A stretch of DNA of 64,000 nucleotides from Lentzea waywayandensis (GTDB taxonomy: Bacteria; Actinomycetota; Actinomycetes; Mycobacteriales; Pseudonocardiaceae), in assembly GCF_900115955.1 (NCBI RefSeq), contig NZ_FOYL01000002.1:682001-746000 (forward strand), given 5' to 3'. The notes below the pieces were generated by a model that saw only the letters and a program-made list of their open reading frames with translations, ran no database searches and was not told the origin of the DNA. A program made the position numbers and the translations under genes. Below, piece by piece: positions 1-64,000 of this stretch. Numbering within the stretch: position 1 is the stretch's first letter; each line of letters opens with the position of its first letter.

Positions 1-761
1 AAGAAGTTCAGCCCTGCCTCGCCGACCGCGGGCAGCCGGTCTTCGTCGCGCACCGTGGCGGCGAGCGTGGCGAGGCGCCAGGGTGTGACCCCGAGCAGCG
101 TCGGCAGGCCGTGCCAGCGTTTCGCGATGGCGTCGACGCGCAGGGCAGTGCCGAGGCGGATGCTCGCCGCGTCGACGCCGGAGTCCGGGCGGCGGGCCTT
201 CATCCGCTGGGAGACGATGCCGATCACGCCGCCGAGTTCGTTGTCCCACAACGGACCGCCGGAGAAGCCGCGTTCGAGCTCGAACCCGAGGACGCCGTCG
301 GCCTCCAGGGTGAACTCGGTGTCCGAGGAGTGGGTGATCTTGCCGTGCCACGGCTGTTCGCGATCGTCCCCTGTGGACGGATAGCCGCACACACCGACGG
401 AGTGGCCGTTGACCTGGAACGGATTCGCCAGTGGCGCCGGGCGGGCCCGGGAGGGCAGCACGCTGCCCTCCCGCAACCGCAGCACGGCGAAGTCGAGCCC
501 GGTGTCCACACCGGACCACCCGACGACGTCCGCGAGCAGTTCCTCGTTGTCCCGCTCGTCGTCGCCGTACTGGAACAGCACGTGCACCGGGCCGTCCGGC
601 TCGGGGTGCGCACCGTTTCCCTGCTGCTCCGCGACCACGTGCGCGCACGTCAGCACGTGGTCGGCCGTGACGAGCACGCCGGCCCCCTCCGCGCGCTGAC
701 CGGGGCCGCGGCGCACCTGCACCAGCCACGGCGGCCGGTCGGCCCACGGCCCCGCGCTCAC
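1..761 (-). CDS. Trypsin-like serine protease, 3' part beyond window
   Basis: The frame opens at GTG 761 and runs off the left edge (at least 254 residues). It shows a chymotrypsin-fold triad: His41 in TCAHVV, Asp90 in GLDFAVL and nucleophile Ser167 in GFSGGPL. There is no signal peptide, so it is probably cytoplasmic, unlike most secreted trypsins. After about residue 215 a further region starts (TLLGVTPWRLATLAATV) that may begin an effector or repeat domain outside the window. The GTG overlaps the stop of the upstream Trypco1-like gene by 4 bases (GTGA), so the two are translationally coupled. Known of the family: Trypco1 proteins co-occur with cytoplasmic trypsin-like proteases in actinobacterial NTP-dependent conflict systems. 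The substrate is unknown. Confidence 0.85.
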   Translation of the reverse strand, partial: MSAGPWADRPPWLVQVRRGPGQRAEGAGVLVTADHVLTCAHVVAEQQGNGAHPEPDGPVHVLFQYGDDERDNEELLADVVGWSGVDTGLDFAVLRLREGSVLPSRARPAPLANPFQVNGHSVGVCGYPSTGDDREQPWHGKITHSSDTEFTLEADGVLGFELERGFSGGPLWDNELGGVIGIVSQRMKARRPDSGVDAASIRLGTALRVDAIAKRWHGLPTLLGVTPWRLATLAATVRDEDRLPAVGEAGLNF

Positions 762-1072
762 GTGTCCTGCTTCCACCGCAGCTTGACGACGAAGTGGCCT
801 TCGGTGGCGGTCTTCGCGACGATCACGCCCGCCTGCACGTTGAGCTTCACGCCGAACTCGATCTCGTGCTCGGACGGTCCGAGGTTCTTCAGCGCCGTCA
901 TCAACGTGCTGAGCGCGGGCCGCACACCGGCGAGGACGTCCTCGATCCTGCGGCCGGCCTCCACGATGGCGTCGCTGCCCTTCGAGACCCGTTCCATGCC
1001 GAAGTCGTACTCATCCACCTCGAATACGACCGGGTCACCCTCGTTGTTTTCGAAGCGCACCAGCGCGGTCAC
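758..1072 (-). CDS. Trypsin-co-occurring domain (Trypco1 / CU044_2847-like) protein
   Basis: A 104-residue single-domain protein. It begins with a strand rich in Val/Phe (ALVRFENN), has a central helical stretch (residues about 30-60) and ends in strands (EFGVKLNVQAGVIVAKT, HFVVKLRW). This matches the small Trypco1 domain found beside trypsin-like proteases. I prefer GTG 1072 over GTG/ATG starts up to 1093, because a GAGGTG Shine-Dalgarno lies 6 bases upstream of it. It overlaps the downstream protease by 4 bases and is divergent from the actin-fold gene starting near 1180. The family is thought to act as a regulatory or adaptor module of the protease. That role is inference here. Confidence 0.75.
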   Translation of the reverse strand: MTALVRFENNEGDPVVFEVDEYDFGMERVSKGSDAIVEAGRRIEDVLAGVRPALSTLMTALKNLGPSEHEIEFGVKLNVQAGVIVAKTATEGHFVVKLRWKQDT

Positions 1073-1179
1073 GTGAACACCTCGTTCTCGCATTGTTCGG
1101 ATTCACCGTGGTGCGGACCGCACCGAGATGCTTCACTATCCTAGGACGGCGGCGACCGTAAATGAATGGAGCCGGGCGA
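1073..1179. promoter_or_regulatory. Divergent intergenic promoter region
   Basis: About 107 bases separate the minus-strand Trypco1/protease pair from the plus-strand actin-fold gene, so both promoters must lie here or overlap the gene starts. The only clear signals are the two Shine-Dalgarno sequences: GAGGTG on the minus strand before 1072, and GGAG at 1168-1171 before GTG 1180. I see no convincing -10/-35 pair or operator palindrome. Confidence 0.4.
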
Positions 1180-2250
1180 GTGAATTCGCAGGACGGGGAC
1201 GCGGGGTGGCTCGGCGTCGACTCCGGCTCCGTGCACACCCGGACCGCCCGGTCCGGCGCGGAGAGCCAGGTCGTCTGCGGTGACCGGAGTGCCGCGTTGC
1301 GGTCGGCGCTCGCCGGTCAGGCCGCGGCACGGCTCGTCGTCGCGGTGCCCGACGCGTGGTCCCGGTCAGGTCCCGCCGGGGCTCTGGAACGCGAGTCGCT
1401 GGTCCGGACCCTGGGCGGGTTTGCGCAGCACAGCGTGGTCGAGAGTTCGCTGGCGGTGGTCGCCTTCGCGGTGTCCTCCGGACTTGCCGACGGGTCCTGC
1501 GCAGTGCTCGACGTGGGTGCCGCCGGGGTCACGGCGGCGTGGTGCGAGGTGGAGGGCGCGACGGTTCGCCTGGTCAGGTCCACGACGACGCCGTGCGCCT
1601 CGTTCGACGCCGCGCTGGGTCACCGGCACGAGGACCTGCACGTTGCGCTCACCCAATTCCACGAACGCGGGAATCACGCGCTGAATGCGGCGATGCGCCT
1701 TTCTCGTTATCTGCGCACGCCCGCCTACCGGGTGGCCGGTTCGTGGCTCACCGCCGAATCGGTCATCAATGCTTTCGAACCTTTCGTTACAGCTATTCAG
1801 GCGACCGTTACCGGATTGTTGCCGCTGGCCGGCCCGATATTGCTGGCCGGTGGGTTCGCCCGGTTTCCGCTGACCGCTCAGGCCGTGCGGGACGCCGTTG
1901 GTTCTTCGCCGGTGGTGATGCCCGACGACGCCGCGGCCCGTGGTGCGCTGGCCCTGGCGCGCGGCGTGGTCGACGCCCCGCGCCCGTCTGGACGGCTGCT
2001 CGTCGACCGCGTCGTGAACGGCCTGCTGGAGGTCGGCGACCTCCCTCTGGACACCGAGCCGGTCGTCGAGGTGCCGGCCGGTCTGCACGCGACAGTCCGC
2101 CTCGGCACGTCCGTCGGCGTCACCCCCGGTCTGGCCGAGGGCCGCCATCGCGCGGCGTGGTGGCCGAACCGCGACGACCTCGGAGCCGTCGTTCTGCGCC
2201 CGCTGGACGGCGGACACCCGCTCATCTACCCGCTCGTGGAGGCGCCATGA
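1180..2250 (+). CDS. Degenerate Hsp70/actin-fold (ASKHA) protein
   Basis: A 356-residue protein with the three signatures of an actin/Hsp70-type nucleotide-binding fold in reduced form: phosphate-1-like GVDSG (residues 12-16), phosphate-2-like DVGAAGVTA (111-119) and adenosine motif LLAGGFARFP (221-230). It is shorter than DnaK and has no recognisable substrate-binding lid; the last 100 residues are beta-rich. GTG 1180 with GGAG 8 bases upstream is the better start; ATG 1162 would add six residues without a good ribosome site. Its stop overlaps the next gene's ATG (ATGA at 2247). The phosphate-1 loop lacks the DxGTT of active Hsp70s, so ATPase activity may be weak. A sensor role is inference. 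Confidence 0.7.
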   Translation: MNSQDGDAGWLGVDSGSVHTRTARSGAESQVVCGDRSAALRSALAGQAAARLVVAVPDAWSRSGPAGALERESLVRTLGGFAQHSVVESSLAVVAFAVSSGLADGSCAVLDVGAAGVTAAWCEVEGATVRLVRSTTTPCASFDAALGHRHEDLHVALTQFHERGNHALNAAMRLSRYLRTPAYRVAGSWLTAESVINAFEPFVTAIQATVTGLLPLAGPILLAGGFARFPLTAQAVRDAVGSSPVVMPDDAAARGALALARGVVDAPRPSGRLLVDRVVNGLLEVGDLPLDTEPVVEVPAGLHATVRLGTSVGVTPGLAEGRHRAAWWPNRDDLGAVVLRPLDGGHPLIYPLVEAP

Positions 2251-3122
2251 CCACGCATCCGGCAGTCGAGGCGTTGCGGTCCGCGCTGGCCCTGGCGACT
2301 CGGTGCGTCGAGGAGGTGTCCGCGTCCGGCGACGACGCCGCCGCGCTGGCCTGCGTGATCGAGCTGGACGAAGCCCTGGAAGAACTTCCGGCGTTGCATC
2401 GCGCGGTGACTGCACTAATCGGCCTGGCCTCACCCGGCCCCGAAGCCGGCGAACACGTCTCCGGCCGCGCGGCTCAGGCCTCCGACATCGCCGCGGGTCT
2501 CGGCTCCCTGCGGACGGCGCTCTCCACGGCCTCCCAGCACGAGGCGGAGCTCCAGGCCCTCCTCGCGGAACGCTCGTCGCTCCGCGACAAGATCACCGCA
2601 CTGCGCCGCCTCGAACGGCTCAGCACCGCCCTGGGCGAGCTGGAAGGCCAGCGCCAGCTGATCGACGACCGCCTCAAAGCCCTGCGCCAGCCCGTGGAAA
2701 AGGCCGAGATCGCCGTCCTGCGCGGCGCCGTCGACCTCGTACGCCTGACCGACGAACGCCGTGAGGCCCTCCTCCCCCGCGTGAGGGAGTCACTGGACCA
2801 GGCCGCCGCGGCCCAGTCCGCACTGGCCGACGTGGAGGCGGAACTCACCCGGCACCGCACCGACCGAGCCGAGGCCGCCCGCCGCCACGAGGAACTGACC
2901 ACCCTGCACCGCGAAGGCATCGCCGCCATGCGAGCCCAGGCGGCAGCCAACCTCCGCGTCGCCGAGGCACTGGGCGCGCCGGGCGGCGACGGCCTGAGCC
3001 AGGTCGCCGAGGTGGTGCGGGACGTGCAGACCCGGCTGGCCGAGGTGGACGGCGTCCTGGCCACGGCCCTCGACACGCGCCAGGCCGAAGGAGTGCGGGC
3101 CAAGGTCCACGCCAACCGCTGA
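2247..3122 (+). CDS. Coiled-coil protein of unknown function
   Basis: A 291-residue, almost entirely helical protein with long Leu/Ala/Glu/Arg heptads from about residue 65 to 230 (for example LRRLERLSTALGELEGQRQL and RRHEELTTLHREG). It has no membrane segment or catalytic motif. It is translationally coupled to the preceding actin-fold gene and probably forms a complex with it. I do not recognise a named family. The codons for its last 14 residues resemble the units of a 62-base tandem repeat that continues past the stop, suggesting the repeats arose by copying the gene's 3' end. It ends convergently about 290 bases from the larger Hsp70-like gene. Confidence 0.65.
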   Translation: MTTHPAVEALRSALALATRCVEEVSASGDDAAALACVIELDEALEELPALHRAVTALIGLASPGPEAGEHVSGRAAQASDIAAGLGSLRTALSTASQHEAELQALLAERSSLRDKITALRRLERLSTALGELEGQRQLIDDRLKALRQPVEKAEIAVLRGAVDLVRLTDERREALLPRVRESLDQAAAAQSALADVEAELTRHRTDRAEAARRHEELTTLHREGIAAMRAQAAANLRVAEALGAPGGDGLSQVAEVVRDVQTRLAEVDGVLATALDTRQAEGVRAKVHANR

Positions 3123-3241
3123 CCGAGAACCCACGGCGCACAGCAAGCCGAAGTCGCGCGGGCCAAGCCCACACCAACCGCTGACCGAGAACCCACGGCG
3201 CGCAGCAAGCCGAAGTCGCGCGGGCCAAGCCCACACCAACC
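3079..3241. repeat. 62-bp tandem repeat spanning the 3' end of the coiled-coil gene
   Basis: Two near-identical units begin at 3141 and 3203 (the second is cut at about 3241). The shared core reads CAGCAAGCCGAAG and continues through GGGCCAAGCCC. A third, diverged copy (3079-3140) lies inside the coding sequence and includes the stop codon. The period is 62 bases, with a one-base indel in the oldest copy. The duplicated text TGACCGAGAACCCACGGCG recurs at 3120 and 3182. The rest of the convergent gap (3242-3414) shows no gene, terminator or RNA that I can support. Confidence 0.8.
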
Positions 3242-3414
3242 ACAGGTCGACGAGCACGAAACGCCGGCCACCACCCGGCTCACGCCGATCCGCCGGCCGC
3301 GGCCCCACCGCCGCCGACACCCCAGCAGGCCGAGGAACGCTCAGGACCGAGGCCCCATGCCGGCCCAAGTCCCTACCCGGCCACACCGAACACCCTCCCC
3401 GGCAAAGCCCACCG

Positions 3415-5361
3415 TCACGAGATCAGCAGCTCCGCCTCCTTCGCCTGCTCCTCCAACTGCAACGCCAGCTGGTGCGCCACCTGCGCCACGATCGCGTCGG
3501 CGCCATCGGTCCTCAGCTTCTGGGCCAGGTTCGCCGCCAGCTCCCGCTCCTTCGCGGGCGCCTTCTTCCTCAGCGACGCCTCCCGGAACATCTCGCGGCC
3601 CGCCACGGGGATGTTCGCCGTCCGCACCAGTTCGTCGGCCTTCTCCGCGGCGCTGCCACCGGCGGTTATCACAGCCCCGAAGCCGATGACCCAGGCGATG
3701 GGGCCGCCCACCGCCATCGCCGAGAAGACGGCGGCCGCGATGACGCCCACGACGACGCTCGCCACGACGCCCGCGATGGCCGCGGCCTGGTCGGCGAACA
3801 CCACCGCCAGGCCCACCTGCGGGGACCAGGTCTGGTCGCGGACGCTGACGGGGGCCAGTTCCATGGCCTCGTCCCTGATGCGCCAGCGGCGGCAGATCGG
3901 TGCGGTCAGGTCGTTGAGGTCGGGGTGCAGGGCGTTCTGCCACTCGACGATCGCCGCCTGCACGCGCGGGTTGTCGGTCGCGGTCAGGGAGGCGCTCACC
4001 GCCTGGGCGATCTGGGCCTCCATCTCGGCGAGGGTCCTGATCTCGCCGCGCTTCCAGCGGCGGAACGCCGGGATGGCGTGCGCCTCGAACGCGCCTGTGG
4101 CCACGGCGTCACCGAGGCGGCTGGCCAGGGAGCCGAGGTGGTTGCGCACCACGGTCTCCACCATGCCTTCGCGCAGGAAGTCCGCGATGTCCGCGCGGAA
4201 ACCCTTGGCGCGCTCGGAGATGCGGCCGGCGAGGGCCAGGCCGCGGGCGATGGCCAGTTCGGGTTCGCTGCCCATCACCACGCGGTCGCCGAAGATCTCG
4301 CGGGCGTAGTCGAGCACGAACGTCATGCGCGAGGCCCCGCCGGTGAGCACGACGTGCGACGGCTTGCCCTTCACGGCCGCGGCGGCCAGGAGCAGGTCGT
4401 CGCGGAACGCCTCGCGCCAGCCGCGGCCTCCCAGCGCGGGCTGGGCGGTGTCGAGCACCTCTGCCATCGCCGTGCGGCCGATCCTGATGGGGTAGAAGGC
4501 GTTCTCGTCGCCACCGAGCGGTTCGTAGGTGTAGGTGCCGACGACCTGCTGGGCCGCCGGGTGGTCCTTGGTGAAGAAGTCCTCCTTGGCCATGCGGCAG
4601 GCGAACTGGAGGCGCTTGCGCTCGAAGTCGTTCCACTCGATGTGGCGCTCGACGTCCGCGCGGTACGGGCTCTCCCGCAGGAACCAGTTCATGATCGCGA
4701 TGTCGATCAGGCTCGCGCCGAGTGCCGAACCCGCGTCCTTCACCGGGTTCGCCCGCCGCCCGGTCACCACCGTGATGTCCAATGTGGACGAACCGAGGTC
4801 CGCGACCAGCACGGTGTCCGCCGCGGTCAGCTGGAGCCTGCCCTTGGCGCGCGCCGGACGGTCCCGCACCTCGCCGGAGTCACGCGCGAACAGCAGGGCC
4901 GCCCTGGACTCCGCGACCACCTCGACGTCGGCGAGACCGGCCTCCCGCAACACCTCCAGGTACCGGCCGCGGATCTCGGGCGACCACCCGGACGGCGTGC
5001 CGAACACCCACCGGGTCGGCCGGTCGTCGGGCAGCCTGCCCACGCGCTTGAGGTCCTCCCGGACGCCCTGCACGAACAACCGGGTCGGCCGTGCGACCTT
5101 CTCCTCGTCGAAGCTCGGGTCCTTGAACGCGACGTACAGCCGCGCGTCCTCCTGGTTGATCGCGAACACGCCGAGGATGATGCCCTTCGCCGGGTGCTCG
5201 GCGACCGCGGTCACCGAGACGTAGGTGCGACCGGCGGCGCTGGGCAGTTCCTGCTTGATCACCTCGTCCTCGCGCACGTCCGGCACGACCGCGAGCGCGG
5301 TGTCCGCGTGGCCGAGGTCGAAGCCGACGATCCGCAGGTCCTTCGAGCGGTGGGTGGTCAT
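3415..5361 (-). CDS. Hsp70-like ATPase with C-terminal hydrophobic segment
   Basis: A 648-residue Hsp70-family protein. The nucleotide-binding domain shows phosphate-1 GFDLGHADTA (13-22), phosphate-2 DLGSSTLDI (188-196) and adenosine motif VVLTGGASRM (337-346). After about residue 385 there is no DnaK-type substrate-binding domain. A helical region is followed by a hydrophobic Ala/Val/Gly-rich stretch (about 516-570) that could form a membrane hairpin, then a charged helical tail. The start is the ATG in TGATG at 5361, coupled to the upstream GrpE-like gene; longer in-frame extensions run through that gene. It is the last gene of the six-gene operon. The chaperone fold is firm. The hydrophobic segment suggests membrane recruitment, which is inference. 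Confidence 0.85.
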   Translation of the reverse strand: MTTHRSKDLRIVGFDLGHADTALAVVPDVREDEVIKQELPSAAGRTYVSVTAVAEHPAKGIILGVFAINQEDARLYVAFKDPSFDEEKVARPTRLFVQGVREDLKRVGRLPDDRPTRWVFGTPSGWSPEIRGRYLEVLREAGLADVEVVAESRAALLFARDSGEVRDRPARAKGRLQLTAADTVLVADLGSSTLDITVVTGRRANPVKDAGSALGASLIDIAIMNWFLRESPYRADVERHIEWNDFERKRLQFACRMAKEDFFTKDHPAAQQVVGTYTYEPLGGDENAFYPIRIGRTAMAEVLDTAQPALGGRGWREAFRDDLLLAAAAVKGKPSHVVLTGGASRMTFVLDYAREIFGDRVVMGSEPELAIARGLALAGRISERAKGFRADIADFLREGMVETVVRNHLGSLASRLGDAVATGAFEAHAIPAFRRWKRGEIRTLAEMEAQIAQAVSASLTATDNPRVQAAIVEWQNALHPDLNDLTAPICRRWRIRDEAMELAPVSVRDQTWSPQVGLAVVFADQAAAIAGVVASVVVGVIAAAVFSAMAVGGPIAWVIGFGAVITAGGSAAEKADELVRTANIPVAGREMFREASLRKKAPAKERELAANLAQKLRTDGADAIVAQVAHQLALQLEEQAKEAELLIS

Positions 5362-6149
5362 CACCGTCCCCCTTCGCTGATCCGCGGCAGTTCGCCGCCT
5401 GGTGCGGTGTCCCCGGCGGGTCGCCGGGTCGCCTCGCCCGCCGCGACGATCTGCTGTCGCCACCGGAGCGCGGGCCGGACGGTCCGGATCTCGCCGTCCT
5501 CGAAACCCGGTGACGGGTCGAGGACGAAGTACTGGCTCACGTTCTCGTCGTAGGCGACGATCTCGATCTCGTGCTTGTCCCGCAGCTGGTCGACGAGCTG
5601 GTCCAGCCGGTTCAGCACCTTCGGCCCGTGCCCGGTCTGGCGGGCGCTGAGCAGGTCGTGCAGCAACCGGACGAGCTCGCCGTCCGCACCCCACGGCTGA
5701 ACGAACGCCACGGGCGGACGGGGACGGGCGGCTTCCAGAGTCGCGTCCAGCGCTTCACACATGTGCAGCACGTGCTTGGCGAATCCCTGCGACCGCACGA
5801 TCCGCGTCGGTTGCGGAGGGCGTGGTTCGGGTCGCGGCGGGCCCGCGAGCCAGTCCAGCCCGGTCGACCTGCGCGGCGCCCTCTCGGCCGGCTGGGGCAT
5901 CTCGATCGCGAGCAGCATGCCCATCGCGGACTGCTTGAGCAGCCGCATCCCCTCTTCGAGCTGGTCGGCCCGCAACGACTCCTCGCTGTCCGCGGCGATG
6001 TCGTGGGTCCACCGGTCGAGTTCGCGCTGCATCTCGTTGATCCAGTCGCGCATCACCGTCTTCGTGTCCTCGACCGTCAGCCGTTCGTAGTGCACGACGA
6101 AGCGCCGCTGAGCGGCCCTGAACATCTCCGCGAACGTCGGTTCGTTCAC
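5361..6149 (-). CDS. Possible GrpE-like nucleotide exchange factor
   Basis: A 262-residue protein lying between the beta-propeller and Hsp70-like genes (overlaps of 4 and 1 bases). Residues 1-85 are helical and charged, 90-118 are Pro-rich linker, and 120-190 are helical. Residues about 190-230 (EIVAYDENVSQYFVLDPSP, then a Gly/Glu turn and VRPAL) resemble the small beta head of GrpE, where a YDP motif precedes two strands and an RPA(L/R) ending. Position immediately upstream of an Hsp70 supports a nucleotide-exchange role. Similarity is short and judged by eye, so an unrelated adaptor remains possible. Confidence 0.5.
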   Translation of the reverse strand: MNEPTFAEMFRAAQRRFVVHYERLTVEDTKTVMRDWINEMQRELDRWTHDIAADSEESLRADQLEEGMRLLKQSAMGMLLAIEMPQPAERAPRRSTGLDWLAGPPRPEPRPPQPTRIVRSQGFAKHVLHMCEALDATLEAARPRPPVAFVQPWGADGELVRLLHDLLSARQTGHGPKVLNRLDQLVDQLRDKHEIEIVAYDENVSQYFVLDPSPGFEDGEIRTVRPALRWRQQIVAAGEATRRPAGDTAPGGELPRISEGGR

Positions 6150-7666
6150 CCGAGCCCACCTTCCTCAACGGCTGGTATCGACCACACCCGCACGACCCCG
6201 TCCTGCCGTCCCGCGCTGACCACGTGACCGTCGCCGGTGAGCGCGAGGCCGCGGACCGCACCTCGATGGCACCCGATCAGGACCCTCTTCCGGTTCCGCG
6301 CGGGCCACCAGACGACCTCACCCGCGGCGTCCGCGGTCACCAGGTCCCCGCCCGCCACGACGGCGACCGCGGTCACCGCGGACCGGCCGGCCGATGCCGA
6401 CCAGCCCCGCTCGGAACGCAGGTCGTGCACGTGGGCGGAGCCGTCGGCGCAGCCCACCGCGAGGAATCTCGCGCGGTCGTCCAGATCGAGCGCGACCACA
6501 CCCGCGGACGCGGGCACCTCGTGGATCAACTCGCCCGCCCACGTGTCGTACACCCGCACCACGCGGTCACCTCCCGCGGCGGCGGCGACCGCACCGTCCG
6601 ATGTGGACGCGAGCACCGCGCCTCCCTGGCCACCGGCCAGAATCGGCCGCATGGGTTCCGCGCCGGCGCGGTCGACCGTGCTGCGGTTGATCACCCCGTC
6701 GTCGCCGAGGCTCACCGCGATGCCGTCACCCGCGCGAACGCCGTTGACGCGTCCCTGATGCGCGGGCAGCAGCAGGATCGACCCGTGCTCGTCCCGCAAC
6801 CGGACGTCGCCGTCCCAGCCACCCGCGAGCCACACCGTCCGGTCCCGTGCGCCGTCGACCGCGCTCACCGCGCCGCCGAGCAACGGCACGACCCCGGCGG
6901 AAGCACCGTCGAACGTCCAGCCCCGCACCGAACCGTCCCGCGCGCCACCCACGACCGTGCCGTCCCGCACGGTCCACGCGGTGATCTCGGCGTCCGAGCT
7001 CCACATGACATCACCGGCGCCACCGTCACGCCGGACGACGACCTCCGCGCCGGTGCCGGCGACGAGCCGCTCGGGCACCTCCCAGCCGGGCACCCGCAGC
7101 AGAACCCCGTGTGCGGCGGGGTTCCGCGCGAAGCGACCGGTCCCGCCCGCGAGCCGGAACGCCTGTGCGGCCTCGTCCTCCGGCAGGTCGGGGACCAGCA
7201 TCGGCCACGTGTACCGCACGAGCTCGGCACGTTCGCGGAGCACGCCGTCCGGCTGCACGTCGAAGGTGTGCGCCGCCACGGCGTCCGCACGCACGTCCAG
7301 GACGCTCACCACGGTCAGCTTCCGCCGTTCCAGCACCTCGCGCGCCACCGATCGGGGCGACGCGGGACCTCGCCCCGCCGAAGAGTCCAGCTGGACGCGC
7401 GCCCACGCGCGGTCGTCCTCATCCGGCGGACCACCGCGCACGAACGCCTCGGTGCGGTCGAGCATCGCCCGGTCTCCCGCCGCGGCACGGGTGGCGGTGA
7501 CCAGGTCGAACCGCAGCCGCGCCCGCTCCAGTCCTCGTTCGAACGTGGCCGCGGCGCCGGGTCCGGGGCTGATCCGCCATCCGGTGCGCAGCAACCAGCC
7601 GCACCGGCCGCAGACGTCGCCGGTGATCGAGGTGGCGCAGACGGGGCACACCGCGACGTCAGTCAT
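6146..7666 (-). CDS. Zinc-ribbon plus WD40-like beta-propeller protein
   Basis: A 506-residue protein. The N-terminus carries a zinc ribbon of two CxxC knuckles (Cys7/Cys10 and Cys19/Cys22). A helical domain (about 30-120) follows, then from about residue 190 a series of WD40-type blades ending in motifs such as GGWDGDVRLRD, GGDRVVRVYD, GCADGSAHVHD and GRQDGVVRVWS. I count at least six to seven blades, enough for a closed propeller. The propeller probably binds protein partners. The gene overlaps the AAA+ gene by 8 bases upstream and the GrpE-like gene by 4 bases downstream. No enzymatic motif is visible. A target-recognition or scaffold role within the chaperone operon is inferred. Confidence 0.8.
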   Translation of the reverse strand: MTDVAVCPVCATSITGDVCGRCGWLLRTGWRISPGPGAAATFERGLERARLRFDLVTATRAAAGDRAMLDRTEAFVRGGPPDEDDRAWARVQLDSSAGRGPASPRSVAREVLERRKLTVVSVLDVRADAVAAHTFDVQPDGVLRERAELVRYTWPMLVPDLPEDEAAQAFRLAGGTGRFARNPAAHGVLLRVPGWEVPERLVAGTGAEVVVRRDGGAGDVMWSSDAEITAWTVRDGTVVGGARDGSVRGWTFDGASAGVVPLLGGAVSAVDGARDRTVWLAGGWDGDVRLRDEHGSILLLPAHQGRVNGVRAGDGIAVSLGDDGVINRSTVDRAGAEPMRPILAGGQGGAVLASTSDGAVAAAAGGDRVVRVYDTWAGELIHEVPASAGVVALDLDDRARFLAVGCADGSAHVHDLRSERGWSASAGRSAVTAVAVVAGGDLVTADAAGEVVWWPARNRKRVLIGCHRGAVRGLALTGDGHVVSAGRQDGVVRVWSIPAVEEGGLG

Positions 7667-10160
7667 CGGGCACGTCCCCCGGTTGGAGCAGCCGCAGTTC
7701 CTCGTCGGTGGCGTCCACGGGCACGCGCTTGGCGAGCGACGCCGTCATCCGTCCCAGCAACTTCCGCGCCGTCCGGGCGTTGCCGAACGCCCGTCCCTGC
7801 CTGCGGCGGTCCAGGCTCAGCCACCGGGCGGCCCGGACGGCCGCGGCCTTGGTGAGCTCGTACCCCTTGTCCTCGGCCAGCCTGCGCAGCACCTCGACGA
7901 GCTCCTGGTCGGTGTAGGCGCGGAAGTCGATCTGGAGGTCGAACCTCGACGCGAGACCGGGGTTGGCGTCGAGGAACCGTCGCATCTCCTCCGGGTAGCC
8001 CGCCGCGACCAGCACGAACTGGCCCCGCCGGTTCTCCATCTCCTCCAGCAGCACGGCAAGCGCCTCCTGCCCGTACTGGTCCAGCCTGCTCACGGCGGCC
8101 AGCTCGTAGGCCTCGTCGACGAACAGCACCCCGCCGAGCGCCTGCTGGATCGCTTCACGGGTGCGCGGCCCGGTCTGTCCCATCCACTCGGCGACGAGAT
8201 CGCTGCGCGACACCGCGTGCACGTGACCGCGAGGCACCAGACCGAGCACCATCAGCAGCTTGCCGACCAGCCGGGCGACGGTCGTCTTGCCGGTGCCGGG
8301 AGGTCCGACGAACAGCATGTGCGGCGCCACCACCGGCTCCGCGGTCATGCCGCGGGCACGGCGTTGTTTGTTGAGCCGCAACAGGTCCACCAGCTCGCGG
8401 AACATCCGTTTGGCGGACTCCAGCCCGACCATGCGGTCGAGCTCGGCGAGGAGGTTCTCCGGCGTCGGCAGGTCCCGGTCGGCCAGCATCCCGCGCTGGG
8501 CCTCCGGCAGGTCCTCGAGGTCGAGCGGCTCGCCCGCGTTGCCCAGCGTCCGCACGCTCCACCGCCGGGTGATCTGCTCGGCGAGGTTCTCCATGTCGCC
8601 CGCGTTGCCGAACCCCTCGGCGCGGGTGGCGTGCGTTCGTTCGGTGATCTCGGCGAGCCGGTCGGCCATCTCGTCGGACCAGCACATCCCGGCGCGCTTC
8701 AGCGCGGCCAGCAGGATCGCGTGCAGCTCGTCCGGTTCGAAGTCGGGGAAGTCGATCCGGTTGGGGAACCGGCGCGGCAGACCGTCGTTGGAGCGCAGGA
8801 ACTCCGCCATCTTGGCGCCGTACCCGGCGACGACGACGGCGATCTGGCCGCGTTCCCGGTCCATCAGCTGGACCAGGGTCGTGATGGCCTCGCGGCCGAA
8901 CGACGGACCCGGCCCGCCCGCGTCGTCGCTCAGGCCGTAGGCCTCGTCGATCAGCAGGATGCCGCCGCGGGCCTCCTCGAACGCCCGTTCGACCGCTCGG
9001 CGGGTGTGTCCCTGGTAGGCGCCGACGAGATCCGACGGCCGTGCCTCGTGCACGTGCCCGATCGGCAGCGCCCCGATGTCGCGGTAGAGCTCGCCGACGA
9101 GCCTCGCCACGGTGGACTTGCCGGTGCCGGGATTGCCGGTGAACACGACGTTGAGCAGGTGCGTGTCACCGTTGTCGCGCCCCGCCTGCCAGCCGATGTA
9201 GTGGCGGATCTCCTGGAGGTACTCCTTCACCGGCCGCAACCCGACCATGGTCCGCAGGCGTTCCTCGGCGCTGCGGCCGTCCGTGAGCGCGACCGGTACC
9301 CACCTGCGTTCGCGCAGCACGTCCGGCGTCAGCCGCACGCCGTCACGAACGAGCGCGTCGAGCCTGTCCCGCCACGACCGCAACGACTCCCGGCTCGCGA
9401 CCATCGCGCGGACGACGATGTCGAGACGCGGCCAGTCGACTTCCAGGCCCCTGGTCAGGCGCACGGTCTGCACGAGCCGTTCCAGCTCGTCCGCCTGCGG
9501 TGCCGCGAGGATCAGCAGGCCGGGGCGATGGCCCTGGCCGTGTTCCTGCAACGCGGTGACCAGTCCGGTGAGCGCCGGATAGATGCGCAGCCCGTGCACG
9601 AAGTCGCGCACCTCGTCCAGCGTGCGCTGGCGGAACACCAGCAGGCACAGGTTGCCCGCGACCCTGGGCGCCTCCAGCCACGTCGTCAGCACGTCGCCGA
9701 ACACGCCGCCCGCCGCGTTGTGCGTCAGCCACTGCTCCGCCTCGAGGAAGACCACCGCGGTGCGGGCGCGGCCGTCGTTCATGGCCGCGGCGAGCAGGTC
9801 GATGCCGCCCTGCTCGGTGAGCCCGGTCCTGACCGGCTCCGCCCTTCTCCGCAGCCCCATCGGGTCCATGCCCTGGAGCGGTCCGGGGGGCCGCACGGCA
9901 CCGGCGGGCCGCGGCGGCCGCAGCAACCCCGCCGACTCCTCGTCGAGGCAGTAGACGACCTCCTCGGAGCGGCGGCTGAACAGGATCCGTTCGTAGCCCT
10001 GGTCGTGCAGGTATCTCCACAGCACGTCCTGGAGCGGCGCGGCCACCATGTCCTCGCCCAGGAAGAGGTCGCTGACGTACGACGCCAGGCCGTGCACGAT
10101 CAGGAGCTGGATGCCCTCGGGTGTGGCGAGTCCTCCCCACCGCGCGGGCAACTCCGTCAC
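7659..10160 (-). CDS. Tandem AAA+ ATPase, CbbX/SpoVK type
   Basis: An 833-residue protein with two complete AAA+ modules of the CbbX/SpoVK (VWA-like, IDEAY) class. Module 1 has Walker A GNPGTGKST (342-350), Walker B LLIDEAYGL (402-410), sensor-1 VVVAGY (442-447) and an arginine finger region RRFPNRIDF (463-471). Module 2 has GPPGTGKTT (619-627), LFVDEAYEL (679-687) and SRFDLQIDF (738-746). Residues 1-300 hold a third, P-loop-less region with a Walker B-like VVFLEAEQWL (136-145), possibly a dead AAA domain. GTG 10160 overlaps the previous stop (GTGA). Known of the class: ring-forming remodellers such as Rubisco activase CbbX. Here it may remodel complexes of the operon's chaperones. Confidence 0.9.
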   Translation of the reverse strand: MTELPARWGGLATPEGIQLLIVHGLASYVSDLFLGEDMVAAPLQDVLWRYLHDQGYERILFSRRSEEVVYCLDEESAGLLRPPRPAGAVRPPGPLQGMDPMGLRRRAEPVRTGLTEQGGIDLLAAAMNDGRARTAVVFLEAEQWLTHNAAGGVFGDVLTTWLEAPRVAGNLCLLVFRQRTLDEVRDFVHGLRIYPALTGLVTALQEHGQGHRPGLLILAAPQADELERLVQTVRLTRGLEVDWPRLDIVVRAMVASRESLRSWRDRLDALVRDGVRLTPDVLRERRWVPVALTDGRSAEERLRTMVGLRPVKEYLQEIRHYIGWQAGRDNGDTHLLNVVFTGNPGTGKSTVARLVGELYRDIGALPIGHVHEARPSDLVGAYQGHTRRAVERAFEEARGGILLIDEAYGLSDDAGGPGPSFGREAITTLVQLMDRERGQIAVVVAGYGAKMAEFLRSNDGLPRRFPNRIDFPDFEPDELHAILLAALKRAGMCWSDEMADRLAEITERTHATRAEGFGNAGDMENLAEQITRRWSVRTLGNAGEPLDLEDLPEAQRGMLADRDLPTPENLLAELDRMVGLESAKRMFRELVDLLRLNKQRRARGMTAEPVVAPHMLFVGPPGTGKTTVARLVGKLLMVLGLVPRGHVHAVSRSDLVAEWMGQTGPRTREAIQQALGGVLFVDEAYELAAVSRLDQYGQEALAVLLEEMENRRGQFVLVAAGYPEEMRRFLDANPGLASRFDLQIDFRAYTDQELVEVLRRLAEDKGYELTKAAAVRAARWLSLDRRRQGRAFGNARTARKLLGRMTASLAKRVPVDATDEELRLLQPGDVPDD

Positions 10161-11515
10161 GCCGGGCTCCTGCCCGGTGTCCCCTCGCCGCGGATCTCGG
10201 GCGGCAGGTCGCTCCGGTTGGGCTCGCCGCCCTCCTGGAGGTCCCCGACCGGCAGTTCGTACTGGCGCAGGTGCCGCTGGATCGCGACCGCCCGCGTGCC
10301 GCGTTGCGCGGCCGATCCGGTGTCGGTGTCGAACGACCGCAGCCGCAGCTGGGCGTCGGTCCCGTCGGTACCGGCGGGCGCGACCTCGACCACGATCTCG
10401 TTGCCGCTCAGGTGTCCCAGCCGGACGAAGATCGCCTCCCGGTCGTCGCCGCCCGCGAGCACCCACTGCTCGGCCTGGTAGGCGAACCCGTCCTGCAACG
10501 CGTCGGCCACCAGCTCGGCGATGTTCGACCGCACCTGGGCCGCCGTCACCCTGCGGCGGGCCGTGTCGACGACCTCGCCGAGCCTCGCGGCGAACGCCGG
10601 GGCCTGCTCCCGCACCACGGCTCTGAGCTCGTCGATGCTGATCAGCTCGTTGCCGTCGACCACACCGATGGCTTGGGCGACGTCGCGCCGCAGGTCACTC
10701 ACCGCCCCGTCCGACCAGTGGTCGACGTCGAACTGGGCCTTCGTGATCTCCCCGTCGCGCTCGTCGACGATCAACGACGTCCTGTTCAGCTTCACCTGCT
10801 CGTCGATGAAGAGCAGCGAGTGCCGCGCCGCGACGCGCAACGCCGCCCACTCCGACTCCTTCAGCGTCACCTCGGTCTGCAGTTCGGCCAGCGAGTCGTA
10901 GACCGTCTGCGCTGTCACGACGGCCGCCTCCGGCCTGCCCTGGTCGAGGTGGTGGTGCGCGTCGCCCAGCTTGCGGCCCAGCCCGCTGAGAACTCCTGGA
11001 GCAAACCGTTCGTGCGGCAGCTTGTCGTCGATCAGGTCGTGTTTGACCTTGGCGTCGTTGAGCCAGGACTGCGCCGCTTCGGCCGCCCGCCGCCGATCGC
11101 CCTGCACCTCGTCGACACCCGCTTCGAGCCTGCGGATGTCCTCGCGGTGCTCACGCCGCTGCTCCTCCAGCTCACCGCGGATCGCCTGCTCGGTGCCGGC
11201 GAGCGCGTCGAACACCTCGGTGCGCAGCTCGTCCCCCGACGCCAGCAGCCGTTGCTCCAGCTGCCCGACGTGCTCGTCGAGGCGCCGCGCGGTCTCGCGT
11301 TCGAACACGGCGTTGCGCGCGCTCAGCTGGTTCAGCGTGCCTTCGAGCCCGGCCTGCCGGCGCCGGACGTCTCCGAGGTCGGCGTCGAGCTGCTGCCGCA
11401 TCCCTTCCCGGAGGTGCTCGACGGTGTGCGCGTCGAGCGACTGGACGAGCGGTTCCACGATCTGCCTGCGGTACCAGTTCTGCAGCGCGATCTGCAGCGT
11501 CTTCTCCCCGCTCAT
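10157..11515 (-). CDS. Large coiled-coil protein of the chaperone operon
   Basis: A 452-residue mainly helical protein. Residues about 25-150 form a strong coiled coil (LNQLSARNAVFERETARRLD and following heptads). The middle (150-300) is helical with LLFIDEQVKLN, and a beta-rich module (about 355-420) contains AIFVRLGHLSGNEIVVEV. A proline-rich tail follows. There is no membrane segment and no known catalytic motif. It sits between the radical SAM and AAA+ genes with 4-base overlaps on both sides, so it is translated in step with them. The arrangement suggests an oligomeric scaffold or substrate of the AAA+ protein. I do not recognise a family. Confidence 0.7.
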   Translation of the reverse strand: MSGEKTLQIALQNWYRRQIVEPLVQSLDAHTVEHLREGMRQQLDADLGDVRRRQAGLEGTLNQLSARNAVFERETARRLDEHVGQLEQRLLASGDELRTEVFDALAGTEQAIRGELEEQRREHREDIRRLEAGVDEVQGDRRRAAEAAQSWLNDAKVKHDLIDDKLPHERFAPGVLSGLGRKLGDAHHHLDQGRPEAAVVTAQTVYDSLAELQTEVTLKESEWAALRVAARHSLLFIDEQVKLNRTSLIVDERDGEITKAQFDVDHWSDGAVSDLRRDVAQAIGVVDGNELISIDELRAVVREQAPAFAARLGEVVDTARRRVTAAQVRSNIAELVADALQDGFAYQAEQWVLAGGDDREAIFVRLGHLSGNEIVVEVAPAGTDGTDAQLRLRSFDTDTGSAAQRGTRAVAIQRHLRQYELPVGDLQEGGEPNRSDLPPEIRGEGTPGRSPA

Positions 11516-12147
11516 CGCCCGTTCTCCCGTTCGATTCGCCGTGAGATCTCGCCAACCGTCGCGGCCATCCCGTGCGGTGGCACGCCGACGAGCATCAGCT
11601 CCACGAACTCGTCGTCGCCGCCGACCCGCACCTCGGCCGTGCGCGGGCCGTGTTCGAAGTCGAACCCCTCCGCCAGCCGGTCGGTGAGGTGGCGCACCTG
11701 CTGGTTGGTGCTGCCGCGCAGGCCGCGTCCGTCGTTGCGCACGGCCAGGTAGGGCCCGTCGACCAGAACGTCCACTTCGGACAGCAGGTCGGCGACGCCG
11801 GCGGAGGGCGGCCGCTCTTTCAAGCGCCGCAACGTGAATCCGGTGAAGCAGATCAACGACACGTCCCGCGCGCGGCGAACCTCCCGCGCCACCTCGGCGA
11901 GTCCGGCGGCCTGCATCATGGGCTCACCACCGGAGAACGTCAACCCGTCGACCGCGGGATCGGCGATCAGCTCGGCCGCGAGGTCGCCGGCGGGAACCAG
12001 GTTTGCCACGCGGTCTGGAATCCATTCGGGCGCAAGGCACTCCGGGCAGCGCAGGGGGCAGCCCTGCACCCACACCGCGGACCTCCAGCCAGGGCCCAGG
12101 TTCCTCGTGCCCACGCAGATCGCTGCCACGTTGACGTTCGCTGCCAT
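11512..12147 (-). CDS. Stand-alone radical SAM activase-like protein (NrdG/PflA type)
   Basis: A 211-residue protein with the radical SAM CX3CX2C cluster motif (Cys30, Cys34, Cys37 in CPLRCPEC) and the SAM-binding FSGGEP (71-76). Its length and organisation match small glycyl-radical-enzyme activases such as NrdG. There is no auxiliary-cluster (SPASM) domain. ATG 12147 is preceded by GGAGAAGG. It is the first gene of the six-gene operon, and no glycyl radical enzyme or anaerobic ribonucleotide reductase is encoded anywhere in the window. It therefore probably modifies or radical-activates a different target, perhaps an operon partner. The family is firm and the target unknown. Confidence 0.85.
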   Translation of the reverse strand: MAANVNVAAICVGTRNLGPGWRSAVWVQGCPLRCPECLAPEWIPDRVANLVPAGDLAAELIADPAVDGLTFSGGEPMMQAAGLAEVAREVRRARDVSLICFTGFTLRRLKERPPSAGVADLLSEVDVLVDGPYLAVRNDGRGLRGSTNQQVRHLTDRLAEGFDFEHGPRTAEVRVGGDDEFVELMLVGVPPHGMAATVGEISRRIERENGR

Positions 12148-12226
12148 GCGGACCTTCTCCGGTCGCGGCCAGGTACAACCCTGTGTCGTCCGGACCCGAA
12201 CCGCCGTTACCCGGAATGCCGCGAAA

Positions 12227-12261
12227 AGAGGGTTCTCGCGGTCCACCTGCGAGAACCCTCT
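12227..12261 (-). terminator. Intrinsic terminator after the Tat-KstD operon
   Basis: Perfect 13-base inverted repeat AGAGGGTTCTCGC (12227-12239) / GCGAGAACCCTCT (12249-12261) with a 9-base loop. Read on the minus strand the stem is followed by a short T run (CTCTTTTCGC). It lies 33 bases after the kstD-like stop at 12294 and separates the steroid genes from the chaperone operon, whose promoter must then lie between 12148 and 12226. Confidence 0.8.
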
Positions 12262-12293
12262 GGAGCAGTGCGGTGGTGCCAGTGGCGTGGCCC

Positions 12294-14000
12294 CTAGATG
12301 TCGTTGGCCGCGATGTACCCGAACGTCATGGCCGGCCCGATGGTCGACCCCGCGCCGGCGTAGCTCCGCCCCATCACGGCGGAGCTGACGTTGCCCGCCG
12401 CGTACAGACCTGGGATGACCGAACCGTCGGGCCGCAGGACGCGAGCGCGGGCGTCGGTGACCATGCCTCCCTTGGTGCCGAGGTCGCCCGGCACGATCTT
12501 GAACGCGTAGTACGGGGGCGCCCACAGCGGCGCGAGACACGAGTTCGGGAAGACCGCGGGGTCCGTGTAGTAGTGGTCGTAGGCGCTGTCGCCGCGCTTG
12601 AAGTCGGTGTCCCTGCCCGTGAACGCCTGGTTGTTGAACCGGGTGACGGTGGACTTCAGCGACGCGCCGGGAACCCCGATCGCGCTCGCCAGGCCGTCCA
12701 GGGACCAGTTCTTCACCACGGCGCCCGACTGGTACCAGCCGTCGGGCAGCGGCAGGGTCGGGGCCACGTCGGCGAACAGGTACCTGTTGCGGTAGTTCTG
12801 GTCCACGACGAGCCAGGCAGGAATGCACGGGTCCGCGGGGTTCTTGTCGTACATGACGTGCACGACGTCGCTGTAGGGCGCGGCCTCGTTGACGAACCGC
12901 TTGCCGGCGGCGTTGATCATCAGGCCGCCGGGGAGCGTGCGTTCGGCGAGGCAGAAGTACGGGGTGCCGGGCACCGGGATCGCCGGGCCCCACCAGGCGT
13001 CGTCCATCAGGTCGAGGGCCGCGCCGATCCGCTGGCCCGCGCGGTGGCCGTCGCCGGTGTTCTCCTTCGCGCCGACCGTCCACTGCGTACCGATGGGCTG
13101 GCGCTGGTGCTGGGCGCGCATGGCCGCGTTGTGCTCGAAGCCGCCGGAGCCCATGATCACGCCCCGCCGTGCCCGCACGAGTCCGCGCGAGGTCAGCACT
13201 CCCTTGACCGCGCCGTTCACCACGTGCAGCTCTTCGAGGCCGGTGTTGAGCCACACCGGGACGTTCGCCTGCATCAGGCCCGCCCGCAGACCGCCGGCGA
13301 GGGACTGGCCCATGGTCAGCGGTTTCTGGCCCGCGAGTGCGGCGGCCGTTCCCCGTGCGAGAGCGGCCGCGGCCGTCGCGGCGCCCTTCGCGTTGACGAG
13401 GGCGAGGGCGAGCCACTTGTAGTCGGCGCCGTAGATGACCATGCCCGCCGGGGTGGCGAGGTAGGGCGCGTTCAGGTTCGCGAGCTCGGCGCCGAGGATC
13501 CGGCCGTCCATCATCTCGGGCTCGATCGAGCGGCCCTTCGCGATGCCGCCGGGGTATTCGGGGTAGTAGTCGCTGTAGCCGTCCATGTGCCGGAAGCGCA
13601 GCGGGCTGTTGCGCATGACGAACGAGATCATCTGCGGCCCGTGCGTCAGGTAGGCCTGCTGCCGCACCAGAGGGATGTCACCGACGACCGCCGCCAGATA
13701 CTGCGCGGCCTTCGCGGGTGTGTCCGGGATGCCGGCCGCGAGGATGACCTCGTTGTTGGGGATCCAGATGCCGGCACCGGACCGCGCGGCCGAACCGCCG
13801 TAGGTCGGCGCCTTCTCCACGACCACGCAGCTCAGTCCGCGCTTGGCCGCGGTGAGCGCGGCGGTCATGCCGGCCGCGCCGGCGCCGACCACGACGACGT
13901 CGAACTCGCCGAGGTCGGCGGAGGCCGACGACGGCTTGACGAGTCCCGAGGCCAGCGCGAGACCGGCTCCGGCGAGCACCTGACGGCGGTTTAGGTTCAT
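12294..14000 (-). CDS. 3-ketosteroid delta1-dehydrogenase paralogue with Tat signal
   Basis: A 568-residue flavoprotein of the KstD/fumarate reductase family, probably introducing the C1-C2 double bond into 3-ketosteroids. Residues 1-29 form a twin-arginine signal (NRRQVLAGAG, hydrophobic core, then SSASAD). The FAD Rossmann motif VVGAGAAGMTAAL follows at about 37-50, and the C-terminal FAD contact is YAAGNVSSAVMG...YAGAGSTIGPAMTFG. It is clearly homologous to the cytoplasmic KstD encoded at 49725-51296 but exported. ATG 14000 overlaps the PPOX gene stop (ATGA). It is third in the operon ligase-PPOX-kstD under a KstR box at 15988. Activity on an acidic or secreted steroid outside the membrane is possible but unproven. 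Confidence 0.85.
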   Translation of the reverse strand: MNLNRRQVLAGAGLALASGLVKPSSASADLGEFDVVVVGAGAAGMTAALTAAKRGLSCVVVEKAPTYGGSAARSGAGIWIPNNEVILAAGIPDTPAKAAQYLAAVVGDIPLVRQQAYLTHGPQMISFVMRNSPLRFRHMDGYSDYYPEYPGGIAKGRSIEPEMMDGRILGAELANLNAPYLATPAGMVIYGADYKWLALALVNAKGAATAAAALARGTAAALAGQKPLTMGQSLAGGLRAGLMQANVPVWLNTGLEELHVVNGAVKGVLTSRGLVRARRGVIMGSGGFEHNAAMRAQHQRQPIGTQWTVGAKENTGDGHRAGQRIGAALDLMDDAWWGPAIPVPGTPYFCLAERTLPGGLMINAAGKRFVNEAAPYSDVVHVMYDKNPADPCIPAWLVVDQNYRNRYLFADVAPTLPLPDGWYQSGAVVKNWSLDGLASAIGVPGASLKSTVTRFNNQAFTGRDTDFKRGDSAYDHYYTDPAVFPNSCLAPLWAPPYYAFKIVPGDLGTKGGMVTDARARVLRPDGSVIPGLYAAGNVSSAVMGRSYAGAGSTIGPAMTFGYIAANDI

Positions 14001-14452
14001 GGGGTCGCTCCAGACATCGTCTTCCGGTGGTCCCAGCTGGCGGTCTTGGTCGGACGGAAGATCACGGCGACGCGCCTCGACATCGCCTTGCGCAGGGCCT
14101 CGCGGGCGTCGGGGTCGGAGCCGACCTCGCCGAAGTTGCGCGCCACCACGGCGTCCACGACCCGGCCGAGGTCCGGGGTGAACTCGGTGACGCCCTCCAT
14201 GTGCACGCCGCGCAGCTGGTCGTAGGTCTCCCCCGCCTCGGCCAGCACGCTGCACCGCGGATCCCGTTGCAGGTTCACGATCTTCTGCGACTTGCGGTCC
14301 GTGCAGAACACGAGCTCGCCGTCCACCCACGCGAACCACATCGGCGCGAGGTGCGGCAGCCCGTTGCGGCCGATGGTGGCGACGATCAACGTCTTCTGCT
14401 CACCCAGAAATGCCTCGACCTCGGCGGCCGACATCCTGATCGCGTCACGCAC
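13997..14452 (-). CDS. PPOX-class flavin/F420-dependent protein
   Basis: A 151-residue split-barrel protein with the pattern of the pyridoxamine-5'-phosphate-oxidase-like F420-binding family: an N-terminal helix, then IVATIGRNGLPHLAPMWFAW, LVFCTDRKSQKIVNL and RDPRCSVLAE. These proteins bind F420 or FMN and usually reduce small or polycyclic substrates. I choose GTG 14452, with GGAAG 8 bases upstream and an 8-base overlap with the ligase stop; ATG 14432 is an alternative. It is flanked by the acyl-CoA ligase and the Tat-type kstD in one operon, suggesting a redox step on a steroid intermediate. The substrate is not predictable. Confidence 0.75.
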   Translation of the reverse strand: MRDAIRMSAAEVEAFLGEQKTLIVATIGRNGLPHLAPMWFAWVDGELVFCTDRKSQKIVNLQRDPRCSVLAEAGETYDQLRGVHMEGVTEFTPDLGRVVDAVVARNFGEVGSDPDAREALRKAMSRRVAVIFRPTKTASWDHRKTMSGATP

Positions 14453-15977
14453 CGCTTGAACTTCCTTCTTGGCTGCGCAGCTTCCGCTTGTACAGCTTCC
14501 CGTTCGGATCACGCGGTAGTTCGGCCAAGTACTCGATCGTCCGTGGCAGCTTGAACTTCGCGAGACGGGTGCGGGCGAACTCCAGCAGTTCCTCGCTCAG
14601 GGCTTCGGAAGCCTCCACGCCGTCAGCGGGCTGCACGACGGCCTTGATCGCCTCGCCCCAGTCCGGGTGCGGCACACCGAACACGGCCACGTCCGCGACC
14701 TTGGGATGGCAGATGAGCTCGCCCTCGATCTCCGCCGGGTAGATGTTCACTCCACCGGAGATGATCATGTCGTTCTTGCGGTCGCACAGGAACAGGTAGC
14801 CGTCCTCGTCCAGATAACCGATGTCCTGCAACGTGAACAGCTTGCCCACCCGCGCGGCACGGGTCTTCTCCGCGTCCTTGTGGTACTCGAACGTCGCGTC
14901 GCCCATCCGCATGTAGACCAGGCCCTGCTCGCCGACGGGCAACTCGGTGCCGTCCTCGCCGAGGATCTTGATCTCGGACGTCGGCCAGGGCAGCCCGACG
15001 GATCCCGGTTTGCGCAGCCATTCCTGAGCGGTGATCGCGGTGCCGCCGCCCTCGGTGGCCGCGTAGTACTCGATCACGACCGGTCCCCACCAGTCGAGCA
15101 TGCGGCGCTTGACCTCCAGGGGGCACGGCGCCGCGCCGTGGATCATCGCGCGCAGCGAACCCATGTCGTACTTGGCTTTGACGTCGTCCGGCAGCGCCAG
15201 GAGCCGGTGGAACTGGGTCGGCACCATGTGGCTGTGGGTGACCTTGTGCCGTTCGATCAGCCGCAGCATGTCCTCGGGCGCCCAGTGGTCCATGAGCACG
15301 GTGGTGTGGCCGAGCTGGATCGAGATGACGACGAAGTTGAGCACCGCCGTGTGGTAGAGCGGCGACCCGCACAGGTGCACGTGCCCGTCGTGCGGCTTGA
15401 TCCCGAAGATGCCGAAGAACCAGGGGGCGGACGGCGGCACGACGTCCGGGTCGGCGCCGGTCAACGGCCTGCGCACGCCCTTGGGCCGGCCGGTCGTGCC
15501 GGAGGTGTAGAGCATCGGCGACCCGGCGGTGCGCCCCTCGGGACGGCCTTCTTCGCCGGCACCGAGCTTCGCCAGCGGTTCGAACTCGGGGATGTCCCCG
15601 ACCGCGAACCGCGCGTTGGCGGGCAGGCCGGCCGAGGCCTCCGCGGCGGCGGCCGCGAACCGTTCGTGGGCAACGAAAGCCTTCGCCCCGCTGTCCTGCA
15701 CGAGGTACGCGACCTCGGCCCCGGTCAGGTGCCAGTTGGCCATCACGACGTAGAGGCCGGTCTGGAAGGCGGCGAAGTACACCGCCACCAGGTCGGCGGT
15801 GTTGGGCAGCATCAGCACGATGCTGTCGCCGGGTTCGAGGCCCAGGGCCCGGAACCCGCGTCCGTAGCGGTTCGCGGCGTCCGCGAGCTCCGAGTAGGTG
15901 ATCTCTCGACCACTCGGATCGACCAGCGCGGTCAGGTCCGGCTGATCGGCAGCGATGTTCCAGAGTCCTGTGACCAC
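14445..15977 (-). CDS. Acyl-CoA synthetase (AMP-forming), steroid-associated
   Basis: A 510-residue ANL-superfamily ligase. AMP-binding P-loop is YTSGTTGRPKG (about 167-177), then YYAATEGGG for adenine/AMP contact, DIGYLDEDGYLFLCDRKNDMI as the hinge and GKLYKRKL with the catalytic lysine near the C-terminus. It activates a carboxylate as its CoA thioester. By eye it is not FadD19 or FadD17 of Mycobacterium, so I give no symbol; a steroid side-chain acid is the likely substrate given the KstR box 11 bases upstream of the start. GTG 15977 is the first start and lies within the box-proximal leader. It begins the operon ligase-PPOX-kstD. Confidence 0.85.
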   Translation of the reverse strand: MVTGLWNIAADQPDLTALVDPSGREITYSELADAANRYGRGFRALGLEPGDSIVLMLPNTADLVAVYFAAFQTGLYVVMANWHLTGAEVAYLVQDSGAKAFVAHERFAAAAAEASAGLPANARFAVGDIPEFEPLAKLGAGEEGRPEGRTAGSPMLYTSGTTGRPKGVRRPLTGADPDVVPPSAPWFFGIFGIKPHDGHVHLCGSPLYHTAVLNFVVISIQLGHTTVLMDHWAPEDMLRLIERHKVTHSHMVPTQFHRLLALPDDVKAKYDMGSLRAMIHGAAPCPLEVKRRMLDWWGPVVIEYYAATEGGGTAITAQEWLRKPGSVGLPWPTSEIKILGEDGTELPVGEQGLVYMRMGDATFEYHKDAEKTRAARVGKLFTLQDIGYLDEDGYLFLCDRKNDMIISGGVNIYPAEIEGELICHPKVADVAVFGVPHPDWGEAIKAVVQPADGVEASEALSEELLEFARTRLAKFKLPRTIEYLAELPRDPNGKLYKRKLRSQEGSSSGA

Positions 15978-15987
15978 ACCCTCAAAG

Positions 15988-16001
15988 TAGAACGCGTTTC
16001 A
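15988..16001. promoter_or_regulatory. KstR operator upstream of the ligase operon
   Basis: TAGAACGCGTTTCA fits the KstR consensus TnnAACnnGTTnnA at every fixed position. It lies 11 bases upstream of the minus-strand ligase start, where bound repressor would block transcription of ligase-PPOX-kstD. The consensus comes from mycobacterial KstR; binding here is inferred from kstR being present at 60987. Confidence 0.85.
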
Positions 16002-16002
16002 C

Positions 16003-17031
16003 CTACTGACAAGCCTCCGACAAGGCCTTGATCGAGGCAACGTCACGGCAGCCGACGAGCAGCGTCGTGACGCCCGCCTTCTCCCAGCGGCGAACCTCGT
16101 CGCGCACGTGCTCGGCGTTGCCGACGATGCTGATCTCGGCCACCAGCTCGTCCGGAACCACCTGCGCCGCCTCGTCCTTGCGCCCGGCCTGGAACAGCCT
16201 GCCGACGTCCTGGACGACCTCGCCGTATCCCATGCGGGTGAACACCTCGGCGTGGAAGTTCATCCCCGGCGCGCCCATTCCGCCGATGTACAAAGCGACG
16301 AACGGCTTCAGCATCGCCCTGACCGAGGCTGGATCGTCCGTCACCACGACCTGACAGGTGGCGGCGACCTCGAAGTTCTCCCTGCTACGGCCTGATTTCG
16401 CGAACCCCTCGTCGAGCCACTCGTCGTACATGCCGGCGAGCCGCGGCGCGTAGTAGATGGCAAGCCATCCGTCCGCGATCTCCGACGTCAGCGCGACGTT
16501 CTTCGGACCCTCGGCACCGAGCCAAATGGGCAGGTCAGCGCGCAGCGGGTGGGTGATGGGCTTCAACGGCTTGCCCAGCCCCAGCGAACCCGGCCCCTGA
16601 TAGGGCAACGGATAGTGCGGACCGTCGTTGCGCACGGGCGCCTCGCGAGCCATCACCTGACGCAGGATCGACACGTACTCCCTGGTCCTGGCCAGGGGTT
16701 TCGCGAACGGCCGTCCGTACCAGCCCTCCACCACCTGCGGCCCGGACACGCCCAGGCCGAGCACGAACCGCCCGCCGGAGAGGTGGTCCAGGGTCAGCGC
16801 GTGCATCGCGCAGGCGGCCGGTGTGCGCGCCGACATCTGCACGACGGACGTGCCGAGCCGCACCCTCGACGTCTCGGATCCCCACCACGCCAACGGGGTG
16901 AACGCGTCCGATCCCCACGCCTCGGCGGCGAACACCGCGTCGAAGCCGAATTCCTCCGCCGCCGCCACGAGTTCGGCGGCGTTCTGAGGCGGACCGGCGC
17001 CCCAGTACCCGAGCTGCAGACCGAGCTTCAT
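16003..17031 (-). CDS. F420-dependent LLM-class oxidoreductase (Rv3520c type)
   Basis: A 342-residue luciferase-like monooxygenase-fold protein. It starts MKLGLQLGYWG and contains the family features AAEEFGFDAVFAAEAWGSDAF, LDHLSGGRFVLGLGVSGPQVVEGW and DLPIWLGAEGPKNV. This TIM-barrel class uses F420 rather than FMN in actinomycetes. Its position, divergent from a DUF35-ltp4-ltp3 operon, matches Rv3520c of the M. tuberculosis steroid cluster, whose product is a predicted F420 oxidoreductase of undefined step. The divergent spacer carries a KstR box at 17054. The enzyme class is firm; the exact substrate is unknown. Confidence 0.85.
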   Translation of the reverse strand: MKLGLQLGYWGAGPPQNAAELVAAAEEFGFDAVFAAEAWGSDAFTPLAWWGSETSRVRLGTSVVQMSARTPAACAMHALTLDHLSGGRFVLGLGVSGPQVVEGWYGRPFAKPLARTREYVSILRQVMAREAPVRNDGPHYPLPYQGPGSLGLGKPLKPITHPLRADLPIWLGAEGPKNVALTSEIADGWLAIYYAPRLAGMYDEWLDEGFAKSGRSRENFEVAATCQVVVTDDPASVRAMLKPFVALYIGGMGAPGMNFHAEVFTRMGYGEVVQDVGRLFQAGRKDEAAQVVPDELVAEISIVGNAEHVRDEVRRWEKAGVTTLLVGCRDVASIKALSEACQ

Positions 17032-17053
17032 GCACCCATCTTGCCACCATTTC

Positions 17054-17067
17054 GAGAACCTGTTTCA
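17054..17067. promoter_or_regulatory. KstR operator in divergent spacer
   Basis: GAGAACCTGTTTCA matches TnnAACnnGTTnnA except for the first base. It lies in the 45-base spacer between the minus-strand F420 oxidoreductase (start 17031) and the plus-strand DUF35 gene (GTG 17077), so one site can repress both. The plus-strand gene has no Shine-Dalgarno and may be leaderless. Confidence 0.75.
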
Positions 17068-17076
17068 CTTTGATCT

Positions 17077-18021
17077 GTGACTCGGCCGCTGAGTGCTCCG
17101 CTCGACGTTGGCTTCGACTACACGCGCTCGCTCGGCCCGACGCTGGGCCGGTTCCTCTCGGATCTTCGCCGCCGCAAGGTGACCGGGATCCGCGGCAGCG
17201 ACGGGCGCGTGCACGTGCCGCCGCTCGAGTACGACCCCGTGACCGCCGAACGTCTGTCGGAGTTCGTGGACGTGACGGCGACCGGTGTCGTGCGCGGGTG
17301 GTCGTGGATTCCCGAGCCCCTCGAAGGACAGCCGCTCGACCGGCCGTTCGCGTGGGCGTTGATCCAGCTCGACGGCGCGGACACCTCGTTGCTGCACGCC
17401 GTCGACGCCGGCTCGCCGGACCAGATGTCGACCGGGACGCGCGTGCGCGCAAGGTGGCGTGACGAACGCGTCGGCGCGATCACGGACATCGAGTGCTTCG
17501 AGATCTCCGACGAGCCCGCCGACCCACCGGTCGAGGCGGAGGCCGTCACGATGGTCACGACGCCGGTGAACCTGCACTACACGCACTCGGCGTCACCGAC
17601 GGAGGACCCGTTCCTGCGCGGTCTCATGGAAGGCAGGCTGATCGCCCAGCGCTGCCCGGTGTGCGAGAAGGTCTACTTCCCGCCGCGCCCCGCCTGCCCC
17701 GTGGACGGCGTGCCGACGACGGACCAGATCGAGCTGTCCGACCGCGGCACCATCACGACGTACTGCGTGGTCAACGTGCCGTTCCTCGGCCAGCGCATCC
17801 CGCCGCCGTACGTCTCGGCGTACGTGCTGCTCGACGGCGCGGACATCCCGTTCCTGCACCTGCTGCTCGGCGTCGCACCGGAGGACGTGCGGATGGGCAT
17901 GCGCGTGGAGGCGGTCTGGAAGCCGCGCGAGGAGTGGGGCCCGACGATGCAGAACATCGACCACTTCAGGCCGTCCGGCGAGCCGGACGCGCCGTTCGAC
18001 TCCTACTCCCAGCACCTGTGA
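17077..18021 (+). CDS. DUF35 OB-fold protein partnering thiolase-like Ltp4/Ltp3
   Basis: A 314-residue protein with two DUF35-type halves. The N-terminal half lacks the zinc ribbon. The C-terminal half has CPVCEKVYFPPRPACP followed by an OB-fold. DUF35 proteins bind acyl-CoA and pair with thiolase-like proteins, as ChsH2's DUF35 domain does with the aldolase Ltp2. Order and sequence match Rv3521-Rv3522-Rv3523 in M. tuberculosis. GTG 17077 has no ribosome site and lies 10 bases after the KstR box, so a leaderless transcript is likely. The downstream ltp4 begins 8 bases after its stop. A role in a side-chain C-C cleavage complex is inferred. Confidence 0.8.
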   Translation: MTRPLSAPLDVGFDYTRSLGPTLGRFLSDLRRRKVTGIRGSDGRVHVPPLEYDPVTAERLSEFVDVTATGVVRGWSWIPEPLEGQPLDRPFAWALIQLDGADTSLLHAVDAGSPDQMSTGTRVRARWRDERVGAITDIECFEISDEPADPPVEAEAVTMVTTPVNLHYTHSASPTEDPFLRGLMEGRLIAQRCPVCEKVYFPPRPACPVDGVPTTDQIELSDRGTITTYCVVNVPFLGQRIPPPYVSAYVLLDGADIPFLHLLLGVAPEDVRMGMRVEAVWKPREEWGPTMQNIDHFRPSGEPDAPFDSYSQHL

Positions 18022-18028
18022 GGCTCGC

Positions 18029-19084
18029 GTGCGTGACATTGCGGTAGTCGGCTTCGCGCAGACGCCCTGCGTGCGCGAGACCGACGGCACCACCAACGGT
18101 GTCGAGATGCTGGTGCCGATCTTCCACGAGGTGCTCGGCGGGCTCGGGATCACCAAGACCGACATCGGGTTCTGGTGCTCGGGCTCCTCGGACTACCTGG
18201 CCGGGCGCGCGTTCTCGTTCGTCTCGGCGGTCGACGCGATCGGTGCCTTCCCGCCGATCGCCGAGTCGCACGTCGAGATGGACGCCGCCTGGGCCCTGTA
18301 CGAGGCGTGGGTGAAGCTGCTCTGCGGTGAGATCGACACCGCGCTGGTCTACGGCTTCGGCAAGTCGTCGGCCGGTCAGCTCCGCCGGGTCATGGCGATG
18401 CAGCTCGATCCGTACCTCGTCACGCCGCTGTGGCCGGATTCGCTTGGCCTGGCCGGGATTCAAGCGCGGATGGGCATCGAGAACGGCCTCTGGGACGAAC
18501 GCTCGATGGCCGCCGTGGCCGCGCAGAGCCGTTCCGCCGCCCTCTCCAACCCGCTGGCGCAGCTGTCCGGTGAGGTCGATGCCGACGAACTGCTGACGTT
18601 GCCGTACGTCGCTGATCCGTTGCGCCGTCACGACTGCGCGCCGATCACCGACGGCGCGGCCACTATCGTGCTGGCCGCCGGAGATCGAGCGCGGGAGCTG
18701 TGCGAACGTCCGGCGTGGATCACCGGCTTCGAGCATCGGACCGACTCGCCGTCGTTCGGCACGCGCGACCTCACGACCTCTCCGTCGGCGGTGGCCGCGG
18801 GCAAGGCGGCGGGCGCCGACGGCGTCCAGGTGGCGGAGCTGCACGCGCCGTTCACCCACCAGGAAATCCTGCTGCGCCAGGCACTCGGGCTCGGCGACGA
18901 GGTGACCGTGAACCCGTCCGGCGGCGTGCTCGCGGGCAACCCGATGTTCGCAGCCGGGCTGGCGCGGATCGGCGAGGCGGCCCGCAGGATCCACGACGGC
19001 TCGGCGACCAAGGTCCTCGGGCACGCCACCAGTGGCCCGCTCCTCCAACAGAACCTCGTCTGCGTGATGGAAGGGCGTGAGTGA
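18029..19084 (+). CDS. ltp4: Thiolase-like lipid-transfer protein Ltp4
   Basis: A 351-residue thiolase-superfamily protein (SCP-x/Ltp type) with N-terminal MRDIAVVGFAQTP, mid-region DCAPITDGAATIVLA and C-terminal VNPSGGVLAGNPMFAAG. The nucleophilic cysteine of true thiolases is replaced (the GCSGS-like position reads CSGSSDYL further upstream), consistent with aldolase-like members such as Ltp2. It corresponds to Rv3522. It sits between the DUF35 gene and ltp3 in a KstR-controlled operon; its TGA overlaps the ltp3 start. Probable role: with Ltp3 and the DUF35 protein, retro-aldol or thiolytic cleavage of a steroid-CoA. This is family-based inference. Confidence 0.8.
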   Translation: MRDIAVVGFAQTPCVRETDGTTNGVEMLVPIFHEVLGGLGITKTDIGFWCSGSSDYLAGRAFSFVSAVDAIGAFPPIAESHVEMDAAWALYEAWVKLLCGEIDTALVYGFGKSSAGQLRRVMAMQLDPYLVTPLWPDSLGLAGIQARMGIENGLWDERSMAAVAAQSRSAALSNPLAQLSGEVDADELLTLPYVADPLRRHDCAPITDGAATIVLAAGDRARELCERPAWITGFEHRTDSPSFGTRDLTTSPSAVAAGKAAGADGVQVAELHAPFTHQEILLRQALGLGDEVTVNPSGGVLAGNPMFAAGLARIGEAARRIHDGSATKVLGHATSGPLLQQNLVCVMEGRE

Positions 19085-20226
19085 TGCGACCGGCAGCAGT
19101 GGTCGGCGTCGGCCAGACGCACCACGCCGCGAAACGCCTCGACGTATCGATGGCGGGCCTGTGCCGCGAGGCGATCGACCGCGCGATGGCCGACGCCGGC
19201 GTGGACTGGTCCGACATCGACGCGGTGGTCCTCGGCAAGGCACCGGACCTGTTCGAGGGCGTGATGATGCCCGAACTGTTCCTCGCCGACGCCCTCGGCG
19301 CGGTCGGGAAACCGTTGCTGCGCGTGCACACCGCCGGTTCGGTCGGCGGCAGCACGGGCAACGTGGCGGCCTCGCTCGTCCAGTCCGGTGTGCACAACCG
19401 CGTCCTGGCCGTGGCGTTCGAGAAGCAGTCCGAATCCAACGCCATGTGGGCGCTGTCCGTGCCGACCCCGTTCACCATGCCCGTGCACGCGGGCGCAGGC
19501 GGCTACTTCGCGCCGCACGTGCGTTCCTACATCCGCCGAGCCAGTGCTCCCGAGCACATCGGCGCGATGGTCGCGGCCAAGGACCGGCGCAACGGCGCCA
19601 AAAACCCCTACGCGCACCTCAAACAACCGGACATCACCGTCGAGTCGGTGCAGGCCTCCACCATGCTGTGGGACCCGATCCGTTACGACGAGACGTGTCC
19701 TTCCTCGGACGGTGCCTGCGCGGTCGTCATCTCGGCGGAACCCACGTCGGGCCAGGCCGCCTGGATCCGTGCGACCGCGATGCGCACCGAGCCGACGACG
19801 TTCGCCGGACGCGACCAGGTCAACCCGCAGGCAGGCCAGGACGCCGCCAGGGCGTTGTGGAAGCAGGCGGGCATCACCGACCCGCTGTCCGAAGTGGACG
19901 CCGCCGAGATCTACGTGCCGTTCTCGTGGTTCGAGCCGATGTGGCTCGAGAACCTCGGCTTCACCGACATCGGCCAGGGCTGGAAGCTCACCGAGGCGGG
20001 CGAGACCGAGATCGGCGGCCGCCTGCCGGTGAACCCGAGCGGTGGCGTGCTCTCGTCCAACCCGATCGGCGCCTCCGGTCTGCTGCGCTTCGCCGAAGCC
20101 GCCATGCAGGTCATGGGCACCGCGGGAGACCACCAGGTCGACGGCGCGCGGGTCGCGCTGGGCCACGCGTACGGCGGTGGTTCGCAGTTCTTCGCCATGT
20201 GGGTCGTCGGATCGGAGAAGCCTTGA
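19084..20226 (+). CDS. ltp3: Thiolase-like lipid-transfer protein Ltp3
   Basis: A 380-residue thiolase-superfamily protein: AAVVGVGQTHH at the N-terminus, HTAGSVGGSTGN at the nucleophile-elbow position, and VNPSGGVLSSNPIGASG plus GHAYGGGSQFF near the C-terminus. It matches Rv3523 (ltp3) in sequence type and order. Start ATG 19084 lies in TGATG with the ltp4 stop; GTG 19081 is an alternative. Its own stop codon (20224-20226) lies inside the right end of the inserted TnpB element, so the last codons may be altered from the ancestral gene. The insertion probably splits the former operon from the F420 oxidoreductase at 21589. Confidence 0.8.
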   Translation: MRPAAVVGVGQTHHAAKRLDVSMAGLCREAIDRAMADAGVDWSDIDAVVLGKAPDLFEGVMMPELFLADALGAVGKPLLRVHTAGSVGGSTGNVAASLVQSGVHNRVLAVAFEKQSESNAMWALSVPTPFTMPVHAGAGGYFAPHVRSYIRRASAPEHIGAMVAAKDRRNGAKNPYAHLKQPDITVESVQASTMLWDPIRYDETCPSSDGACAVVISAEPTSGQAAWIRATAMRTEPTTFAGRDQVNPQAGQDAARALWKQAGITDPLSEVDAAEIYVPFSWFEPMWLENLGFTDIGQGWKLTEAGETEIGGRLPVNPSGGVLSSNPIGASGLLRFAEAAMQVMGTAGDHQVDGARVALGHAYGGGSQFFAMWVVGSEKP

Positions 20227-20231
20227 CTTTT

Positions 20232-20251
20232 CCCTGCCCTGAAGGGCAGGG
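20232..20251 (-). ncRNA. Right-end hairpin, candidate omega RNA scaffold part
   Basis: The hairpin CCCTGCCC-TGAA-GGGCAGGG lies 9 to 29 bases past the tnpB stop on the minus strand. In characterised TnpB systems the guide RNA covers the 3' end of tnpB plus the right end and uses adjacent flanking DNA as guide. By analogy the guide here would read into the ltp3 3' end. This is inference; only the hairpin is seen. Confidence 0.45.
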
Positions 20252-20260
20252 ATTCCTGTT

Positions 20261-21427
20261 TCACTGCCGATCGCGGAAGGAGGACCCTTGCCGTCTGACA
20301 TCAGCTCCGCAGGCATCACCCGAATCGCCTCGGGTTACGGCTCGACCAGCCGCAAGAATGTTCTTCGCCGCGTTGAGGTCCCGGTCGTGCCGGGTGCGGC
20401 AGCCCGGACACGTCCAGTGCCGGGCGGACAGAGCAAGCTCCGCGAGCACGTGCCCGCAGACCGAACAGGTCTTGCTCGAGGGAAACCAGCGGTCGATCAC
20501 GACCAGCGTGCGACCGGCCCGGTCGCACTTGTACTCCAACTGCCTGCGCAACTCGCCCCAGCCCGCGTCGGAGATCGCACGGGCGAGGTGGCGGTTACGC
20601 ACCATGTTCTTGACCGACAGGTCCTCGATCACGATCACGTCGGCCGAGCGCACCAGAGCCGTGGTGGTGCGATGCAGGAAATCCTGCCGGGCAGTGCGGA
20701 CCTTGCGATGCGCACGGGCGACCTTGGCCCTGGCCTTGCCGCGGTTACCGCTGCCGCGCTCGCAGCGGGCCATCCGTCGCTGGTACCGAGCCAGGTTCCT
20801 GGCCTTGCGGACCAAGTGCCGCGGATTCGCGATCCGCTCACCATCACTGGTCACCACGAGATCTTTGAGGCCGAGGTCGACGCCGATCGCATGCCCGGCA
20901 GGCTCAGCCGGGGCGGGCTCGGCGGTGTCCACGGCGAACGCCACATACCAGCGGTCGTCCGGCTCGCGGGACACCACCACCATCGTCGGGTCCAGCGCGG
21001 CCAGGTCCACCTCGCCGAAGGACCACACGAAGCGCAGCGGTGTGCTGGTCTTGGCCAGCATCAGCACGCCCTCGCGCATCCGGAACGCCGAGCGGGTGTA
21101 GTGCGCGCTCTGCCGCCCGGTACGGGACTTGAACCTGGGGAACCGGGCGCGCCCGGCGAAGAAGTTGCCGAACGCGGTGTGCTGGTGGCGCAACGTCTGC
21201 TGCAACGGCACACAGGACACCTCCGACAGAAACGCGAGTTCCTCGGTGCGTTTCCACCCGGTCAGCGCCGCATCGGTCTGCCGGTACGACGTGCGCACAC
21301 CCTCAGCGCGGTAACGGTGGTTCCGCTCGCTCAAGGACTTGTTCCACACCAGACGCACACACCCGAACGTGCGGTTCAACACCGCAGTCTGTTCAGGAGT
21401 CGGGTAAGCCCGGCACCTGTACGCCAT
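20261..21427 (-). CDS. tnpB: TnpB RNA-guided endonuclease (IS605 OrfB)
   Basis: A 388-residue intact TnpB. The N-terminal helix-turn-helix/wedge region begins MAYRCRAYPTPEQ with RLVWNKSL. The RuvC residues are visible as Asp in GVDLGLKDL, Glu in IVIEDLSVKNM and Asp in DRDLNAAKNI. The zinc ribbon is CSVCG...CPGC. Length is normal for the family and no frameshift is present, so it may be active. TnpB is an RNA-guided nuclease that helps retain the element. It is transcribed against the surrounding steroid operon and no tnpA lies nearby, so movement would need a transposase in trans. Confidence 0.95.
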   Translation of the reverse strand: MAYRCRAYPTPEQTAVLNRTFGCVRLVWNKSLSERNHRYRAEGVRTSYRQTDAALTGWKRTEELAFLSEVSCVPLQQTLRHQHTAFGNFFAGRARFPRFKSRTGRQSAHYTRSAFRMREGVLMLAKTSTPLRFVWSFGEVDLAALDPTMVVVSREPDDRWYVAFAVDTAEPAPAEPAGHAIGVDLGLKDLVVTSDGERIANPRHLVRKARNLARYQRRMARCERGSGNRGKARAKVARAHRKVRTARQDFLHRTTTALVRSADVIVIEDLSVKNMVRNRHLARAISDAGWGELRRQLEYKCDRAGRTLVVIDRWFPSSKTCSVCGHVLAELALSARHWTCPGCRTRHDRDLNAAKNILAAGRAVTRGDSGDACGADVRRQGSSFRDRQ

Positions 21428-21551
21428 TCGCACCAACAACAACCTACCGGGAGCGCCATGACGACCACGACGCAGGGCCGCTGGCCCGCGCACCGTGTGC
21501 TTGGGCCGCGCCGGCTCCGCTCAGACGCTCCTGGCGGAGTGCCGATTCCTT

Positions 21552-21569
21552 CCCGGTCTGAAGGCCGGG
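21552..21569 (-). repeat. Left-end hairpin of the TnpB element
   Basis: CCCGG (21552-21556) pairs with CCGGG (21565-21569) around the loop TCTGAAGG, the usual imperfect-palindrome form of IS200/IS605 left ends. The spacer 21428-21588 between tnpB and the next gene contains no other gene I can support. Confidence 0.6.
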
Positions 21570-21588
21570 GCCACCACTGGAGGTCATG

Positions 21589-22449
21589 GTGAAGTTCACC
21601 GTCGGTATCGCCATGAGCCCGCTCGACCAGCTGACCGAGTTGGCCCAGTGCGCCGAGGAGTGCGGCTACGCCTCGATCGCGCTGCCGGACTCCCTGTTCT
21701 TCTCGGAGAAGGTGTCCGCGGACTATCCGTACACCCCGGACGGTTCCCGCATGTGGAACGCCGAGACCCCGTGGGTGGACCCGTTCGTCGCCGCCGCCGC
21801 GATGGGCGCCGTGACGTCCCGGATCAACTTCTACACGCAGGTCCTGAAACTGGGCTCCCGCAACCCGTTGCTGCTCGCCCGCCAGGTCGGGTCGGTCGCG
21901 CACATGACCGGCAACCGGTTCGGGTTCGGCGTCGGCCTCGGCTGGTCGCCGGAGGAGTTCGAGTGGTGCGGTGTGCCGTACAAGAACCGCGGCCCGCGCG
22001 TGGACGAGATGATCGACGTGCTGAAGCTCGTGCTCGGCGGCGGAATGGTCGAGTACCACGGCGACTACTTCGACTTCGACCGGCTGCAGATGTCGCCGGC
22101 GCCCACGTCGCCGGTGCCGTTCTACGTCGGCGGCCACTCCGCCGCCGCGTTGAAGCGCGCCGCCCGCGTCGGTGACGGCTGGACGTCGGCGATGATCAAG
22201 TTCGAGGAGCTCAAGTCGGTGATCGCCCAGCTCACCGATCTCGGCTGCTTCGAGCGGCCGTTCGAGATCCAGGCCGTGTGCATCGACCGGTTCGGGCTCG
22301 ACGGCTACAAACAGCTCGACGAGGTCGGCGTGACCGACACGATCGTGGTGCCGTGGCTGTTCTACGGCGTCGGCTTCGACGGCAGCCTGCAGGCCAAGAA
22401 GGACGGACTTCGGCGCTTCGCCGACGAGGTGATCGGAGAGTTCGCGTGA
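21589..22449 (+). CDS. F420-dependent LLM-class oxidoreductase
   Basis: A 286-residue luciferase-like F420 oxidoreductase: KFTVGIAMSPLDQLTELAQCAEECGYASIALPDS, RINFYTQVLKLGSRNPLLLARQVGSVAHMTGNRFGFGVGLGWSPEEF and FYVGGHSAAALKRAARVGDGW are paraphrased landmarks, each typical of the class (residues about 2-35, 78-120 and 178-200). GTG 21589 is chosen because GGAGG ends 5 bases before it; ATG 21586 would leave only 2 bases. It is coupled to the NTF2-fold gene by GTGA. It was probably cotranscribed with ltp3 before the TnpB element inserted; its present promoter is unclear. Steroid substrate is inferred from context. Confidence 0.8.
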   Translation: MKFTVGIAMSPLDQLTELAQCAEECGYASIALPDSLFFSEKVSADYPYTPDGSRMWNAETPWVDPFVAAAAMGAVTSRINFYTQVLKLGSRNPLLLARQVGSVAHMTGNRFGFGVGLGWSPEEFEWCGVPYKNRGPRVDEMIDVLKLVLGGGMVEYHGDYFDFDRLQMSPAPTSPVPFYVGGHSAAALKRAARVGDGWTSAMIKFEELKSVIAQLTDLGCFERPFEIQAVCIDRFGLDGYKQLDEVGVTDTIVVPWLFYGVGFDGSLQAKKDGLRRFADEVIGEFA

Positions 22450-22886
22450 GCGCAGTTACCTGGACGGCGTCCAGGACGGAAACTCCAGCCCGCTTGGCTT
22501 CCTGGCGTTCCATGGAGGCCGTGTCGAGCGGCAAGAAGGACGAGTGGCTGGCCCTGTTCGCCGAGGACGCCGTGGTCGAGGACCCGGTGGGTCCGTCGAT
22601 GTTCGACGCCGAGGGCAAGGGCCACCACGGCAAGGAGGCGATCGCGGCGTTCTGGGACCTCGCGATCGCCAACGTCGAACGCTTCGAGTTCGCGATGCAC
22701 GACTCGTTCGCGGCCGGTTCCGAATGCGCGAACGTCGGCACGATCAGCGCGTTCCTGCCGGGCGGGGCGCGCGTCGACACCGAGGGCGTGTTCGTCTACA
22801 ACGTCGGCGAGGACGGGCTGATCAAGTCGATGCGGGCGTTCTGGGAGACCGAACGGGCGCTCGCGACCCTGCGCGTCGAGTCCTGA
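22446..22886 (+). CDS. NTF2/SnoaL-fold protein, candidate ketosteroid isomerase-like
   Basis: A 146-residue alpha+beta protein: RLASWRSMEAVSSGKKDEWLALFAEDAVVEDPVG followed by GKEAIAAFWDLAIANVERFEF and a strand-rich C-terminus. This is the cone fold shared by delta5-3-ketosteroid isomerase and SnoaL. Acidic residues in the AEDAVVEDP segment sit where KSI has its catalytic Asp, but I cannot confirm the Tyr/Asp oxyanion pair. GTG 22446 overlaps the F420 oxidoreductase stop. The KstR-regulon context supports a steroid isomerase or dehydratase role. A ligand-binding accessory protein is the main alternative. Confidence 0.65.
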   Translation: MSAVTWTASRTETPARLASWRSMEAVSSGKKDEWLALFAEDAVVEDPVGPSMFDAEGKGHHGKEAIAAFWDLAIANVERFEFAMHDSFAAGSECANVGTISAFLPGGARVDTEGVFVYNVGEDGLIKSMRAFWETERALATLRVES

Positions 22887-22896
22887 GGACATGAGT

Positions 22897-22928
22897 GAGG
22901 GCCCCTCCGCGACACCGGAGGGGCCCTC
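22897..22928. terminator. Bidirectional terminator between convergent genes
   Basis: Perfect 13-base inverted repeat GAGGGCCCCTCCG (22897-22909) / CGGAGGGGCCCTC (22916-22928), 6-base loop. It lies between the plus-strand NTF2-fold gene (stop 22886) and the minus-strand cyp125 (stop 22937). CCTTT follows on the plus strand. Confidence 0.85.
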
Positions 22929-22936
22929 GGCCTTTC

Positions 22937-24163
22937 TCACGAGTACTGGACTCGGAACTCCTTGATCCCGTTCAGCCAGCCCGAACGCAGCCGCCGCGGC
23001 TCGGCGACCTGCTTGATGTTCGGCATGGCGTCCGCGATCGCGTTGAAGATCAGGTCGATCTCCAGCCGTGCGAGGTTCGCGCCGATGCAGAAGTGCGCAC
23101 CGCTGCCGCCGAACCCGAGGTGCGGGTTGGGGTCGCGGAGGATGTCGAACTTCTCCGGGGCCTCGAAGACCTCCTCGTCGAAGTTGGCCGACGAGTAGAA
23201 CATCCCGATCCGCTGGCCCTGCTTGATCTCCACGCCGCTCAGTTCGGTGTCGGCCATCGCGGTGCGCTGGAACGACACCACCGGTGTGGCCCAGCGGACG
23301 ATCTCGTCGCCGGTGGTGGCGGGCCTGGAGTCCTTGTACAGCTCCCACTGCTCGGGGTGGTCGAGCAACGCCTTCATGCCGTGCGTGATGGCGTTGCGCG
23401 TGGTCTCGTTGCCTGCCACGGCGAGCAGCAGCACGAAGAAGCCGAACTCCTCCGACGCGAGCCCTGCGCCGTCCACGTCCGCCTGGACGAGCTTGGTGAC
23501 GATGTCCTGGCGCGGGCACTTGCGGCGGTCCTCGGCCATCGTCCACGAGTAGCCGAGCAGTTCCGTGGCGGCGGTGAGCGGCTCGATCTCGAACTCGGGG
23601 TCGTCGTAGGCGATCATCTGGTTGGACCAGTCGAAGATCTTGCGGCGGTCGTCCTGCGGGATGCCGATCAGCTCCGCGATGGCCTGCAACGGCAGTTCGC
23701 ACGCGACGTCCGAGACGAAGTCGCCGGTGCCCTTGTCCAGCGCCTCCGCCACGATCCGCTCGGCGCGTTCGGCCAGCGCCTCACGCAGGCTGTTCACGGC
23801 TCGAGGCGTGAACCCGCGCGAGACGATCGCGCGCTGCTTCGTGTGCGTCGGCGGGTCCATGTTGAGCAGGAGCAGCCGCTGCATCTCGATGTTGTCGCGC
23901 GGCATGTCGTCCTTGAACCGGATGATCGCCGTGTTCTCACGGCTGGAGAACAGCTCGCTGTTGCGCGAGACCTCCTTGACGTCGTGGTGCTTCGTCACCA
24001 CCCAGAAGCCCTCGTCGGGGAACCCGCCCGAGCCCAGCGGTTTGGAGTTCCACCAGATCGGCGCGGTCTGGCGCAGTTCGGCGAACTCCTCGAACGGCAG
24101 CCGGCTCGCGTACATGTCGGGGTCGGTGAAGTCGAAGCCTTCCGGGATGCGCGGCTTGCTCAC
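22937..24163 (-). CDS. cyp125: Cytochrome P450 CYP125, cholesterol C26(27) monooxygenase
   Basis: A 408-residue P450. Landmarks are the I-helix AGNETTRN, the ExxR motif in DEIVRWA and the heme loop FGGSGAHFCIGANLAR with the cysteine ligand. N-terminal PRIPEGFDFTDPDMYASRLP is the CYP125 signature. It hydroxylates and oxidises the cholesterol side chain at C26/27 to the acid before CoA activation. GTG 24163 is preferred: AGGAGG ends 5 bases before it, whereas GTG 24169 would overlap that Shine-Dalgarno. A KstR box (24178-24191) lies just upstream and fadA5 is divergent, as in M. tuberculosis. Unlike M. tuberculosis, the igr genes do not follow it. Confidence 0.95.
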   Translation of the reverse strand: MSKPRIPEGFDFTDPDMYASRLPFEEFAELRQTAPIWWNSKPLGSGGFPDEGFWVVTKHHDVKEVSRNSELFSSRENTAIIRFKDDMPRDNIEMQRLLLLNMDPPTHTKQRAIVSRGFTPRAVNSLREALAERAERIVAEALDKGTGDFVSDVACELPLQAIAELIGIPQDDRRKIFDWSNQMIAYDDPEFEIEPLTAATELLGYSWTMAEDRRKCPRQDIVTKLVQADVDGAGLASEEFGFFVLLLAVAGNETTRNAITHGMKALLDHPEQWELYKDSRPATTGDEIVRWATPVVSFQRTAMADTELSGVEIKQGQRIGMFYSSANFDEEVFEAPEKFDILRDPNPHLGFGGSGAHFCIGANLARLEIDLIFNAIADAMPNIKQVAEPRRLRSGWLNGIKEFRVQYS

Positions 24164-24176
24164 AGGCACCTCCTAG

Positions 24177-26340
<2,164 letters not shown>

Positions 26341-26350
26341 CTGATCGAAG

Positions 26351-27205
26351 TTACTCGGCCCCGTACACCGGCGTCGGGTGATCGTCGGCGACCAGCTTGC
26401 GCACGACGCTTCCCAACTCCTCGGGCGACCACCGTTCGCCCTTGTCGATCTCCGGCCCGCGCTGCCAGCCGTGCACGACGCAGACTCGGCCGCCGTCGAC
26501 CTCGAACATCCGCCCGGTCACGTCCCCGGCCTCCTCGCTGCCGAGCCACACCACCAGCGGCGAGATGTTCTCCGGGGCCATCGCGTCGAAGCCGTCCTCC
26601 GGTGCGGCCATCGTCTCCGCGAACGTCGCCTCGGTCATCCGAGTGCGGGCGGCGGGAGCGATCGCGTTGACCGTTATGCCGTACCGGGCCAGTTCGGCGG
26701 CTGCCACCAGGGTCATCGAGGCGATGCCCGCCTTGGCCGCCGAGTAGTTCGCCTGCCCGACGCTGCCGAAGATCCCCGCCCCGGAGGACGTGTTGATCAC
26801 CCGGCCACTGACCGCGCCGCCGGCCTTGTGCACGGCACGCCAATGCGCGGCGGCGTGGTGCAAGGTCGCGAAGTGGCCCTTCAGATGAACGCGGACGACC
26901 TCGTCCCACTCGTCCTCGCCGCAGCTCACGATCATGCGATCGCGCACGATGCCGGCGTTGTTGACGAGCACGTCAAGCCCGCCGAACTCCGACACGGCGG
27001 TGTCGACCAACCGTTTCGCACCTGCCCAGGTACCGACGTCGTCGGTGTTGACGACGGCCCGCGGCCCGATCAGCTCCGCCACCTCGCCCGCGACCGCCGC
27101 GGACAGGTCGTTCACCACGACCCGAGCCCCGGCCGCACCGAACGCCAGCGCGTGGGCGCGGCCGATGCCACGCCCGGCACCTGTCACGATCACAACCCGG
27201 TTCAT
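26351..27205 (-). CDS. SDR-family oxidoreductase (Rv3548c type)
   Basis: A 284-residue short-chain dehydrogenase with TGAGRGIGRAHA for NAD(P) binding (about 8-19), NNAG, and the catalytic Ser...YSAAK (Tyr-x-x-x-Lys). It carries a C-terminal extension of about 40 residues (WQRGPEIDKGERWSPEEL) typical of SDRs fused or related to peroxisomal-type 17-beta-HSD4. Position and type match Rv3548c. It is coupled to the preceding SDR by ATGA at 27205. Probable role: dehydrogenation of a hydroxyacyl-CoA in ring C/D degradation. The step is not assigned. Confidence 0.85.
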   Translation of the reverse strand: MNRVVIVTGAGRGIGRAHALAFGAAGARVVVNDLSAAVAGEVAELIGPRAVVNTDDVGTWAGAKRLVDTAVSEFGGLDVLVNNAGIVRDRMIVSCGEDEWDEVVRVHLKGHFATLHHAAAHWRAVHKAGGAVSGRVINTSSGAGIFGSVGQANYSAAKAGIASMTLVAAAELARYGITVNAIAPAARTRMTEATFAETMAAPEDGFDAMAPENISPLVVWLGSEEAGDVTGRMFEVDGGRVCVVHGWQRGPEIDKGERWSPEELGSVVRKLVADDHPTPVYGAE

Positions 27206-27963
27206 GAAGAGCCCCCATCGGCAGCGGTCAGGAACGCGGGTGCTTCTCCCCCGCCGTGCACGACCAAGGTCGCGCCGCTGACGTAGGACGCCAGCGGTGA
27301 AGCCAGGAACACCGCGCACGCGCCGACCTCGTCCGGCGACGCGAGACGCCCCAACGGCACGGTCCGCGCCACGGCCTCGATCCCGGCCTCGGAGCCGTAG
27401 TGCAGGTGCGACTGCTCGGTGCGCACCATGCCCACGGCCAGCGCGTTGACCCGCACTTTCGGGGCCCATTCGACGGCCAGCGACGAGGTCAGGTTGTCGA
27501 GACCGGCCTTCGCGGCACCGTAAGCGGCGGTTCCGGGAGACGGACGCCGCCCGCTGACGCTGCTGACGTTCACGATCGACCCGCCGGAATCCTGCTTCTG
27601 CATGACCTCGTTGGCCGCCTGCGACACCTGCAGGGGTGCCAGCAGGTTCAGCTCGACGATCTTCGAGTGGAACCGCGGCGAGGCCTTGTCCGCCAACGCG
27701 AACGGCGCTCCGCCGGCGTTGTTGACCACGACGTCGAGCCGGCCGTGTTCGGAGACGATCCCGGACACCAAGGCGGCCACCTGCTCCGCGTCCCGCACGT
27801 CGCACGGCACGAACGACGCTCCATCCACCTCCGATGGACGCCGAGCGCATGTGACGACGACAGCCCCGGCCGAGAGGAACGCGCGAGTGATGCCGAGACC
27901 GACACCCCGCACGCCGCCCGTCACCAGGACCACTGCTCCGTCGAGGTCCAGTTCCACCAGCAC
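27202..27963 (-). CDS. SDR-family oxidoreductase (Rv3549c type)
   Basis: A 253-residue classical SDR: LVTGGVRGVGLGI (cofactor loop), NNAGG, VSSVSG (catalytic Ser) and YGAAKAG (Tyr/Lys). It matches Rv3549c, which is divergent from echA20 in M. tuberculosis just as here. GTG 27963 has a purine-rich leader (GGGGTAG). It is first in the operon SDR-SDR-kinase. The palindrome at 27994-28011 lies 31 bases upstream and probably responds to KstR2. It likely oxidises or reduces a CoA ester from HIP catabolism; the exact substrate is unknown. Confidence 0.85.
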   Translation of the reverse strand: MLVELDLDGAVVLVTGGVRGVGLGITRAFLSAGAVVVTCARRPSEVDGASFVPCDVRDAEQVAALVSGIVSEHGRLDVVVNNAGGAPFALADKASPRFHSKIVELNLLAPLQVSQAANEVMQKQDSGGSIVNVSSVSGRRPSPGTAAYGAAKAGLDNLTSSLAVEWAPKVRVNALAVGMVRTEQSHLHYGSEAGIEAVARTVPLGRLASPDEVGACAVFLASPLASYVSGATLVVHGGGEAPAFLTAADGGSS

Positions 27964-27993
27964 CTACCCCGGTCGCTTCCGCACTGCTAAGTT

Positions 27994-28011
27994 ACCAAGC
28001 AATCGCTTGGT
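27994..28011. promoter_or_regulatory. KstR2-type operator, variant spacing
   Basis: ACCAAGCAATCGCTTGGT is a perfect palindrome (7-base arms ACCAAGC/GCTTGGT, 4-base centre). The half-sites equal those of the KstR2 consensus AnCAAGnnCTTGnT, but the CAAG-CTTG spacing is 6 instead of 2. It lies between the SDR gene (27963) and echA20 (28027), where M. tuberculosis also has a KstR2 site. Confidence 0.7.
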
Positions 28012-28026
28012 TCGGAAGGCGGCTCC

Positions 28027-28794
28027 ATGGGAATCTCCAGCAGCCACACCGAAAACGGCATCATCGAGGTCACCGTCGACTATCCCCCGGTGAACGCCAT
28101 CCCGTCGCAGGGCTGGTTCGAGCTGGCCAAGGCCATCACGGCCGCGGGCGAGGATCCAGACGCCCGCGTCGTGATCCTCAGGGCCGAGAACCGCGGCTTC
28201 TGTGCGGGCGTCGACCTCAAGGAGATCCAGCGCGCCGAGGGCTACAACGCGCTGGTGGCGGCGAATCGGGGGTGCGCCAAGGCTTTCGCGGCCGTGTACG
28301 ACTGCGAGGTGCCGGTGATCGCCGCGGTGAACGGGTTCTGCCTCGGCGGCGGCGTCGGGCTCGTCGGCAACGCGGACATCATCGTGGCGTCCGACGACGC
28401 CACGTTCGGCCTGCCCGAGGTGGATCGAGGCGCACTCGGCGCGGCCACGCACCTGGCGCGGCTCGTTCCGCAGCACCTGATGCGGACGCTCTACTACACG
28501 GCCCGCAACGTCAGCGCGCAAACCCTGCACCACCACGGCAGCGTCGTCGAGGTCGTGCCACGCGCACAGCTCGACGACGCGGCGCGCGAGATCGCCAAGG
28601 AGATCGCGAAAAAGGACACGTCGGTGATCCGCGCGGCCAAGGAGGCCATCAACGGCATCGACACGCAACGCGTGCACCAGAGCTACCGCTTCGAGCAGGG
28701 CTTCACCTTCGAGCTGAACCTCACCGGCGTGTCGGATCACGCCCGGCAGGCCTTCCTGGACGGAAACCATGCGCGACAAGCGAATGACAGCTGA
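28027..28794 (+). CDS. echA20: Steroid ring hydrolase EchA20 (crotonase family)
   Basis: A 255-residue crotonase-fold protein: VILRAENRGFCAGVDLKEI (oxyanion loop), NGFCLGGGVGLVGNADIIVA and PEVDRGALGAATHL. It corresponds to Rv3550. Known role: EchA20 hydrolyses ring D of 5-OH/HIEC-CoA (HIEC-CoA to COCHEA-CoA), preparing IpdAB cleavage. It heads the plus-strand operon echA20-ipdA-ipdB-ipdC with 26- and 4-base overlaps, directly behind the KstR2-type palindrome. Start ATG 28027 follows GGAAGGCGGCTCC. Confidence 0.9.
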   Translation: MGISSSHTENGIIEVTVDYPPVNAIPSQGWFELAKAITAAGEDPDARVVILRAENRGFCAGVDLKEIQRAEGYNALVAANRGCAKAFAAVYDCEVPVIAAVNGFCLGGGVGLVGNADIIVASDDATFGLPEVDRGALGAATHLARLVPQHLMRTLYYTARNVSAQTLHHHGSVVEVVPRAQLDDAAREIAKEIAKKDTSVIRAAKEAINGIDTQRVHQSYRFEQGFTFELNLTGVSDHARQAFLDGNHARQANDS

Positions 28795-29566
28795 CGAGGT
28801 CGTCGGCGAGATCAAGGACGGGATGACCGTCGGCATCGGCGGCTGGGGCTCGCGGCGCAAGCCGATGACGCTGGTCAAAGCTCTGCTGCGGTCCGGCGTC
28901 CAGGACCTGACGGTCGTCACGTACGGCGGCGCGGACGCCGGGTTGCTGTGCGCGGCGGGCAAGGTCCGCAAGCTGGTCTACGGCTTCGTCTCGCTCGACT
29001 CGATCCCGTACGACCCGTGGTTCAAACGGGCCCGCGAGACCGCCGCGATCGAGGTCCTGGAGCTGGACGAGGGCATGTTCCAGACCGGGCTGCGCGCCGC
29101 CGGGCACCGCTTGCCGTTCCTGCCGATCAGGGCCGGACTCGGTTCGGACGTGCTGAAGTACGCGCCGGAGCTCAAGACCGTGCGATCGCCCTATGACGAC
29201 GGCGAAGAGCTGGTCGCCATGCCGGCGTTGAAGCTCGACGTCGCCCTGGTGCACCTCAACCGGGCGGACAAGCACGGCAACGCCCAGTACCTCGGGCCGG
29301 ACCCGTACTTCGACGACCTGTTCTGCCTCGCCGCCGATCGACGCTATGTCTCGTGCGAGCAGATCGTGGAGACGTTCGACGGGCCGCCGCAGACGTTGCT
29401 GCTCAACCGGATGATGGTCGACGGCGTGGTGGAAGCGCCTGGCGGGGCGGGGTTCACCAGCTGCGTCCCGGACTATCCGCGCGACGAGGCGCTTCAGCGT
29501 TCCTACGCCGAAGCGGCCTCCGACCTGGAGAAGTGGCCGGAGTTCTACGAGAGGTTTCTGGGATGA
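28769..29566 (+). CDS. ipdA: COCHEA-CoA hydrolase subunit IpdA
   Basis: A 265-residue protein of the class I CoA-transferase fold, alpha-subunit type: IKDGMTVGIGGWGSRRKP resembles the CoA-transferase glycine loop. It corresponds to Rv3551. With IpdB it forms the heteromeric ring-opening hydrolase acting on COCHEA-CoA (ring C cleavage) in the last steps of HIP catabolism, rather than transferring CoA. ATG 28769 lies 26 bases inside echA20, and the stop overlaps ipdB by 4 bases. Confidence 0.92.
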   Translation: MRDKRMTADEVVGEIKDGMTVGIGGWGSRRKPMTLVKALLRSGVQDLTVVTYGGADAGLLCAAGKVRKLVYGFVSLDSIPYDPWFKRARETAAIEVLELDEGMFQTGLRAAGHRLPFLPIRAGLGSDVLKYAPELKTVRSPYDDGEELVAMPALKLDVALVHLNRADKHGNAQYLGPDPYFDDLFCLAADRRYVSCEQIVETFDGPPQTLLLNRMMVDGVVEAPGGAGFTSCVPDYPRDEALQRSYAEAASDLEKWPEFYERFLG

Positions 29567-30276
29567 GCGACATCACGCGAGCCGAAGTCTGCGTCGCGGC
29601 CTGCGCCGATCTGTTCCTCGGAGCCGGGGAGACGCTCGCCAGCCCGATGGGTCTCATCCCGTCTCTCGGCGCCAAACTCGCCCGCCTGACCACCGAACCG
29701 GACCTGCTGCTGAGCGACGGCGAGGCGTTCCTGCTCACGCCTGAGTCCACTGTGGAGGGATGGCTGCCGTACCGGAAGGTGTTCGACGTCGTCGCGCACG
29801 GCCGCCGGCACGTCGTGATGGGCGCGAACCAGGTCGACAGGTTCGGCAACCAGAACATCTCCGCGATCGGCGACCACGCCAAGCCGACGCGGCAGTTGCT
29901 CGGGTTCCGCGGCGCGCCGGGCAACACGATCAACCACCGCACCAGCTACTGGGTGCCGCGGCACAGCACGCGCGTGCTGGTCGAGGCCGTGGACGTGGTC
30001 TCCGGCGTCGGCTACGACCGCGCCGTCGGGCCGTTCCACGACATCCACCGCGTGGTCACGAACCTCGCCGTGCTCGACTTCGGCACCCCGGACCACTCGA
30101 TGCGCATCGTCTCCGTTCATCCCGGTGTGTCGGTGGACGAGGTGCAGAAGCAGACGTCGTTCCCGCTCGTCGTCCAGGACGTCACCGAGACGCGGCTCCC
30201 GACCGACGAGGAACTGGACCTGATCAGGACCAGGCTCGATCCGGGCAGCAAGCGGGACAAGGAAGTCCCGCAGTGA
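29563..30276 (+). CDS. ipdB: COCHEA-CoA hydrolase subunit IpdB
   Basis: A 237-residue CoA-transferase-fold beta subunit: CADLFLGAGETLASPMGLIPSLGAKLA and GANQVDRFGNQNISAIGD are landmark regions, matching Rv3552. The CoA-transferase catalytic glutamate motif is not evident, in line with a hydrolase. It is translated by ATGA coupling with ipdA and passes to ipdC by GTGA. Together IpdA and IpdB open ring C. Confidence 0.92.
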   Translation: MSDITRAEVCVAACADLFLGAGETLASPMGLIPSLGAKLARLTTEPDLLLSDGEAFLLTPESTVEGWLPYRKVFDVVAHGRRHVVMGANQVDRFGNQNISAIGDHAKPTRQLLGFRGAPGNTINHRTSYWVPRHSTRVLVEAVDVVSGVGYDRAVGPFHDIHRVVTNLAVLDFGTPDHSMRIVSVHPGVSVDEVQKQTSFPLVVQDVTETRLPTDEELDLIRTRLDPGSKRDKEVPQ

Positions 30277-31322
30277 GAACCGCGCTCACCGAGTTGGTCG
30301 GCGTCCGGCATCCGGTCGTGCAGACCGGCATGGGCTGGGTCGCGGGGCCGCGGCTGGTCTCGGCGACGGCCGAAGCGGGCGGGCTCGGCATCCTCGCTTC
30401 GGCGACCATGACCTACCCGGAACTCGAAGCCGCCATCAAGGAGACCCGCTCCCGCACATCCGCGCCCTTCGGCGTGAACCTCAGGGCGGACGCCCACGAC
30501 GCGCCGGATCGGATCGACCTGCTGATCCGCGAACAGGTGAAGGTCGCTTCCTTCGCGCTGGCCCCGAAACCGGACATGATCGCGAAGCTGAACGACGCCG
30601 GGGTCGTCGTGATCCCGTCGATCGGTGCGGCCAGGCACGCGGAGAAGGTCGCGAAGTGGGGCGCCCACGCCGTGATCGTCCAGGGCGGCGAGGGCGGCGG
30701 CCACACCGGCGGCGTGGCAACGACCCTGCTGCTGCCGAGCGTGCTGGACGCCGTCGACATCCCGGTGATCGCGGCCGGTGGCTTCTTCGACGGCCGCGGC
30801 CTCGCGGCGGCGCTCGCGTACGGCGCGGCGGGCATCGCGATGGGCACCAGGTTCCTGCTCACTCAGGAGAGCACGGTCCCGGACGCGGTGAAACAGGCCT
30901 ACCTGCAACGGGATCTGAACGGCACGGTCGTGACCACCCGCGTCGACGGCCTGCCACACCGGGTCTTGCGGTCCGAACTCGTCGAGCACCTCGAGAAGTC
31001 CGGCCGGATCAGCAGCCTGGCGCGGGCGGTGGGAAACGCCGCCAGGTTCCGGCAGCACACCGGGCTGTCGTGGCGCGCGATGATCCGCGAGGGCCTGGCC
31101 ATGAGGCACGGCAAGGACCTCACGTGGTCGCAGGTGATCATGGCCGCGAACACGCCGATGCTGCTGCGCGCCGGCCTGGTCGAGGGCAGGACCGACGCGG
31201 GCGTGCTCGCGTCCGGTCAGGTCGCCGGGCTGCTCGACGACCTGCCGACGTGCGCGGAACTGATCGAGAACATCGTCAAGGACGCCGAGTCGGCGATCGA
31301 CCGGCTCAGAGACGTTCGATGA
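30273..31322 (+). CDS. ipdC: Flavin-dependent oxidoreductase IpdC
   Basis: A 349-residue TIM-barrel flavoprotein of the nitronate monooxygenase/2-nitropropane dioxygenase type: RHPVVQTGMGWVAGP at the N-terminus, VIVQGGEGGGHTGG and VIAAGGFFDGRGLAAALAYGA as FMN phosphate loops. It matches Rv3553 (ipdC), required for HIP degradation through reduction/oxidation of a ring C/D intermediate. GTG 30273 overlaps ipdB. Its last 17 bases overlap the 3' end of the convergent fadA6, so no terminator separates them. Confidence 0.9.
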   Translation: MRTALTELVGVRHPVVQTGMGWVAGPRLVSATAEAGGLGILASATMTYPELEAAIKETRSRTSAPFGVNLRADAHDAPDRIDLLIREQVKVASFALAPKPDMIAKLNDAGVVVIPSIGAARHAEKVAKWGAHAVIVQGGEGGGHTGGVATTLLLPSVLDAVDIPVIAAGGFFDGRGLAAALAYGAAGIAMGTRFLLTQESTVPDAVKQAYLQRDLNGTVVTTRVDGLPHRVLRSELVEHLEKSGRISSLARAVGNAARFRQHTGLSWRAMIREGLAMRHGKDLTWSQVIMAANTPMLLRAGLVEGRTDAGVLASGQVAGLLDDLPTCAELIENIVKDAESAIDRLRDVR

Positions 31323-32436
31323 TCGTCACGTTCGCCTGACCGCCACCCTCGCACATCGTCTGCAACCCGAACCGGCCACCCGTCCGCTCCAGCTCGTGCA
31401 GCAACGTCGTGAACAGCTTCGTGCCGGTCGCGCCGATCGGGTGGCCCAGCGCGAGCGCTCCCCCGTTGACGTTGACCTTCCCGAGGTCGATCTTGAGCTC
31501 CTTGGCCCAGGCCAGCGCCACCGACGCGAACGCCTCGTTGATCTCGAACAGGTCGATGTCCGAAATGGACATCCCGGCGCGTTCCAGCGCGTAGCGGGTG
31601 GCTCGGATCGGTGCGGTCAGCATGTAGATCGGGTCCGAACCGCGCGCCGACATGTGATGTACCCGAGCCCGAGGCTTCAGCTTGTACTCGCGCACGGCCT
31701 GTTCCGACACCACCAGCACAGCCGAGGCGCCGTCGGAGATCTGCGACGACAACGCCGCGGTCGTCCGGCCGCCCGGCCGCAACGGTTGCAGCGCCGCCAT
31801 CTTCTCGACGCTCGTGTCCGTGCGCGGGCACTCGTCGGCCGCGACCCCGTTCACCGGCGCGATCTCCCGGTCGAACCGGCCCTCCTTGATCGCGGTGATC
31901 GCGCGGAGATGGCTCTGCAGCGCGAACTCCTCCATCTCGCGGCGCGACAGGTCCCACCGCACGGCGATCAGGTCGGCCGCCCGGAACTGGTTGACCTCCT
32001 CGTCGCCGTACCGGTGCTGCCAGCCCTCGCAGCCCTCGAACGGACTGACGGTCATGGCCGACCCGATCGGCACCTGCGACATGTTCTGCACGCCGCCCGC
32101 GACCACGACGTCGGCCGTGCCGCTCATCACCGCCTGCGCCGCGAAGTGCAGCGCCTGCTGGCTCGACCCGCACTGCCGGTCGACCGTCACGCCCGGCACC
32201 TGCTCCGGGAAACCGGCCGCCAGCCAGGACGTCCGCGCGATGTCACCCGCCTGCGGGCCGACCGTGTCCACGCACCCGAAGATCACGTCGTCCACGTCCG
32301 TCGGGTCGACGTCGACCCGGTTGAGCAGCGCCGTGATCACGTGCGCGCCGAGATCGGCGGGGTGCACGTGGCTCAGTTCGCCACCACGCCTGCCCGCCGG
32401 AGTCCGCACAGCCTCGATGATGTACGCCTCGGCCAC
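31306..32436 (-). CDS. fadA6: Thiolase FadA6
   Basis: A 376-residue thiolase: IIEAVRTPAGRRGG, catalytic Cys in DRQCGSSQQ, His in ALGHPIGATG and Cys in TMCEGGG. It matches Rv3556c, the beta-ketoacyl-CoA thiolase that releases acetyl-CoA at the end of HIP catabolism. GTG 32436 has a GGAGGG leader. It is the last gene of the operon fadE30-ipdF-kstR2-fadA6, 24 bases after kstR2, the same order as in M. tuberculosis without the PPE gene. Confidence 0.92.
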   Translation of the reverse strand: MAEAYIIEAVRTPAGRRGGELSHVHPADLGAHVITALLNRVDVDPTDVDDVIFGCVDTVGPQAGDIARTSWLAAGFPEQVPGVTVDRQCGSSQQALHFAAQAVMSGTADVVVAGGVQNMSQVPIGSAMTVSPFEGCEGWQHRYGDEEVNQFRAADLIAVRWDLSRREMEEFALQSHLRAITAIKEGRFDREIAPVNGVAADECPRTDTSVEKMAALQPLRPGGRTTAALSSQISDGASAVLVVSEQAVREYKLKPRARVHHMSARGSDPIYMLTAPIRATRYALERAGMSISDIDLFEINEAFASVALAWAKELKIDLGKVNVNGGALALGHPIGATGTKLFTTLLHELERTGGRFGLQTMCEGGGQANVTIIERL

Positions 32437-32460
32437 GAGGGCCCTCCTTCTACGGCTTTG

Positions 32461-33057
32461 CTACGTCTTGGAGTTCTTCCGGCGGCCCGTGGCGATGCCG
32501 TCGAGCAGGATCGCGAGGTACTGGTCGGCCACTGCCTCCGCTGACAGCCCGCCGTCCGGCCGGTACCACCGCACGGCCACCCACACCGTGTCGCGGATGA
32601 ACCGGTACGCCACGTCAACGTCGAGGTCGGCGCGGAACACGCCCGCGCTCATGCCCTCCTCCAGCAGCACCGTCCACAGCTTGCGGAACTCCACACTGCG
32701 GTCGTTCACGTAGGAGAACCGCTCCAGCGGCGTGAGGTGCTTGGACTCGTTCTGGTAGATCGCGACCGCCGCGTGCCGGGTGTCGATCGCCTCGAACGAC
32801 GCCACGACCAGCGCTTTCAGCGTCTGCTTCGGGCCGAGGCCGGCCTCGACGATCTCCCCGTACCGCGTGAACAGCTCGTCCAGGAAGGTCCGCAGGATCT
32901 CGTCCACCATCGACTCCTTCGAGTCGAAGTGGTGGTAGAGGCTGCCGGACAGGATGCCCGCCGCGTCCGCGATGTCCCTGACCGTGGTCTGCCCGTAGCC
33001 ACGCTCGGCGAACATCTTCGCGGCGAGCTCCAGCAGCTCGGCCCTCCGGCTACTCAT
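32461..33057 (-). CDS. kstR2: TetR-family repressor KstR2
   Basis: A 198-residue TetR regulator. The helix-turn-helix lies in MFAERGYGQTTVRDIADAAGI with LYHHFDSKESMVDEIL. It is closely similar to mycobacterial KstR2 over the ligand domain (for example VAYRFIRDTVWVAVRWYRP). KstR2 represses the HIP regulon and is released by HIP-CoA. ATG 33057 is preferred because AGGAAGGA lies 7 bases upstream; GTG 33075 (overlapping the ipdF stop) is an alternative. It is cotranscribed with its target genes, giving autoregulation through the site at 34903. Confidence 0.93.
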   Translation of the reverse strand: MSSRRAELLELAAKMFAERGYGQTTVRDIADAAGILSGSLYHHFDSKESMVDEILRTFLDELFTRYGEIVEAGLGPKQTLKALVVASFEAIDTRHAAVAIYQNESKHLTPLERFSYVNDRSVEFRKLWTVLLEEGMSAGVFRADLDVDVAYRFIRDTVWVAVRWYRPDGGLSAEAVADQYLAILLDGIATGRRKNSKT

Positions 33058-33071
33058 CGGTCGTTCCTTCC

Positions 33072-33815
33072 TCACGGGTGCTGACTGCTCACCGAGACGA
33101 CCTCGCCCGTGAGATAGGACGAGTAGTCGCTGGCGAGGAACACGATCACATTCGCGACCTCCCAGGGCTCGGCGGCGCGCCCGAAAGCCTCTCGGGACGC
33201 CAGTTCCGTCAGCAACTCCTCACTGGTGACCTTGGTCAAGAACGGGTGCGCCGCCAAGCTCGGGGCGACCGCGTTCACCCGGATGCCGTGCTCAGCTACG
33301 TCCATCGCGGCGCATCTGGTCAACGCCATGACTCCGGCTTTCGCTGCCGCGTAATGGGCTTGACCCTTTTGCGCGCGCCAGCCGATCACACTGGAGTTGT
33401 TAACGACGACACCGCTTCGTTGGACGACCATTTGGCGTAACGCGGCACGGGTGCAGCGGAAGGTGCCGTTCAGCGTGACGTCCAGGACGCGTGACCACTC
33501 GTCGTCGGCCATCTCCAGCACGGACTTCTCGCCGCCGAGGCCGGCGTTGTTCACCATCACGTCGATGCGGCCGTACCGCTCGACCGTCTCGTCGATCAGC
33601 GTCTGCACCTGCTGCTCGTTGGTGACGTCGCACGGGACGGCGTGATCGGTGCCAAGCGCCTCGTGCGTTTCCTTGAGGCGGCGCTCGTGCCAGTCGCTGA
33701 TGATCACGGTGGCACCTTCTTCGAGGCACCTCTTCGCGGTCGCCGAGCCGATGCCGGTGCCCGCCGCGGCCGTCACGACGACGATCTTGTCCTTGAGCAG
33801 GTCGTGGCCGTTCAT
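33072..33815 (-). CDS. ipdF: Hydroxy-HIP-CoA dehydrogenase IpdF (SDR)
   Basis: A 247-residue SDR: VVVTAAAGTGIGSATAKR (cofactor loop variant TAAAGTGIG), NNAGLGG, NNSSVIG and YAAAKAG. It matches Rv3559c, which oxidises the 5-hydroxy group of the HIP-CoA intermediate. ATG 33815 overlaps the fadE30 stop (ATGA). Its stop is 15 bases before the chosen kstR2 start. Confidence 0.88.
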   Translation of the reverse strand: MNGHDLLKDKIVVVTAAAGTGIGSATAKRCLEEGATVIISDWHERRLKETHEALGTDHAVPCDVTNEQQVQTLIDETVERYGRIDVMVNNAGLGGEKSVLEMADDEWSRVLDVTLNGTFRCTRAALRQMVVQRSGVVVNNSSVIGWRAQKGQAHYAAAKAGVMALTRCAAMDVAEHGIRVNAVAPSLAAHPFLTKVTSEELLTELASREAFGRAAEPWEVANVIVFLASDYSSYLTGEVVSVSSQHP

Positions 33816-34885
33816 CGCGGCAGCCCCAGGATGCGGTGGGCGATGATCTCGCGCTGGATCTCGTCCGATCCGCCGTAGATCGTCTCGGCGCGGCTGAACA
33901 GGAACATCCGCTGCCACTCGTTGTCGTCGATCATGGACTCGGGGCCGAGCGAGTCCATCGCGAGCTCGCCGAGCCTGCGGTGCCAGCCCGCCCAGAACAG
34001 CTTCAGCACGGACGCCTCCGGGCCTGGGTCGTCGTTGAGCGTTCTCATCGTGTGCGAGCGCATGACGTGCAGTTCGAGCCACGCCCTGGTGAGCCGTTCG
34101 TCTTCCGGCGCTTTGGCCATGATCGCGTCGAGTTGCCTGCGGAAGCCGACCTGGTGGCCGAGCATGGCGGTGCCGCGTTCGAAGCCCAGCGTGGCCATGG
34201 CGATCTTCCAGCCCTCACCCGGCTGCCCGACGACGTTCTCCTCGGCCGTGACCGCGCCGTCGAAGAAGACCTCGTTGAACTCGGACGTGCCGGTGAGCTG
34301 GCGGATCGGCCGCACCTCGATGCCCGGCTGGTCCATCGGCACGAGCAGGTACGACAGGCCCTGGTGCCGCTGCGAACCGGGTTCGGTGCGGCACAGGACG
34401 AAGATCCAGTCCGAGTAGTGCGCGTTCGACGTCCAGATCTTCTGGCCGTTGATCACCCACTTGCCGCCTTCGAGGGTGGCTCTGGTGGCGACCGAGGCGA
34501 GGTCCGAGCCCGCGCCCGGTTCCGAGTAGCCCTGGCACCACAGCTCTTCGAGCGTGCGGATCTTGGGCAGGAAGCGTTCCTTCTGCTCCGGCGTGCCGAA
34601 CGCGACGAGCGTCGGCCCCAGCAGGCCCTCGCCGACGATGTCGACCTTCGCCGGGGCGTCGGCCTCCGCGTACTCCTCGTGGAAGATCACCTGCTCTTCC
34701 ACACTGCGTTCACCGGGCCAGCCGAGGCACGTCCACCCGCTCCTGGCGAGATGCCGGTGCCAGCGCAGCCGTCCCTCGAACGCCTCGTGCTCGCGGCCGG
34801 GTCCACCCAGGCCGCGCAGCTCAGCGAACTCACCGACGAGGTTGGCGGACAACCATTCCCGCACCTCGCGCCGGAAGGACTCCAT
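33812..34885 (-). CDS. fadE30: Acyl-CoA dehydrogenase FadE30 (IpdE1)
   Basis: A 357-residue acyl-CoA dehydrogenase with CQGYSEPGAGSDLASVATRA, WTSNAHYSDWIFVLCRT and C-terminal IYGGSDEIQREIIAHRILGLPR (residue group split here: IYGGSDEIQ, then REIIAHRILGLPR). The usual catalytic Glu of IYEGT is Gly, as in steroid-specific FadEs. FadE30 (IpdE1) works with FadE33 (IpdE2) as a heterotetramer on 5-OH-HIP-CoA. It is divergent from fadD3 with the KstR2 box between, and is first in the operon ending in fadA6. Confidence 0.9.
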   Translation of the reverse strand: MESFRREVREWLSANLVGEFAELRGLGGPGREHEAFEGRLRWHRHLARSGWTCLGWPGERSVEEQVIFHEEYAEADAPAKVDIVGEGLLGPTLVAFGTPEQKERFLPKIRTLEELWCQGYSEPGAGSDLASVATRATLEGGKWVINGQKIWTSNAHYSDWIFVLCRTEPGSQRHQGLSYLLVPMDQPGIEVRPIRQLTGTSEFNEVFFDGAVTAEENVVGQPGEGWKIAMATLGFERGTAMLGHQVGFRRQLDAIMAKAPEDERLTRAWLELHVMRSHTMRTLNDDPGPEASVLKLFWAGWHRRLGELAMDSLGPESMIDDNEWQRMFLFSRAETIYGGSDEIQREIIAHRILGLPR

Positions 34886-34902
34886 GGGCCATACTCTAAC
34901 CT

Positions 34903-34916
34903 ACCAAGCACTTGCT
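34903..34916. promoter_or_regulatory. KstR2 operator between fadE30 and fadD3
   Basis: ACCAAGCACTTGCT fits AnCAAGnnCTTGnT exactly. It is 17 bases upstream of fadE30 (minus strand) and 12 bases upstream of fadD3 GTG 34929 (plus strand), so one site controls both HIP operons and kstR2 itself. Confidence 0.92.
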
Positions 34917-34928
34917 TTGGAGGGCGTC

Positions 34929-36404
34929 GTGGCCAACGTTCCAAGCAGGCAAACGGTTTCAGCCGTGCTCGATCGCGCTGCTGCTTCGTACATCGACGCG
35001 GAGGCGTTGGTGGACGGGCAGGTTCGCCTCACCTGGCTGGGGTTGCGTTCGGCGGTGCTGGACGCGGCGCGCGCCCTCGCAGGGATGGGTGTGCGGCCCG
35101 GCGATCGGGTGGCTTTGTGCGCGCCGAACTCCTCGCACTGGGTGGTCGCGGCGCTCGGGGCGTTGCGCGCCGGCGCGGCGCTGGTGCCGATCAACACCCG
35201 GTTCACCGCCACGGAGACGTGGGACGTGCTGCACCGCAGTGCCGCGCGCGTGCTGATCGTCGAGGGCGAGTTCCTCGGGCGTGACCGGGAGGCGGAACTG
35301 CGGGCTTTGTCGCCGGATCTGCCCGAAGTGGTGCGACTACCGGCCGAATGGGTAGCCACGGACGTCGATCTTCCTGACCTGACTGAAGATCAGCTCTGCG
35401 ACGTCATGTTCACGTCGGGCACCACCGGGCGCAGCAAGGGGGCGATGAGCGCGCACCGGCAGTCGCTCGGGGTGGCCGAGGCCTGGGCAGCCTGCGGTGA
35501 GCTGACGTCTGCCGACCGCTATCTGATCGTCAACCCCTTCTTCCACACCTTTGGTTACAAGGCGGGGATTCTGGCCTGTCTGCTGACCGGCGCGACGATC
35601 GTGCCGCAGCCGGTGTTCGACGTCGTGGAGACGATGCGGCTGATCGAACGGGAACGGATTACCGTGCTGCCGGGGCCGCCGACGATCTTCCAGGCGCTGC
35701 TCGACCATCCCGACCGCGGCTCGTTCGACCTGTCGAGTCTGCGGCTGGTGGTCACCGGCGCCGCGGTCGTGCCCGTGGTGCTGATCGAGCGGCTGCGGGC
35801 GGAGCTGTCGCTCACCGTGCTCACCGCCTACGGCCTGACCGAGGCCGTCGTCGCCACCATGTGCCGCCCTGGCGACTCGCCGGAGACGGTCGCGCACACG
35901 TGCGGCGCGCCGATGGCGGGGTTCGAACTCCGGTTGGGTCCGAAGGACGAAGTGCTGTTGCGGGGCCCGAACGTCATGCTCGGTTACCTCGACGATCCCG
36001 AGGCGACCGCCGCGGCGATCGATGCCGACGGCTGGCTGCACACCGGTGACGTCGGCGCGGTGGACGAGCGGGGATACCTCTCGATCACCGACCGGCTCAA
36101 GGACATGTACATCTGCGGCGGTTTCAACGTCTACCCCGCCGAGATCGAGCAGGCGCTGGCCCGGCTGCCGGGGGTCGCGGAGTCGGCCGTGGTCGGGATG
36201 GCCGACGCCCGGCTGGGTGAGGTCGGGGTGGCGCACGTCGTCACGGCACCTGGTTTCGCGCTCTCCGCGGACGAGGTGATCGCGTTCTGCCGCGAACGGC
36301 TGGCGAACTACAAGGTGCCGCGTGCCGTCGAGTTCCACCCTGCACTCCCCCGCAACGCCATGGGCAAGGTCCTCAAAACCCAACTGCGCAAGGAGAACGC
36401 GTGA
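34929..36404 (+). CDS. fadD3: HIP-CoA synthetase FadD3
   Basis: A 491-residue ANL ligase: FTSGTTGRSKGAMSAH (P-loop), AYGLTEA, GWLHTGDVGAVDERGYLSITDR and GKVLKTQLR with the C-terminal catalytic lysine. It matches Rv3561, which activates HIP (the CD-ring propionate left by HsaD) to HIP-CoA, the KstR2 ligand. GTG 34929 has GGAGG ending 5-6 bases before it; upstream in-frame codons run through the operator and fadE30. The stop overlaps the ech gene by 4 bases. Confidence 0.93.
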   Translation: MANVPSRQTVSAVLDRAAASYIDAEALVDGQVRLTWLGLRSAVLDAARALAGMGVRPGDRVALCAPNSSHWVVAALGALRAGAALVPINTRFTATETWDVLHRSAARVLIVEGEFLGRDREAELRALSPDLPEVVRLPAEWVATDVDLPDLTEDQLCDVMFTSGTTGRSKGAMSAHRQSLGVAEAWAACGELTSADRYLIVNPFFHTFGYKAGILACLLTGATIVPQPVFDVVETMRLIERERITVLPGPPTIFQALLDHPDRGSFDLSSLRLVVTGAAVVPVVLIERLRAELSLTVLTAYGLTEAVVATMCRPGDSPETVAHTCGAPMAGFELRLGPKDEVLLRGPNVMLGYLDDPEATAAAIDADGWLHTGDVGAVDERGYLSITDRLKDMYICGGFNVYPAEIEQALARLPGVAESAVVGMADARLGEVGVAHVVTAPGFALSADEVIAFCRERLANYKVPRAVEFHPALPRNAMGKVLKTQLRKENA

Positions 36405-37231
36405 CAGTCTCGTATGTGCGGCGGGACGCGGTCGCCGTCGTGACCATGAACCGCCCGGAGTACCGCAACGCGCAGAACTCGGCGATGACCTACGCGTTGG
36501 ACGAGGCCTTCACCCGTGCCGTCGACGACGACGAGGTCAAGGTGATCGTCCTGGCCGGTGCCGGCGACCACTTCTCCGCGGGCCACGACATCGGCTCACC
36601 AGGCCGGGACGTCGACGTCTCCTTCGAGCGCAAGGCCGTGATGTGGTGGGACCACGTCGGCCGCGAGGGCGGTGATCTCCGCTTCGCCCGCGAGATGGAG
36701 GTCTACCTCGGCATGTGCCGGCGGTGGCGGGAGATCCCGAAGCCGACGATCGCGATGGTGCAGGGCGCGTGCGTGGCGGGCGGCCTGATGCTGGCCTGGG
36801 TGTGCGACCTCATCGTGGCCGCCGAGGACGCGTTCTTCGCCGATCCCGTGGTGCGCATGGGGATTCCGGGTGTCGAGTACTTCGCGCACCCGTGGATGCT
36901 CGGCCCGCGCGCCGCGAAGGAGGTGCTCTTCACCGGCGACCGCTTCTCCGCTCAGCGCGCCTACGAGTGGGGCATGGTGTCGCGCGTCGTGCCGCGTTCG
37001 GAGCTGGAGTCGTCGACCTTCCAGCTGGCTTCGCGGATTTCGGCGATGCCGCGCTTCGGTCTGGCGCTGGCGAAGAAGGCCGTCAACCAGTCCGAGGACC
37101 TGATGGGCCTGCGTGCCGGGATGGATTCGGTCTTCGGGCTGCATCACTTCGCGCACGCGCACAACGCCGAGGTGAGCTCCGACGCGTTGGCCGGCATGGA
37201 CGCCCGTTCGATGAAGAAGGCCTCCGGCTGA
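36401..37231 (+). CDS. Enoyl-CoA hydratase/crotonase-family protein in the fadD3 operon
   Basis: A 276-residue crotonase-fold protein: VTMNRPEYRNAQNSAM, IVLAGAGDHFSAGHDIG (oxyanion loop) and QGACVAGGLMLAWVCDLIVA. One long insertion (about 68-100) carries WWDHVGREGGD. M. tuberculosis fadD3 is followed directly by fadE31, so this gene is an extra or relocated hydratase here. Coupled by GTGA upstream and TGATG downstream. It may hydrate an enoyl-CoA in HIP side-chain beta-oxidation; the step is unassigned. Confidence 0.82.
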   Translation: MTVSYVRRDAVAVVTMNRPEYRNAQNSAMTYALDEAFTRAVDDDEVKVIVLAGAGDHFSAGHDIGSPGRDVDVSFERKAVMWWDHVGREGGDLRFAREMEVYLGMCRRWREIPKPTIAMVQGACVAGGLMLAWVCDLIVAAEDAFFADPVVRMGIPGVEYFAHPWMLGPRAAKEVLFTGDRFSAQRAYEWGMVSRVVPRSELESSTFQLASRISAMPRFGLALAKKAVNQSEDLMGLRAGMDSVFGLHHFAHAHNAEVSSDALAGMDARSMKKASG

Positions 37232-38322
37232 TGGATCTCTCACTGGACGCTCAGACCGTGGAGTTCCAGGCCGAGGTGCGTTCGTGGCTGGCCGCGCACG
37301 TCCGTCCGCTGTCCTCCATGAACACCGCCGCGGGCTTCGAGGAACACCGCTCGTGGGAACGGCTGCTCGCCTCCGAACGACTGTCGGTGGTCTCGTGGCC
37401 TTCTTCGTACGGCGGCCGGGAAGCCTCGTTGCTGCACTGGCTGGTGTTCGAGGAGGAGTACCACGCTTCGGGCGCGCCGGGCCGTGTCTCGCAGAACGGC
37501 ATCTTCCTGCTCGCGCCGACGTTGTTCGCGCACGGCACCGATGAGCAACGTGCGCGGATCCTGCCCTCGATGGCACGCGGCGACGAGGTGTGGGCGCAGG
37601 CCTGGTCCGAGCCCGAGGCCGGGTCCGATCTGGCGTCGTTGCGCAGCACCGCCGTCTGGTGCGACGGCGGCTGGCTGCTGCGCGGTCAGAAGACCTGGAG
37701 CTCGCGGGCGGCGTTCGCGGACCGGGCGTTCGGCCTGTTCCGCACCGGCCCCGGCGAACGTCACCGCGGCCTGACCTACCTGCTCTTCGACCTGCGCTCC
37801 GAGGGCGTGACCGTGCGCCCGATCGACCAGCTCGACGGCGAACCCGGCTTCGCGGAGATCTTCCTGGACGACGTGTTCGTGCCGGACCGCGACGTCGTGG
37901 GCGAGGTCGGCGACGGCTGGCGCGTGGCGATGAGCACGGCGGGCAACGAGCGCGGCCTGACCCTGCGCAGCCCAGGCCGTTTCACCGCCGCCGCTTCCCG
38001 CCTGGTCGAGCTGTACCGCAAGAACCCGGACCCGGCGTTGCGCGACCGCGTCGTGGACGCGTGGATCGGCGCGCAGGCCTACCGCCTCCACACGTTCGGC
38101 GCGTTGGCCAGTCCCCTGTCGGGGCCTGCCGCCAGCGTCACGAAGGTGTTCTGGTCCGAGCTGGACGTGGCGCTGCACGAGACGGCACTCGACCTTCTCG
38201 GCGAGGTCGCGCCGGGCTGGCGCGACGGCTGGCTGTTCTCGCTGTCGGGCCCGATCTACGCCGGTACCAACGAGATCCAGCGCAACGTGATCGCCGAACG
38301 ACTCCTGGGGCTGCCTCGATGA
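37231..38322 (+). CDS. fadE31: Acyl-CoA dehydrogenase FadE31
   Basis: A 363-residue acyl-CoA dehydrogenase: AQAWSEPEAGSDLASLRSTA, GQKTWSSRAAFADRAFGLFRTG and C-terminal IYAGTNEIQRNVIAERLLGLPR (here IYAGTNEIQ). Ala replaces the catalytic Glu of the canonical IYEGT, suggesting the base is supplied elsewhere or by the partner. FadE31 and FadE32 form a heterotetramer in mycobacteria, and the two genes overlap here by 4 bases. Confidence 0.87.
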   Translation: MDLSLDAQTVEFQAEVRSWLAAHVRPLSSMNTAAGFEEHRSWERLLASERLSVVSWPSSYGGREASLLHWLVFEEEYHASGAPGRVSQNGIFLLAPTLFAHGTDEQRARILPSMARGDEVWAQAWSEPEAGSDLASLRSTAVWCDGGWLLRGQKTWSSRAAFADRAFGLFRTGPGERHRGLTYLLFDLRSEGVTVRPIDQLDGEPGFAEIFLDDVFVPDRDVVGEVGDGWRVAMSTAGNERGLTLRSPGRFTAAASRLVELYRKNPDPALRDRVVDAWIGAQAYRLHTFGALASPLSGPAASVTKVFWSELDVALHETALDLLGEVAPGWRDGWLFSLSGPIYAGTNEIQRNVIAERLLGLPR

Positions 38323-39284
38323 TGTTCACGCTGTCGTCCGAGCAGACGGACTTCGCGACCGTGCTGCACGGGTTCCTGGCCGCCGGGAAGACGGACCTGG
38401 CCTCGCTCGGGGTGGACGAGGTGACCGACCCGGTCGACCTCGTGGTGGTGTTCGAGGAGTTGGGGCATCACGCGGTCTCCGGGCCGATGGTGGAATCGTT
38501 GGCGGTGGTGCCGGCTCTGGTGAAGGGCCTCGAACCTGGAGCCGGTGGCAGGGCCGGTGGCAGGGCCGGTGGCAGGGCCGGTGGCAGGGCCGGTGGCAGG
38601 GCCGGTGGCAGTGGCCGCGGCGCGGCCGGTGGCGGGGGCGGCGGCGGGGCTGGGGCCAGAGTTGTTGACGGGGCCGGGGCTGGCTTCGGTACCTGGTCCG
38701 TTGCCTTCCCTCCCCTCGTCCCCCACGCCGTCGAGGCCGACCGCTACCTGCTCGTCGAGGGCGACACCCTCCGCGAGGCCGCCCCCACCGCCGAACTCCA
38801 GTCCGTCGACCCGGCGCGCCGCCTCGTCGAACTCTCCGCGGGCCCGGTCATCGCCACCGGCGTGCCGGCGGATCGCGCGTTCGACCTCGGCGTCCTGACC
38901 TGCTCGGCCCAGCTCCTCGGCCTCGGCCGCGCCATGCTCGAGATGACCACCGCCCACGCCAAGGCCCGCGCCCAGTTCGGCAAGCCCATCGGCGGGTTCC
39001 AGGCGGTCAAGCACCACCTCGCGAACGTCCTGATCGGACTCGAGCTCGCCCGCCCGCTGGTGTTCGGCGCGGCCGTGACCATGTCCTCCCGCGACGTCTC
39101 GGCCGCCAAGGTCGCCACCTCCGACGCCGCCTGGCAGGCCGCCCGCACGGCGCTCCAGGTCCACGGGGCCATCGGCTACACCGCCGAGCACGACCTGGGC
39201 CGTTTCCTGTTGCAGACCCGAGCCCTGCGCACGGCGTGGGGCAGTCCGTCGATGCACCGAGCCCGCGTGCTGGAGGCGTTGTGA
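38319..39284 (+). CDS. fadE32: Acyl-CoA dehydrogenase FadE32 with Gly-rich repeat tract
   Basis: A 321-residue small acyl-CoA dehydrogenase subunit. It starts MMFTLSSEQTDF and contains HAKARAQFGKPIGGFQAVKHH (FAD contact; split HAKARAQFG/KPIGGFQAV) and VHGAIGYTAEHDLGRFL. Residues 75-98 are six copies of AGGR (last AGGS), continuing as Gly/Ala-rich sequence to about 124. These come from a 12-base tandem repeat and occupy the loop between the helical N-domain and the beta-domain. The frame is intact. It pairs with FadE31, probably in HIP CoA-thioester oxidation. Whether the tract disturbs folding is unclear. Confidence 0.87.
   Translation: MMFTLSSEQTDFATVLHGFLAAGKTDLASLGVDEVTDPVDLVVVFEELGHHAVSGPMVESLAVVPALVKGLEPGAGGRAGGRAGGRAGGRAGGRAGGSGRGAAGGGGGGGAGARVVDGAGAGFGTWSVAFPPLVPHAVEADRYLLVEGDTLREAAPTAELQSVDPARRLVELSAGPVIATGVPADRAFDLGVLTCSAQLLGLGRAMLEMTTAHAKARAQFGKPIGGFQAVKHHLANVLIGLELARPLVFGAAVTMSSRDVSAAKVATSDAAWQAARTALQVHGAIGYTAEHDLGRFLLQTRALRTAWGSPSMHRARVLEAL
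38541..38612. repeat. 12-bp minisatellite inside fadE32
   Basis: Six head-to-tail copies of GCCGGTGGCAGG (the sixth ends GT), in frame with the gene and translated as AGGR. Related GC-rich imperfect units continue to about 38660. Copy-number change in units of 12 bases would keep the frame. Confidence 0.95.
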
Positions 39285-40261
39285 CACCGGAACAACTCGC
39301 GTTGCGTGACGCCGTCCGCAGCCTGCTCGCCAAGCACTCGGACATCCGCGCGGCCATCGAGACCCCGCACGGCTACGACAAGGACGTGTGGGCGCGGCTG
39401 TGCGACATCGGGGTGCTCCCGATCCCCGAGCGGTACGGCGGCTCCGGCGCCGGCCTGGCCGAAACCCGCCTCGCACTGGAAGAACTCGGCCGCACCCTCA
39501 CCCCGTCACCGCTGCTGGCCTCGACCATCGCCGCGAAAGCGCTTCTGAGCCTCGACGACGAGCAGTCCGGCCGGCTGCTGCGCCGGATCGCCGACGGGGC
39601 CATCGCCACGCTCGCCTGGCCCTGGGACGGCGCGGAGATCAGCGCGGTCAACGACCACCTCGACGGCGTCCAGCGCTACGTCCTCGATGGCGACCTGGCA
39701 GAGATCCTCCTGGTCAGCGACGGCGTCCACCTGTACGAGGTCGACCCGGACCAGCCCGGCGTCAGCCGCGACCACACGCCGACGATGGACCAGACCCGCC
39801 GTCTCGCCACCCTCCACCTGACCAACGCCGCCGCCACCCGCCTGGGCCCCTGGTCGCCGCGCATCCGTGACGTCGCGCTGGCCTGTTTGAGCGCGGAACA
39901 GGTCGGCGCCGCCGCGAGAGCCCTCGAACTCACCGTCGAGTACACCAAGACCCGCGTGCAGTTCGGCAAACCCATCGGCTCGTTCCAGGCGTTGAAGCAC
40001 CGCATGGCGGACATGCACGTCCTCGTCGAGACCGCCAGGTCGGCTGCTCTTGCCGTCACCGACGAGGTGTCCGCGGCGGTCGCCAAGGTCTACTGCTCGG
40101 AGGCGTTCTTCAAGGTCGCCGCCGAGATGGTCCAGCTGCACGGCGGCATCGCGATCACCTGGGAGCACGACGCGCACCTGTACCTCAAGCGGGCGCACGG
40201 CAGCGGCCAGCTGTTCGGCAGCCCGGCCGTGCACCTCGAACGGCTGCGGGCGAAGATCTGA
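39281..40261 (+). CDS. fadE33: Acyl-CoA dehydrogenase FadE33 (IpdE2)
   Basis: A 326-residue acyl-CoA dehydrogenase subunit: VWARLCDIGVLPIPERYGGSG, TKTRVQFGKPIGSFQALKH (19 residues) and QLHGGIAITWEHDAHLYLKRA. It corresponds to the partner of FadE30 (IpdE1-IpdE2) in M. tuberculosis. GTG 39281 overlaps the fadE32 stop. It ends three bases before the start of a gene of unknown function. Confidence 0.85.
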   Translation: MTPEQLALRDAVRSLLAKHSDIRAAIETPHGYDKDVWARLCDIGVLPIPERYGGSGAGLAETRLALEELGRTLTPSPLLASTIAAKALLSLDDEQSGRLLRRIADGAIATLAWPWDGAEISAVNDHLDGVQRYVLDGDLAEILLVSDGVHLYEVDPDQPGVSRDHTPTMDQTRRLATLHLTNAAATRLGPWSPRIRDVALACLSAEQVGAAARALELTVEYTKTRVQFGKPIGSFQALKHRMADMHVLVETARSAALAVTDEVSAAVAKVYCSEAFFKVAAEMVQLHGGIAITWEHDAHLYLKRAHGSGQLFGSPAVHLERLRAKI

Positions 40262-40264
40262 TCC

Positions 40265-40846
40265 GTGGATGTGCAGACCTACGCGACGGTCACCGATCTG
40301 TGCGCGCGGTTCGCGGGGCGGCTGGAGGACGACGTTCTGCGTTCGGTGCGTGAGGACTACTTCGGCGGCGAACCCGCGCAGGCCGAGGCGACGCTGTTGC
40401 TGACCCTGGCGCACGAGGACATCGCCATCACACAAGAGGAACACGACCTCGTCCAGTCCTCGTTGGACGATCCGCACAGCCCCGACCTGGCCGCCGTGCG
40501 GATCATCGCCGCCGTACCGCCCGTGCCGTACCGGTTCAGCGCCATCGGGCCCGCCGACGCGCCGGACCCGAGCAGAGCGGACCGCATGCTGGCCGACGAG
40601 GCGGCCAGGTATGGCGGACGCGTCCTGCGCCGTGCCTGGAGGGAACCGCTCGCCGGGGCACCGGACGTCGCGAAGTGGACCTACGTCCTGCAGGTGTCCG
40701 GCACCGACTTGCTCGGACCGTTCGCAGGGCTGTCCGCGCGGCTGTGGGTCACGCTGCGGGAGAAGTGGCCGCTGGAGGTGGTCGGGACCAGGCTCTCGCC
40801 GTACCAGGCCGCCGCCTCCGTGGCACCGCGGATCTGGATCGCTTAG
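40265..40846 (+). CDS. Hypothetical protein at the end of the fadD3 operon
   Basis: A 193-residue protein I do not recognise. It is acidic in the N-terminal half (LEDDVLRSVREDYFGGEPAQAEATLLL), with a proline-rich middle (AVPPVPYRF, ADAPDPSRAD) and a mixed C-terminal half ending APRIWIA. No membrane segment, signal peptide or cofactor motif. GTG 40265 lies 3 bases after fadE33, so it is cotranscribed in the KstR2-controlled operon. Its 3' end overlaps the convergent merR-type gene by 4 bases. Confidence 0.7.
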   Translation: MDVQTYATVTDLCARFAGRLEDDVLRSVREDYFGGEPAQAEATLLLTLAHEDIAITQEEHDLVQSSLDDPHSPDLAAVRIIAAVPPVPYRFSAIGPADAPDPSRADRMLADEAARYGGRVLRRAWREPLAGAPDVAKWTYVLQVSGTDLLGPFAGLSARLWVTLREKWPLEVVGTRLSPYQAAASVAPRIWIA

Positions 40847-41232
40847 GCCTGGCCCAGCACGCGGCGGAACGTCGGGCATTCCATGTGCGTCGGCGCCGGA
40901 CAGGCGGCCGCGTGCCGCAGGTCGTCGCGCATCAGCGCCAGCTTCCGGATCGTCGCGTCCAGCTCGTCGGCCTTGGCCGCGAGCATCGCGCGGTTCGGCG
41001 ACGGGCGGCCGTCGGGCGAGAACATCAGCGTGATCTCGTCCAGCGAGAACCCGGCCGTGCGGCAGACCGCGATCAACGCCAGCTGTTCCAGCACGGCCGC
41101 CGTGAACACGCGCGCCAGGCCTTGCCGTCGCACGGACGCGATCAGGCCCCGCTCCTCGTAGTAGCGCAGGGTCGACGCGGGTACACCGGAACGCCGGACC
41201 ACTTCGCCGATGCCGATTTCAACGGAGTCCAC
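40843..41232 (-). CDS. MerR-family transcriptional regulator
   Basis: A 129-residue MerR protein: IGEVVRRSGVPASTLRYYEERGLI is the winged helix-turn-helix (residues about 7-30), followed by a dimerisation helix and a C-terminal ACPAPTHMECPTFRRVLG segment. The two cysteines around HME could sense metal or redox stress. Divergent from a methyltransferase gene with an operator-like dyad between. GTG 41232 has GAGGT upstream. The steroid link is only positional; effector unknown. Confidence 0.87.
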   Translation of the reverse strand: MDSVEIGIGEVVRRSGVPASTLRYYEERGLIASVRRQGLARVFTAAVLEQLALIAVCRTAGFSLDEITLMFSPDGRPSPNRAMLAAKADELDATIRKLALMRDDLRHAAACPAPTHMECPTFRRVLGQA

Positions 41233-41237
41233 GACAC

Positions 41238-41265
41238 TTGACCTCAAGCCGACTTGAAGTAGGAC
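41238..41265. promoter_or_regulatory. MerR-type promoter and operator
   Basis: TTGACC (41238-41243) reads as a -35 for the plus-strand methyltransferase and TAGGAC (41260-41265) as a possible -10. Between them is the dyad TCAAG-CCGA-CTTGA (41244-41257), the usual MerR position between the promoter elements. Confidence 0.6.
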
Positions 41266-41274
41266 GGTAGGAGC

Positions 41275-42090
41275 ATGACAGCAGACGTGAACAGCGAGCA
41301 GGCCGCCTGGTGGAACGCCGCGGGGCAGGGCTGGGCGAACGTGCAGGACATCGTGGACATGATGCTCCGCCCGTTCCAGGACCTGCTCGTGCAGACCGCG
41401 CTCGAACGGCCACGCGAACGGGTTCTCGACGTCGGGTGCGGCACGGGCGGCGTCACGAGGGCGATCACCGAGGCCACCGGGGCGGCCTGCGTGGGCGTCG
41501 ACATCTCCGAGACGATGCTCGCCGCCGCACGCGAGCACGGAACAGCGCAGTACCTCCTGGCCGACGCACAGGTGCACGCGTTCGACACCAGCTTCGACCT
41601 GATCGTGAGCCGGTTCGGGGTCATGTTCTTCGACGACCCGACCGCCGCCTTCCGCAACCTGCTGCGCGCCGCGTCGCCGGGCGGCGAGCTCTGCTTCATC
41701 ACGTGGCGCACGCCGGACGAGAACCCGTTCATGGGCGCGGCGACCAAGGCCGCCGCCCCGTTGCTGCCCGACGCGCCGGCGCCGGACCCGGACGGGCCAG
41801 GTCCGTTCGCCTTCGCCGACCCCGGCAGGACGCGCAAGATCCTCGAGGACGCCGGCTGGAGCGGGGTCGACATCCGCCCGGTGGACGAGATCCGCACGAT
41901 GCCCGAGGAGCTGCTGGTCCCGTACCTGAGCAACCTCGGCCCGATCTCCCGTGCGCTCAAGGAGGCCGAGGAGTCCGAACGTCCCCGGATCATGAGCGAT
42001 GTCCGGGGTGCGTTCGACGGCTTCGTGCACGGGGACGAGGTGCGGATTCCGGCGGCGGTCTGGCAGGTCACCGCATCAACTCCACTCTGA
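41275..42090 (+). CDS. SAM-dependent methyltransferase
   Basis: A 271-residue class I methyltransferase: VLDVGCGTGG (motif I), VGVDISETML (motif II) and a RAASPGGELCFITWR post-motif. It resembles the UbiE/arsenite-type small-molecule methyltransferases, but the three-cysteine set of ArsM is not visible. Divergent from the MerR gene, which probably controls it. Its 3' end overlaps hsaB convergently by 15 bases. Substrate unknown. Confidence 0.85.
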   Translation: MTADVNSEQAAWWNAAGQGWANVQDIVDMMLRPFQDLLVQTALERPRERVLDVGCGTGGVTRAITEATGAACVGVDISETMLAAAREHGTAQYLLADAQVHAFDTSFDLIVSRFGVMFFDDPTAAFRNLLRAASPGGELCFITWRTPDENPFMGAATKAAAPLLPDAPAPDPDGPGPFAFADPGRTRKILEDAGWSGVDIRPVDEIRTMPEELLVPYLSNLGPISRALKEAEESERPRIMSDVRGAFDGFVHGDEVRIPAAVWQVTASTPL

Positions 42091-42626
42091 CTGGCGCTGC
42101 CACGTCAGCAGGTTGTCGAGGACCTCGCCGGACCACCCGCGCGTGTCCAGTTCGGCGTGTGAGGCGTAGCGGCCGCGGTAGAACAGCAGCGGCTGCGCCT
42201 CGCGCACCGGACCGAGCTCCACGACCGAGCCGACGACCATGTGGTGGTCGCCGGCGTCGTACACCACCGACACCTGGCAGTCCACCCACGTCAGGGCGCC
42301 GTCGAGCACCGGAGCACCGGTCGCCGACGGCGTCCACGACACGGCGGAGAACTTGTCCGTGCCGGCCTTCCCGAACACGGTCGACACCTCGCGCTGGTCC
42401 TCCGCCAGCACGTTCACGCAGAACGAGCCGGAGGCCGCCATCGCCGCCCAGCTGCGCGAAGTCCGTTGTGGACAGAACACCACCAGCGGCGGGTCCAGCG
42501 ACAACGCGGCGAACGCCTGACAGGCGAACCCGACCGGGCCGTCGGAGGACATACCGGTCACCACGGTCACCCCGGTGCAGAAGTGACCGAGGACGGAACG
42601 GTAGCGGGCGGTTATTTCTGACTGCA

Positions 42627-42627
<1 letters not shown>
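42076..42627 (-). CDS. hsaB: Flavin reductase HsaB
   Basis: A 183-residue short-chain flavin reductase: RYRSVLGHFCTGVTVVTG, FACQAFAALSLDPPLVVFCP and SGSFCVNVLAEDQ. It supplies reduced FMN to HsaA for ring A hydroxylation, as Rv3567c does. ATG 42627 lies in TAATG with the hsaC stop. It is the last gene of the eight-gene hsa operon. Confidence 0.93.
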
Positions 42628-45511
<2,884 letters not shown>

Positions 45512-45515
<4 letters not shown>

Positions 45516-46534
45516 CGGACTTTCTCCCTGCTCAGCTCCAGTGCGATGTCGATCAGCTGATCCTCTTGCCCACCCACGAGCTTGCGTTCGCCCGCGCGGA
45601 CGAGGATCTGCGCGCCGGACACGCCATAGCGTTCGGCCTGCGTGTACGCGTGTTTGAGGAAGCTGGAGTAGACGCCCGCGTAGCCCATCATCAGCGCCAT
45701 CCGGTCGAGCAGGCACTCCTCGGGCATGACGGGCCGGACGACGTCCTCGGCCGCGTCCACGATCTTGAAGAAGTCGACTCCGGTCTCGAACCCCAGCTTG
45801 TCGCAGACGCCGACGAACGCCTCCAGAGGCGTGTTTCCCGCGCCTGCCCCGAATCCGCGCACGCTGCCGTCGATCTGCACGGCTCCGGCACGTGCCGCGG
45901 CGACGGAGTTCGCGACGCTCAGACCAAGGTTCTCGTGCCCGTGAAAGCCGACTTGGGCGTCGGAACCCAACTCGGCGACCAGCGCCTCGACCCGCTCGGA
46001 GACCTGCTCCAGCACCAAAGCACCGGCCGAGTCGACCACGTAGACGCACTGGCAACCGGCATCGGCCATGATGCGAGCCTGCTTCGCCAACGCCTCCGGC
46101 GGCTGCGAGTGAGCCATCATGAGAAACCCGACGGTCTCCAGCCCACGTTCGCGAGCCAGCTGAAAGTGCTGCACGGACACGTCGGCCTCGGTGCAGTGCG
46201 TGGCGATCCGGACGATCGAGGCGCCGTTGTCCTGCGACACCAGGATGTCGTCCTTCACCCCGACGCCCGGCAGCATCAGCACCGCGATCCTGGCCCGCTG
46301 GGCCGTCTCGACCGCGACCTTGATCAGTTCCTGCTCGGGTGTGTGGCTGAAGCCGTAGTTGAACGACGACCCGCCCAGCCCGTCGCCGTGCGTCACCTCG
46401 ATCACCGGCACCCCGGCGCCGTCGAGTGCCGCCACGATCGAGCGGACGTCGTCGACCGTGAACTGGTGCCGCTTGTGATGCGAGCCGTCACGCAGTGACG
46501 TGTCGGTCAACCGCAGACTCAGACGCTGCTGCAC
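45512..46534 (-). CDS. hsaF: 4-hydroxy-2-oxohexanoate aldolase HsaF
   Basis: A 340-residue DRE-TIM aldolase: [16 protein letters not shown] carries the metal-binding Asp and the DGSHH motif, and [14 protein letters not shown] supplies the metal histidines. It cleaves 4-hydroxy-2-oxohexanoate to pyruvate and propanal, which passes to HsaG through a complex. GTG 46534 overlaps hsaG by 47 bases; a TTG shortly downstream is an alternative start. Confidence 0.94.
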
Positions 46535-47378
46535 GAGCGATCTCCTCCCCCACCTTGGTCGCGGCGGCCGTCATGATGTCGAGGTTCCCGGCGTACTCGG
46601 GCAGGAAGTCGCCCGCACCCGCGACCTCCACGAAGATCGCCACCCGGCCGGCGTCGAACTGCGGTTCCCTCAGCAACCGGAATCCCGGTACGTACGAACG
46701 GATGTCGGTCTCCATCCGCGCGATCGAGTCCGTGATCGGGTCGGGATCGGTGTCCTCGGGGATCGCGCAGAAGATCGTGTCGCGCATGATCATCGGCGGG
46801 TCCGCCGGGTTCAGCACGATGATCGCCTTGCCGCGGTCCGCGCCGCCGATCGCCTCGATGCCACGACTGGTCGTGCGGGTGAACTCGTCGATGTTGGCCC
46901 GCGTGCCCGGTCCGGCGGAAACCGACGCGACGCTCGCGACGATCTCCGCGTACGACACCGGAACCACCCGGGAAACCGCGTGCACCATGGGAATCGTCGC
47001 CTGACCACCGCACGTGATCAGGTTGATGTTGGGCGCGTCCTGGTGCTCACCGAGGTTCACCGGCGGCACGACGTAGGGCCCGACCGCGGCCGGTGTCAGG
47101 TCGATCGCCCGGATGCCCGCCTCGGCGTAGCGCGGGGCGTTGGCCCTGTGCACCGCCGCGGACGTCGCCTCGAAGACGATGTCCGGCAGCTCGTCCTGAC
47201 GCAGCAACCACTCCGCGCCGTCGACCGAGACCTCAAGCCCGAGATCGGCCGCGCGGCGCAGTCCCTCGCTGGCCGGGTCGATGCCCACCATCCAGCGCGG
47301 TTCCAGCACCTGCGAGCGCAGGAGCTTGTAGAGCAGGTCGGTGCCGATGTTGCCGGAGCCGACGATGGCCGCCTTCAC
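46488..47378 (-). CDS. hsaG: Propanal/acetaldehyde dehydrogenase (acylating) HsaG
   Basis: A 296-residue acylating aldehyde dehydrogenase: [18 protein letters not shown] (NAD fold) and catalytic Cys in [10 protein letters not shown]. It converts propanal from HsaF to propionyl-CoA. Forms a channeling pair with HsaF. It starts 10 bases after hsaE ends on the minus strand. Confidence 0.94.
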
Positions 47379-47388
47379 CCAGTCACCC

Positions 47389-48159
47389 CTATTCGAACTT
47401 CAAGTCGACAGAACCGAGTCCGGCGAACTCGGCGCGGAACTCGTCACCCGGCCGGGCGTCGATGGCGCGCGTGCACGAACCGGGCAGCACGATGTCCCCG
47501 GCCAGCAGCCGGACGCCGAAGCTCGCGACCTTGGCCGCCAGCCACGCCACCGCGATCGCCGGATCGCCCAGCACGGCGTCACCACGTCCTTCGGCGACCA
47601 CCTCGCCGTTGCGCCGCAACGTGGCCGCGACGGCGCCGATGTCCAGTTCGGACGGACGCACGCGCTCGGAGCCCAGCATGAATCCGGCCGACGACGCGTT
47701 GTCCGCGATGGTGTCCTGCAGGCCGATCCGCCAGTTCTCGATCCGGCTGTCGATCAGTTCGATGGCCGGCGCGACGAACTCGGTGGCGGCAAGGACGTCC
47801 TCGACCGTGCAGCCCTCGCCGGGCAGGTCGCGGGCCAGCAGGAACGCGATCTCCACCTCGACCCGCGGGTACAGGTACGCCGACGCGTCCGCGATTCCGG
47901 CCAGCTGCATGTCGTCGAGCAGGTGGCCGTAGTCGGGTTCGTCGACGCCCATCATCTGCTGCATCGCCAACGACGACAGGCCGACCTTGTGGCCGATCAC
48001 GTCCCTGTTGCGGTGGCGGACGTTGAGCAGCTGGATCTCGTACGCGTCCACCACGTCGATGTCGGGATACAGCTCCACCAGCGGTCTGATCGGCACGCGG
48101 TCGCGCTCCGCCGCGCGCAGCAACTCGGCGGCCGCCTCCCTGGACTGGATCGTCAGCAC
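47389..48159 (-). CDS. hsaE: 2-hydroxyhexa-2,4-dienoate hydratase HsaE
   Basis: A 256-residue FAH/MhpD-type hydratase: [24 protein letters not shown] and [12 protein letters not shown] carry the metal-binding region (Glu in VEVEIAF). It hydrates the C6 dienoate to 4-hydroxy-2-oxohexanoate. GTG 48159 has GGAGG ending 4-5 bases upstream and overlaps the KstD-like stop by 7 bases. Confidence 0.92.
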
Positions 48160-49610
48160 CTGGCCTCCTTCGCCACATGTTGCCCCGCACGGCGGCCCGA
48201 GAAGACGCAGTCGGCGAGCGCGAGGCCGCTGACGTAGGACTCCGAGCACACCCCGACCGCCGACCGGCCCGCCGCGTACAGGCCGGCGACTCCCTGCACC
48301 TGACCGGTGTCCTCGTCCACGACGAGCCCGCCGAGCGTGAGCATCGGGCACGGGTAGCCGAACCCCGCGCGCACCGACACGTTGATCAACGAATAGGGCG
48401 GCGTCCCGAACGGTTCGGGCACCGCGATTCCCGCCTTGGCCGCGGCTTCCTCGATGGTCGGCGCGGTGACCATGCCTCGTCCCAGCAGGTAGCGGACCTG
48501 CCAGCGCTGGAACGGCGCCGTCTGCGTCCTCACCTGGGCCCGCGCGACCTGGAGGATCTCGTCGTCGATCAGCAGCCAGGCCTTGCCGCCGCGTTCGACG
48601 ATCGCACCTCCGTTGGCCGCGCCGTACCGGGTCGCGTCCCCGAACCGCTGCCCGGCCGAGTCGACCAGCACCCCGCGCTGCAACGCGCTGGGCGGCGTGA
48701 TGAACCGCCACACCGAGATCTTGTCCATCCGCGCGGTCCTGCCACCTGCGGCGATACCGAGCCGAATCCCGCCACCGTCGTCGCCGGGCGTGCCCAGCGC
48801 GAGGCCACCGCGGTAGGCCGGAGCGTTCTCGTGCACCAGCGCCCGGTCGGCGATGAAGCCGCCGGCCGCGATGACCACGCCCTGCCCGGCGTTGATCATC
48901 AACGGCCGGCCGAACCGTTCGAGCCACGCTGCCAGCCCGAACAGCCTCTTGCCCAACGGCGGGTAGTACAGCCACGGTTTGGCGCCCGCCTTGGACAACG
49001 CCCCGTGCAGAGCTCGCGCAGGACCGGTGAGAGTCCGGCACCGCACGCCGGTCACCCGGCCGTCCGTGACGACCAGCTCGACGGCCCTGGTCTGCGGCAT
49101 GATCCGCACGCCCGCGCGCCGGGTCGCCTCGGCCAGACGAGTGAAGAAGGCCTTGCCCGACGTGCCTTTCGCCCTGGTCCGATGCCCGCGCGGCGCCGGG
49201 TCGGGCCAGGCGTCCTCGCTGCCGGACAGGTACAGGTAGTAGTCGTCGGTCGGGTAGGAGGTCTTGAACGGCGACACCCGCGCGTCGAACGGCACGCCCT
49301 GGTCCTCCAGCCAGGCCAGCATCTTGGCGCTGTCCTCGCAGAACCTCCGCAGGGTCTCGGACGACACCGCGTCCCGGACCTCGTGCCGCAGGTAGGAGAA
49401 CATCGCGTCGACCGAGTCGGTGACACCGGCCTCGACCTGCTGCCGCGTCCCACCGCCCGCGTAGACGACGCCGCCGGACAACGCGGTCGCGCCACCGCCT
49501 CCGAACCGGTCCAGCACCACCACGGACGCACCAGCCGCCGCGGCCTCGACGGCGGCGCACGCGCCGGCCGCGCCGAAGCCGATGACGACCACGTCAGCGG
49601 TGACTTCCAC
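48153..49610 (-). CDS. KstD-like FAD-binding oxidoreductase (485 aa)
   Basis: A 485-residue FAD-dependent protein of the fumarate reductase/KstD superfamily: VVVIGFGAAGACAAVEAAAAGA (NAD/FAD loop), GGVVYAGGGT, and C-terminal LYAAGRSAVGVC. It is shorter and more diverged than the KstD at 49725, and lacks the YAGAGxTLGPAMTFG ending, so a different dehydrogenase reaction (for example on a 4-ene or 5-alpha steroid) or accessory role is possible. It is first in the hsa operon, divergent from kstD. Confidence 0.75.
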   Translation of the reverse strand: MEVTADVVVIGFGAAGACAAVEAAAAGASVVVLDRFGGGGATALSGGVVYAGGGTRQQVEAGVTDSVDAMFSYLRHEVRDAVSSETLRRFCEDSAKMLAWLEDQGVPFDARVSPFKTSYPTDDYYLYLSGSEDAWPDPAPRGHRTRAKGTSGKAFFTRLAEATRRAGVRIMPQTRAVELVVTDGRVTGVRCRTLTGPARALHGALSKAGAKPWLYYPPLGKRLFGLAAWLERFGRPLMINAGQGVVIAAGGFIADRALVHENAPAYRGGLALGTPGDDGGGIRLGIAAGGRTARMDKISVWRFITPPSALQRGVLVDSAGQRFGDATRYGAANGGAIVERGGKAWLLIDDEILQVARAQVRTQTAPFQRWQVRYLLGRGMVTAPTIEEAAAKAGIAVPEPFGTPPYSLINVSVRAGFGYPCPMLTLGGLVVDEDTGQVQGVAGLYAAGRSAVGVCSESYVSGLALADCVFSGRRAGQHVAKEARC

Positions 49611-49620
49611 GCAACCCTCC

Positions 49621-49634
49621 AGAAACAGGTTCTT
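49621..49634. promoter_or_regulatory. Possible second KstR site upstream of the hsa operon
   Basis: AGAAACAGGTTCTT keeps the AAC-nn-GTT core, but both terminal bases depart from TnnAACnnGTTnnA. It is 10 bases upstream of the minus-strand KstD-like gene and 54 bases from the perfect box at 49689, so it may give that operon its own operator. Confidence 0.45.
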
Positions 49635-49688
49635 GGTGAGTCGACTTGCCTGGAACTCCTACACCATAGCGCCAAACCGCCTCAGAAC

Positions 49689-49702
49689 TATAACCTGTTC
49701 TA
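49689..49702. promoter_or_regulatory. KstR operator of kstD-ksh and hsa operons
   Basis: TATAACCTGTTCTA fits the KstR consensus at every fixed base. It is in the 114-base divergent spacer, 22 bases upstream of the plus-strand kstD ATG (49725) and 78 bases from the minus-strand start. Confidence 0.92.
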
Positions 49703-49724
49703 GTCTGAGCTTCGGGGAGGTGCG

Positions 49725-51296
49725 ATGTACGACGTGATCGTCGTCGGCAGCGGTGCGGCGGGCATGACAGCCGCGCTCTGCACCGCTCAAAACGGCCTGC
49801 GGACCCTGATCATCGAGAAGGCCGCGCACTACGGCGGCTCGACCGCGCGGTCGGGCGGCGGTATCTGGGTGCCGAACAACGCCGTGGTCGCCGCCAACGG
49901 TGTGCCCGACTCGCCGGAGCGGGCCGGCACCTATCTCGCGCACATCGCGAGCGAGGTCCCGGCCGAACTGCGGGAGGCGTTCCTGGACGCCGGACCGGCC
50001 ATGCTGGCGTTCGTCTGCGCCCACACGCCGCTGAAGTTCCGCTGGGTCCGCGAGTACTCCGACTACTACCCGGAGGCGCCAGGAGGGCAACCACGCGGCC
50101 GGTCGGTCGAACCTCTGCCGCTCAACGCGGCGTTGCTCGGCGACGAGATCAAGAACCTCGAACCGCCGTACGTGCCGACGCCCGCGGGCATCGTGATCAC
50201 CCAGACCGACTACCGCTGGCTGACGCTGATCGGACGACACCCGCGCGGCATCCTCACCGCCGCCAAGGTCTTCGCCCGCCGGTTCCTGCCGGGCCGCCGC
50301 CTGACCATGGGCCAGGCACTGTCCGCGGGGCTGCGAGCAGGGCTGAAGGCACTGAACGTCGAGGTCAGGCTCAACACCGCGATGACCGACCTGCACCACG
50401 AGAACGGTCGCGTCGCCGGAGTTCTCGTCGGCGAGAAGCTGATCCTGGCGAACCACGTCGTGCTGGCGTCCGGCGGGTTCGAGAACAACGAGCGGATGCG
50501 CAAGCAGCACCAGGACATCGGTACTGAGTGGACAGTGGGCGCCAAGGCCAACACCGGCGACGGCATCGAGGCCGGGCAACGAGCGGGCGCGGCCGTCGGG
50601 TTGATGGACGACGCCTGGTGGGGCCCGTCCGTCCCGTTGCCGCGCGGCCCGTTCTTCCTGCTCGCCGAACGGTCCCTGCCCGGCTGCGTGCTGGTCGACA
50701 AGACCGGTCGCCGGTTCGTGAACGAGGCGGCGCCCTACATCGACGTGGTCAACGCGATGACCGGCGACACCTGGCTCGTCTTCGACCACACCTACCGCAG
50801 CCGCTACCCGTTCTGCGGCATCCCGCCGCGGCGCCCGCTCCCCCGGCGCTGGAAGGACTCCGTGCTCACCGCGCCCAGCCTGGAAGAGCTCGCCCAGGCA
50901 GCCGGCCTGCCACACCTGCTGGACACCGTGTGGCGGTTCAACGCCCTGACCGTGGAAGGCAAGGACGCGGACTTCCACCGCGGCGACAGCGCGTACGACC
51001 GCTACTACGGCGATCCACGCGTCAAGCCGAACCCCAACCTGGCGCCGCTGACCACCGGCCCGTTCTACGCGGTCAAGATCGTGCCCGGCGATCTCGGCAC
51101 CAAGGGCGGCCTGCGCACCGACACCCACGCGCGGGTGCTGCGCGAGGACGGTTCGGTGATCGACGGCCTGTACGCGGCGGGCAACACCAGCGCGTCCGTC
51201 ATGGGCCACACCTACGCGGGCGCGGGCGCCACTCTCGGACCGGCGATGACGTTCGGATATCTGGCCGGCCTCGACATCTCTGGAGGAAAGCGATGA
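49725..51296 (+). CDS. kstD: 3-ketosteroid delta1-dehydrogenase KstD
   Basis: A 523-residue flavoprotein: DVIVVGSGAAGMTAALCTAQ (FAD loop), GGSTARSGGGIWVP, and C-terminal YAAGNTSASVMGH...YAGAGATLGPAMTFG. It dehydrogenates ring A of androstenedione, and with KshAB opens ring B. No signal peptide, so cytoplasmic, unlike the Tat paralogue at 12294. ATG 49725 has GGGAGGT upstream. Its stop overlaps kshA by 4 bases. KstR box 22 bases before the start. Confidence 0.95.
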   Translation: MYDVIVVGSGAAGMTAALCTAQNGLRTLIIEKAAHYGGSTARSGGGIWVPNNAVVAANGVPDSPERAGTYLAHIASEVPAELREAFLDAGPAMLAFVCAHTPLKFRWVREYSDYYPEAPGGQPRGRSVEPLPLNAALLGDEIKNLEPPYVPTPAGIVITQTDYRWLTLIGRHPRGILTAAKVFARRFLPGRRLTMGQALSAGLRAGLKALNVEVRLNTAMTDLHHENGRVAGVLVGEKLILANHVVLASGGFENNERMRKQHQDIGTEWTVGAKANTGDGIEAGQRAGAAVGLMDDAWWGPSVPLPRGPFFLLAERSLPGCVLVDKTGRRFVNEAAPYIDVVNAMTGDTWLVFDHTYRSRYPFCGIPPRRPLPRRWKDSVLTAPSLEELAQAAGLPHLLDTVWRFNALTVEGKDADFHRGDSAYDRYYGDPRVKPNPNLAPLTTGPFYAVKIVPGDLGTKGGLRTDTHARVLREDGSVIDGLYAAGNTSASVMGHTYAGAGATLGPAMTFGYLAGLDISGGKR

Positions 51297-52420
51297 CGCA
51301 GGACAGCGTGCGGACGATCGACGCCGGCGCGCCTCCAGCGAGGTTCGCGCGCGGATGGCACTGCCTCGGCCTCGCCAGTCACTTCCGCGACGGCAAACCC
51401 CACCCCGTGGAGGCGTTCGGCACGAAGCTCGTGGTGTTCGCCTCGGAGGACGGCAAGATCAACGTCCTGGACGGGTACTGCCGGCACATGGGCGGCGACC
51501 TCACCCAGGGCACGATCAAGGGCAACAACATCGCCTGCCCGTTCCACGACTGGCGCTGGGCGGGCAACGGCAAGTGCGTCGACATCCCTTACGCCAAGCG
51601 GGTTCCGCTGCGGGCGCGCACCCGGTCGTGGATCACGCTCGAAGAGAACAAGCAGCTCTTCGTGTGGAACGACCCGCAGGGCAACCCGCCGCCCGAGCAC
51701 ATCACGATCCCGCGCATCGAGTCGGCGTTCAGCGACGAGTGGAGCAACTGGACCTGGGACTCGGTCGTGATCGACAACGCGAACTGCCGCGAGATCATCG
51801 ACAACGTCGTCGACATGGCCCACTTCTTCTACATCCACTTCGCGTTCCCGACGTACTTCAAGAACGTGATGGAAGGCCATGTCGCCTCGCAGTACCTGAC
51901 CACGCGCGGGCGTCCGGACGTCGCGATGGGCTCGAACTACACCGGTGACGTGGAAGTGCGTTCCGAAGCCGCGTACTACGGGCCGTCGTACATGATCGAC
52001 TACCTGTGGAACGACTACAAGGGCCTCGAGATCGAGACGGTGCTGATCAACTGCCACTACCCGATCTCACCGACGTCGTTCAGGCTCCAGTGGGGCGCGA
52101 TCGTGAAGAAGCTGCCCGGTGTGGACGACATCCACGCGGACAAGATCGCGGCCAAGTTCGCGCGCGGCATCGGCGTCGGGTTCCTGCAGGACGTGGAGAT
52201 CTGGCAGAACAAGTCGCGCGTCGACAACCCGTTGCTGTGCGAGGAGGACGGGCCGGTCTACCAGCTTCGCCGCTGGTACGAGCAGTTCTACGTCGACGTG
52301 GAGGACGTCAGCGACGACATGGTGCGGCGCTTCGAGTTCGAGGTCGACACGAGCCGGGCGATCGAGGTCTGGGAGAAGGAGGTCGCCGAGAATCTCGCCC
52401 GTCAGGAGTCGGCGACGTGA
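51293..52420 (+). CDS. kshA: 3-ketosteroid 9-alpha-hydroxylase oxygenase KshA
   Basis: A 375-residue Rieske oxygenase: Rieske cluster in CRHMGGDL...ACPFHDWRW, and the non-heme iron triad region DNVVDMAHFFYIH. It hydroxylates C9 of the steroid, triggering ring B opening. Length and motif spacing are normal. ATG 51293 follows TGGAGGAAAGCG and overlaps kstD. A 79-codon gene separates it from kshB. Confidence 0.95.
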   Translation: MTQDSVRTIDAGAPPARFARGWHCLGLASHFRDGKPHPVEAFGTKLVVFASEDGKINVLDGYCRHMGGDLTQGTIKGNNIACPFHDWRWAGNGKCVDIPYAKRVPLRARTRSWITLEENKQLFVWNDPQGNPPPEHITIPRIESAFSDEWSNWTWDSVVIDNANCREIIDNVVDMAHFFYIHFAFPTYFKNVMEGHVASQYLTTRGRPDVAMGSNYTGDVEVRSEAAYYGPSYMIDYLWNDYKGLEIETVLINCHYPISPTSFRLQWGAIVKKLPGVDDIHADKIAAKFARGIGVGFLQDVEIWQNKSRVDNPLLCEEDGPVYQLRRWYEQFYVDVEDVSDDMVRRFEFEVDTSRAIEVWEKEVAENLARQESAT

Positions 52421-52656
52421 GCGAGCGCGACGAGTTCCTCGTTGGCGGCATGGTTCCGGTCCGGTGCGACTGCGGGAACCGGGTGCTGGTCAAGAAGAAC
52501 AGCCCGCAGCACACCAGCGTGCAGTGGCTCTCCGACACCTCCACGTGCGTCGAGCTGTGCGGGCCGCGGTCCGCGTTCGTCCCCACCTGCCTGCGGCTGC
52601 GCGACAGCATCGAGAAGGCCGTGCGCGAGGGAACGCTGGAGGTCGCCGATGGCTGA
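52417..52656 (+). CDS. Small Cys-rich protein between kshA and kshB
   Basis: A 79-residue protein starting VSERDEFLVGG with CDCGNRVLV (two Cys) and STCVELCGP, plus a further Cys in PTCLRLRD. The pattern CxC ... CxxxC could bind zinc or an Fe-S cluster. GTG 52417 overlaps kshA by 4 bases, and its stop overlaps kshB by 8, so all three are translated together. I do not recognise a family. A role in assembling or stabilising the KshAB complex is inference. Confidence 0.7.
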   Translation: MSERDEFLVGGMVPVRCDCGNRVLVKKNSPQHTSVQWLSDTSTCVELCGPRSAFVPTCLRLRDSIEKAVREGTLEVADG

Positions 52657-53617
52657 GGTGCACCGGCTGCGGGTCGACGCCGTGATCGAGGAGACCGCCG
52701 ACGCGCGTTCGTTCGTGCTGTCGGGCGTGGACTTCGCGGTGCGGCCCGGCCAGTTCCTGACCGTGCGGGCGGGTGACGTGGCTCGGTGCTACTCGCTGTC
52801 CAGTGCGCCGGGTGAACCGTTGAAGATCACGGTCAAACGGACGCCGGACGGGTACGGGTCGCACTGGATGTGCTCGTCGCTTGCTGCCGGGATGGAACTG
52901 GACGTGCTGGCGCCGGCCGGGGTGTTCACGCCCTCGTCGCTGGACGGGTCGTTGCTGGCGTTCGCGGCCGGGAGCGGGATCACGCCGGTCATGTCGATCA
53001 TCCGGGCCGTGCTCGGCGAGGGTTCCGGGCGGGTGTTCCTGGTGTACGCCAACCGGGACGAGGCTTCGGTGATCTTCGCACGGGAGCTGTCGGAGCTGGC
53101 GCGGTCGTACCCGGAACGACTGACCGTCGTGCATTGGCTGGAATCGGTGCAGGGACTGCCTTCCGTTGCGGGACTGCGGGCGTTCGTCCGGTCGTGCGAC
53201 GAGGCGTTCGTGTGCGGACCCGGGCCGTTCATGGAGGCCGCCCGCAAGGCGCTGCACGACGTTTCGGTCGTGCACGTCGAGAAGTTCGTGTCGCTGTCCA
53301 GCGATCCGTTCTCCGACGTGGTGCCGGTGGTCGACGATCGGCCGGACGCGGTGGTCGAGGTCGAACTGGACGGCGAGCAGCACCGGTTTCCGTGGCCCGC
53401 ACGGACGAAGCTGCTCGACCTGTTGCTGGAGAAGGGACTCGACGCGCCGTACTCGTGCCGGGAGGGTGCGTGCAGCGCGTGCGCGTGCCGGCTGGTCGAG
53501 GGCGAGGTCAAGATGCTCAACAACGACGTGCTCGACTCCGAGGACATCGCCGAGGGCATCGTGCTGGCGTGCCAGTCGGTTCCGGTCACCGACATCGTGA
53601 AGATCAGCTACGAGTGA
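52649..53617 (+). CDS. kshB: KshB reductase of 3-ketosteroid 9-alpha-hydroxylase
   Basis: A 322-residue FAD/NADH-dependent reductase: RCYSLSSAPG (FAD), AGSGITPVMSII (NAD) and C-terminal plant-type [2Fe-2S] cluster in CREGACSACAC with the distant ligand in VLACQS. It passes electrons from NADH to KshA. ATG 52649 overlaps the small gene by 8 bases. Domain order FAD-NAD-ferredoxin matches KshB. Confidence 0.95.
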   Translation: MAEVHRLRVDAVIEETADARSFVLSGVDFAVRPGQFLTVRAGDVARCYSLSSAPGEPLKITVKRTPDGYGSHWMCSSLAAGMELDVLAPAGVFTPSSLDGSLLAFAAGSGITPVMSIIRAVLGEGSGRVFLVYANRDEASVIFARELSELARSYPERLTVVHWLESVQGLPSVAGLRAFVRSCDEAFVCGPGPFMEAARKALHDVSVVHVEKFVSLSSDPFSDVVPVVDDRPDAVVEVELDGEQHRFPWPARTKLLDLLLEKGLDAPYSCREGACSACACRLVEGEVKMLNNDVLDSEDIAEGIVLACQSVPVTDIVKISYE

Positions 53618-53627
53618 GGGGCGCCTG

Positions 53628-54461
53628 ATGCCGATCGATCCCGCCGTCGCCGTCGGGGCGGAACTTCCCGAGATCAAGTTCTCCTGGTCCGAGTCCGACG
53701 TGCTGCTCTACCACCTGGCTCTGGGGGCGACGGAACTCCGTTACGTCTACGAGCGGGGATTGCGGGTGCTGCCGACGTTCGGCGTCGTCGCGCCACGCTT
53801 CCACGAGACCGCGCCGCCCGCCGTGTCGTTTCCCGGCGTCGACATCGACCTGGCTCGGGTGTTGCACGGCACGCAGGAGATCACCGTGCACGCTCCGCTA
53901 CCCGCTGAAGGTGAGGCGGTGTTGCGAACGCGGATCGCGGACGTCTGGGACAAGGGGAAAGCCGCGGTCATCGTGCAGGAGTCGACCGCTCTCACCCCGG
54001 ACGGCACCGCGCTGTACACGACCCGGTCCAGCATCTTCGCCCGTGGCGAGGGCGGGTTCGGCGGCGACCGCGGGCCCTCGGGCAAGGTGGAGGTGCCGTC
54101 GCGCGCACCGGACTTCGTGATCGAGACCCCGACGCTGCCGCAGCAGGCCTACCTGTACCGGTTGTGCGGCGACCGGAATCCGCTGCACGCCGATCCCGAG
54201 TTCGCTGTCCGCGCCGGGTTCGACGCGCCGATCCTGCACGGGCTGTGCACCTACGGGGTGGTGTGCAAGGCCGTGATCGACGCGATGCTCGACGGACCGG
54301 AGCAGGTGTCGTCGTTCGGGGCGAAGTTCGCGGGCGTGGTCTTCCCCGGCGAGACCTTGACGACGCGGGTGTGGCGGGACGGTTCCCGGCTCGTGCTGAC
54401 GACTTTCGCCGGGGACCGTCCCGTTCTCGCTGATGCCGTACTACAGCTGACCGAGGACTAG
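53628..54461 (+). CDS. chsH3: MaoC-type enoyl-CoA hydratase, ChsH3 (Rv3538) type
   Basis: A 277-residue double hot-dog hydratase: MPIDPAVAVGAELP and LPTFGVVAPRFHETAPP at the N-half; YRLCGDRNPLHADPEFA (catalytic Asp/His hydratase-2 motif) and PILHGLCTYG in the C-half. It closely follows Rv3538 in sequence. It hydrates enoyl-CoA thioesters of the cholesterol side chain. It starts 10 bases after kshB, so it belongs to the kstD-kshA-kshB operon. Its 3' end overlaps ltp2 convergently by 21 bases. Confidence 0.88.
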   Translation: MPIDPAVAVGAELPEIKFSWSESDVLLYHLALGATELRYVYERGLRVLPTFGVVAPRFHETAPPAVSFPGVDIDLARVLHGTQEITVHAPLPAEGEAVLRTRIADVWDKGKAAVIVQESTALTPDGTALYTTRSSIFARGEGGFGGDRGPSGKVEVPSRAPDFVIETPTLPQQAYLYRLCGDRNPLHADPEFAVRAGFDAPILHGLCTYGVVCKAVIDAMLDGPEQVSSFGAKFAGVVFPGETLTTRVWRDGSRLVLTTFAGDRPVLADAVLQLTED

Positions 54462-55583
54462 GCCGCTGGTCGGGACGCCGGTGCCGGCGGTGACCAGGAC
54501 GTGCTCCACGTCCGCGACCTGGTTCACCGCGGTGCCGCGCACCTGGCGCACGCCCTCGGCGATGCCGTTCATGCCGTGCAGGTAGGCCTCGCCGAGCTGG
54601 CCGCCGTGCGGATTGAGCGGGAGCGTCCCGTCCAGTTCGAGCGCGCCGGACTTGATGAAGTCCTTGGCCTCCCCGCGTCCGCAGAAGCCCAGCTCCTCGA
54701 GTTGGACCAGGACGAACGGCGTGAAGTGGTCGTAGAGCACAGCTACGTCCACATCGGACGGTCCGATGCCCGACTTCTCCCACAGCCCCCTCGCCACCAC
54801 GCCCATCTCGGGCAGCCTGGTCAGGTCGTCGCGGTAGTAGCTGGTCATCGTGAACTGGTCCACGCCGCTGCCCTGCGTCGCCGCCTTGACGTGCGCGGGC
54901 TTGTTCGGCAGGTCGCGGGCTCGTTCGGCCGAGGTGACGACCAGTGCGACTCCGCCGTCGCTTTCCTGGCAGCAGTCGAGGAGCCGGAGCGGTTCGGCGA
55001 TCCATCGTGACGCCTGGTGGTCGTCCAGGGTGATCGGCCGGTCGTGGAACCAGGCGTGCGGGTTCGTGGCGGCGTGCTTGCGGTCGATCACCGCGATCCG
55101 GCCGAAGTCCTCGCTCGTGGCGCCGTACTCGTGCATGTACCGGCGGGCGAACATGGCGACCATCGCGGCCGGCGTGCCCAGACCCATCGGGTACGACCAG
55201 CTGTTGTCGATGTTGGCGGCCGCCGCGGTCTGCACCTGCCCGAACCGGTGCCCGGAGCGTTCGTTGAACGCCCGGTAGCAGACCACGACCTTCGCCGCGC
55301 CCGTCTCGACGGCCATCGCGGCCTGCTGGACCGTCGCGCACGCCGCCCCGCCGCCGTAGTGGACGCGGCTGAAGAACGTCAGCTCCGGGATGCCCAGCTC
55401 ACGGGCGACCGCGATCTCGGCGTTGGTGTCCATGGTGAAGCTGACCAGGCCGTCCACATCGGACGGTTCGAGGCCGGCGTCGTCGAGCGCGGCCCTGACG
55501 GCCTCGGCCGCCAGCTGGAGTTCGCTGCGGCCGGAGTCCTTCGAGAAGTCGGTCGCGCCGATACCGACGATCGCGGCGTTCAC
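54441..55583 (-). CDS. ltp2: Side-chain retro-aldolase Ltp2
   Basis: A 380-residue thiolase-fold protein of the Ltp2 type: AAIVGIGATDFSKDSGRS, HYGGGAACATVQQAAMAV, VLYDHFTPFVLVQLEELGF and LNPHGGQLGEAYLHGMNG. With the DUF35 part of ChsH2 it catalyses the retro-aldol cleavage that removes the last propionyl-CoA from the side chain. GTG 55583 overlaps chsH1 by 4 bases; last gene of the fadE34-igr operon. Confidence 0.93.
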   Translation of the reverse strand: MNAAIVGIGATDFSKDSGRSELQLAAEAVRAALDDAGLEPSDVDGLVSFTMDTNAEIAVARELGIPELTFFSRVHYGGGAACATVQQAAMAVETGAAKVVVCYRAFNERSGHRFGQVQTAAAANIDNSWSYPMGLGTPAAMVAMFARRYMHEYGATSEDFGRIAVIDRKHAATNPHAWFHDRPITLDDHQASRWIAEPLRLLDCCQESDGGVALVVTSAERARDLPNKPAHVKAATQGSGVDQFTMTSYYRDDLTRLPEMGVVARGLWEKSGIGPSDVDVAVLYDHFTPFVLVQLEELGFCGRGEAKDFIKSGALELDGTLPLNPHGGQLGEAYLHGMNGIAEGVRQVRGTAVNQVADVEHVLVTAGTGVPTSGLVLGQL

Positions 55584-55963
55584 GCGGGCACCTCGATCTT
55601 CACGGTTCCGGTGACGTGGTCTCCGTGCGCGGTCCGGCCGACGACCTCGATGGTCAGGTCCCGCTGCTCGCGTTCGACGACCTGGCCGAAGAACTTCAGC
55701 GTGTCGTAGGCGAAGCAGGGCGCGCCGAGCTTGATGTTCACCTGGCGCACGAGTACTTCCGGGCCCGCCCAGTCCGTGACGTAGCGCTGCACCAGGCCGG
55801 TGGTGGTGAGGATGTTGATGAAGATGTCCTTCGATCCGCGCTGGATCGCCAGGTCGCGGTCGTGGTGCACGTCCTGGAAGTCACGGGTGGCCAGCGCGGT
55901 GCTGATCACGAACGTCGGCGTGGCCTCGACGTGCCACTCGGGCAGGGAATCACCGATCCGCAC
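55580..55963 (-). CDS. chsH1: MaoC-like hydratase subunit ChsH1
   Basis: A 127-residue hot-dog protein matching Rv3541c: VISTALATRDFQDVHHDRDLA and DIFINILTTTGLVQRYVTDW. With the MaoC domain of ChsH2 it hydrates the 17-side-chain enoyl-CoA. GTG 55963 lies 14 bases inside chsH2; the stop overlaps ltp2 (4 bases). Confidence 0.92.
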   Translation of the reverse strand: MRIGDSLPEWHVEATPTFVISTALATRDFQDVHHDRDLAIQRGSKDIFINILTTTGLVQRYVTDWAGPEVLVRQVNIKLGAPCFAYDTLKFFGQVVEREQRDLTIEVVGRTAHGDHVTGTVKIEVPA

Positions 55964-56882
55964 GGGGCCTCCAGCTCGGCATCGTCAGGTCGTCGTCGAC
56001 CTTGGTGAACACGACCTCGACTCGTTGCCCGACACTGGGCACGCCGTCCAGTTCGCCCAGCATCCGCACGCCCTCGTCCAGTTCGATCAGGGCGATGACG
56101 AACGGGGTCTGCTTGCCCGGCACCTGCGGGTGGTGGTGCACGACGTAGCTGTAGACCACGCCGTACCCCTCCGAGACGAGGTACTTCGGCTTCGTGGCAC
56201 CGCATTCCGGGCACATCGGGCCTGGTGGGTGGCGCAGCAGACCGCAGCCGCCGCACCGTTGGATGCGGAGCTCGCCCTGCCGGGTGCCTTCCCAGAAGTA
56301 CTCGGTGTCGCGGTTGACGGAGGGGCGAATGGCCTGGACCTCGGGGGGCGCCGGTTGCACGGCGGGCGTACTCGACTGGGCCGAGGCGGTTTCCGGCCGG
56401 GGGGCGTGGGCGGGCTTGAACTTCAGCACCCGGAACCGCATCTCGGCCACGGCCTCGTCGCCGACCCACCACGTGCTCCTGGTCGTGACGAACCAGCCCT
56501 CACCCAGCCCGGTCCTCTTCGGCCCGGTCACGTCCTCCAGGCTCGTCGTCACCGACAGGTGTTCGCCGACCTTGAGGTAGCGGTGGTAGGTCTGGTCGCT
56601 GTTGGTCGCGACGACCGAGGTGTAGCCGGCCTCGTCCAGGATCGACATCATCGCGCCGAGCGGGTCGTCCAGGGTGCGCTGGCCGTGCAGTCCCGCCATC
56701 GTCCAGACCTGGACCATCGCGGGCGGCGCCGTCCCCGTGTAGCCGGGGTGTTCGTCGCCGATGGCCTCCAGCCAGTTGTTGATCATCGGCTGGTTGACCG
56801 GGTCACGGGCCAGTCGTGGCGCGCATTCGCCCTGCTCGGCGATGCGGGCGGCCTCCTTCTCGATGGCAGCTTTGTCCGTCAT
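55950..56882 (-). CDS. chsH2: ChsH2: MaoC hydratase plus DUF35 aldolase-partner domain
   Basis: A 310-residue fusion. The MaoC hot-dog half (about 1-165) contains YRFRVLKF-type C-terminal strands (here EMRFRVLKFKP). A Pro/Ala-rich linker follows (about 166-190), then a DUF35 half with zinc ribbon CGGCGLLRHPPGPMCPEC and an OB-fold. ChsH1 pairs with the first half and Ltp2 with the second, linking hydration to aldol cleavage. ATG 56882 overlaps fadE29 by 4 bases. Confidence 0.93.
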   Translation of the reverse strand: MTDKAAIEKEAARIAEQGECAPRLARDPVNQPMINNWLEAIGDEHPGYTGTAPPAMVQVWTMAGLHGQRTLDDPLGAMMSILDEAGYTSVVATNSDQTYHRYLKVGEHLSVTTSLEDVTGPKRTGLGEGWFVTTRSTWWVGDEAVAEMRFRVLKFKPAHAPRPETASAQSSTPAVQPAPPEVQAIRPSVNRDTEYFWEGTRQGELRIQRCGGCGLLRHPPGPMCPECGATKPKYLVSEGYGVVYSYVVHHHPQVPGKQTPFVIALIELDEGVRMLGELDGVPSVGQRVEVVFTKVDDDLTMPSWRPRADR

Positions 56883-58006
56883 CGCACCACCCGCGGTAGT
56901 CCGAGCCCGATGTTCGCGATCAGCTCGCGCTGGATCTCCTGCACTCCCCCGCCGAACGTCAGCACGAGGTTGCGCCGCGCCTGGACGTCCAGCCACTTCG
57001 TGAGTTCCGCGGGCGCACCGTGGCGTCCGACGAGCTCCTCCATCAGGCGGCCGACGCGCTGGGTCCTGTCCGCGGCGAACACCTTCGTCGCCGACGCGTC
57101 CGCGACCTCCAGTTCACCGCTCGCCACCTGCCAGTTGAGCAGCTCGTTCACCCGGTGGACCGCCCGCGCCTCGGCGAATGCCCTTCGCACGTCCGGTTCG
57201 TCGAGGAGCTGACGTTCCGAGGCCCAGGCGTGGACCCGTTCGACCAGCGCGCCGAGCCGTCCGGACGGGCCGAGCATCACGCGCTCGTGGTTGAGCTGGG
57301 TGGTGATCAGCCGCCAGCCCTTGTTCTCCTCGCCGACCCTGCGGCCCTCGGGCACGCGAACGTCGTTGTAGTAAGTCGCGTTGACGTGGTGGGCGCCGTC
57401 GCACGTGATGATCGGCGTCCACGAGTAGCCGGGGTCGGTGGTGTCGACGATCAGGATCGTGATGCCCTTGTGCCGCGAGTCCGTTTCCCCGGTGCGGCAG
57501 GCCAGCCACACGTAGTCCGCGTCGTGGCCGCCCGTCGTGAACGTCTTCTGCCCGTTGACGACGTAGTGATCGTCTTCGCGGATCGCCTTGGTGCGCAACG
57601 CGGCCAGGTCGGTGCCCGCGTCCGGTTCGGTGTAGCCGATGGCGAAGTGCAGGTCGCCGCTGAGGATGCGCGGCAGGAAGAAGTCCTTCTGCTCCTGGGT
57701 TCCGTACGTCTGAAGCGTCGGGCCGACGGTCTGCAGCGTCACGTACGGCAGCGGGACGTCCGCGCGGGCGGCCTCGTTGACGAAGATCTGCTGCTCGATC
57801 GGCCCGAACCCCAGCCCGCCGTACTCCTTCGGCCATCCGACGCCGAGCCTTCCGTCGCGTCCCAGCCTGCGCACCAGCTCGCGGTAGGTCACGCCGTGCC
57901 GTTCGGTCAGCATCGCCTCGCGTTCGGCGTCGGACATGACGGTCGCGAAGTACTCGCGCAGCTCGTCGCGCAGCTTGAGCTGCTCGGCGGTGAGGTCAAT
58001 GAACAT
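56879..58006 (-). CDS. fadE29: Acyl-CoA dehydrogenase FadE29 (ChsE2)
   Basis: A 375-residue acyl-CoA dehydrogenase subunit: GVGWPKEYGGLGFGPIEQQ, YTEPDAGTDLAALRTKA, GQKTFTTGGHDADYVWLACRTG and C-terminal FGGGVQEIQRELIAN. It pairs with FadE28 to form the heterotetramer dehydrogenating the isopropyl-CoA side chain. It overlaps fadE28 by 11 bases and chsH2 by 4. Confidence 0.93.
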   Translation of the reverse strand: MFIDLTAEQLKLRDELREYFATVMSDAEREAMLTERHGVTYRELVRRLGRDGRLGVGWPKEYGGLGFGPIEQQIFVNEAARADVPLPYVTLQTVGPTLQTYGTQEQKDFFLPRILSGDLHFAIGYTEPDAGTDLAALRTKAIREDDHYVVNGQKTFTTGGHDADYVWLACRTGETDSRHKGITILIVDTTDPGYSWTPIITCDGAHHVNATYYNDVRVPEGRRVGEENKGWRLITTQLNHERVMLGPSGRLGALVERVHAWASERQLLDEPDVRRAFAEARAVHRVNELLNWQVASGELEVADASATKVFAADRTQRVGRLMEELVGRHGAPAELTKWLDVQARRNLVLTFGGGVQEIQRELIANIGLGLPRVVR

Positions 58007-58958
58007 CGATGGCTCCCAAGCGGTGCTCCACTCCGCCGACGAACCGCGTCAGCTCCTTGGCCAGGCCGTAGTAGCGGTGCATCGGGTAGGTGATGTCGAG
58101 CCCGAGGCCGCCGTGCAGGTGGTGACAGGTGTGCACGGCCGGCAGGGCCTCGGCCGCGAGCCAGTAGGCGGCGGTGCCGAGGTCGTTGTCGTCGAGGCTC
58201 CAGGCGGCGGTCAGCGCGGCCAGATGCAGGGTGCGGGAGGCGATGTAGACGTCCGCGACCAGGCACGCCGCCGCCTGGAACGTCGCCAGCGGCTTGCCGA
58301 ACTGGTGACGGGTGCCGACGTGCTCGACGGTGAGGTCGAGGGCTCCGGCCAGGACGCCGTCCGCCACCGCTACCGCTCCGGCCAGGGCGAACCGGCGGAT
58401 GTCGTCCGCCGCGCCTTCGAGGAGCTCACCCCGGGCGCCTTCGAACCGCACGGTTTCGTCCGATATGGACACTCCGGGCTGCGAAGGATCCACGACGAAG
58501 ACACCGTTGCTCGTGCTGACGAGGATTCGTTGTGCCTCGGCGGCGTACGGCACGTTGATCTTCATGCCGAAGATGCCGTCCGGTCCCGCCACGGTTCTCG
58601 GGTCGGCAGGCAAGGGCTTCGACGGCTCGCTCAACGCGGCCGTCAGCACGCCGTGCTGTTCGGTCACCAGTGGCAGCAGGGCGTCCTGCTGTTCTGCGGT
58701 GCCGTGGCGCACGATCGGCAACACGCCCAACGCAAGGGTGGCCAGCGCCGGAACGTCCACCGCCCGTCGGCCGACCTCGGTGAGCAGCACGGCCGTCTCC
58801 AGCACGCCGAGCCCGTCACCACCAAGCCGTTCCGGAACGGCCAGGGCCAGCAACCCCGCCTCCCCCAACGCTTTCCAGGGGGTGCCGCTCTCCCTGCCCA
58901 GCACGTCGGCCGCCAGGGTGGCGATCTCGCGCTGGGTCTCGTCGAGCTGGAAATCCAT
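57996..58958 (-). CDS. fadE28: Acyl-CoA dehydrogenase FadE28 (ChsE1)
   Basis: A 320-residue partner subunit: GEAGLLALAVPERLGGDGLG, GTRHQFGKPLATFQAA and LHGGLGLDITYPMHRYY. ChsE1 lacks half of the usual active site and needs ChsE2. ATG 58958 immediately follows the fadE34 stop (TAG 58959-58961 minus strand). Confidence 0.93.
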   Translation of the reverse strand: MDFQLDETQREIATLAADVLGRESGTPWKALGEAGLLALAVPERLGGDGLGVLETAVLLTEVGRRAVDVPALATLALGVLPIVRHGTAEQQDALLPLVTEQHGVLTAALSEPSKPLPADPRTVAGPDGIFGMKINVPYAAEAQRILVSTSNGVFVVDPSQPGVSISDETVRFEGARGELLEGAADDIRRFALAGAVAVADGVLAGALDLTVEHVGTRHQFGKPLATFQAAACLVADVYIASRTLHLAALTAAWSLDDNDLGTAAYWLAAEALPAVHTCHHLHGGLGLDITYPMHRYYGLAKELTRFVGGVEHRLGAIDVH

Positions 58959-60860
58959 CTAGGGCTCCCTCGGTAGACCGAGAATGCGTTCACCAGCAAG
59001 GTTCATCAACACCTGCGTCGTTCCGCCCGCGATGCTCAGGCACCGGGTCAGCAGGAACTCGTAGATCAGCTCACCTTCGACCGCAGCTTCCGGACCGAGC
59101 AGCTCGACCGCGAACTCGGCGACGTCCTGCCGCTGTCGCACCCCGGCCAGCTTGCGCACGCTGGACTCGGCGCCCGGCTCCTGCCCGCTCAGCACCCGCA
59201 GACTCGCCCGCAGGTCCAGCACGGACACCGCCAGTCCCTGCGCTACCAGGGCACCCAGCCGTTCCGCGTGGTCCGGAGCCGCGGGCGACCTCAGGACCTG
59301 CTCCAGCGGCTCGCCGAGTGCCGAGCCCATCGCGACGCGTTCGTTCGCGAGGGTGGTGCGCGCCAGCCGCCAGCCGTCGTTCACCGCGCCGACCACGCAG
59401 TCGTCCGGCACGAACACGTCGTCCAGGAAGACCTCGTTGAACCGCGCGTCGCCGGTGATCTCCCGCAACGGCCGCACGTCCACCCCGGCCGCGCGCATGT
59501 CGACCAGGAAGTACGTGATGCCCTTGTGCTTCGGGACGCTGGAGTCCGTACGGGCCAGGCAGATCGCCCAGTCGGCCTGGTGTGCGAGCGACGTCCAGAC
59601 CTTCTGCCCGGTGAGCTTCCAGCCGCCGTCGACCTTGAGAGCCTTGGTGCGCAACGAGGCCAGGTCAGAGCCGGCCTCGGGTTCGCTGAACAGCTGACAC
59701 CAGGTCAGCTCGCCGCTCAACGTCGGCGGCACGAACCGCGCCTGCTGCTCCGGCGTGCCGTGGCGGAGGATCGTCGGTCCCGCCCAGCCGCCGATGATCA
59801 GGTCCGGCCTGCGCACCCCGGCACGGACGAACTCGCTGTCGATGACCATCTGCCTGGCCTGGTCGGCGTCCTGCCCGTACGGCCTGGGCCAGTGCGGCAC
59901 CAGGAACCCGCTGTCCGCCAGCCGTTCCCGTTGAGCCGCGGGATCCAGCCCGGCGATCTCCTCCGCGAACGTCCGCACGTCGGGATCTGACTCGACCTGA
60001 ACGGTGAGCGACCGTCGCGCTCCCGCCAACGCCAGCTCGGCGACACGTCGGCGCCACTGCGCGACGCCGCCCGCGAGTTGCTGTAGCGCCAACGCCCGGC
60101 GCAGGTAGCGGTGCGCGTCGTGCTCCCAGGTGAAGCCGATGCCGCCGAGCACCTGGATGCAGTCCTTGGCGTTGCGGACGGCCGCGTCGAACGCCACCGC
60201 GGCCGCGACCGCCGCCGCCAGCGGATGTTCGTCCTCGCCGACCGACCGCGCCGCGTCCCAGGCCACCGACGACGCCTGCTCCGCGCGGCACAGCATCTCC
60301 ACGCAGAGGTGCTTCACGGCCTGGAACGACCCGATGACACGCCCGAACTGCTGACGCTGTTTCGCGTACTCCACAGCGGTGTTCAGGCACCACGCGGCGA
60401 CCCCGCTCGCCTCGGCGGCCATCAACGTCACCGCGAGGTCGGTCGGGTCCGCTGTGACGTCCCCCGGCGCGTTGACCGTGACCGAGGCGAGCGAACGTGA
60501 GTGGTCCACGGATTCGAGCGGCGTCACCGAGACCTGCCCGGCCGGCACGAGCATCCAGCTGTCCGTTTTGAGCAACAGGTGCGTCGCTTCGGCGGCACCG
60601 ACCACATGACGGGACGAGAACCCGAAGCCGGCGACCCCCTCGAAGTCGGGGAACAGCACCGACACCAGCGCCGTGGGCAGCAACGGCCCCGGCACGAGGT
60701 TCTCGGCCGCCCGCTCCAGCATCACCGCGAGATCGGCGACCGTGCCGCCCTCCCGCGTCACCTCGAAGAACCCGACCTTGACGAGATCCGCCCACTCACC
60801 CTTGGCGGCGTCCACGCTGTCGCGCAGGGCGCGTTGTTCCCCGGTCGTGGCGATCGGCAT
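58959..60860 (-). CDS. fadE34: Fused acyl-CoA dehydrogenase FadE34 (ChsE3)
   Basis: A 633-residue fused two-domain acyl-CoA dehydrogenase. The N-half (1-285) resembles the small subunit (QQFGRVIGSFQAVKHLC, GGIGFTWEHDAHRY). The C-half (300-633) resembles the large subunit (FSEPEAGSDLASLRTKA, GQKVWTSLAHQADWAICLART, FNEVFLDDVFVPDD). It is shorter than the M. tuberculosis FadE34 of about 710 residues, mostly at the N-terminus. It dehydrogenates the C5 cholesterol side-chain CoA. ATG 60860 has GGAGG 6 bases upstream. It leads the operon with the igr genes and is divergent from kstR. Confidence 0.92.
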   Translation of the reverse strand: MPIATTGEQRALRDSVDAAKGEWADLVKVGFFEVTREGGTVADLAVMLERAAENLVPGPLLPTALVSVLFPDFEGVAGFGFSSRHVVGAAEATHLLLKTDSWMLVPAGQVSVTPLESVDHSRSLASVTVNAPGDVTADPTDLAVTLMAAEASGVAAWCLNTAVEYAKQRQQFGRVIGSFQAVKHLCVEMLCRAEQASSVAWDAARSVGEDEHPLAAAVAAAVAFDAAVRNAKDCIQVLGGIGFTWEHDAHRYLRRALALQQLAGGVAQWRRRVAELALAGARRSLTVQVESDPDVRTFAEEIAGLDPAAQRERLADSGFLVPHWPRPYGQDADQARQMVIDSEFVRAGVRRPDLIIGGWAGPTILRHGTPEQQARFVPPTLSGELTWCQLFSEPEAGSDLASLRTKALKVDGGWKLTGQKVWTSLAHQADWAICLARTDSSVPKHKGITYFLVDMRAAGVDVRPLREITGDARFNEVFLDDVFVPDDCVVGAVNDGWRLARTTLANERVAMGSALGEPLEQVLRSPAAPDHAERLGALVAQGLAVSVLDLRASLRVLSGQEPGAESSVRKLAGVRQRQDVAEFAVELLGPEAAVEGELIYEFLLTRCLSIAGGTTQVLMNLAGERILGLPREP

Positions 60861-60890
60861 GCGGCCTCCTCCAGTACATGAAGAAGTTTA

Positions 60891-60904
60891 TAGAACGTGT
60901 TCTA
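60891..60904. promoter_or_regulatory. KstR operator of fadE34 operon
   Basis: TAGAACGTGTTCTA, a near-perfect palindrome fitting the KstR consensus at every base. It is 30 bases upstream of the fadE34 ATG. Confidence 0.95.
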
Positions 60905-60958
60905 TTTCCGGCAACAGATCATGGCTGGGAAACCGATCGAGTATGATGCGAAGGCAGC

Positions 60959-60972
60959 TGCAACACGTTCCA
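60959..60972. promoter_or_regulatory. KstR operator at kstR (autoregulation)
   Basis: TGCAACACGTTCCA fits TnnAACnnGTTnnA and ends at the AGGAGG Shine-Dalgarno of kstR (60973-60978), 14 bases before its GTG. Binding would block kstR transcription or initiation. Confidence 0.88.
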
Positions 60973-60986
60973 GGAGGATCATCTCC

Positions 60987-61595
60987 GTGTCACCTTCGAA
61001 GTCGCGCACGGACGCGCTCATGGCGGGCGACGAGCTCAGCTCGGCCGCCCAGCGCGAGCGTCGCAAGCGGATCGTCGACGCGACCATCGCGCTGGCGTCG
61101 AAGGGCGGGTTCGACGCCGTCCAGATGCGCGCCGTGGCCGACCGCGCGGACGTCGCGCTGGGCACGTTGTACCGCTACTTCCCCTCGAAGGTCCACCTGC
61201 TCGTGTCGAGCCTCGCGGTGGAACTGGAACGCGCCCAGGAGAAGATGGACCGCACCACCGTCCCCGGCGAGAGCCCGTACGAGCGCGTGCTGTTCGTGCT
61301 CGGCCGCATCACCAGGGGCCTTCAGCGCAACCCGCACCTCACCGAGGCGATGACGCGCGCGTTCACCTTCGCCGACGCCTCCGCGGGCGCCGAGATCGAC
61401 CGCGTCTCGCTGCTCATGGAGAGCATGTTCACCAAGGCGATGAGCGACGACGCACCGACCGAGGAGCAGAAGGCCATCGCCCGCGTCATCGGCGACGTGT
61501 GGCTGTCGAACCTCGTCGCCTGGGTCACGCGCCGCGCCACCGCCACGGACGTCGCGAACCGCCTCGAACTCACGGTGCGCCTGCTGCTGAAGTGA
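60987..61595 (+). CDS. kstR: TetR-family repressor KstR
   Basis: A 202-residue TetR regulator almost identical in pattern to mycobacterial KstR: LSSAAQRERRKRIVDATIALASKGG, QMRAVADRADVALGTLYRYFPSKVHLLVSSL (helix-turn-helix) and VWLSNLVAWVTRRATATDV. KstR represses the side-chain and ring A/B genes, released by a 3-oxocholestenoyl-CoA thioester. GTG 60987 has AGGAGG 8 bases upstream; upstream in-frame codons run through the operators. Divergent from fadE34 as in M. tuberculosis. Confidence 0.95.
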   Translation: MSPSKSRTDALMAGDELSSAAQRERRKRIVDATIALASKGGFDAVQMRAVADRADVALGTLYRYFPSKVHLLVSSLAVELERAQEKMDRTTVPGESPYERVLFVLGRITRGLQRNPHLTEAMTRAFTFADASAGAEIDRVSLLMESMFTKAMSDDAPTEEQKAIARVIGDVWLSNLVAWVTRRATATDVANRLELTVRLLLK

Positions 61596-61631
61596 GCCCG
61601 CCGGCGTCGCGACGTCACTAGGATCGGCGGC

Positions 61632-63041
61632 ATGGGTCTGCACGGCGACGCCGCCTTCCGGTTCCTCGTTCCCGACGCACCCCCGTACCGCCGCACGGAC
61701 GGAGATCGCGTCCCGTCGCTCGCCCCGTCCCGCATCGGCGTGCTGAACCAGCTGCGGACGACGCCCGGCATCGCCCGCCCGAGCCTGGTGTCCTCGTGGT
61801 CGGGGTCGATCGACCGGCTGCTGCTCGCGTTCCCGTCCTACGGCGTGCACACCCCGGAGCTGACGGCCGGCTACCGGTCGGTGATCGGCGCGCTGCGGCC
61901 GGGCACCGGGTTCGTCGTGGTGCACCACGAGAGCGACCGCCAGACCGTCGAGGGCTGGTTCACCGAGGCCGGGCACACCGCCCAGTACGTGCCGATGCCC
62001 GACTACGTGGACTTCACGGACTGGGCGGAGGACGGCTACCTCGCGCTCACCGACCAGGGCGAGGCCGGGACGTACCTGCTGGAACCGTGGTCGTTCCCCC
62101 GCTCCGGCGACTCGCTGATCGCGGACGCCGTCGAGGAGTTCGGCTCGGTGCGGGCAACGCAGGCGCCACTGGTGTTCCAGGGCGGCAACTGCCTGATCGG
62201 TGACGACTTCTGGCTGCTCGGCACCGACTACTTCCTGGACACGCTGGAGCTCGTCCAGAGCGGTGAGCTGCCGATCTCCGTGCCGGCGGGGCGGACGGCC
62301 GTGGAGTTCGTCCGGGAACTGTTCCGCAGGCACGTCGACAGCGACCGCGAACTGGTCCTGGTCGGTACGAACCGCCCGTTGGGGCTCAAGGCTTACTACG
62401 CGACGGTCGAGGCCGGTGAGTACCACCTGGACATTCCGGGCGGAGGCGTCGGAGACGTCCAGCCGATCTTCCACATCGACATGTTCGTCACGCCGGTCGG
62501 ACGGGTGGACGGCCGGTTCCGCGTGCTGGTCGGCAGCCCCGCGCTCGCGGACACCGCACTCGGCACCAGGTCGCCGTACGGCCTGCAGAACGCCTACGAC
62601 GAGATCGCGGCGGACTTCGAGGCACGCGGCTTCGACGTCGTGCGCAACCCGCTCGTGCACCGGCCGCACATCTCCCAGCAGCTCACGTTCGCCGCCCTGC
62701 GCGCGTTCGCCGACACCCCCGACGGCGCCGAACTGCGCGAGGTGGTCGCCGAGTTCGCGGCGGCGGGTGCCGTGGCCGACACGACGGTCAAGGTGCGGCC
62801 GTGGCACCACATCACCTGGAACAACTGCCTCGTCGAGAACAGCGCGGAAGTGGGCAGGAACGTCTACCTGCCCACGTTCGGCCACGGTGAGAACGCCGAC
62901 CTCGCCGTGATCGACGACGAGATGGAGCGGCTGTGGGGCGACATGGGGTTCTCGGTCCACCGGCTCGCCGACTTCAACCCGTTCGCCAGCCGCCAGGGCG
63001 TGGTCCACTGCATCAAGAAGTACCTGGAGCGCGGCGCGTAG
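61632..63041 (+). CDS. Guanidino-group deiminase-like enzyme (PAD/arginine deiminase superfamily)
   Basis: A 469-residue protein with features of the pentein guanidino-modifying fold: FQGGNCLIGDDFW (Asn/Asp substrate loop), FHIDMFVTPVG (His-Asp pair) and C-terminal GVVHCIKKYL, where Cys is the likely nucleophile. Enzymes of this group deiminate arginine, agmatine or peptidyl-arginine. The start ATG 61632 follows GGCGGC; no signal peptide. It stands alone 36 bases after kstR and has no KstR box, so it is probably unrelated to the steroid regulon. Substrate unknown. Confidence 0.75.
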   Translation: MGLHGDAAFRFLVPDAPPYRRTDGDRVPSLAPSRIGVLNQLRTTPGIARPSLVSSWSGSIDRLLLAFPSYGVHTPELTAGYRSVIGALRPGTGFVVVHHESDRQTVEGWFTEAGHTAQYVPMPDYVDFTDWAEDGYLALTDQGEAGTYLLEPWSFPRSGDSLIADAVEEFGSVRATQAPLVFQGGNCLIGDDFWLLGTDYFLDTLELVQSGELPISVPAGRTAVEFVRELFRRHVDSDRELVLVGTNRPLGLKAYYATVEAGEYHLDIPGGGVGDVQPIFHIDMFVTPVGRVDGRFRVLVGSPALADTALGTRSPYGLQNAYDEIAADFEARGFDVVRNPLVHRPHISQQLTFAALRAFADTPDGAELREVVAEFAAAGAVADTTVKVRPWHHITWNNCLVENSAEVGRNVYLPTFGHGENADLAVIDDEMERLWGDMGFSVHRLADFNPFASRQGVVHCIKKYLERGA

Positions 63042-63114
63042 TCCCCCGGAATGATCCGCGAGTCACACCGCCGAACGATGCCGGCGCACGGCGTTCACCC
63101 CTAACGTCTGTCCT

Positions 63115-63516
63115 ATGAAGACGCTCGTGGTGGTCCTCGTCGTGCTGGCCGTGGTCGGCGGCGGGACCGTTGCCCTGGTGAACCACTTCGGCGGCTGGAC
63201 GACGCTCATCGGCAAGGGCTGGGCGATCACCTACGAGGTCTCGTCCCAGCCCGCCGAGTCGCTCGTGGACGTGACGTACACCGAGTCGCCCACCCGGTAC
63301 CGCAAGGAGACGCCGCAGAACGTCAGCGTCTCGAAGCCGCTGCCGTGGACGTTCGAGGTCGTGATCAACGCCGGCGAGAAGGCGCAGGTCACCGCGACGC
63401 CCAAGGGCGACCAGGTGCTGACGTGCCGCATCCTGCTCGACGGCGTCAAGGAGCTGGCGACCGCGACGGCGCCGGCCGGCCAGAAGGTCAGCTGCGAGGC
63501 CGTGACCGGTACCTGA
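63115..63516 (+). CDS. MmpS-like membrane-anchored protein
   Basis: A 133-residue protein. A single N-terminal membrane anchor (TLVVVLVVLAVVGGGTVALV, about 3-22) precedes a beta-rich extracytoplasmic domain with ITYEVSSQPA, VTYTES, LPWTFEVVINAGEKAQVTATP and TCRILLDG, the MmpS transport-accessory pattern. MmpS proteins partner MmpL exporters in mycobacteria; no mmpL gene is here. Its 3' end overlaps the convergent small membrane gene by 29 bases. Confidence 0.8.
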   Translation: MKTLVVVLVVLAVVGGGTVALVNHFGGWTTLIGKGWAITYEVSSQPAESLVDVTYTESPTRYRKETPQNVSVSKPLPWTFEVVINAGEKAQVTATPKGDQVLTCRILLDGVKELATATAPAGQKVSCEAVTGT

Positions 63517-63688
63517 TGATCGGCGGTACCACGACGACCACGACGACTCCCATGATCACGTAGGTCCACGGAGCCTCGATCCCCAGCAGGCTCACGGCAA
63601 TGCCCATCACCAGACCCAGCACGACAAGTCCGAGCACGATCAACGCCTGCTCTCCGCCTCGCGACACGAGGGCCCCCTCCCCAGTCAT
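63488..63688 (-). CDS. Small membrane protein with two TM segments
   Basis: A 66-residue protein with two strongly hydrophobic segments (ALIVLGLVVLGLVMGIAVSL at about 14-33 and YVIMGVVVVVVVPPII at about 42-58) and a basic tail RYRSRPRS. No known domain. ATG 63688 was chosen as the first good start with a purine-rich leader (AAGGAC, 4 bases upstream). It overlaps the MmpS-like gene end. Function unknown. Confidence 0.6.
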   Translation of the reverse strand: MTGEGALVSRGGEQALIVLGLVVLGLVMGIAVSLLGIEAPWTYVIMGVVVVVVVPPIIRYRSRPRS

Positions 63689-63739
63689 GTCCTTGCGGGT
63701 CGGCCGACCGGGTACCGCGTCAAACCTGCCGGCACCGCG

Positions 63740-63769
63740 ACGGGCGCCCCGGGAACCCGAGGCGCCCGT
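63740..63769 (-). terminator. Hairpin terminator after the right-edge gene
   Basis: Perfect 9-base inverted repeat ACGGGCGCC (63740-63748) / GGCGCCCGT (63761-63769) with a 12-base loop, 6 bases after the minus-strand stop at 63775. No T-run follows on the minus strand (CGCGGTG), so termination strength is uncertain. Confidence 0.6.
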
Positions 63770-63774
63770 TGGGG

Positions 63775-64000
63775 TCACACGTTGTCGACGTGCGCGACGC
63801 CCGCGTTGCGGTAGTCCTGCACCGCCGTCCTCACCTGGGCCGGGCTCAGCACCTGGTCCTTGGCGAAGTACACGTAGTCGACCTCCTGCTGGTACGCGCG
63901 TTCGGCGCTGCTGCCCTGCAGGCCGCCCGAGATGAACCACAGGTTGAAGTTGATCGACATCGGCGTCTCCGGGTAGTACTTGTCGCCGTGGTCGGCGACC
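63775..64000 (-). CDS. C-terminal fragment, possible secreted glycosidase (GH16-like)
   Basis: The reading frame enters from the right edge and ends at 63775 (at least 74 residues visible). It includes GDKYYPETPMSINFNLWFISG, here noted as YYPETP...FNLWF, a pattern close to the substrate-strand region of concanavalin-fold GH16 enzymes (PQTP followed by a LW motif). The tail reads YVYFAKDQVLSPAQV. The 5' part, with any signal peptide and catalytic motif, lies beyond the window, so this is a weak assignment. Confidence 0.5.
   Translation of the reverse strand, partial: VADHGDKYYPETPMSINFNLWFISGGLQGSSAERAYQQEVDYVYFAKDQVLSPAQVRTAVQDYRNAGVAHVDNV

What the first reader, a model, noticed from the sequence alone, without database searches (positions are those of the whole stretch)
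1..12147. Chaperone/AAA+/beta-propeller/radical SAM/trypsin island of unknown biology
Ten adjacent genes combine two Hsp70/actin-fold proteins, a GrpE-like protein, a tandem CbbX-class AAA+ ATPase, a zinc-ribbon propeller, two coiled-coil proteins, a radical SAM activase, a Trypco1-like protein and a cytoplasmic trypsin. All six minus-strand operon genes overlap by 1-8 bases, so they are made in fixed ratio. Seen: the motifs and overlaps. Known: Trypco1 and trypsin co-occur in actinobacterial conflict systems. Inferred: the set works as one surveillance or proteostasis machine. I cannot match the full combination to a described system.
Basis: partly seen in the sequence, partly recalled or inferred. 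Interest (0 to 1): 0.82.

Follow-up and report, generated by a model that had tools for sequence, protein, structure and literature searches.

The report
Mobile chaperone, radical-SAM and protease island
Ten neighbouring genes in a soil actinomycete are one inherited package, found whole in three other actinomycetes and in part across several bacterial phyla, that joins chaperone-type motors and a radical-SAM enzyme to a protease built like an immune or cell-suicide switch; it looks like an undescribed relative of known bacterial conflict systems.

Summary
The "cytoplasmic trypsin" is the head of a 1455-residue trypsin–P-loop–TPR protein running off the window's left edge. The block (about -3645 to 12299, 15.9 kb) is an insertion: in six of six congeners examined the flanks lie together, 32-34 bp apart in two and 0.7-0.8 kb in four. 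All ten genes recur in the same order and orientation in Hamadaea and two Streptomyces. The core (radical SAM, coiled coil ccI, tandem CbbX-type AAA+) is far wider: ccI and/or this AAA+ lie near the radical SAM gene in 50 of 80 loci chosen by radical SAM alone, in seven phyla or classes. I read it as a mobile chaperone-gated conflict system, related to the GTPase-centric systems of Kaur et al. 2020, with a core I found described nowhere in the searches made. New lead: ccI begins with a near-invariant [M/V]SGxK (44 of 47, all on start codons). Of 1088 other genes only four begin MSGxK; each is, or adjoins, a radical SAM gene, so it may be the enzyme's target. "GrpE-like" is not supported. Function is untested.

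The parts
1..776 (-). N-terminal part of a 1455-aa trypsin, P-loop (STAND-like), TPR protein; gene continues 3.6 kb left of the window (L147:910-5277)
   Evidence: Trypsin_2 31-187, TPR_21; catalytic motifs TCAHV, LDFAV, GFSGGP and Walker A GEMKAGKS
758..1093 (-). Trypco1 protein, 111 aa
   Evidence: PF19493 4.7e-24
1162..2250 (+). actC: short Hsp70/actin-fold protein, 362 aa, nucleotide motifs look degenerate
   Evidence: hhalign to Hsp70-like f4 99.5%; alignment
2247..3122 (+). ccD: coiled-coil protein, 291 aa, related to cyanobacterial f9
   Evidence: hhalign f9-ccD 95.6%, 1.1e-8
3415..5361 (-). Hsp70E: Hsp70 nucleotide-binding domain, no canonical substrate domain found, hydrophobic stretch near residue 528
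   Evidence: PF00012 3.8e-7 at 181-383; motifs; hydropathy
5361..6149 (-).
   Evidence: no GrpE match
6146..7666 (-). WDG: N-terminal zinc ribbon and WD40 propeller, 506 aa
   Evidence: WD40 2e-9; CPVC...CGRCGW
7659..10160 (-). AAA+ protein with own ~300-aa N-terminal region and two CbbX/SpoVK-class AAA domains, 833 aa
   Evidence: both Walker A and B motifs present
10157..11515 (-). ccI: coiled-coil protein, 452 aa, begins MSGEK
11512..12147 (-). NrdG-like radical SAM enzyme, 211 aa, CxxxCxxC
   Evidence: Fer4_12 6.3e-28; NrdG 2.2e-21 below cut-off
1..12299 (.). window part of the inserted block (whole block about -3645 to 12290-12299)
   Evidence: empty sites in six congeners

Best explanation
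A mobile, single-unit conflict (immune or abortive-infection-type) system. Shown by sequence: one inserted block with a conserved gene set; a radical SAM, coiled coil, tandem AAA+ core shared across phyla; and a trypsin, P-loop, TPR protein with its usual companion Trypco1. Inferred: ccI and the CbbX-type AAA+ form a remodelling motor that depends on the radical SAM enzyme, perhaps through ccI's N-terminal SGxK. The zinc-ribbon propeller and the two Hsp70-like proteins, with ccD and F as helpers, sense or hold client proteins; Hsp70E may sit at the membrane. In many relatives a DO-GTPase-like switch stands where Hsp70E/F stand here. When clients change on infection or stress, the motor lets the P-loop/TPR protein assemble and its trypsin domain cut targets, with Trypco1 as adaptor or brake, stopping growth or killing the cell.
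For: Empty sites. Ten of ten genes in three other genomes. Core triad contiguous in 33 of 80 loci, ccI in 45, AAA in 48. Trypsin catalytic motifs and Walker A kept. 13 of 50 core loci have a trypsin, STAND, NB-ARC, CHAT, TIR or EAD1 relative in the stretch against 2 of 30 other radical SAM loci (queries partly drawn from the core loci, so biased). GAP1-N2 operon directly before the core in 4 loci, one confirmed by Pfam at 1e-10. Its AAA+ is fused to NB-ARC and TPR in L072. GTPase f5 related to the GTPases beside GAP1-N2 (99.3%). Patchy: ccI in 3 of 24 genus genomes and 4 of 394 class genomes, own included.
Against: No functional data. 37 of 50 core loci showed none of the effector domains searched for within the fetched stretch. 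Own genome has no GAP1-N2. PADLOC hits are weak and partial. The link from AAA+ to the trypsin protein rests on gene neighbourhood only. STAND identity of the window's P-loop region has no Pfam hit.
Confidence: 0.6

Rival explanations
1. A mobile proteostasis or stress-recovery module: AAA+, Hsp70-like and radical SAM parts repair particular host complexes, as CbbX remodels Rubisco, and the trypsin protein clears failures; no defence role.
For: Chaperone-class parts in plenty; 37 of 50 core loci without a detected effector domain in the stretch.
Against: Patchy, inserted, with swapped STAND/TPR, CHAT, TIR and EAD1 partners.
Confidence: 0.22
2. Two systems side by side: a core chaperone operon, and a separate Trypco1/trypsin-TPR conflict pair that happened to be captured next to it.
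For: Separate transcription units; most core loci lack the trypsin-TPR gene in the stretch.
Against: Trypsin-TPR and Trypco1 lie in the same place in all 3 other Hsp70E/F loci, trypsin-TPR beside the core also in L019 and L022; all entered in one insertion here.
Confidence: 0.16
3. The radical SAM gene is an ordinary NrdG activating an anaerobic ribonucleotide reductase, and the neighbourhood is incidental.
For: Best named relative is NrdG, 2.2e-21.
Against: 76.4 bits against a cut-off of 126.1; no NrdD found in the genome, while 6 of 14 control genomes have it; conserved synteny.
Confidence: 0.02

Closest known systems
GTPase-centric (DO-GTPase/GAP1) conflict systems, GAP1-N2 theme with HSP70 and GrpE and a second HSP70 lacking the peptide-binding domain (Kaur et al. 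2020, PMC7159879, sections 27 and 29 read)
   Same: Two Hsp70-type proteins, one short; mobile, patchy, in filamentous bacteria; relatives of the core carry a DO-GTPase-like GTPase and in four loci GAP1-N2.
   Different: No GTPase recognised on the island and no GAP1-N2 in the genome; no GrpE support; the radical SAM, ccI, tandem CbbX AAA+ core is not in the passages seen, and the words CbbX and SpoVK are absent from that main text.
MoxR-vWA (VMAP and other) ternary systems with Trypco1 and trypsin (same paper)
   Same: Trypco1 beside a trypsin-domain protein; an AAA+ motor; a radical SAM gene is mentioned in the FtsH type.
   Different: AAA+ is CbbX/SpoVK class; bpMoxR only at 0.025; no vWA on the island, though some relatives have one.
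STAND/NLR-type anti-phage proteins (e.g. Avs1 protease; bNACHT25, PMC12169576, abstract and outline seen)
   Same: Protease head, P-loop, repeat tail; bNACHT25 needs the chaperone DnaJ for sensing.
   Different: Avs1b model matches only the protease part, 25.9 bits against cut-off 1500; no phage data here.
CbbX / SpoVK / EccA AAA+ proteins
   Same: Same AAA+ class; likely a remodelling motor.
   Different: Two AAA domains plus a distinct N-terminal region; no Rubisco, sporulation or type VII secretion gene among the ten.

Membership tests
GTPase-centric GAP1-N2 system | DO-GTPase gene | tested here: not met
   No GTPase family among the window proteins; a related GTPase f5 is present in 21 of 50 core loci elsewhere
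GTPase-centric GAP1-N2 system | GAP1 protein | tested here: not met
   PF20013: 0 matches in the own genome
GTPase-centric GAP1-N2 system | HSP70 plus second, short HSP70 | tested here: met
GTPase-centric GAP1-N2 system | GrpE | tested here: not met
   F: no Pfam GrpE at 0.1, no PDB profile hit at E 10; PF01025 finds two genes elsewhere in the genome and not F
MoxR-vWA ternary system | MoxR-type AAA+ | tested here: not met
   bpMoxR 14.1 bits against 27; SpoVK/CbbX/EccA far better
MoxR-vWA ternary system | vWA co-chaperone | tested here: not met
   none among the ten
Trypco1 and trypsin pair | Trypco1 domain next to a trypsin-domain protein | tested here: met
STAND NTPase | STAND NTPase domain | tested here: inconclusive
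   Walker A at 290 and TPR tail, but no STAND Pfam hit in the window protein; nSTAND5 5.3e-4 in the similarly built L033 protein
GrpE | GrpE profile or fold | tested here: not met
   the structure model is too poor to judge the fold (pLDDT 54)
NrdG | NrdG equivalog score and NrdD partner | tested here: not met
   76.4 of 126.1 bits; no NrdD
Anti-phage defence system | protection against phage | not testable with these tools
   PADLOC gives only weak partial matches

The most novel reading that the evidence does not exclude
A radical-SAM-licensed immune switch: the radical SAM enzyme modifies the N-terminal SGxK of the coiled-coil protein (perhaps at its glycine, as related activases act on a glycine; that comparison is recalled), and only the modified protein lets the tandem AAA+ motor hold or release the protease switch. 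The same kind of tag begins distant coiled-coil partners beside a different, ClpX-type AAA+, so this could be a general radical SAM, coiled coil, AAA+ control principle.
Probability: 0.2. Interest if true: 0.9.

Novelty: new variant of a known kind. Interest (0 to 1): 0.74.

Why it matters
It defines a cross-phylum core (radical SAM, MSGxK coiled coil, tandem CbbX-type AAA+) that I did not find described in the searches made here and that recurs beside several known or predicted conflict modules. It gives a concrete, testable candidate substrate for a family of radical SAM enzymes of unknown function, and a case in which a chaperone-class motor may gate a protease built like an NLR or apoptosis protein.

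Tried and rejected
Chance neighbourhood: rejected by the empty sites and the four-genome conservation. Ordinary NrdG: rejected. GrpE for F: not supported; its model is too poor for the fold search to count either way. f5/f6 as homologues of F/Hsp70E: no support by profile comparison; they share the position only. f6 as GAP1: not shown (GAP1-M in 1 of 10 members at 0.084). Searches with F (1 of 60 genomes, the own one) and Hsp70E (1 of 296 at 1e-20, the own one; nothing) hid how wide the core is; the radical SAM alignment opened it. PDB searches with ccI, the AAA+ N-terminal region and the Hsp70E C-terminus gave coiled-coil matches, weak matches or nothing. Fold search of ccI: no match at E 0.001.

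Against the MSGxK reading: the model makes ccI residues 3-9 a strand, mean pLDDT 81, so the conservation may be structural; 3 of 6 f22 proteins lack MSG; in Leisingera the f22-like protein (3.1e-9) begins otherwise, and the proteins in the same place in Polaromonas and Photobacterium, which matched none of these models, do too. A 9-bp inverted match (CTAGGGGCC) lies at both ends of the block; I judge it near what chance gives in such G+C-rich DNA.

Stretches end 10 kb from the radical SAM gene or at a contig end. Gene calls in relatives come from a simple caller of mine, which shortened or missed some genes (the radical SAM gene fell outside its family in L032, L067, L075). L090 and L093, with other AAA types, were left out of the 50 core loci. 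The zinc-ribbon/propeller families (36 of 50) include kinases in L076; the CxxC...CxxC motif itself was seen in 33 of 50 loci. Phylum labels were set by me from record titles.
Full report
What is there. The six minus-strand genes from radical SAM to Hsp70E overlap by 4, 4, 8, 4 and 1 bases; actC and ccD overlap by 4; Trypco1 overlaps the trypsin gene by 19. The trypsin gene runs off the window. Read on in the genome it encodes 1455 residues: Trypsin_2 at 31-187, a Walker A motif near 290, then TPR repeats. So the protease is the head of a P-loop/TPR protein, the architecture of NLR- or apoptosis-type switches, and not a free enzyme. That the P-loop is a STAND domain is judged by architecture: the window protein has no STAND hit, and a similarly built Nonomuraea protein (L033) hits nSTAND5 at 5.3e-4.

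One inserted unit. The window is contig C24:682001-746000 of a 10.15-Mb genome. The gene on the right flank has a match of at least 80% identity in 24 of 24 genus genomes, in G012 only as a fragment. In the six congeners whose site I fetched, the two flanks lie together, 34 and 32 bp apart (G014, G020) or 724-830 bp apart (G009, G003, G001, G008), and the block itself had no match there. In G008 the left flank is itself broken by about 4 kb. In G009 the spacer reads as another small gene. The breaks are at about -3645 and, by congener, 12290-12300; taken to 12299 the block is 15,945 bp, G+C 0.719 against 0.692 and 0.690 beside it. ccI occurs in 3 of 24 genus genomes and 4 of 394 class genomes, the own one included in both.

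The same ten genes elsewhere. Of the 80 fetched loci, three carry Hsp70E and F homologues: Hamadaea tsunoensis, Streptomyces albireticuli and S. eurocidicus. In all three the stretch beyond shows an Hsp70-like actC/f4, ccD, Trypco1 and the trypsin-TPR protein in the window's order and orientation. The two Streptomyces look closely related, so with the window these are perhaps three separate lineages.

A wider core. tblastn against plasmids first showed radical SAM, ccI, AAA+ and a zinc-ribbon protein in this order on a Calothrix PCC 6303 plasmid, the first three at 40, 29 and 33% identity, beside Hsp70-like and TPR genes. A genome scan with the radical SAM alignment alone kept 80 loci. Of these 45 have ccI, 48 an AAA of this family, 41 both and 33 the contiguous triad in order. 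Loci with either partner, less two with other AAA types, number 50: Actinomycetota 25, Cyanobacteria 9, Chloroflexota 8, Bacteroidota 3, Desulfobacterota 2, Planctomycetota 2, Gammaproteobacteria 1. In these 50: zinc-ribbon/propeller families 36 (the zinc-ribbon motif itself in 33), GTPase families f5/f12/f54 28, Hsp70-like 21, DUF4407 family 17, ccD type 16, GAP1-N2 family 4, Hsp70E 3. Cut stretches make these lower bounds. Pairwise distances of radical SAM, ccI and AAA correlate (r 0.76-0.79, 0 of 2000 shuffles as high), but common descent of the hosts is not removed.

Ties to conflict systems. In L072, L073, L075 and L078 (three Bacteroidota, one Brocadia) a GAP1-N2-type gene directly precedes the core; Pfam confirms it in the one scanned, L072, at 1e-10, where the AAA+ protein of 2173 residues continues into NB-ARC and TPR. 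The GTPase f5 of actinomycetes is related to the f12 proteins beside GAP1-N2 (99.3%, 9e-21) and to the cyanobacterial f54 GTPases (97.2%, 3e-11); 8 of 10 members match DO-GTPase2, weakly, best 1.1e-4. In two congeners the core stands elsewhere in the genome with an EAD1 protein inside it and a P-loop/TPR protein of 1474-1490 residues beside it; one of each was scanned with Pfam. Elsewhere a WD40-TIR protein (L076), CHAT (L037) and trypsin-TPR (L033) are near. With such domains as queries, 13 of 50 core loci against 2 of 30 other radical SAM loci have one in the stretch; the queries came mostly from core loci, so the comparison leans towards them, and 37 of 50 showed none.

The subtype in the window. 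In its four known carriers, F and Hsp70E stand downstream of the zinc-ribbon propeller, where 21 of the 50 core loci have f5. Profile comparison gives no homology between the pairs, so I infer that a GTPase switch was replaced by an Hsp70 one. Hsp70E keeps recognisable phosphate and adenosine motifs and has one strongly hydrophobic stretch near residue 528; membrane contact is a guess. actC looks degenerate beside its cyanobacterial and Chloroflexota relatives. F shows no sign of being GrpE, while PF01025 finds two GrpE matches elsewhere in the genome.

A lead on the radical SAM enzyme. In the alignments made, ccI proteins are 19-36% identical to the window's (26 to 27 homologues), yet 44 of 47 have [M/V]SGxK within the first 30 residues, every one on an ATG or GTG codon. 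The three exceptions begin MSRGK and MSAKR, and one is cut by the edge of its stretch. In unaligned counts, ccI has three of residues 2-5 at 0.70-0.81, and no other family of seven or more members has more than two of residues 2-8 above 0.65. Of 1088 other called genes four begin MSGxK: one cut by a contig end next to a radical SAM gene and starting like ccI, two f22 proteins next to radical SAM genes, and one radical SAM gene itself whose start may be miscalled. f22 is a distant relative of ccI (97.9%, 5.2e-13) and f21 of f22 (99.5%, 3.2e-23). Most of the f21 and f22 genes lie between a weaker radical SAM relative and a ClpX-type AAA+, and 5 of 6 f21 and 3 of 6 f22 begin MSG. So the tag tends to follow the radical SAM enzyme even when the AAA+ is another. 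Against it: a Leisingera relative lacks it, as do the proteins in the same place in two other plasmids, and the ccI model places residues 3-9 in a strand.

Mechanism and status. The reading offered is a chaperone-gated protease switch. Shown: gene content, unity, conservation, kinds of partner. Inferred: that AAA+/ccI acts on the trypsin-TPR protein, that Hsp70-like and zinc-ribbon parts sense, that the radical SAM enzyme acts on ccI, and that the outcome is arrest or death on infection. Kaur et al. 2020 (PMC7159879; sections 27 and 29 read, passages elsewhere) propose chaperone and GTPase thresholds for such systems, report Hsp70/GrpE variants and one radical SAM gene in FtsH systems, and define Trypco1. 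PMC12169576 (abstract and outline) reports a DnaJ requirement for a bacterial NLR-related protein. Of PMC8195603, PMC11237479 and PMC10907252 I saw passages only. I found no paper describing this core in eight searches of the open-licence library; subscription journals and supplementary tables were not searched, and the neighbourhood tables of Kaur et al. may hold some of these loci.

Verdict. Observation confirmed with corrections; interpretation supported in outline. A new variant of a known kind, with a core I could not find described and a sharp test for its radical SAM enzyme.

Noticed in passing
L010:2552-8612, L011:3120-8609, L014:2933-8573: Plasmids of Polaromonas, Leisingera and Photobacterium carry a five-gene set (AAA-domain protein, PIN protein, hypothetical, ClpX-type AAA, radical SAM) that parallels the core with another AAA+; PADLOC gives partial matches to PDC-M37B and DolB for its AAA.
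   Followed up: partly
L083-L086, L088, L089 (about 7.4-13.7 kb in L083): Actinomycete operons pair a weaker radical SAM relative with a kinase-like protein, an MSGSPKY coiled-coil protein (f21) and a ClpX-type AAA+.
   Followed up: partly
window -3648 to -3640 and 12289-12297: A 9-bp inverted match, CTAGGGGCC / GGCCCCTAG, lies at the two ends of the inserted block; may be chance.
   Followed up: partly
G009, G003, G001, G008 at the island's site (L149, L150, L151, L153): The same site holds 0.7-0.8 kb of other DNA in four congeners; in G009 it reads as a small gene. The site may be a spot where genes come and go.
   Followed up: partly
L024:15196-20460, L050:1-3411: Chloroflexota and cyanobacterial loci hold several tandem zinc-ribbon proteins with like N-termini and differing tails (coiled coil, WD40), as if the ribbon were a docking tag.
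   Followed up: partly
L008:10821-12743: A Calothrix NIES-22 plasmid has an Hsp70E homologue (27% over its length) without the core genes in the fetched stretch.
   Followed up: no
window 15757-15853: ARAGORN calls a tRNA with a four-base anticodon inside an acyl-CoA synthetase-like gene; probably spurious.
   Followed up: no
L096-L106: Eleven viral-collection contigs encode distant relatives of the radical SAM enzyme (28-39% identity); their neighbours were not examined.
   Followed up: no
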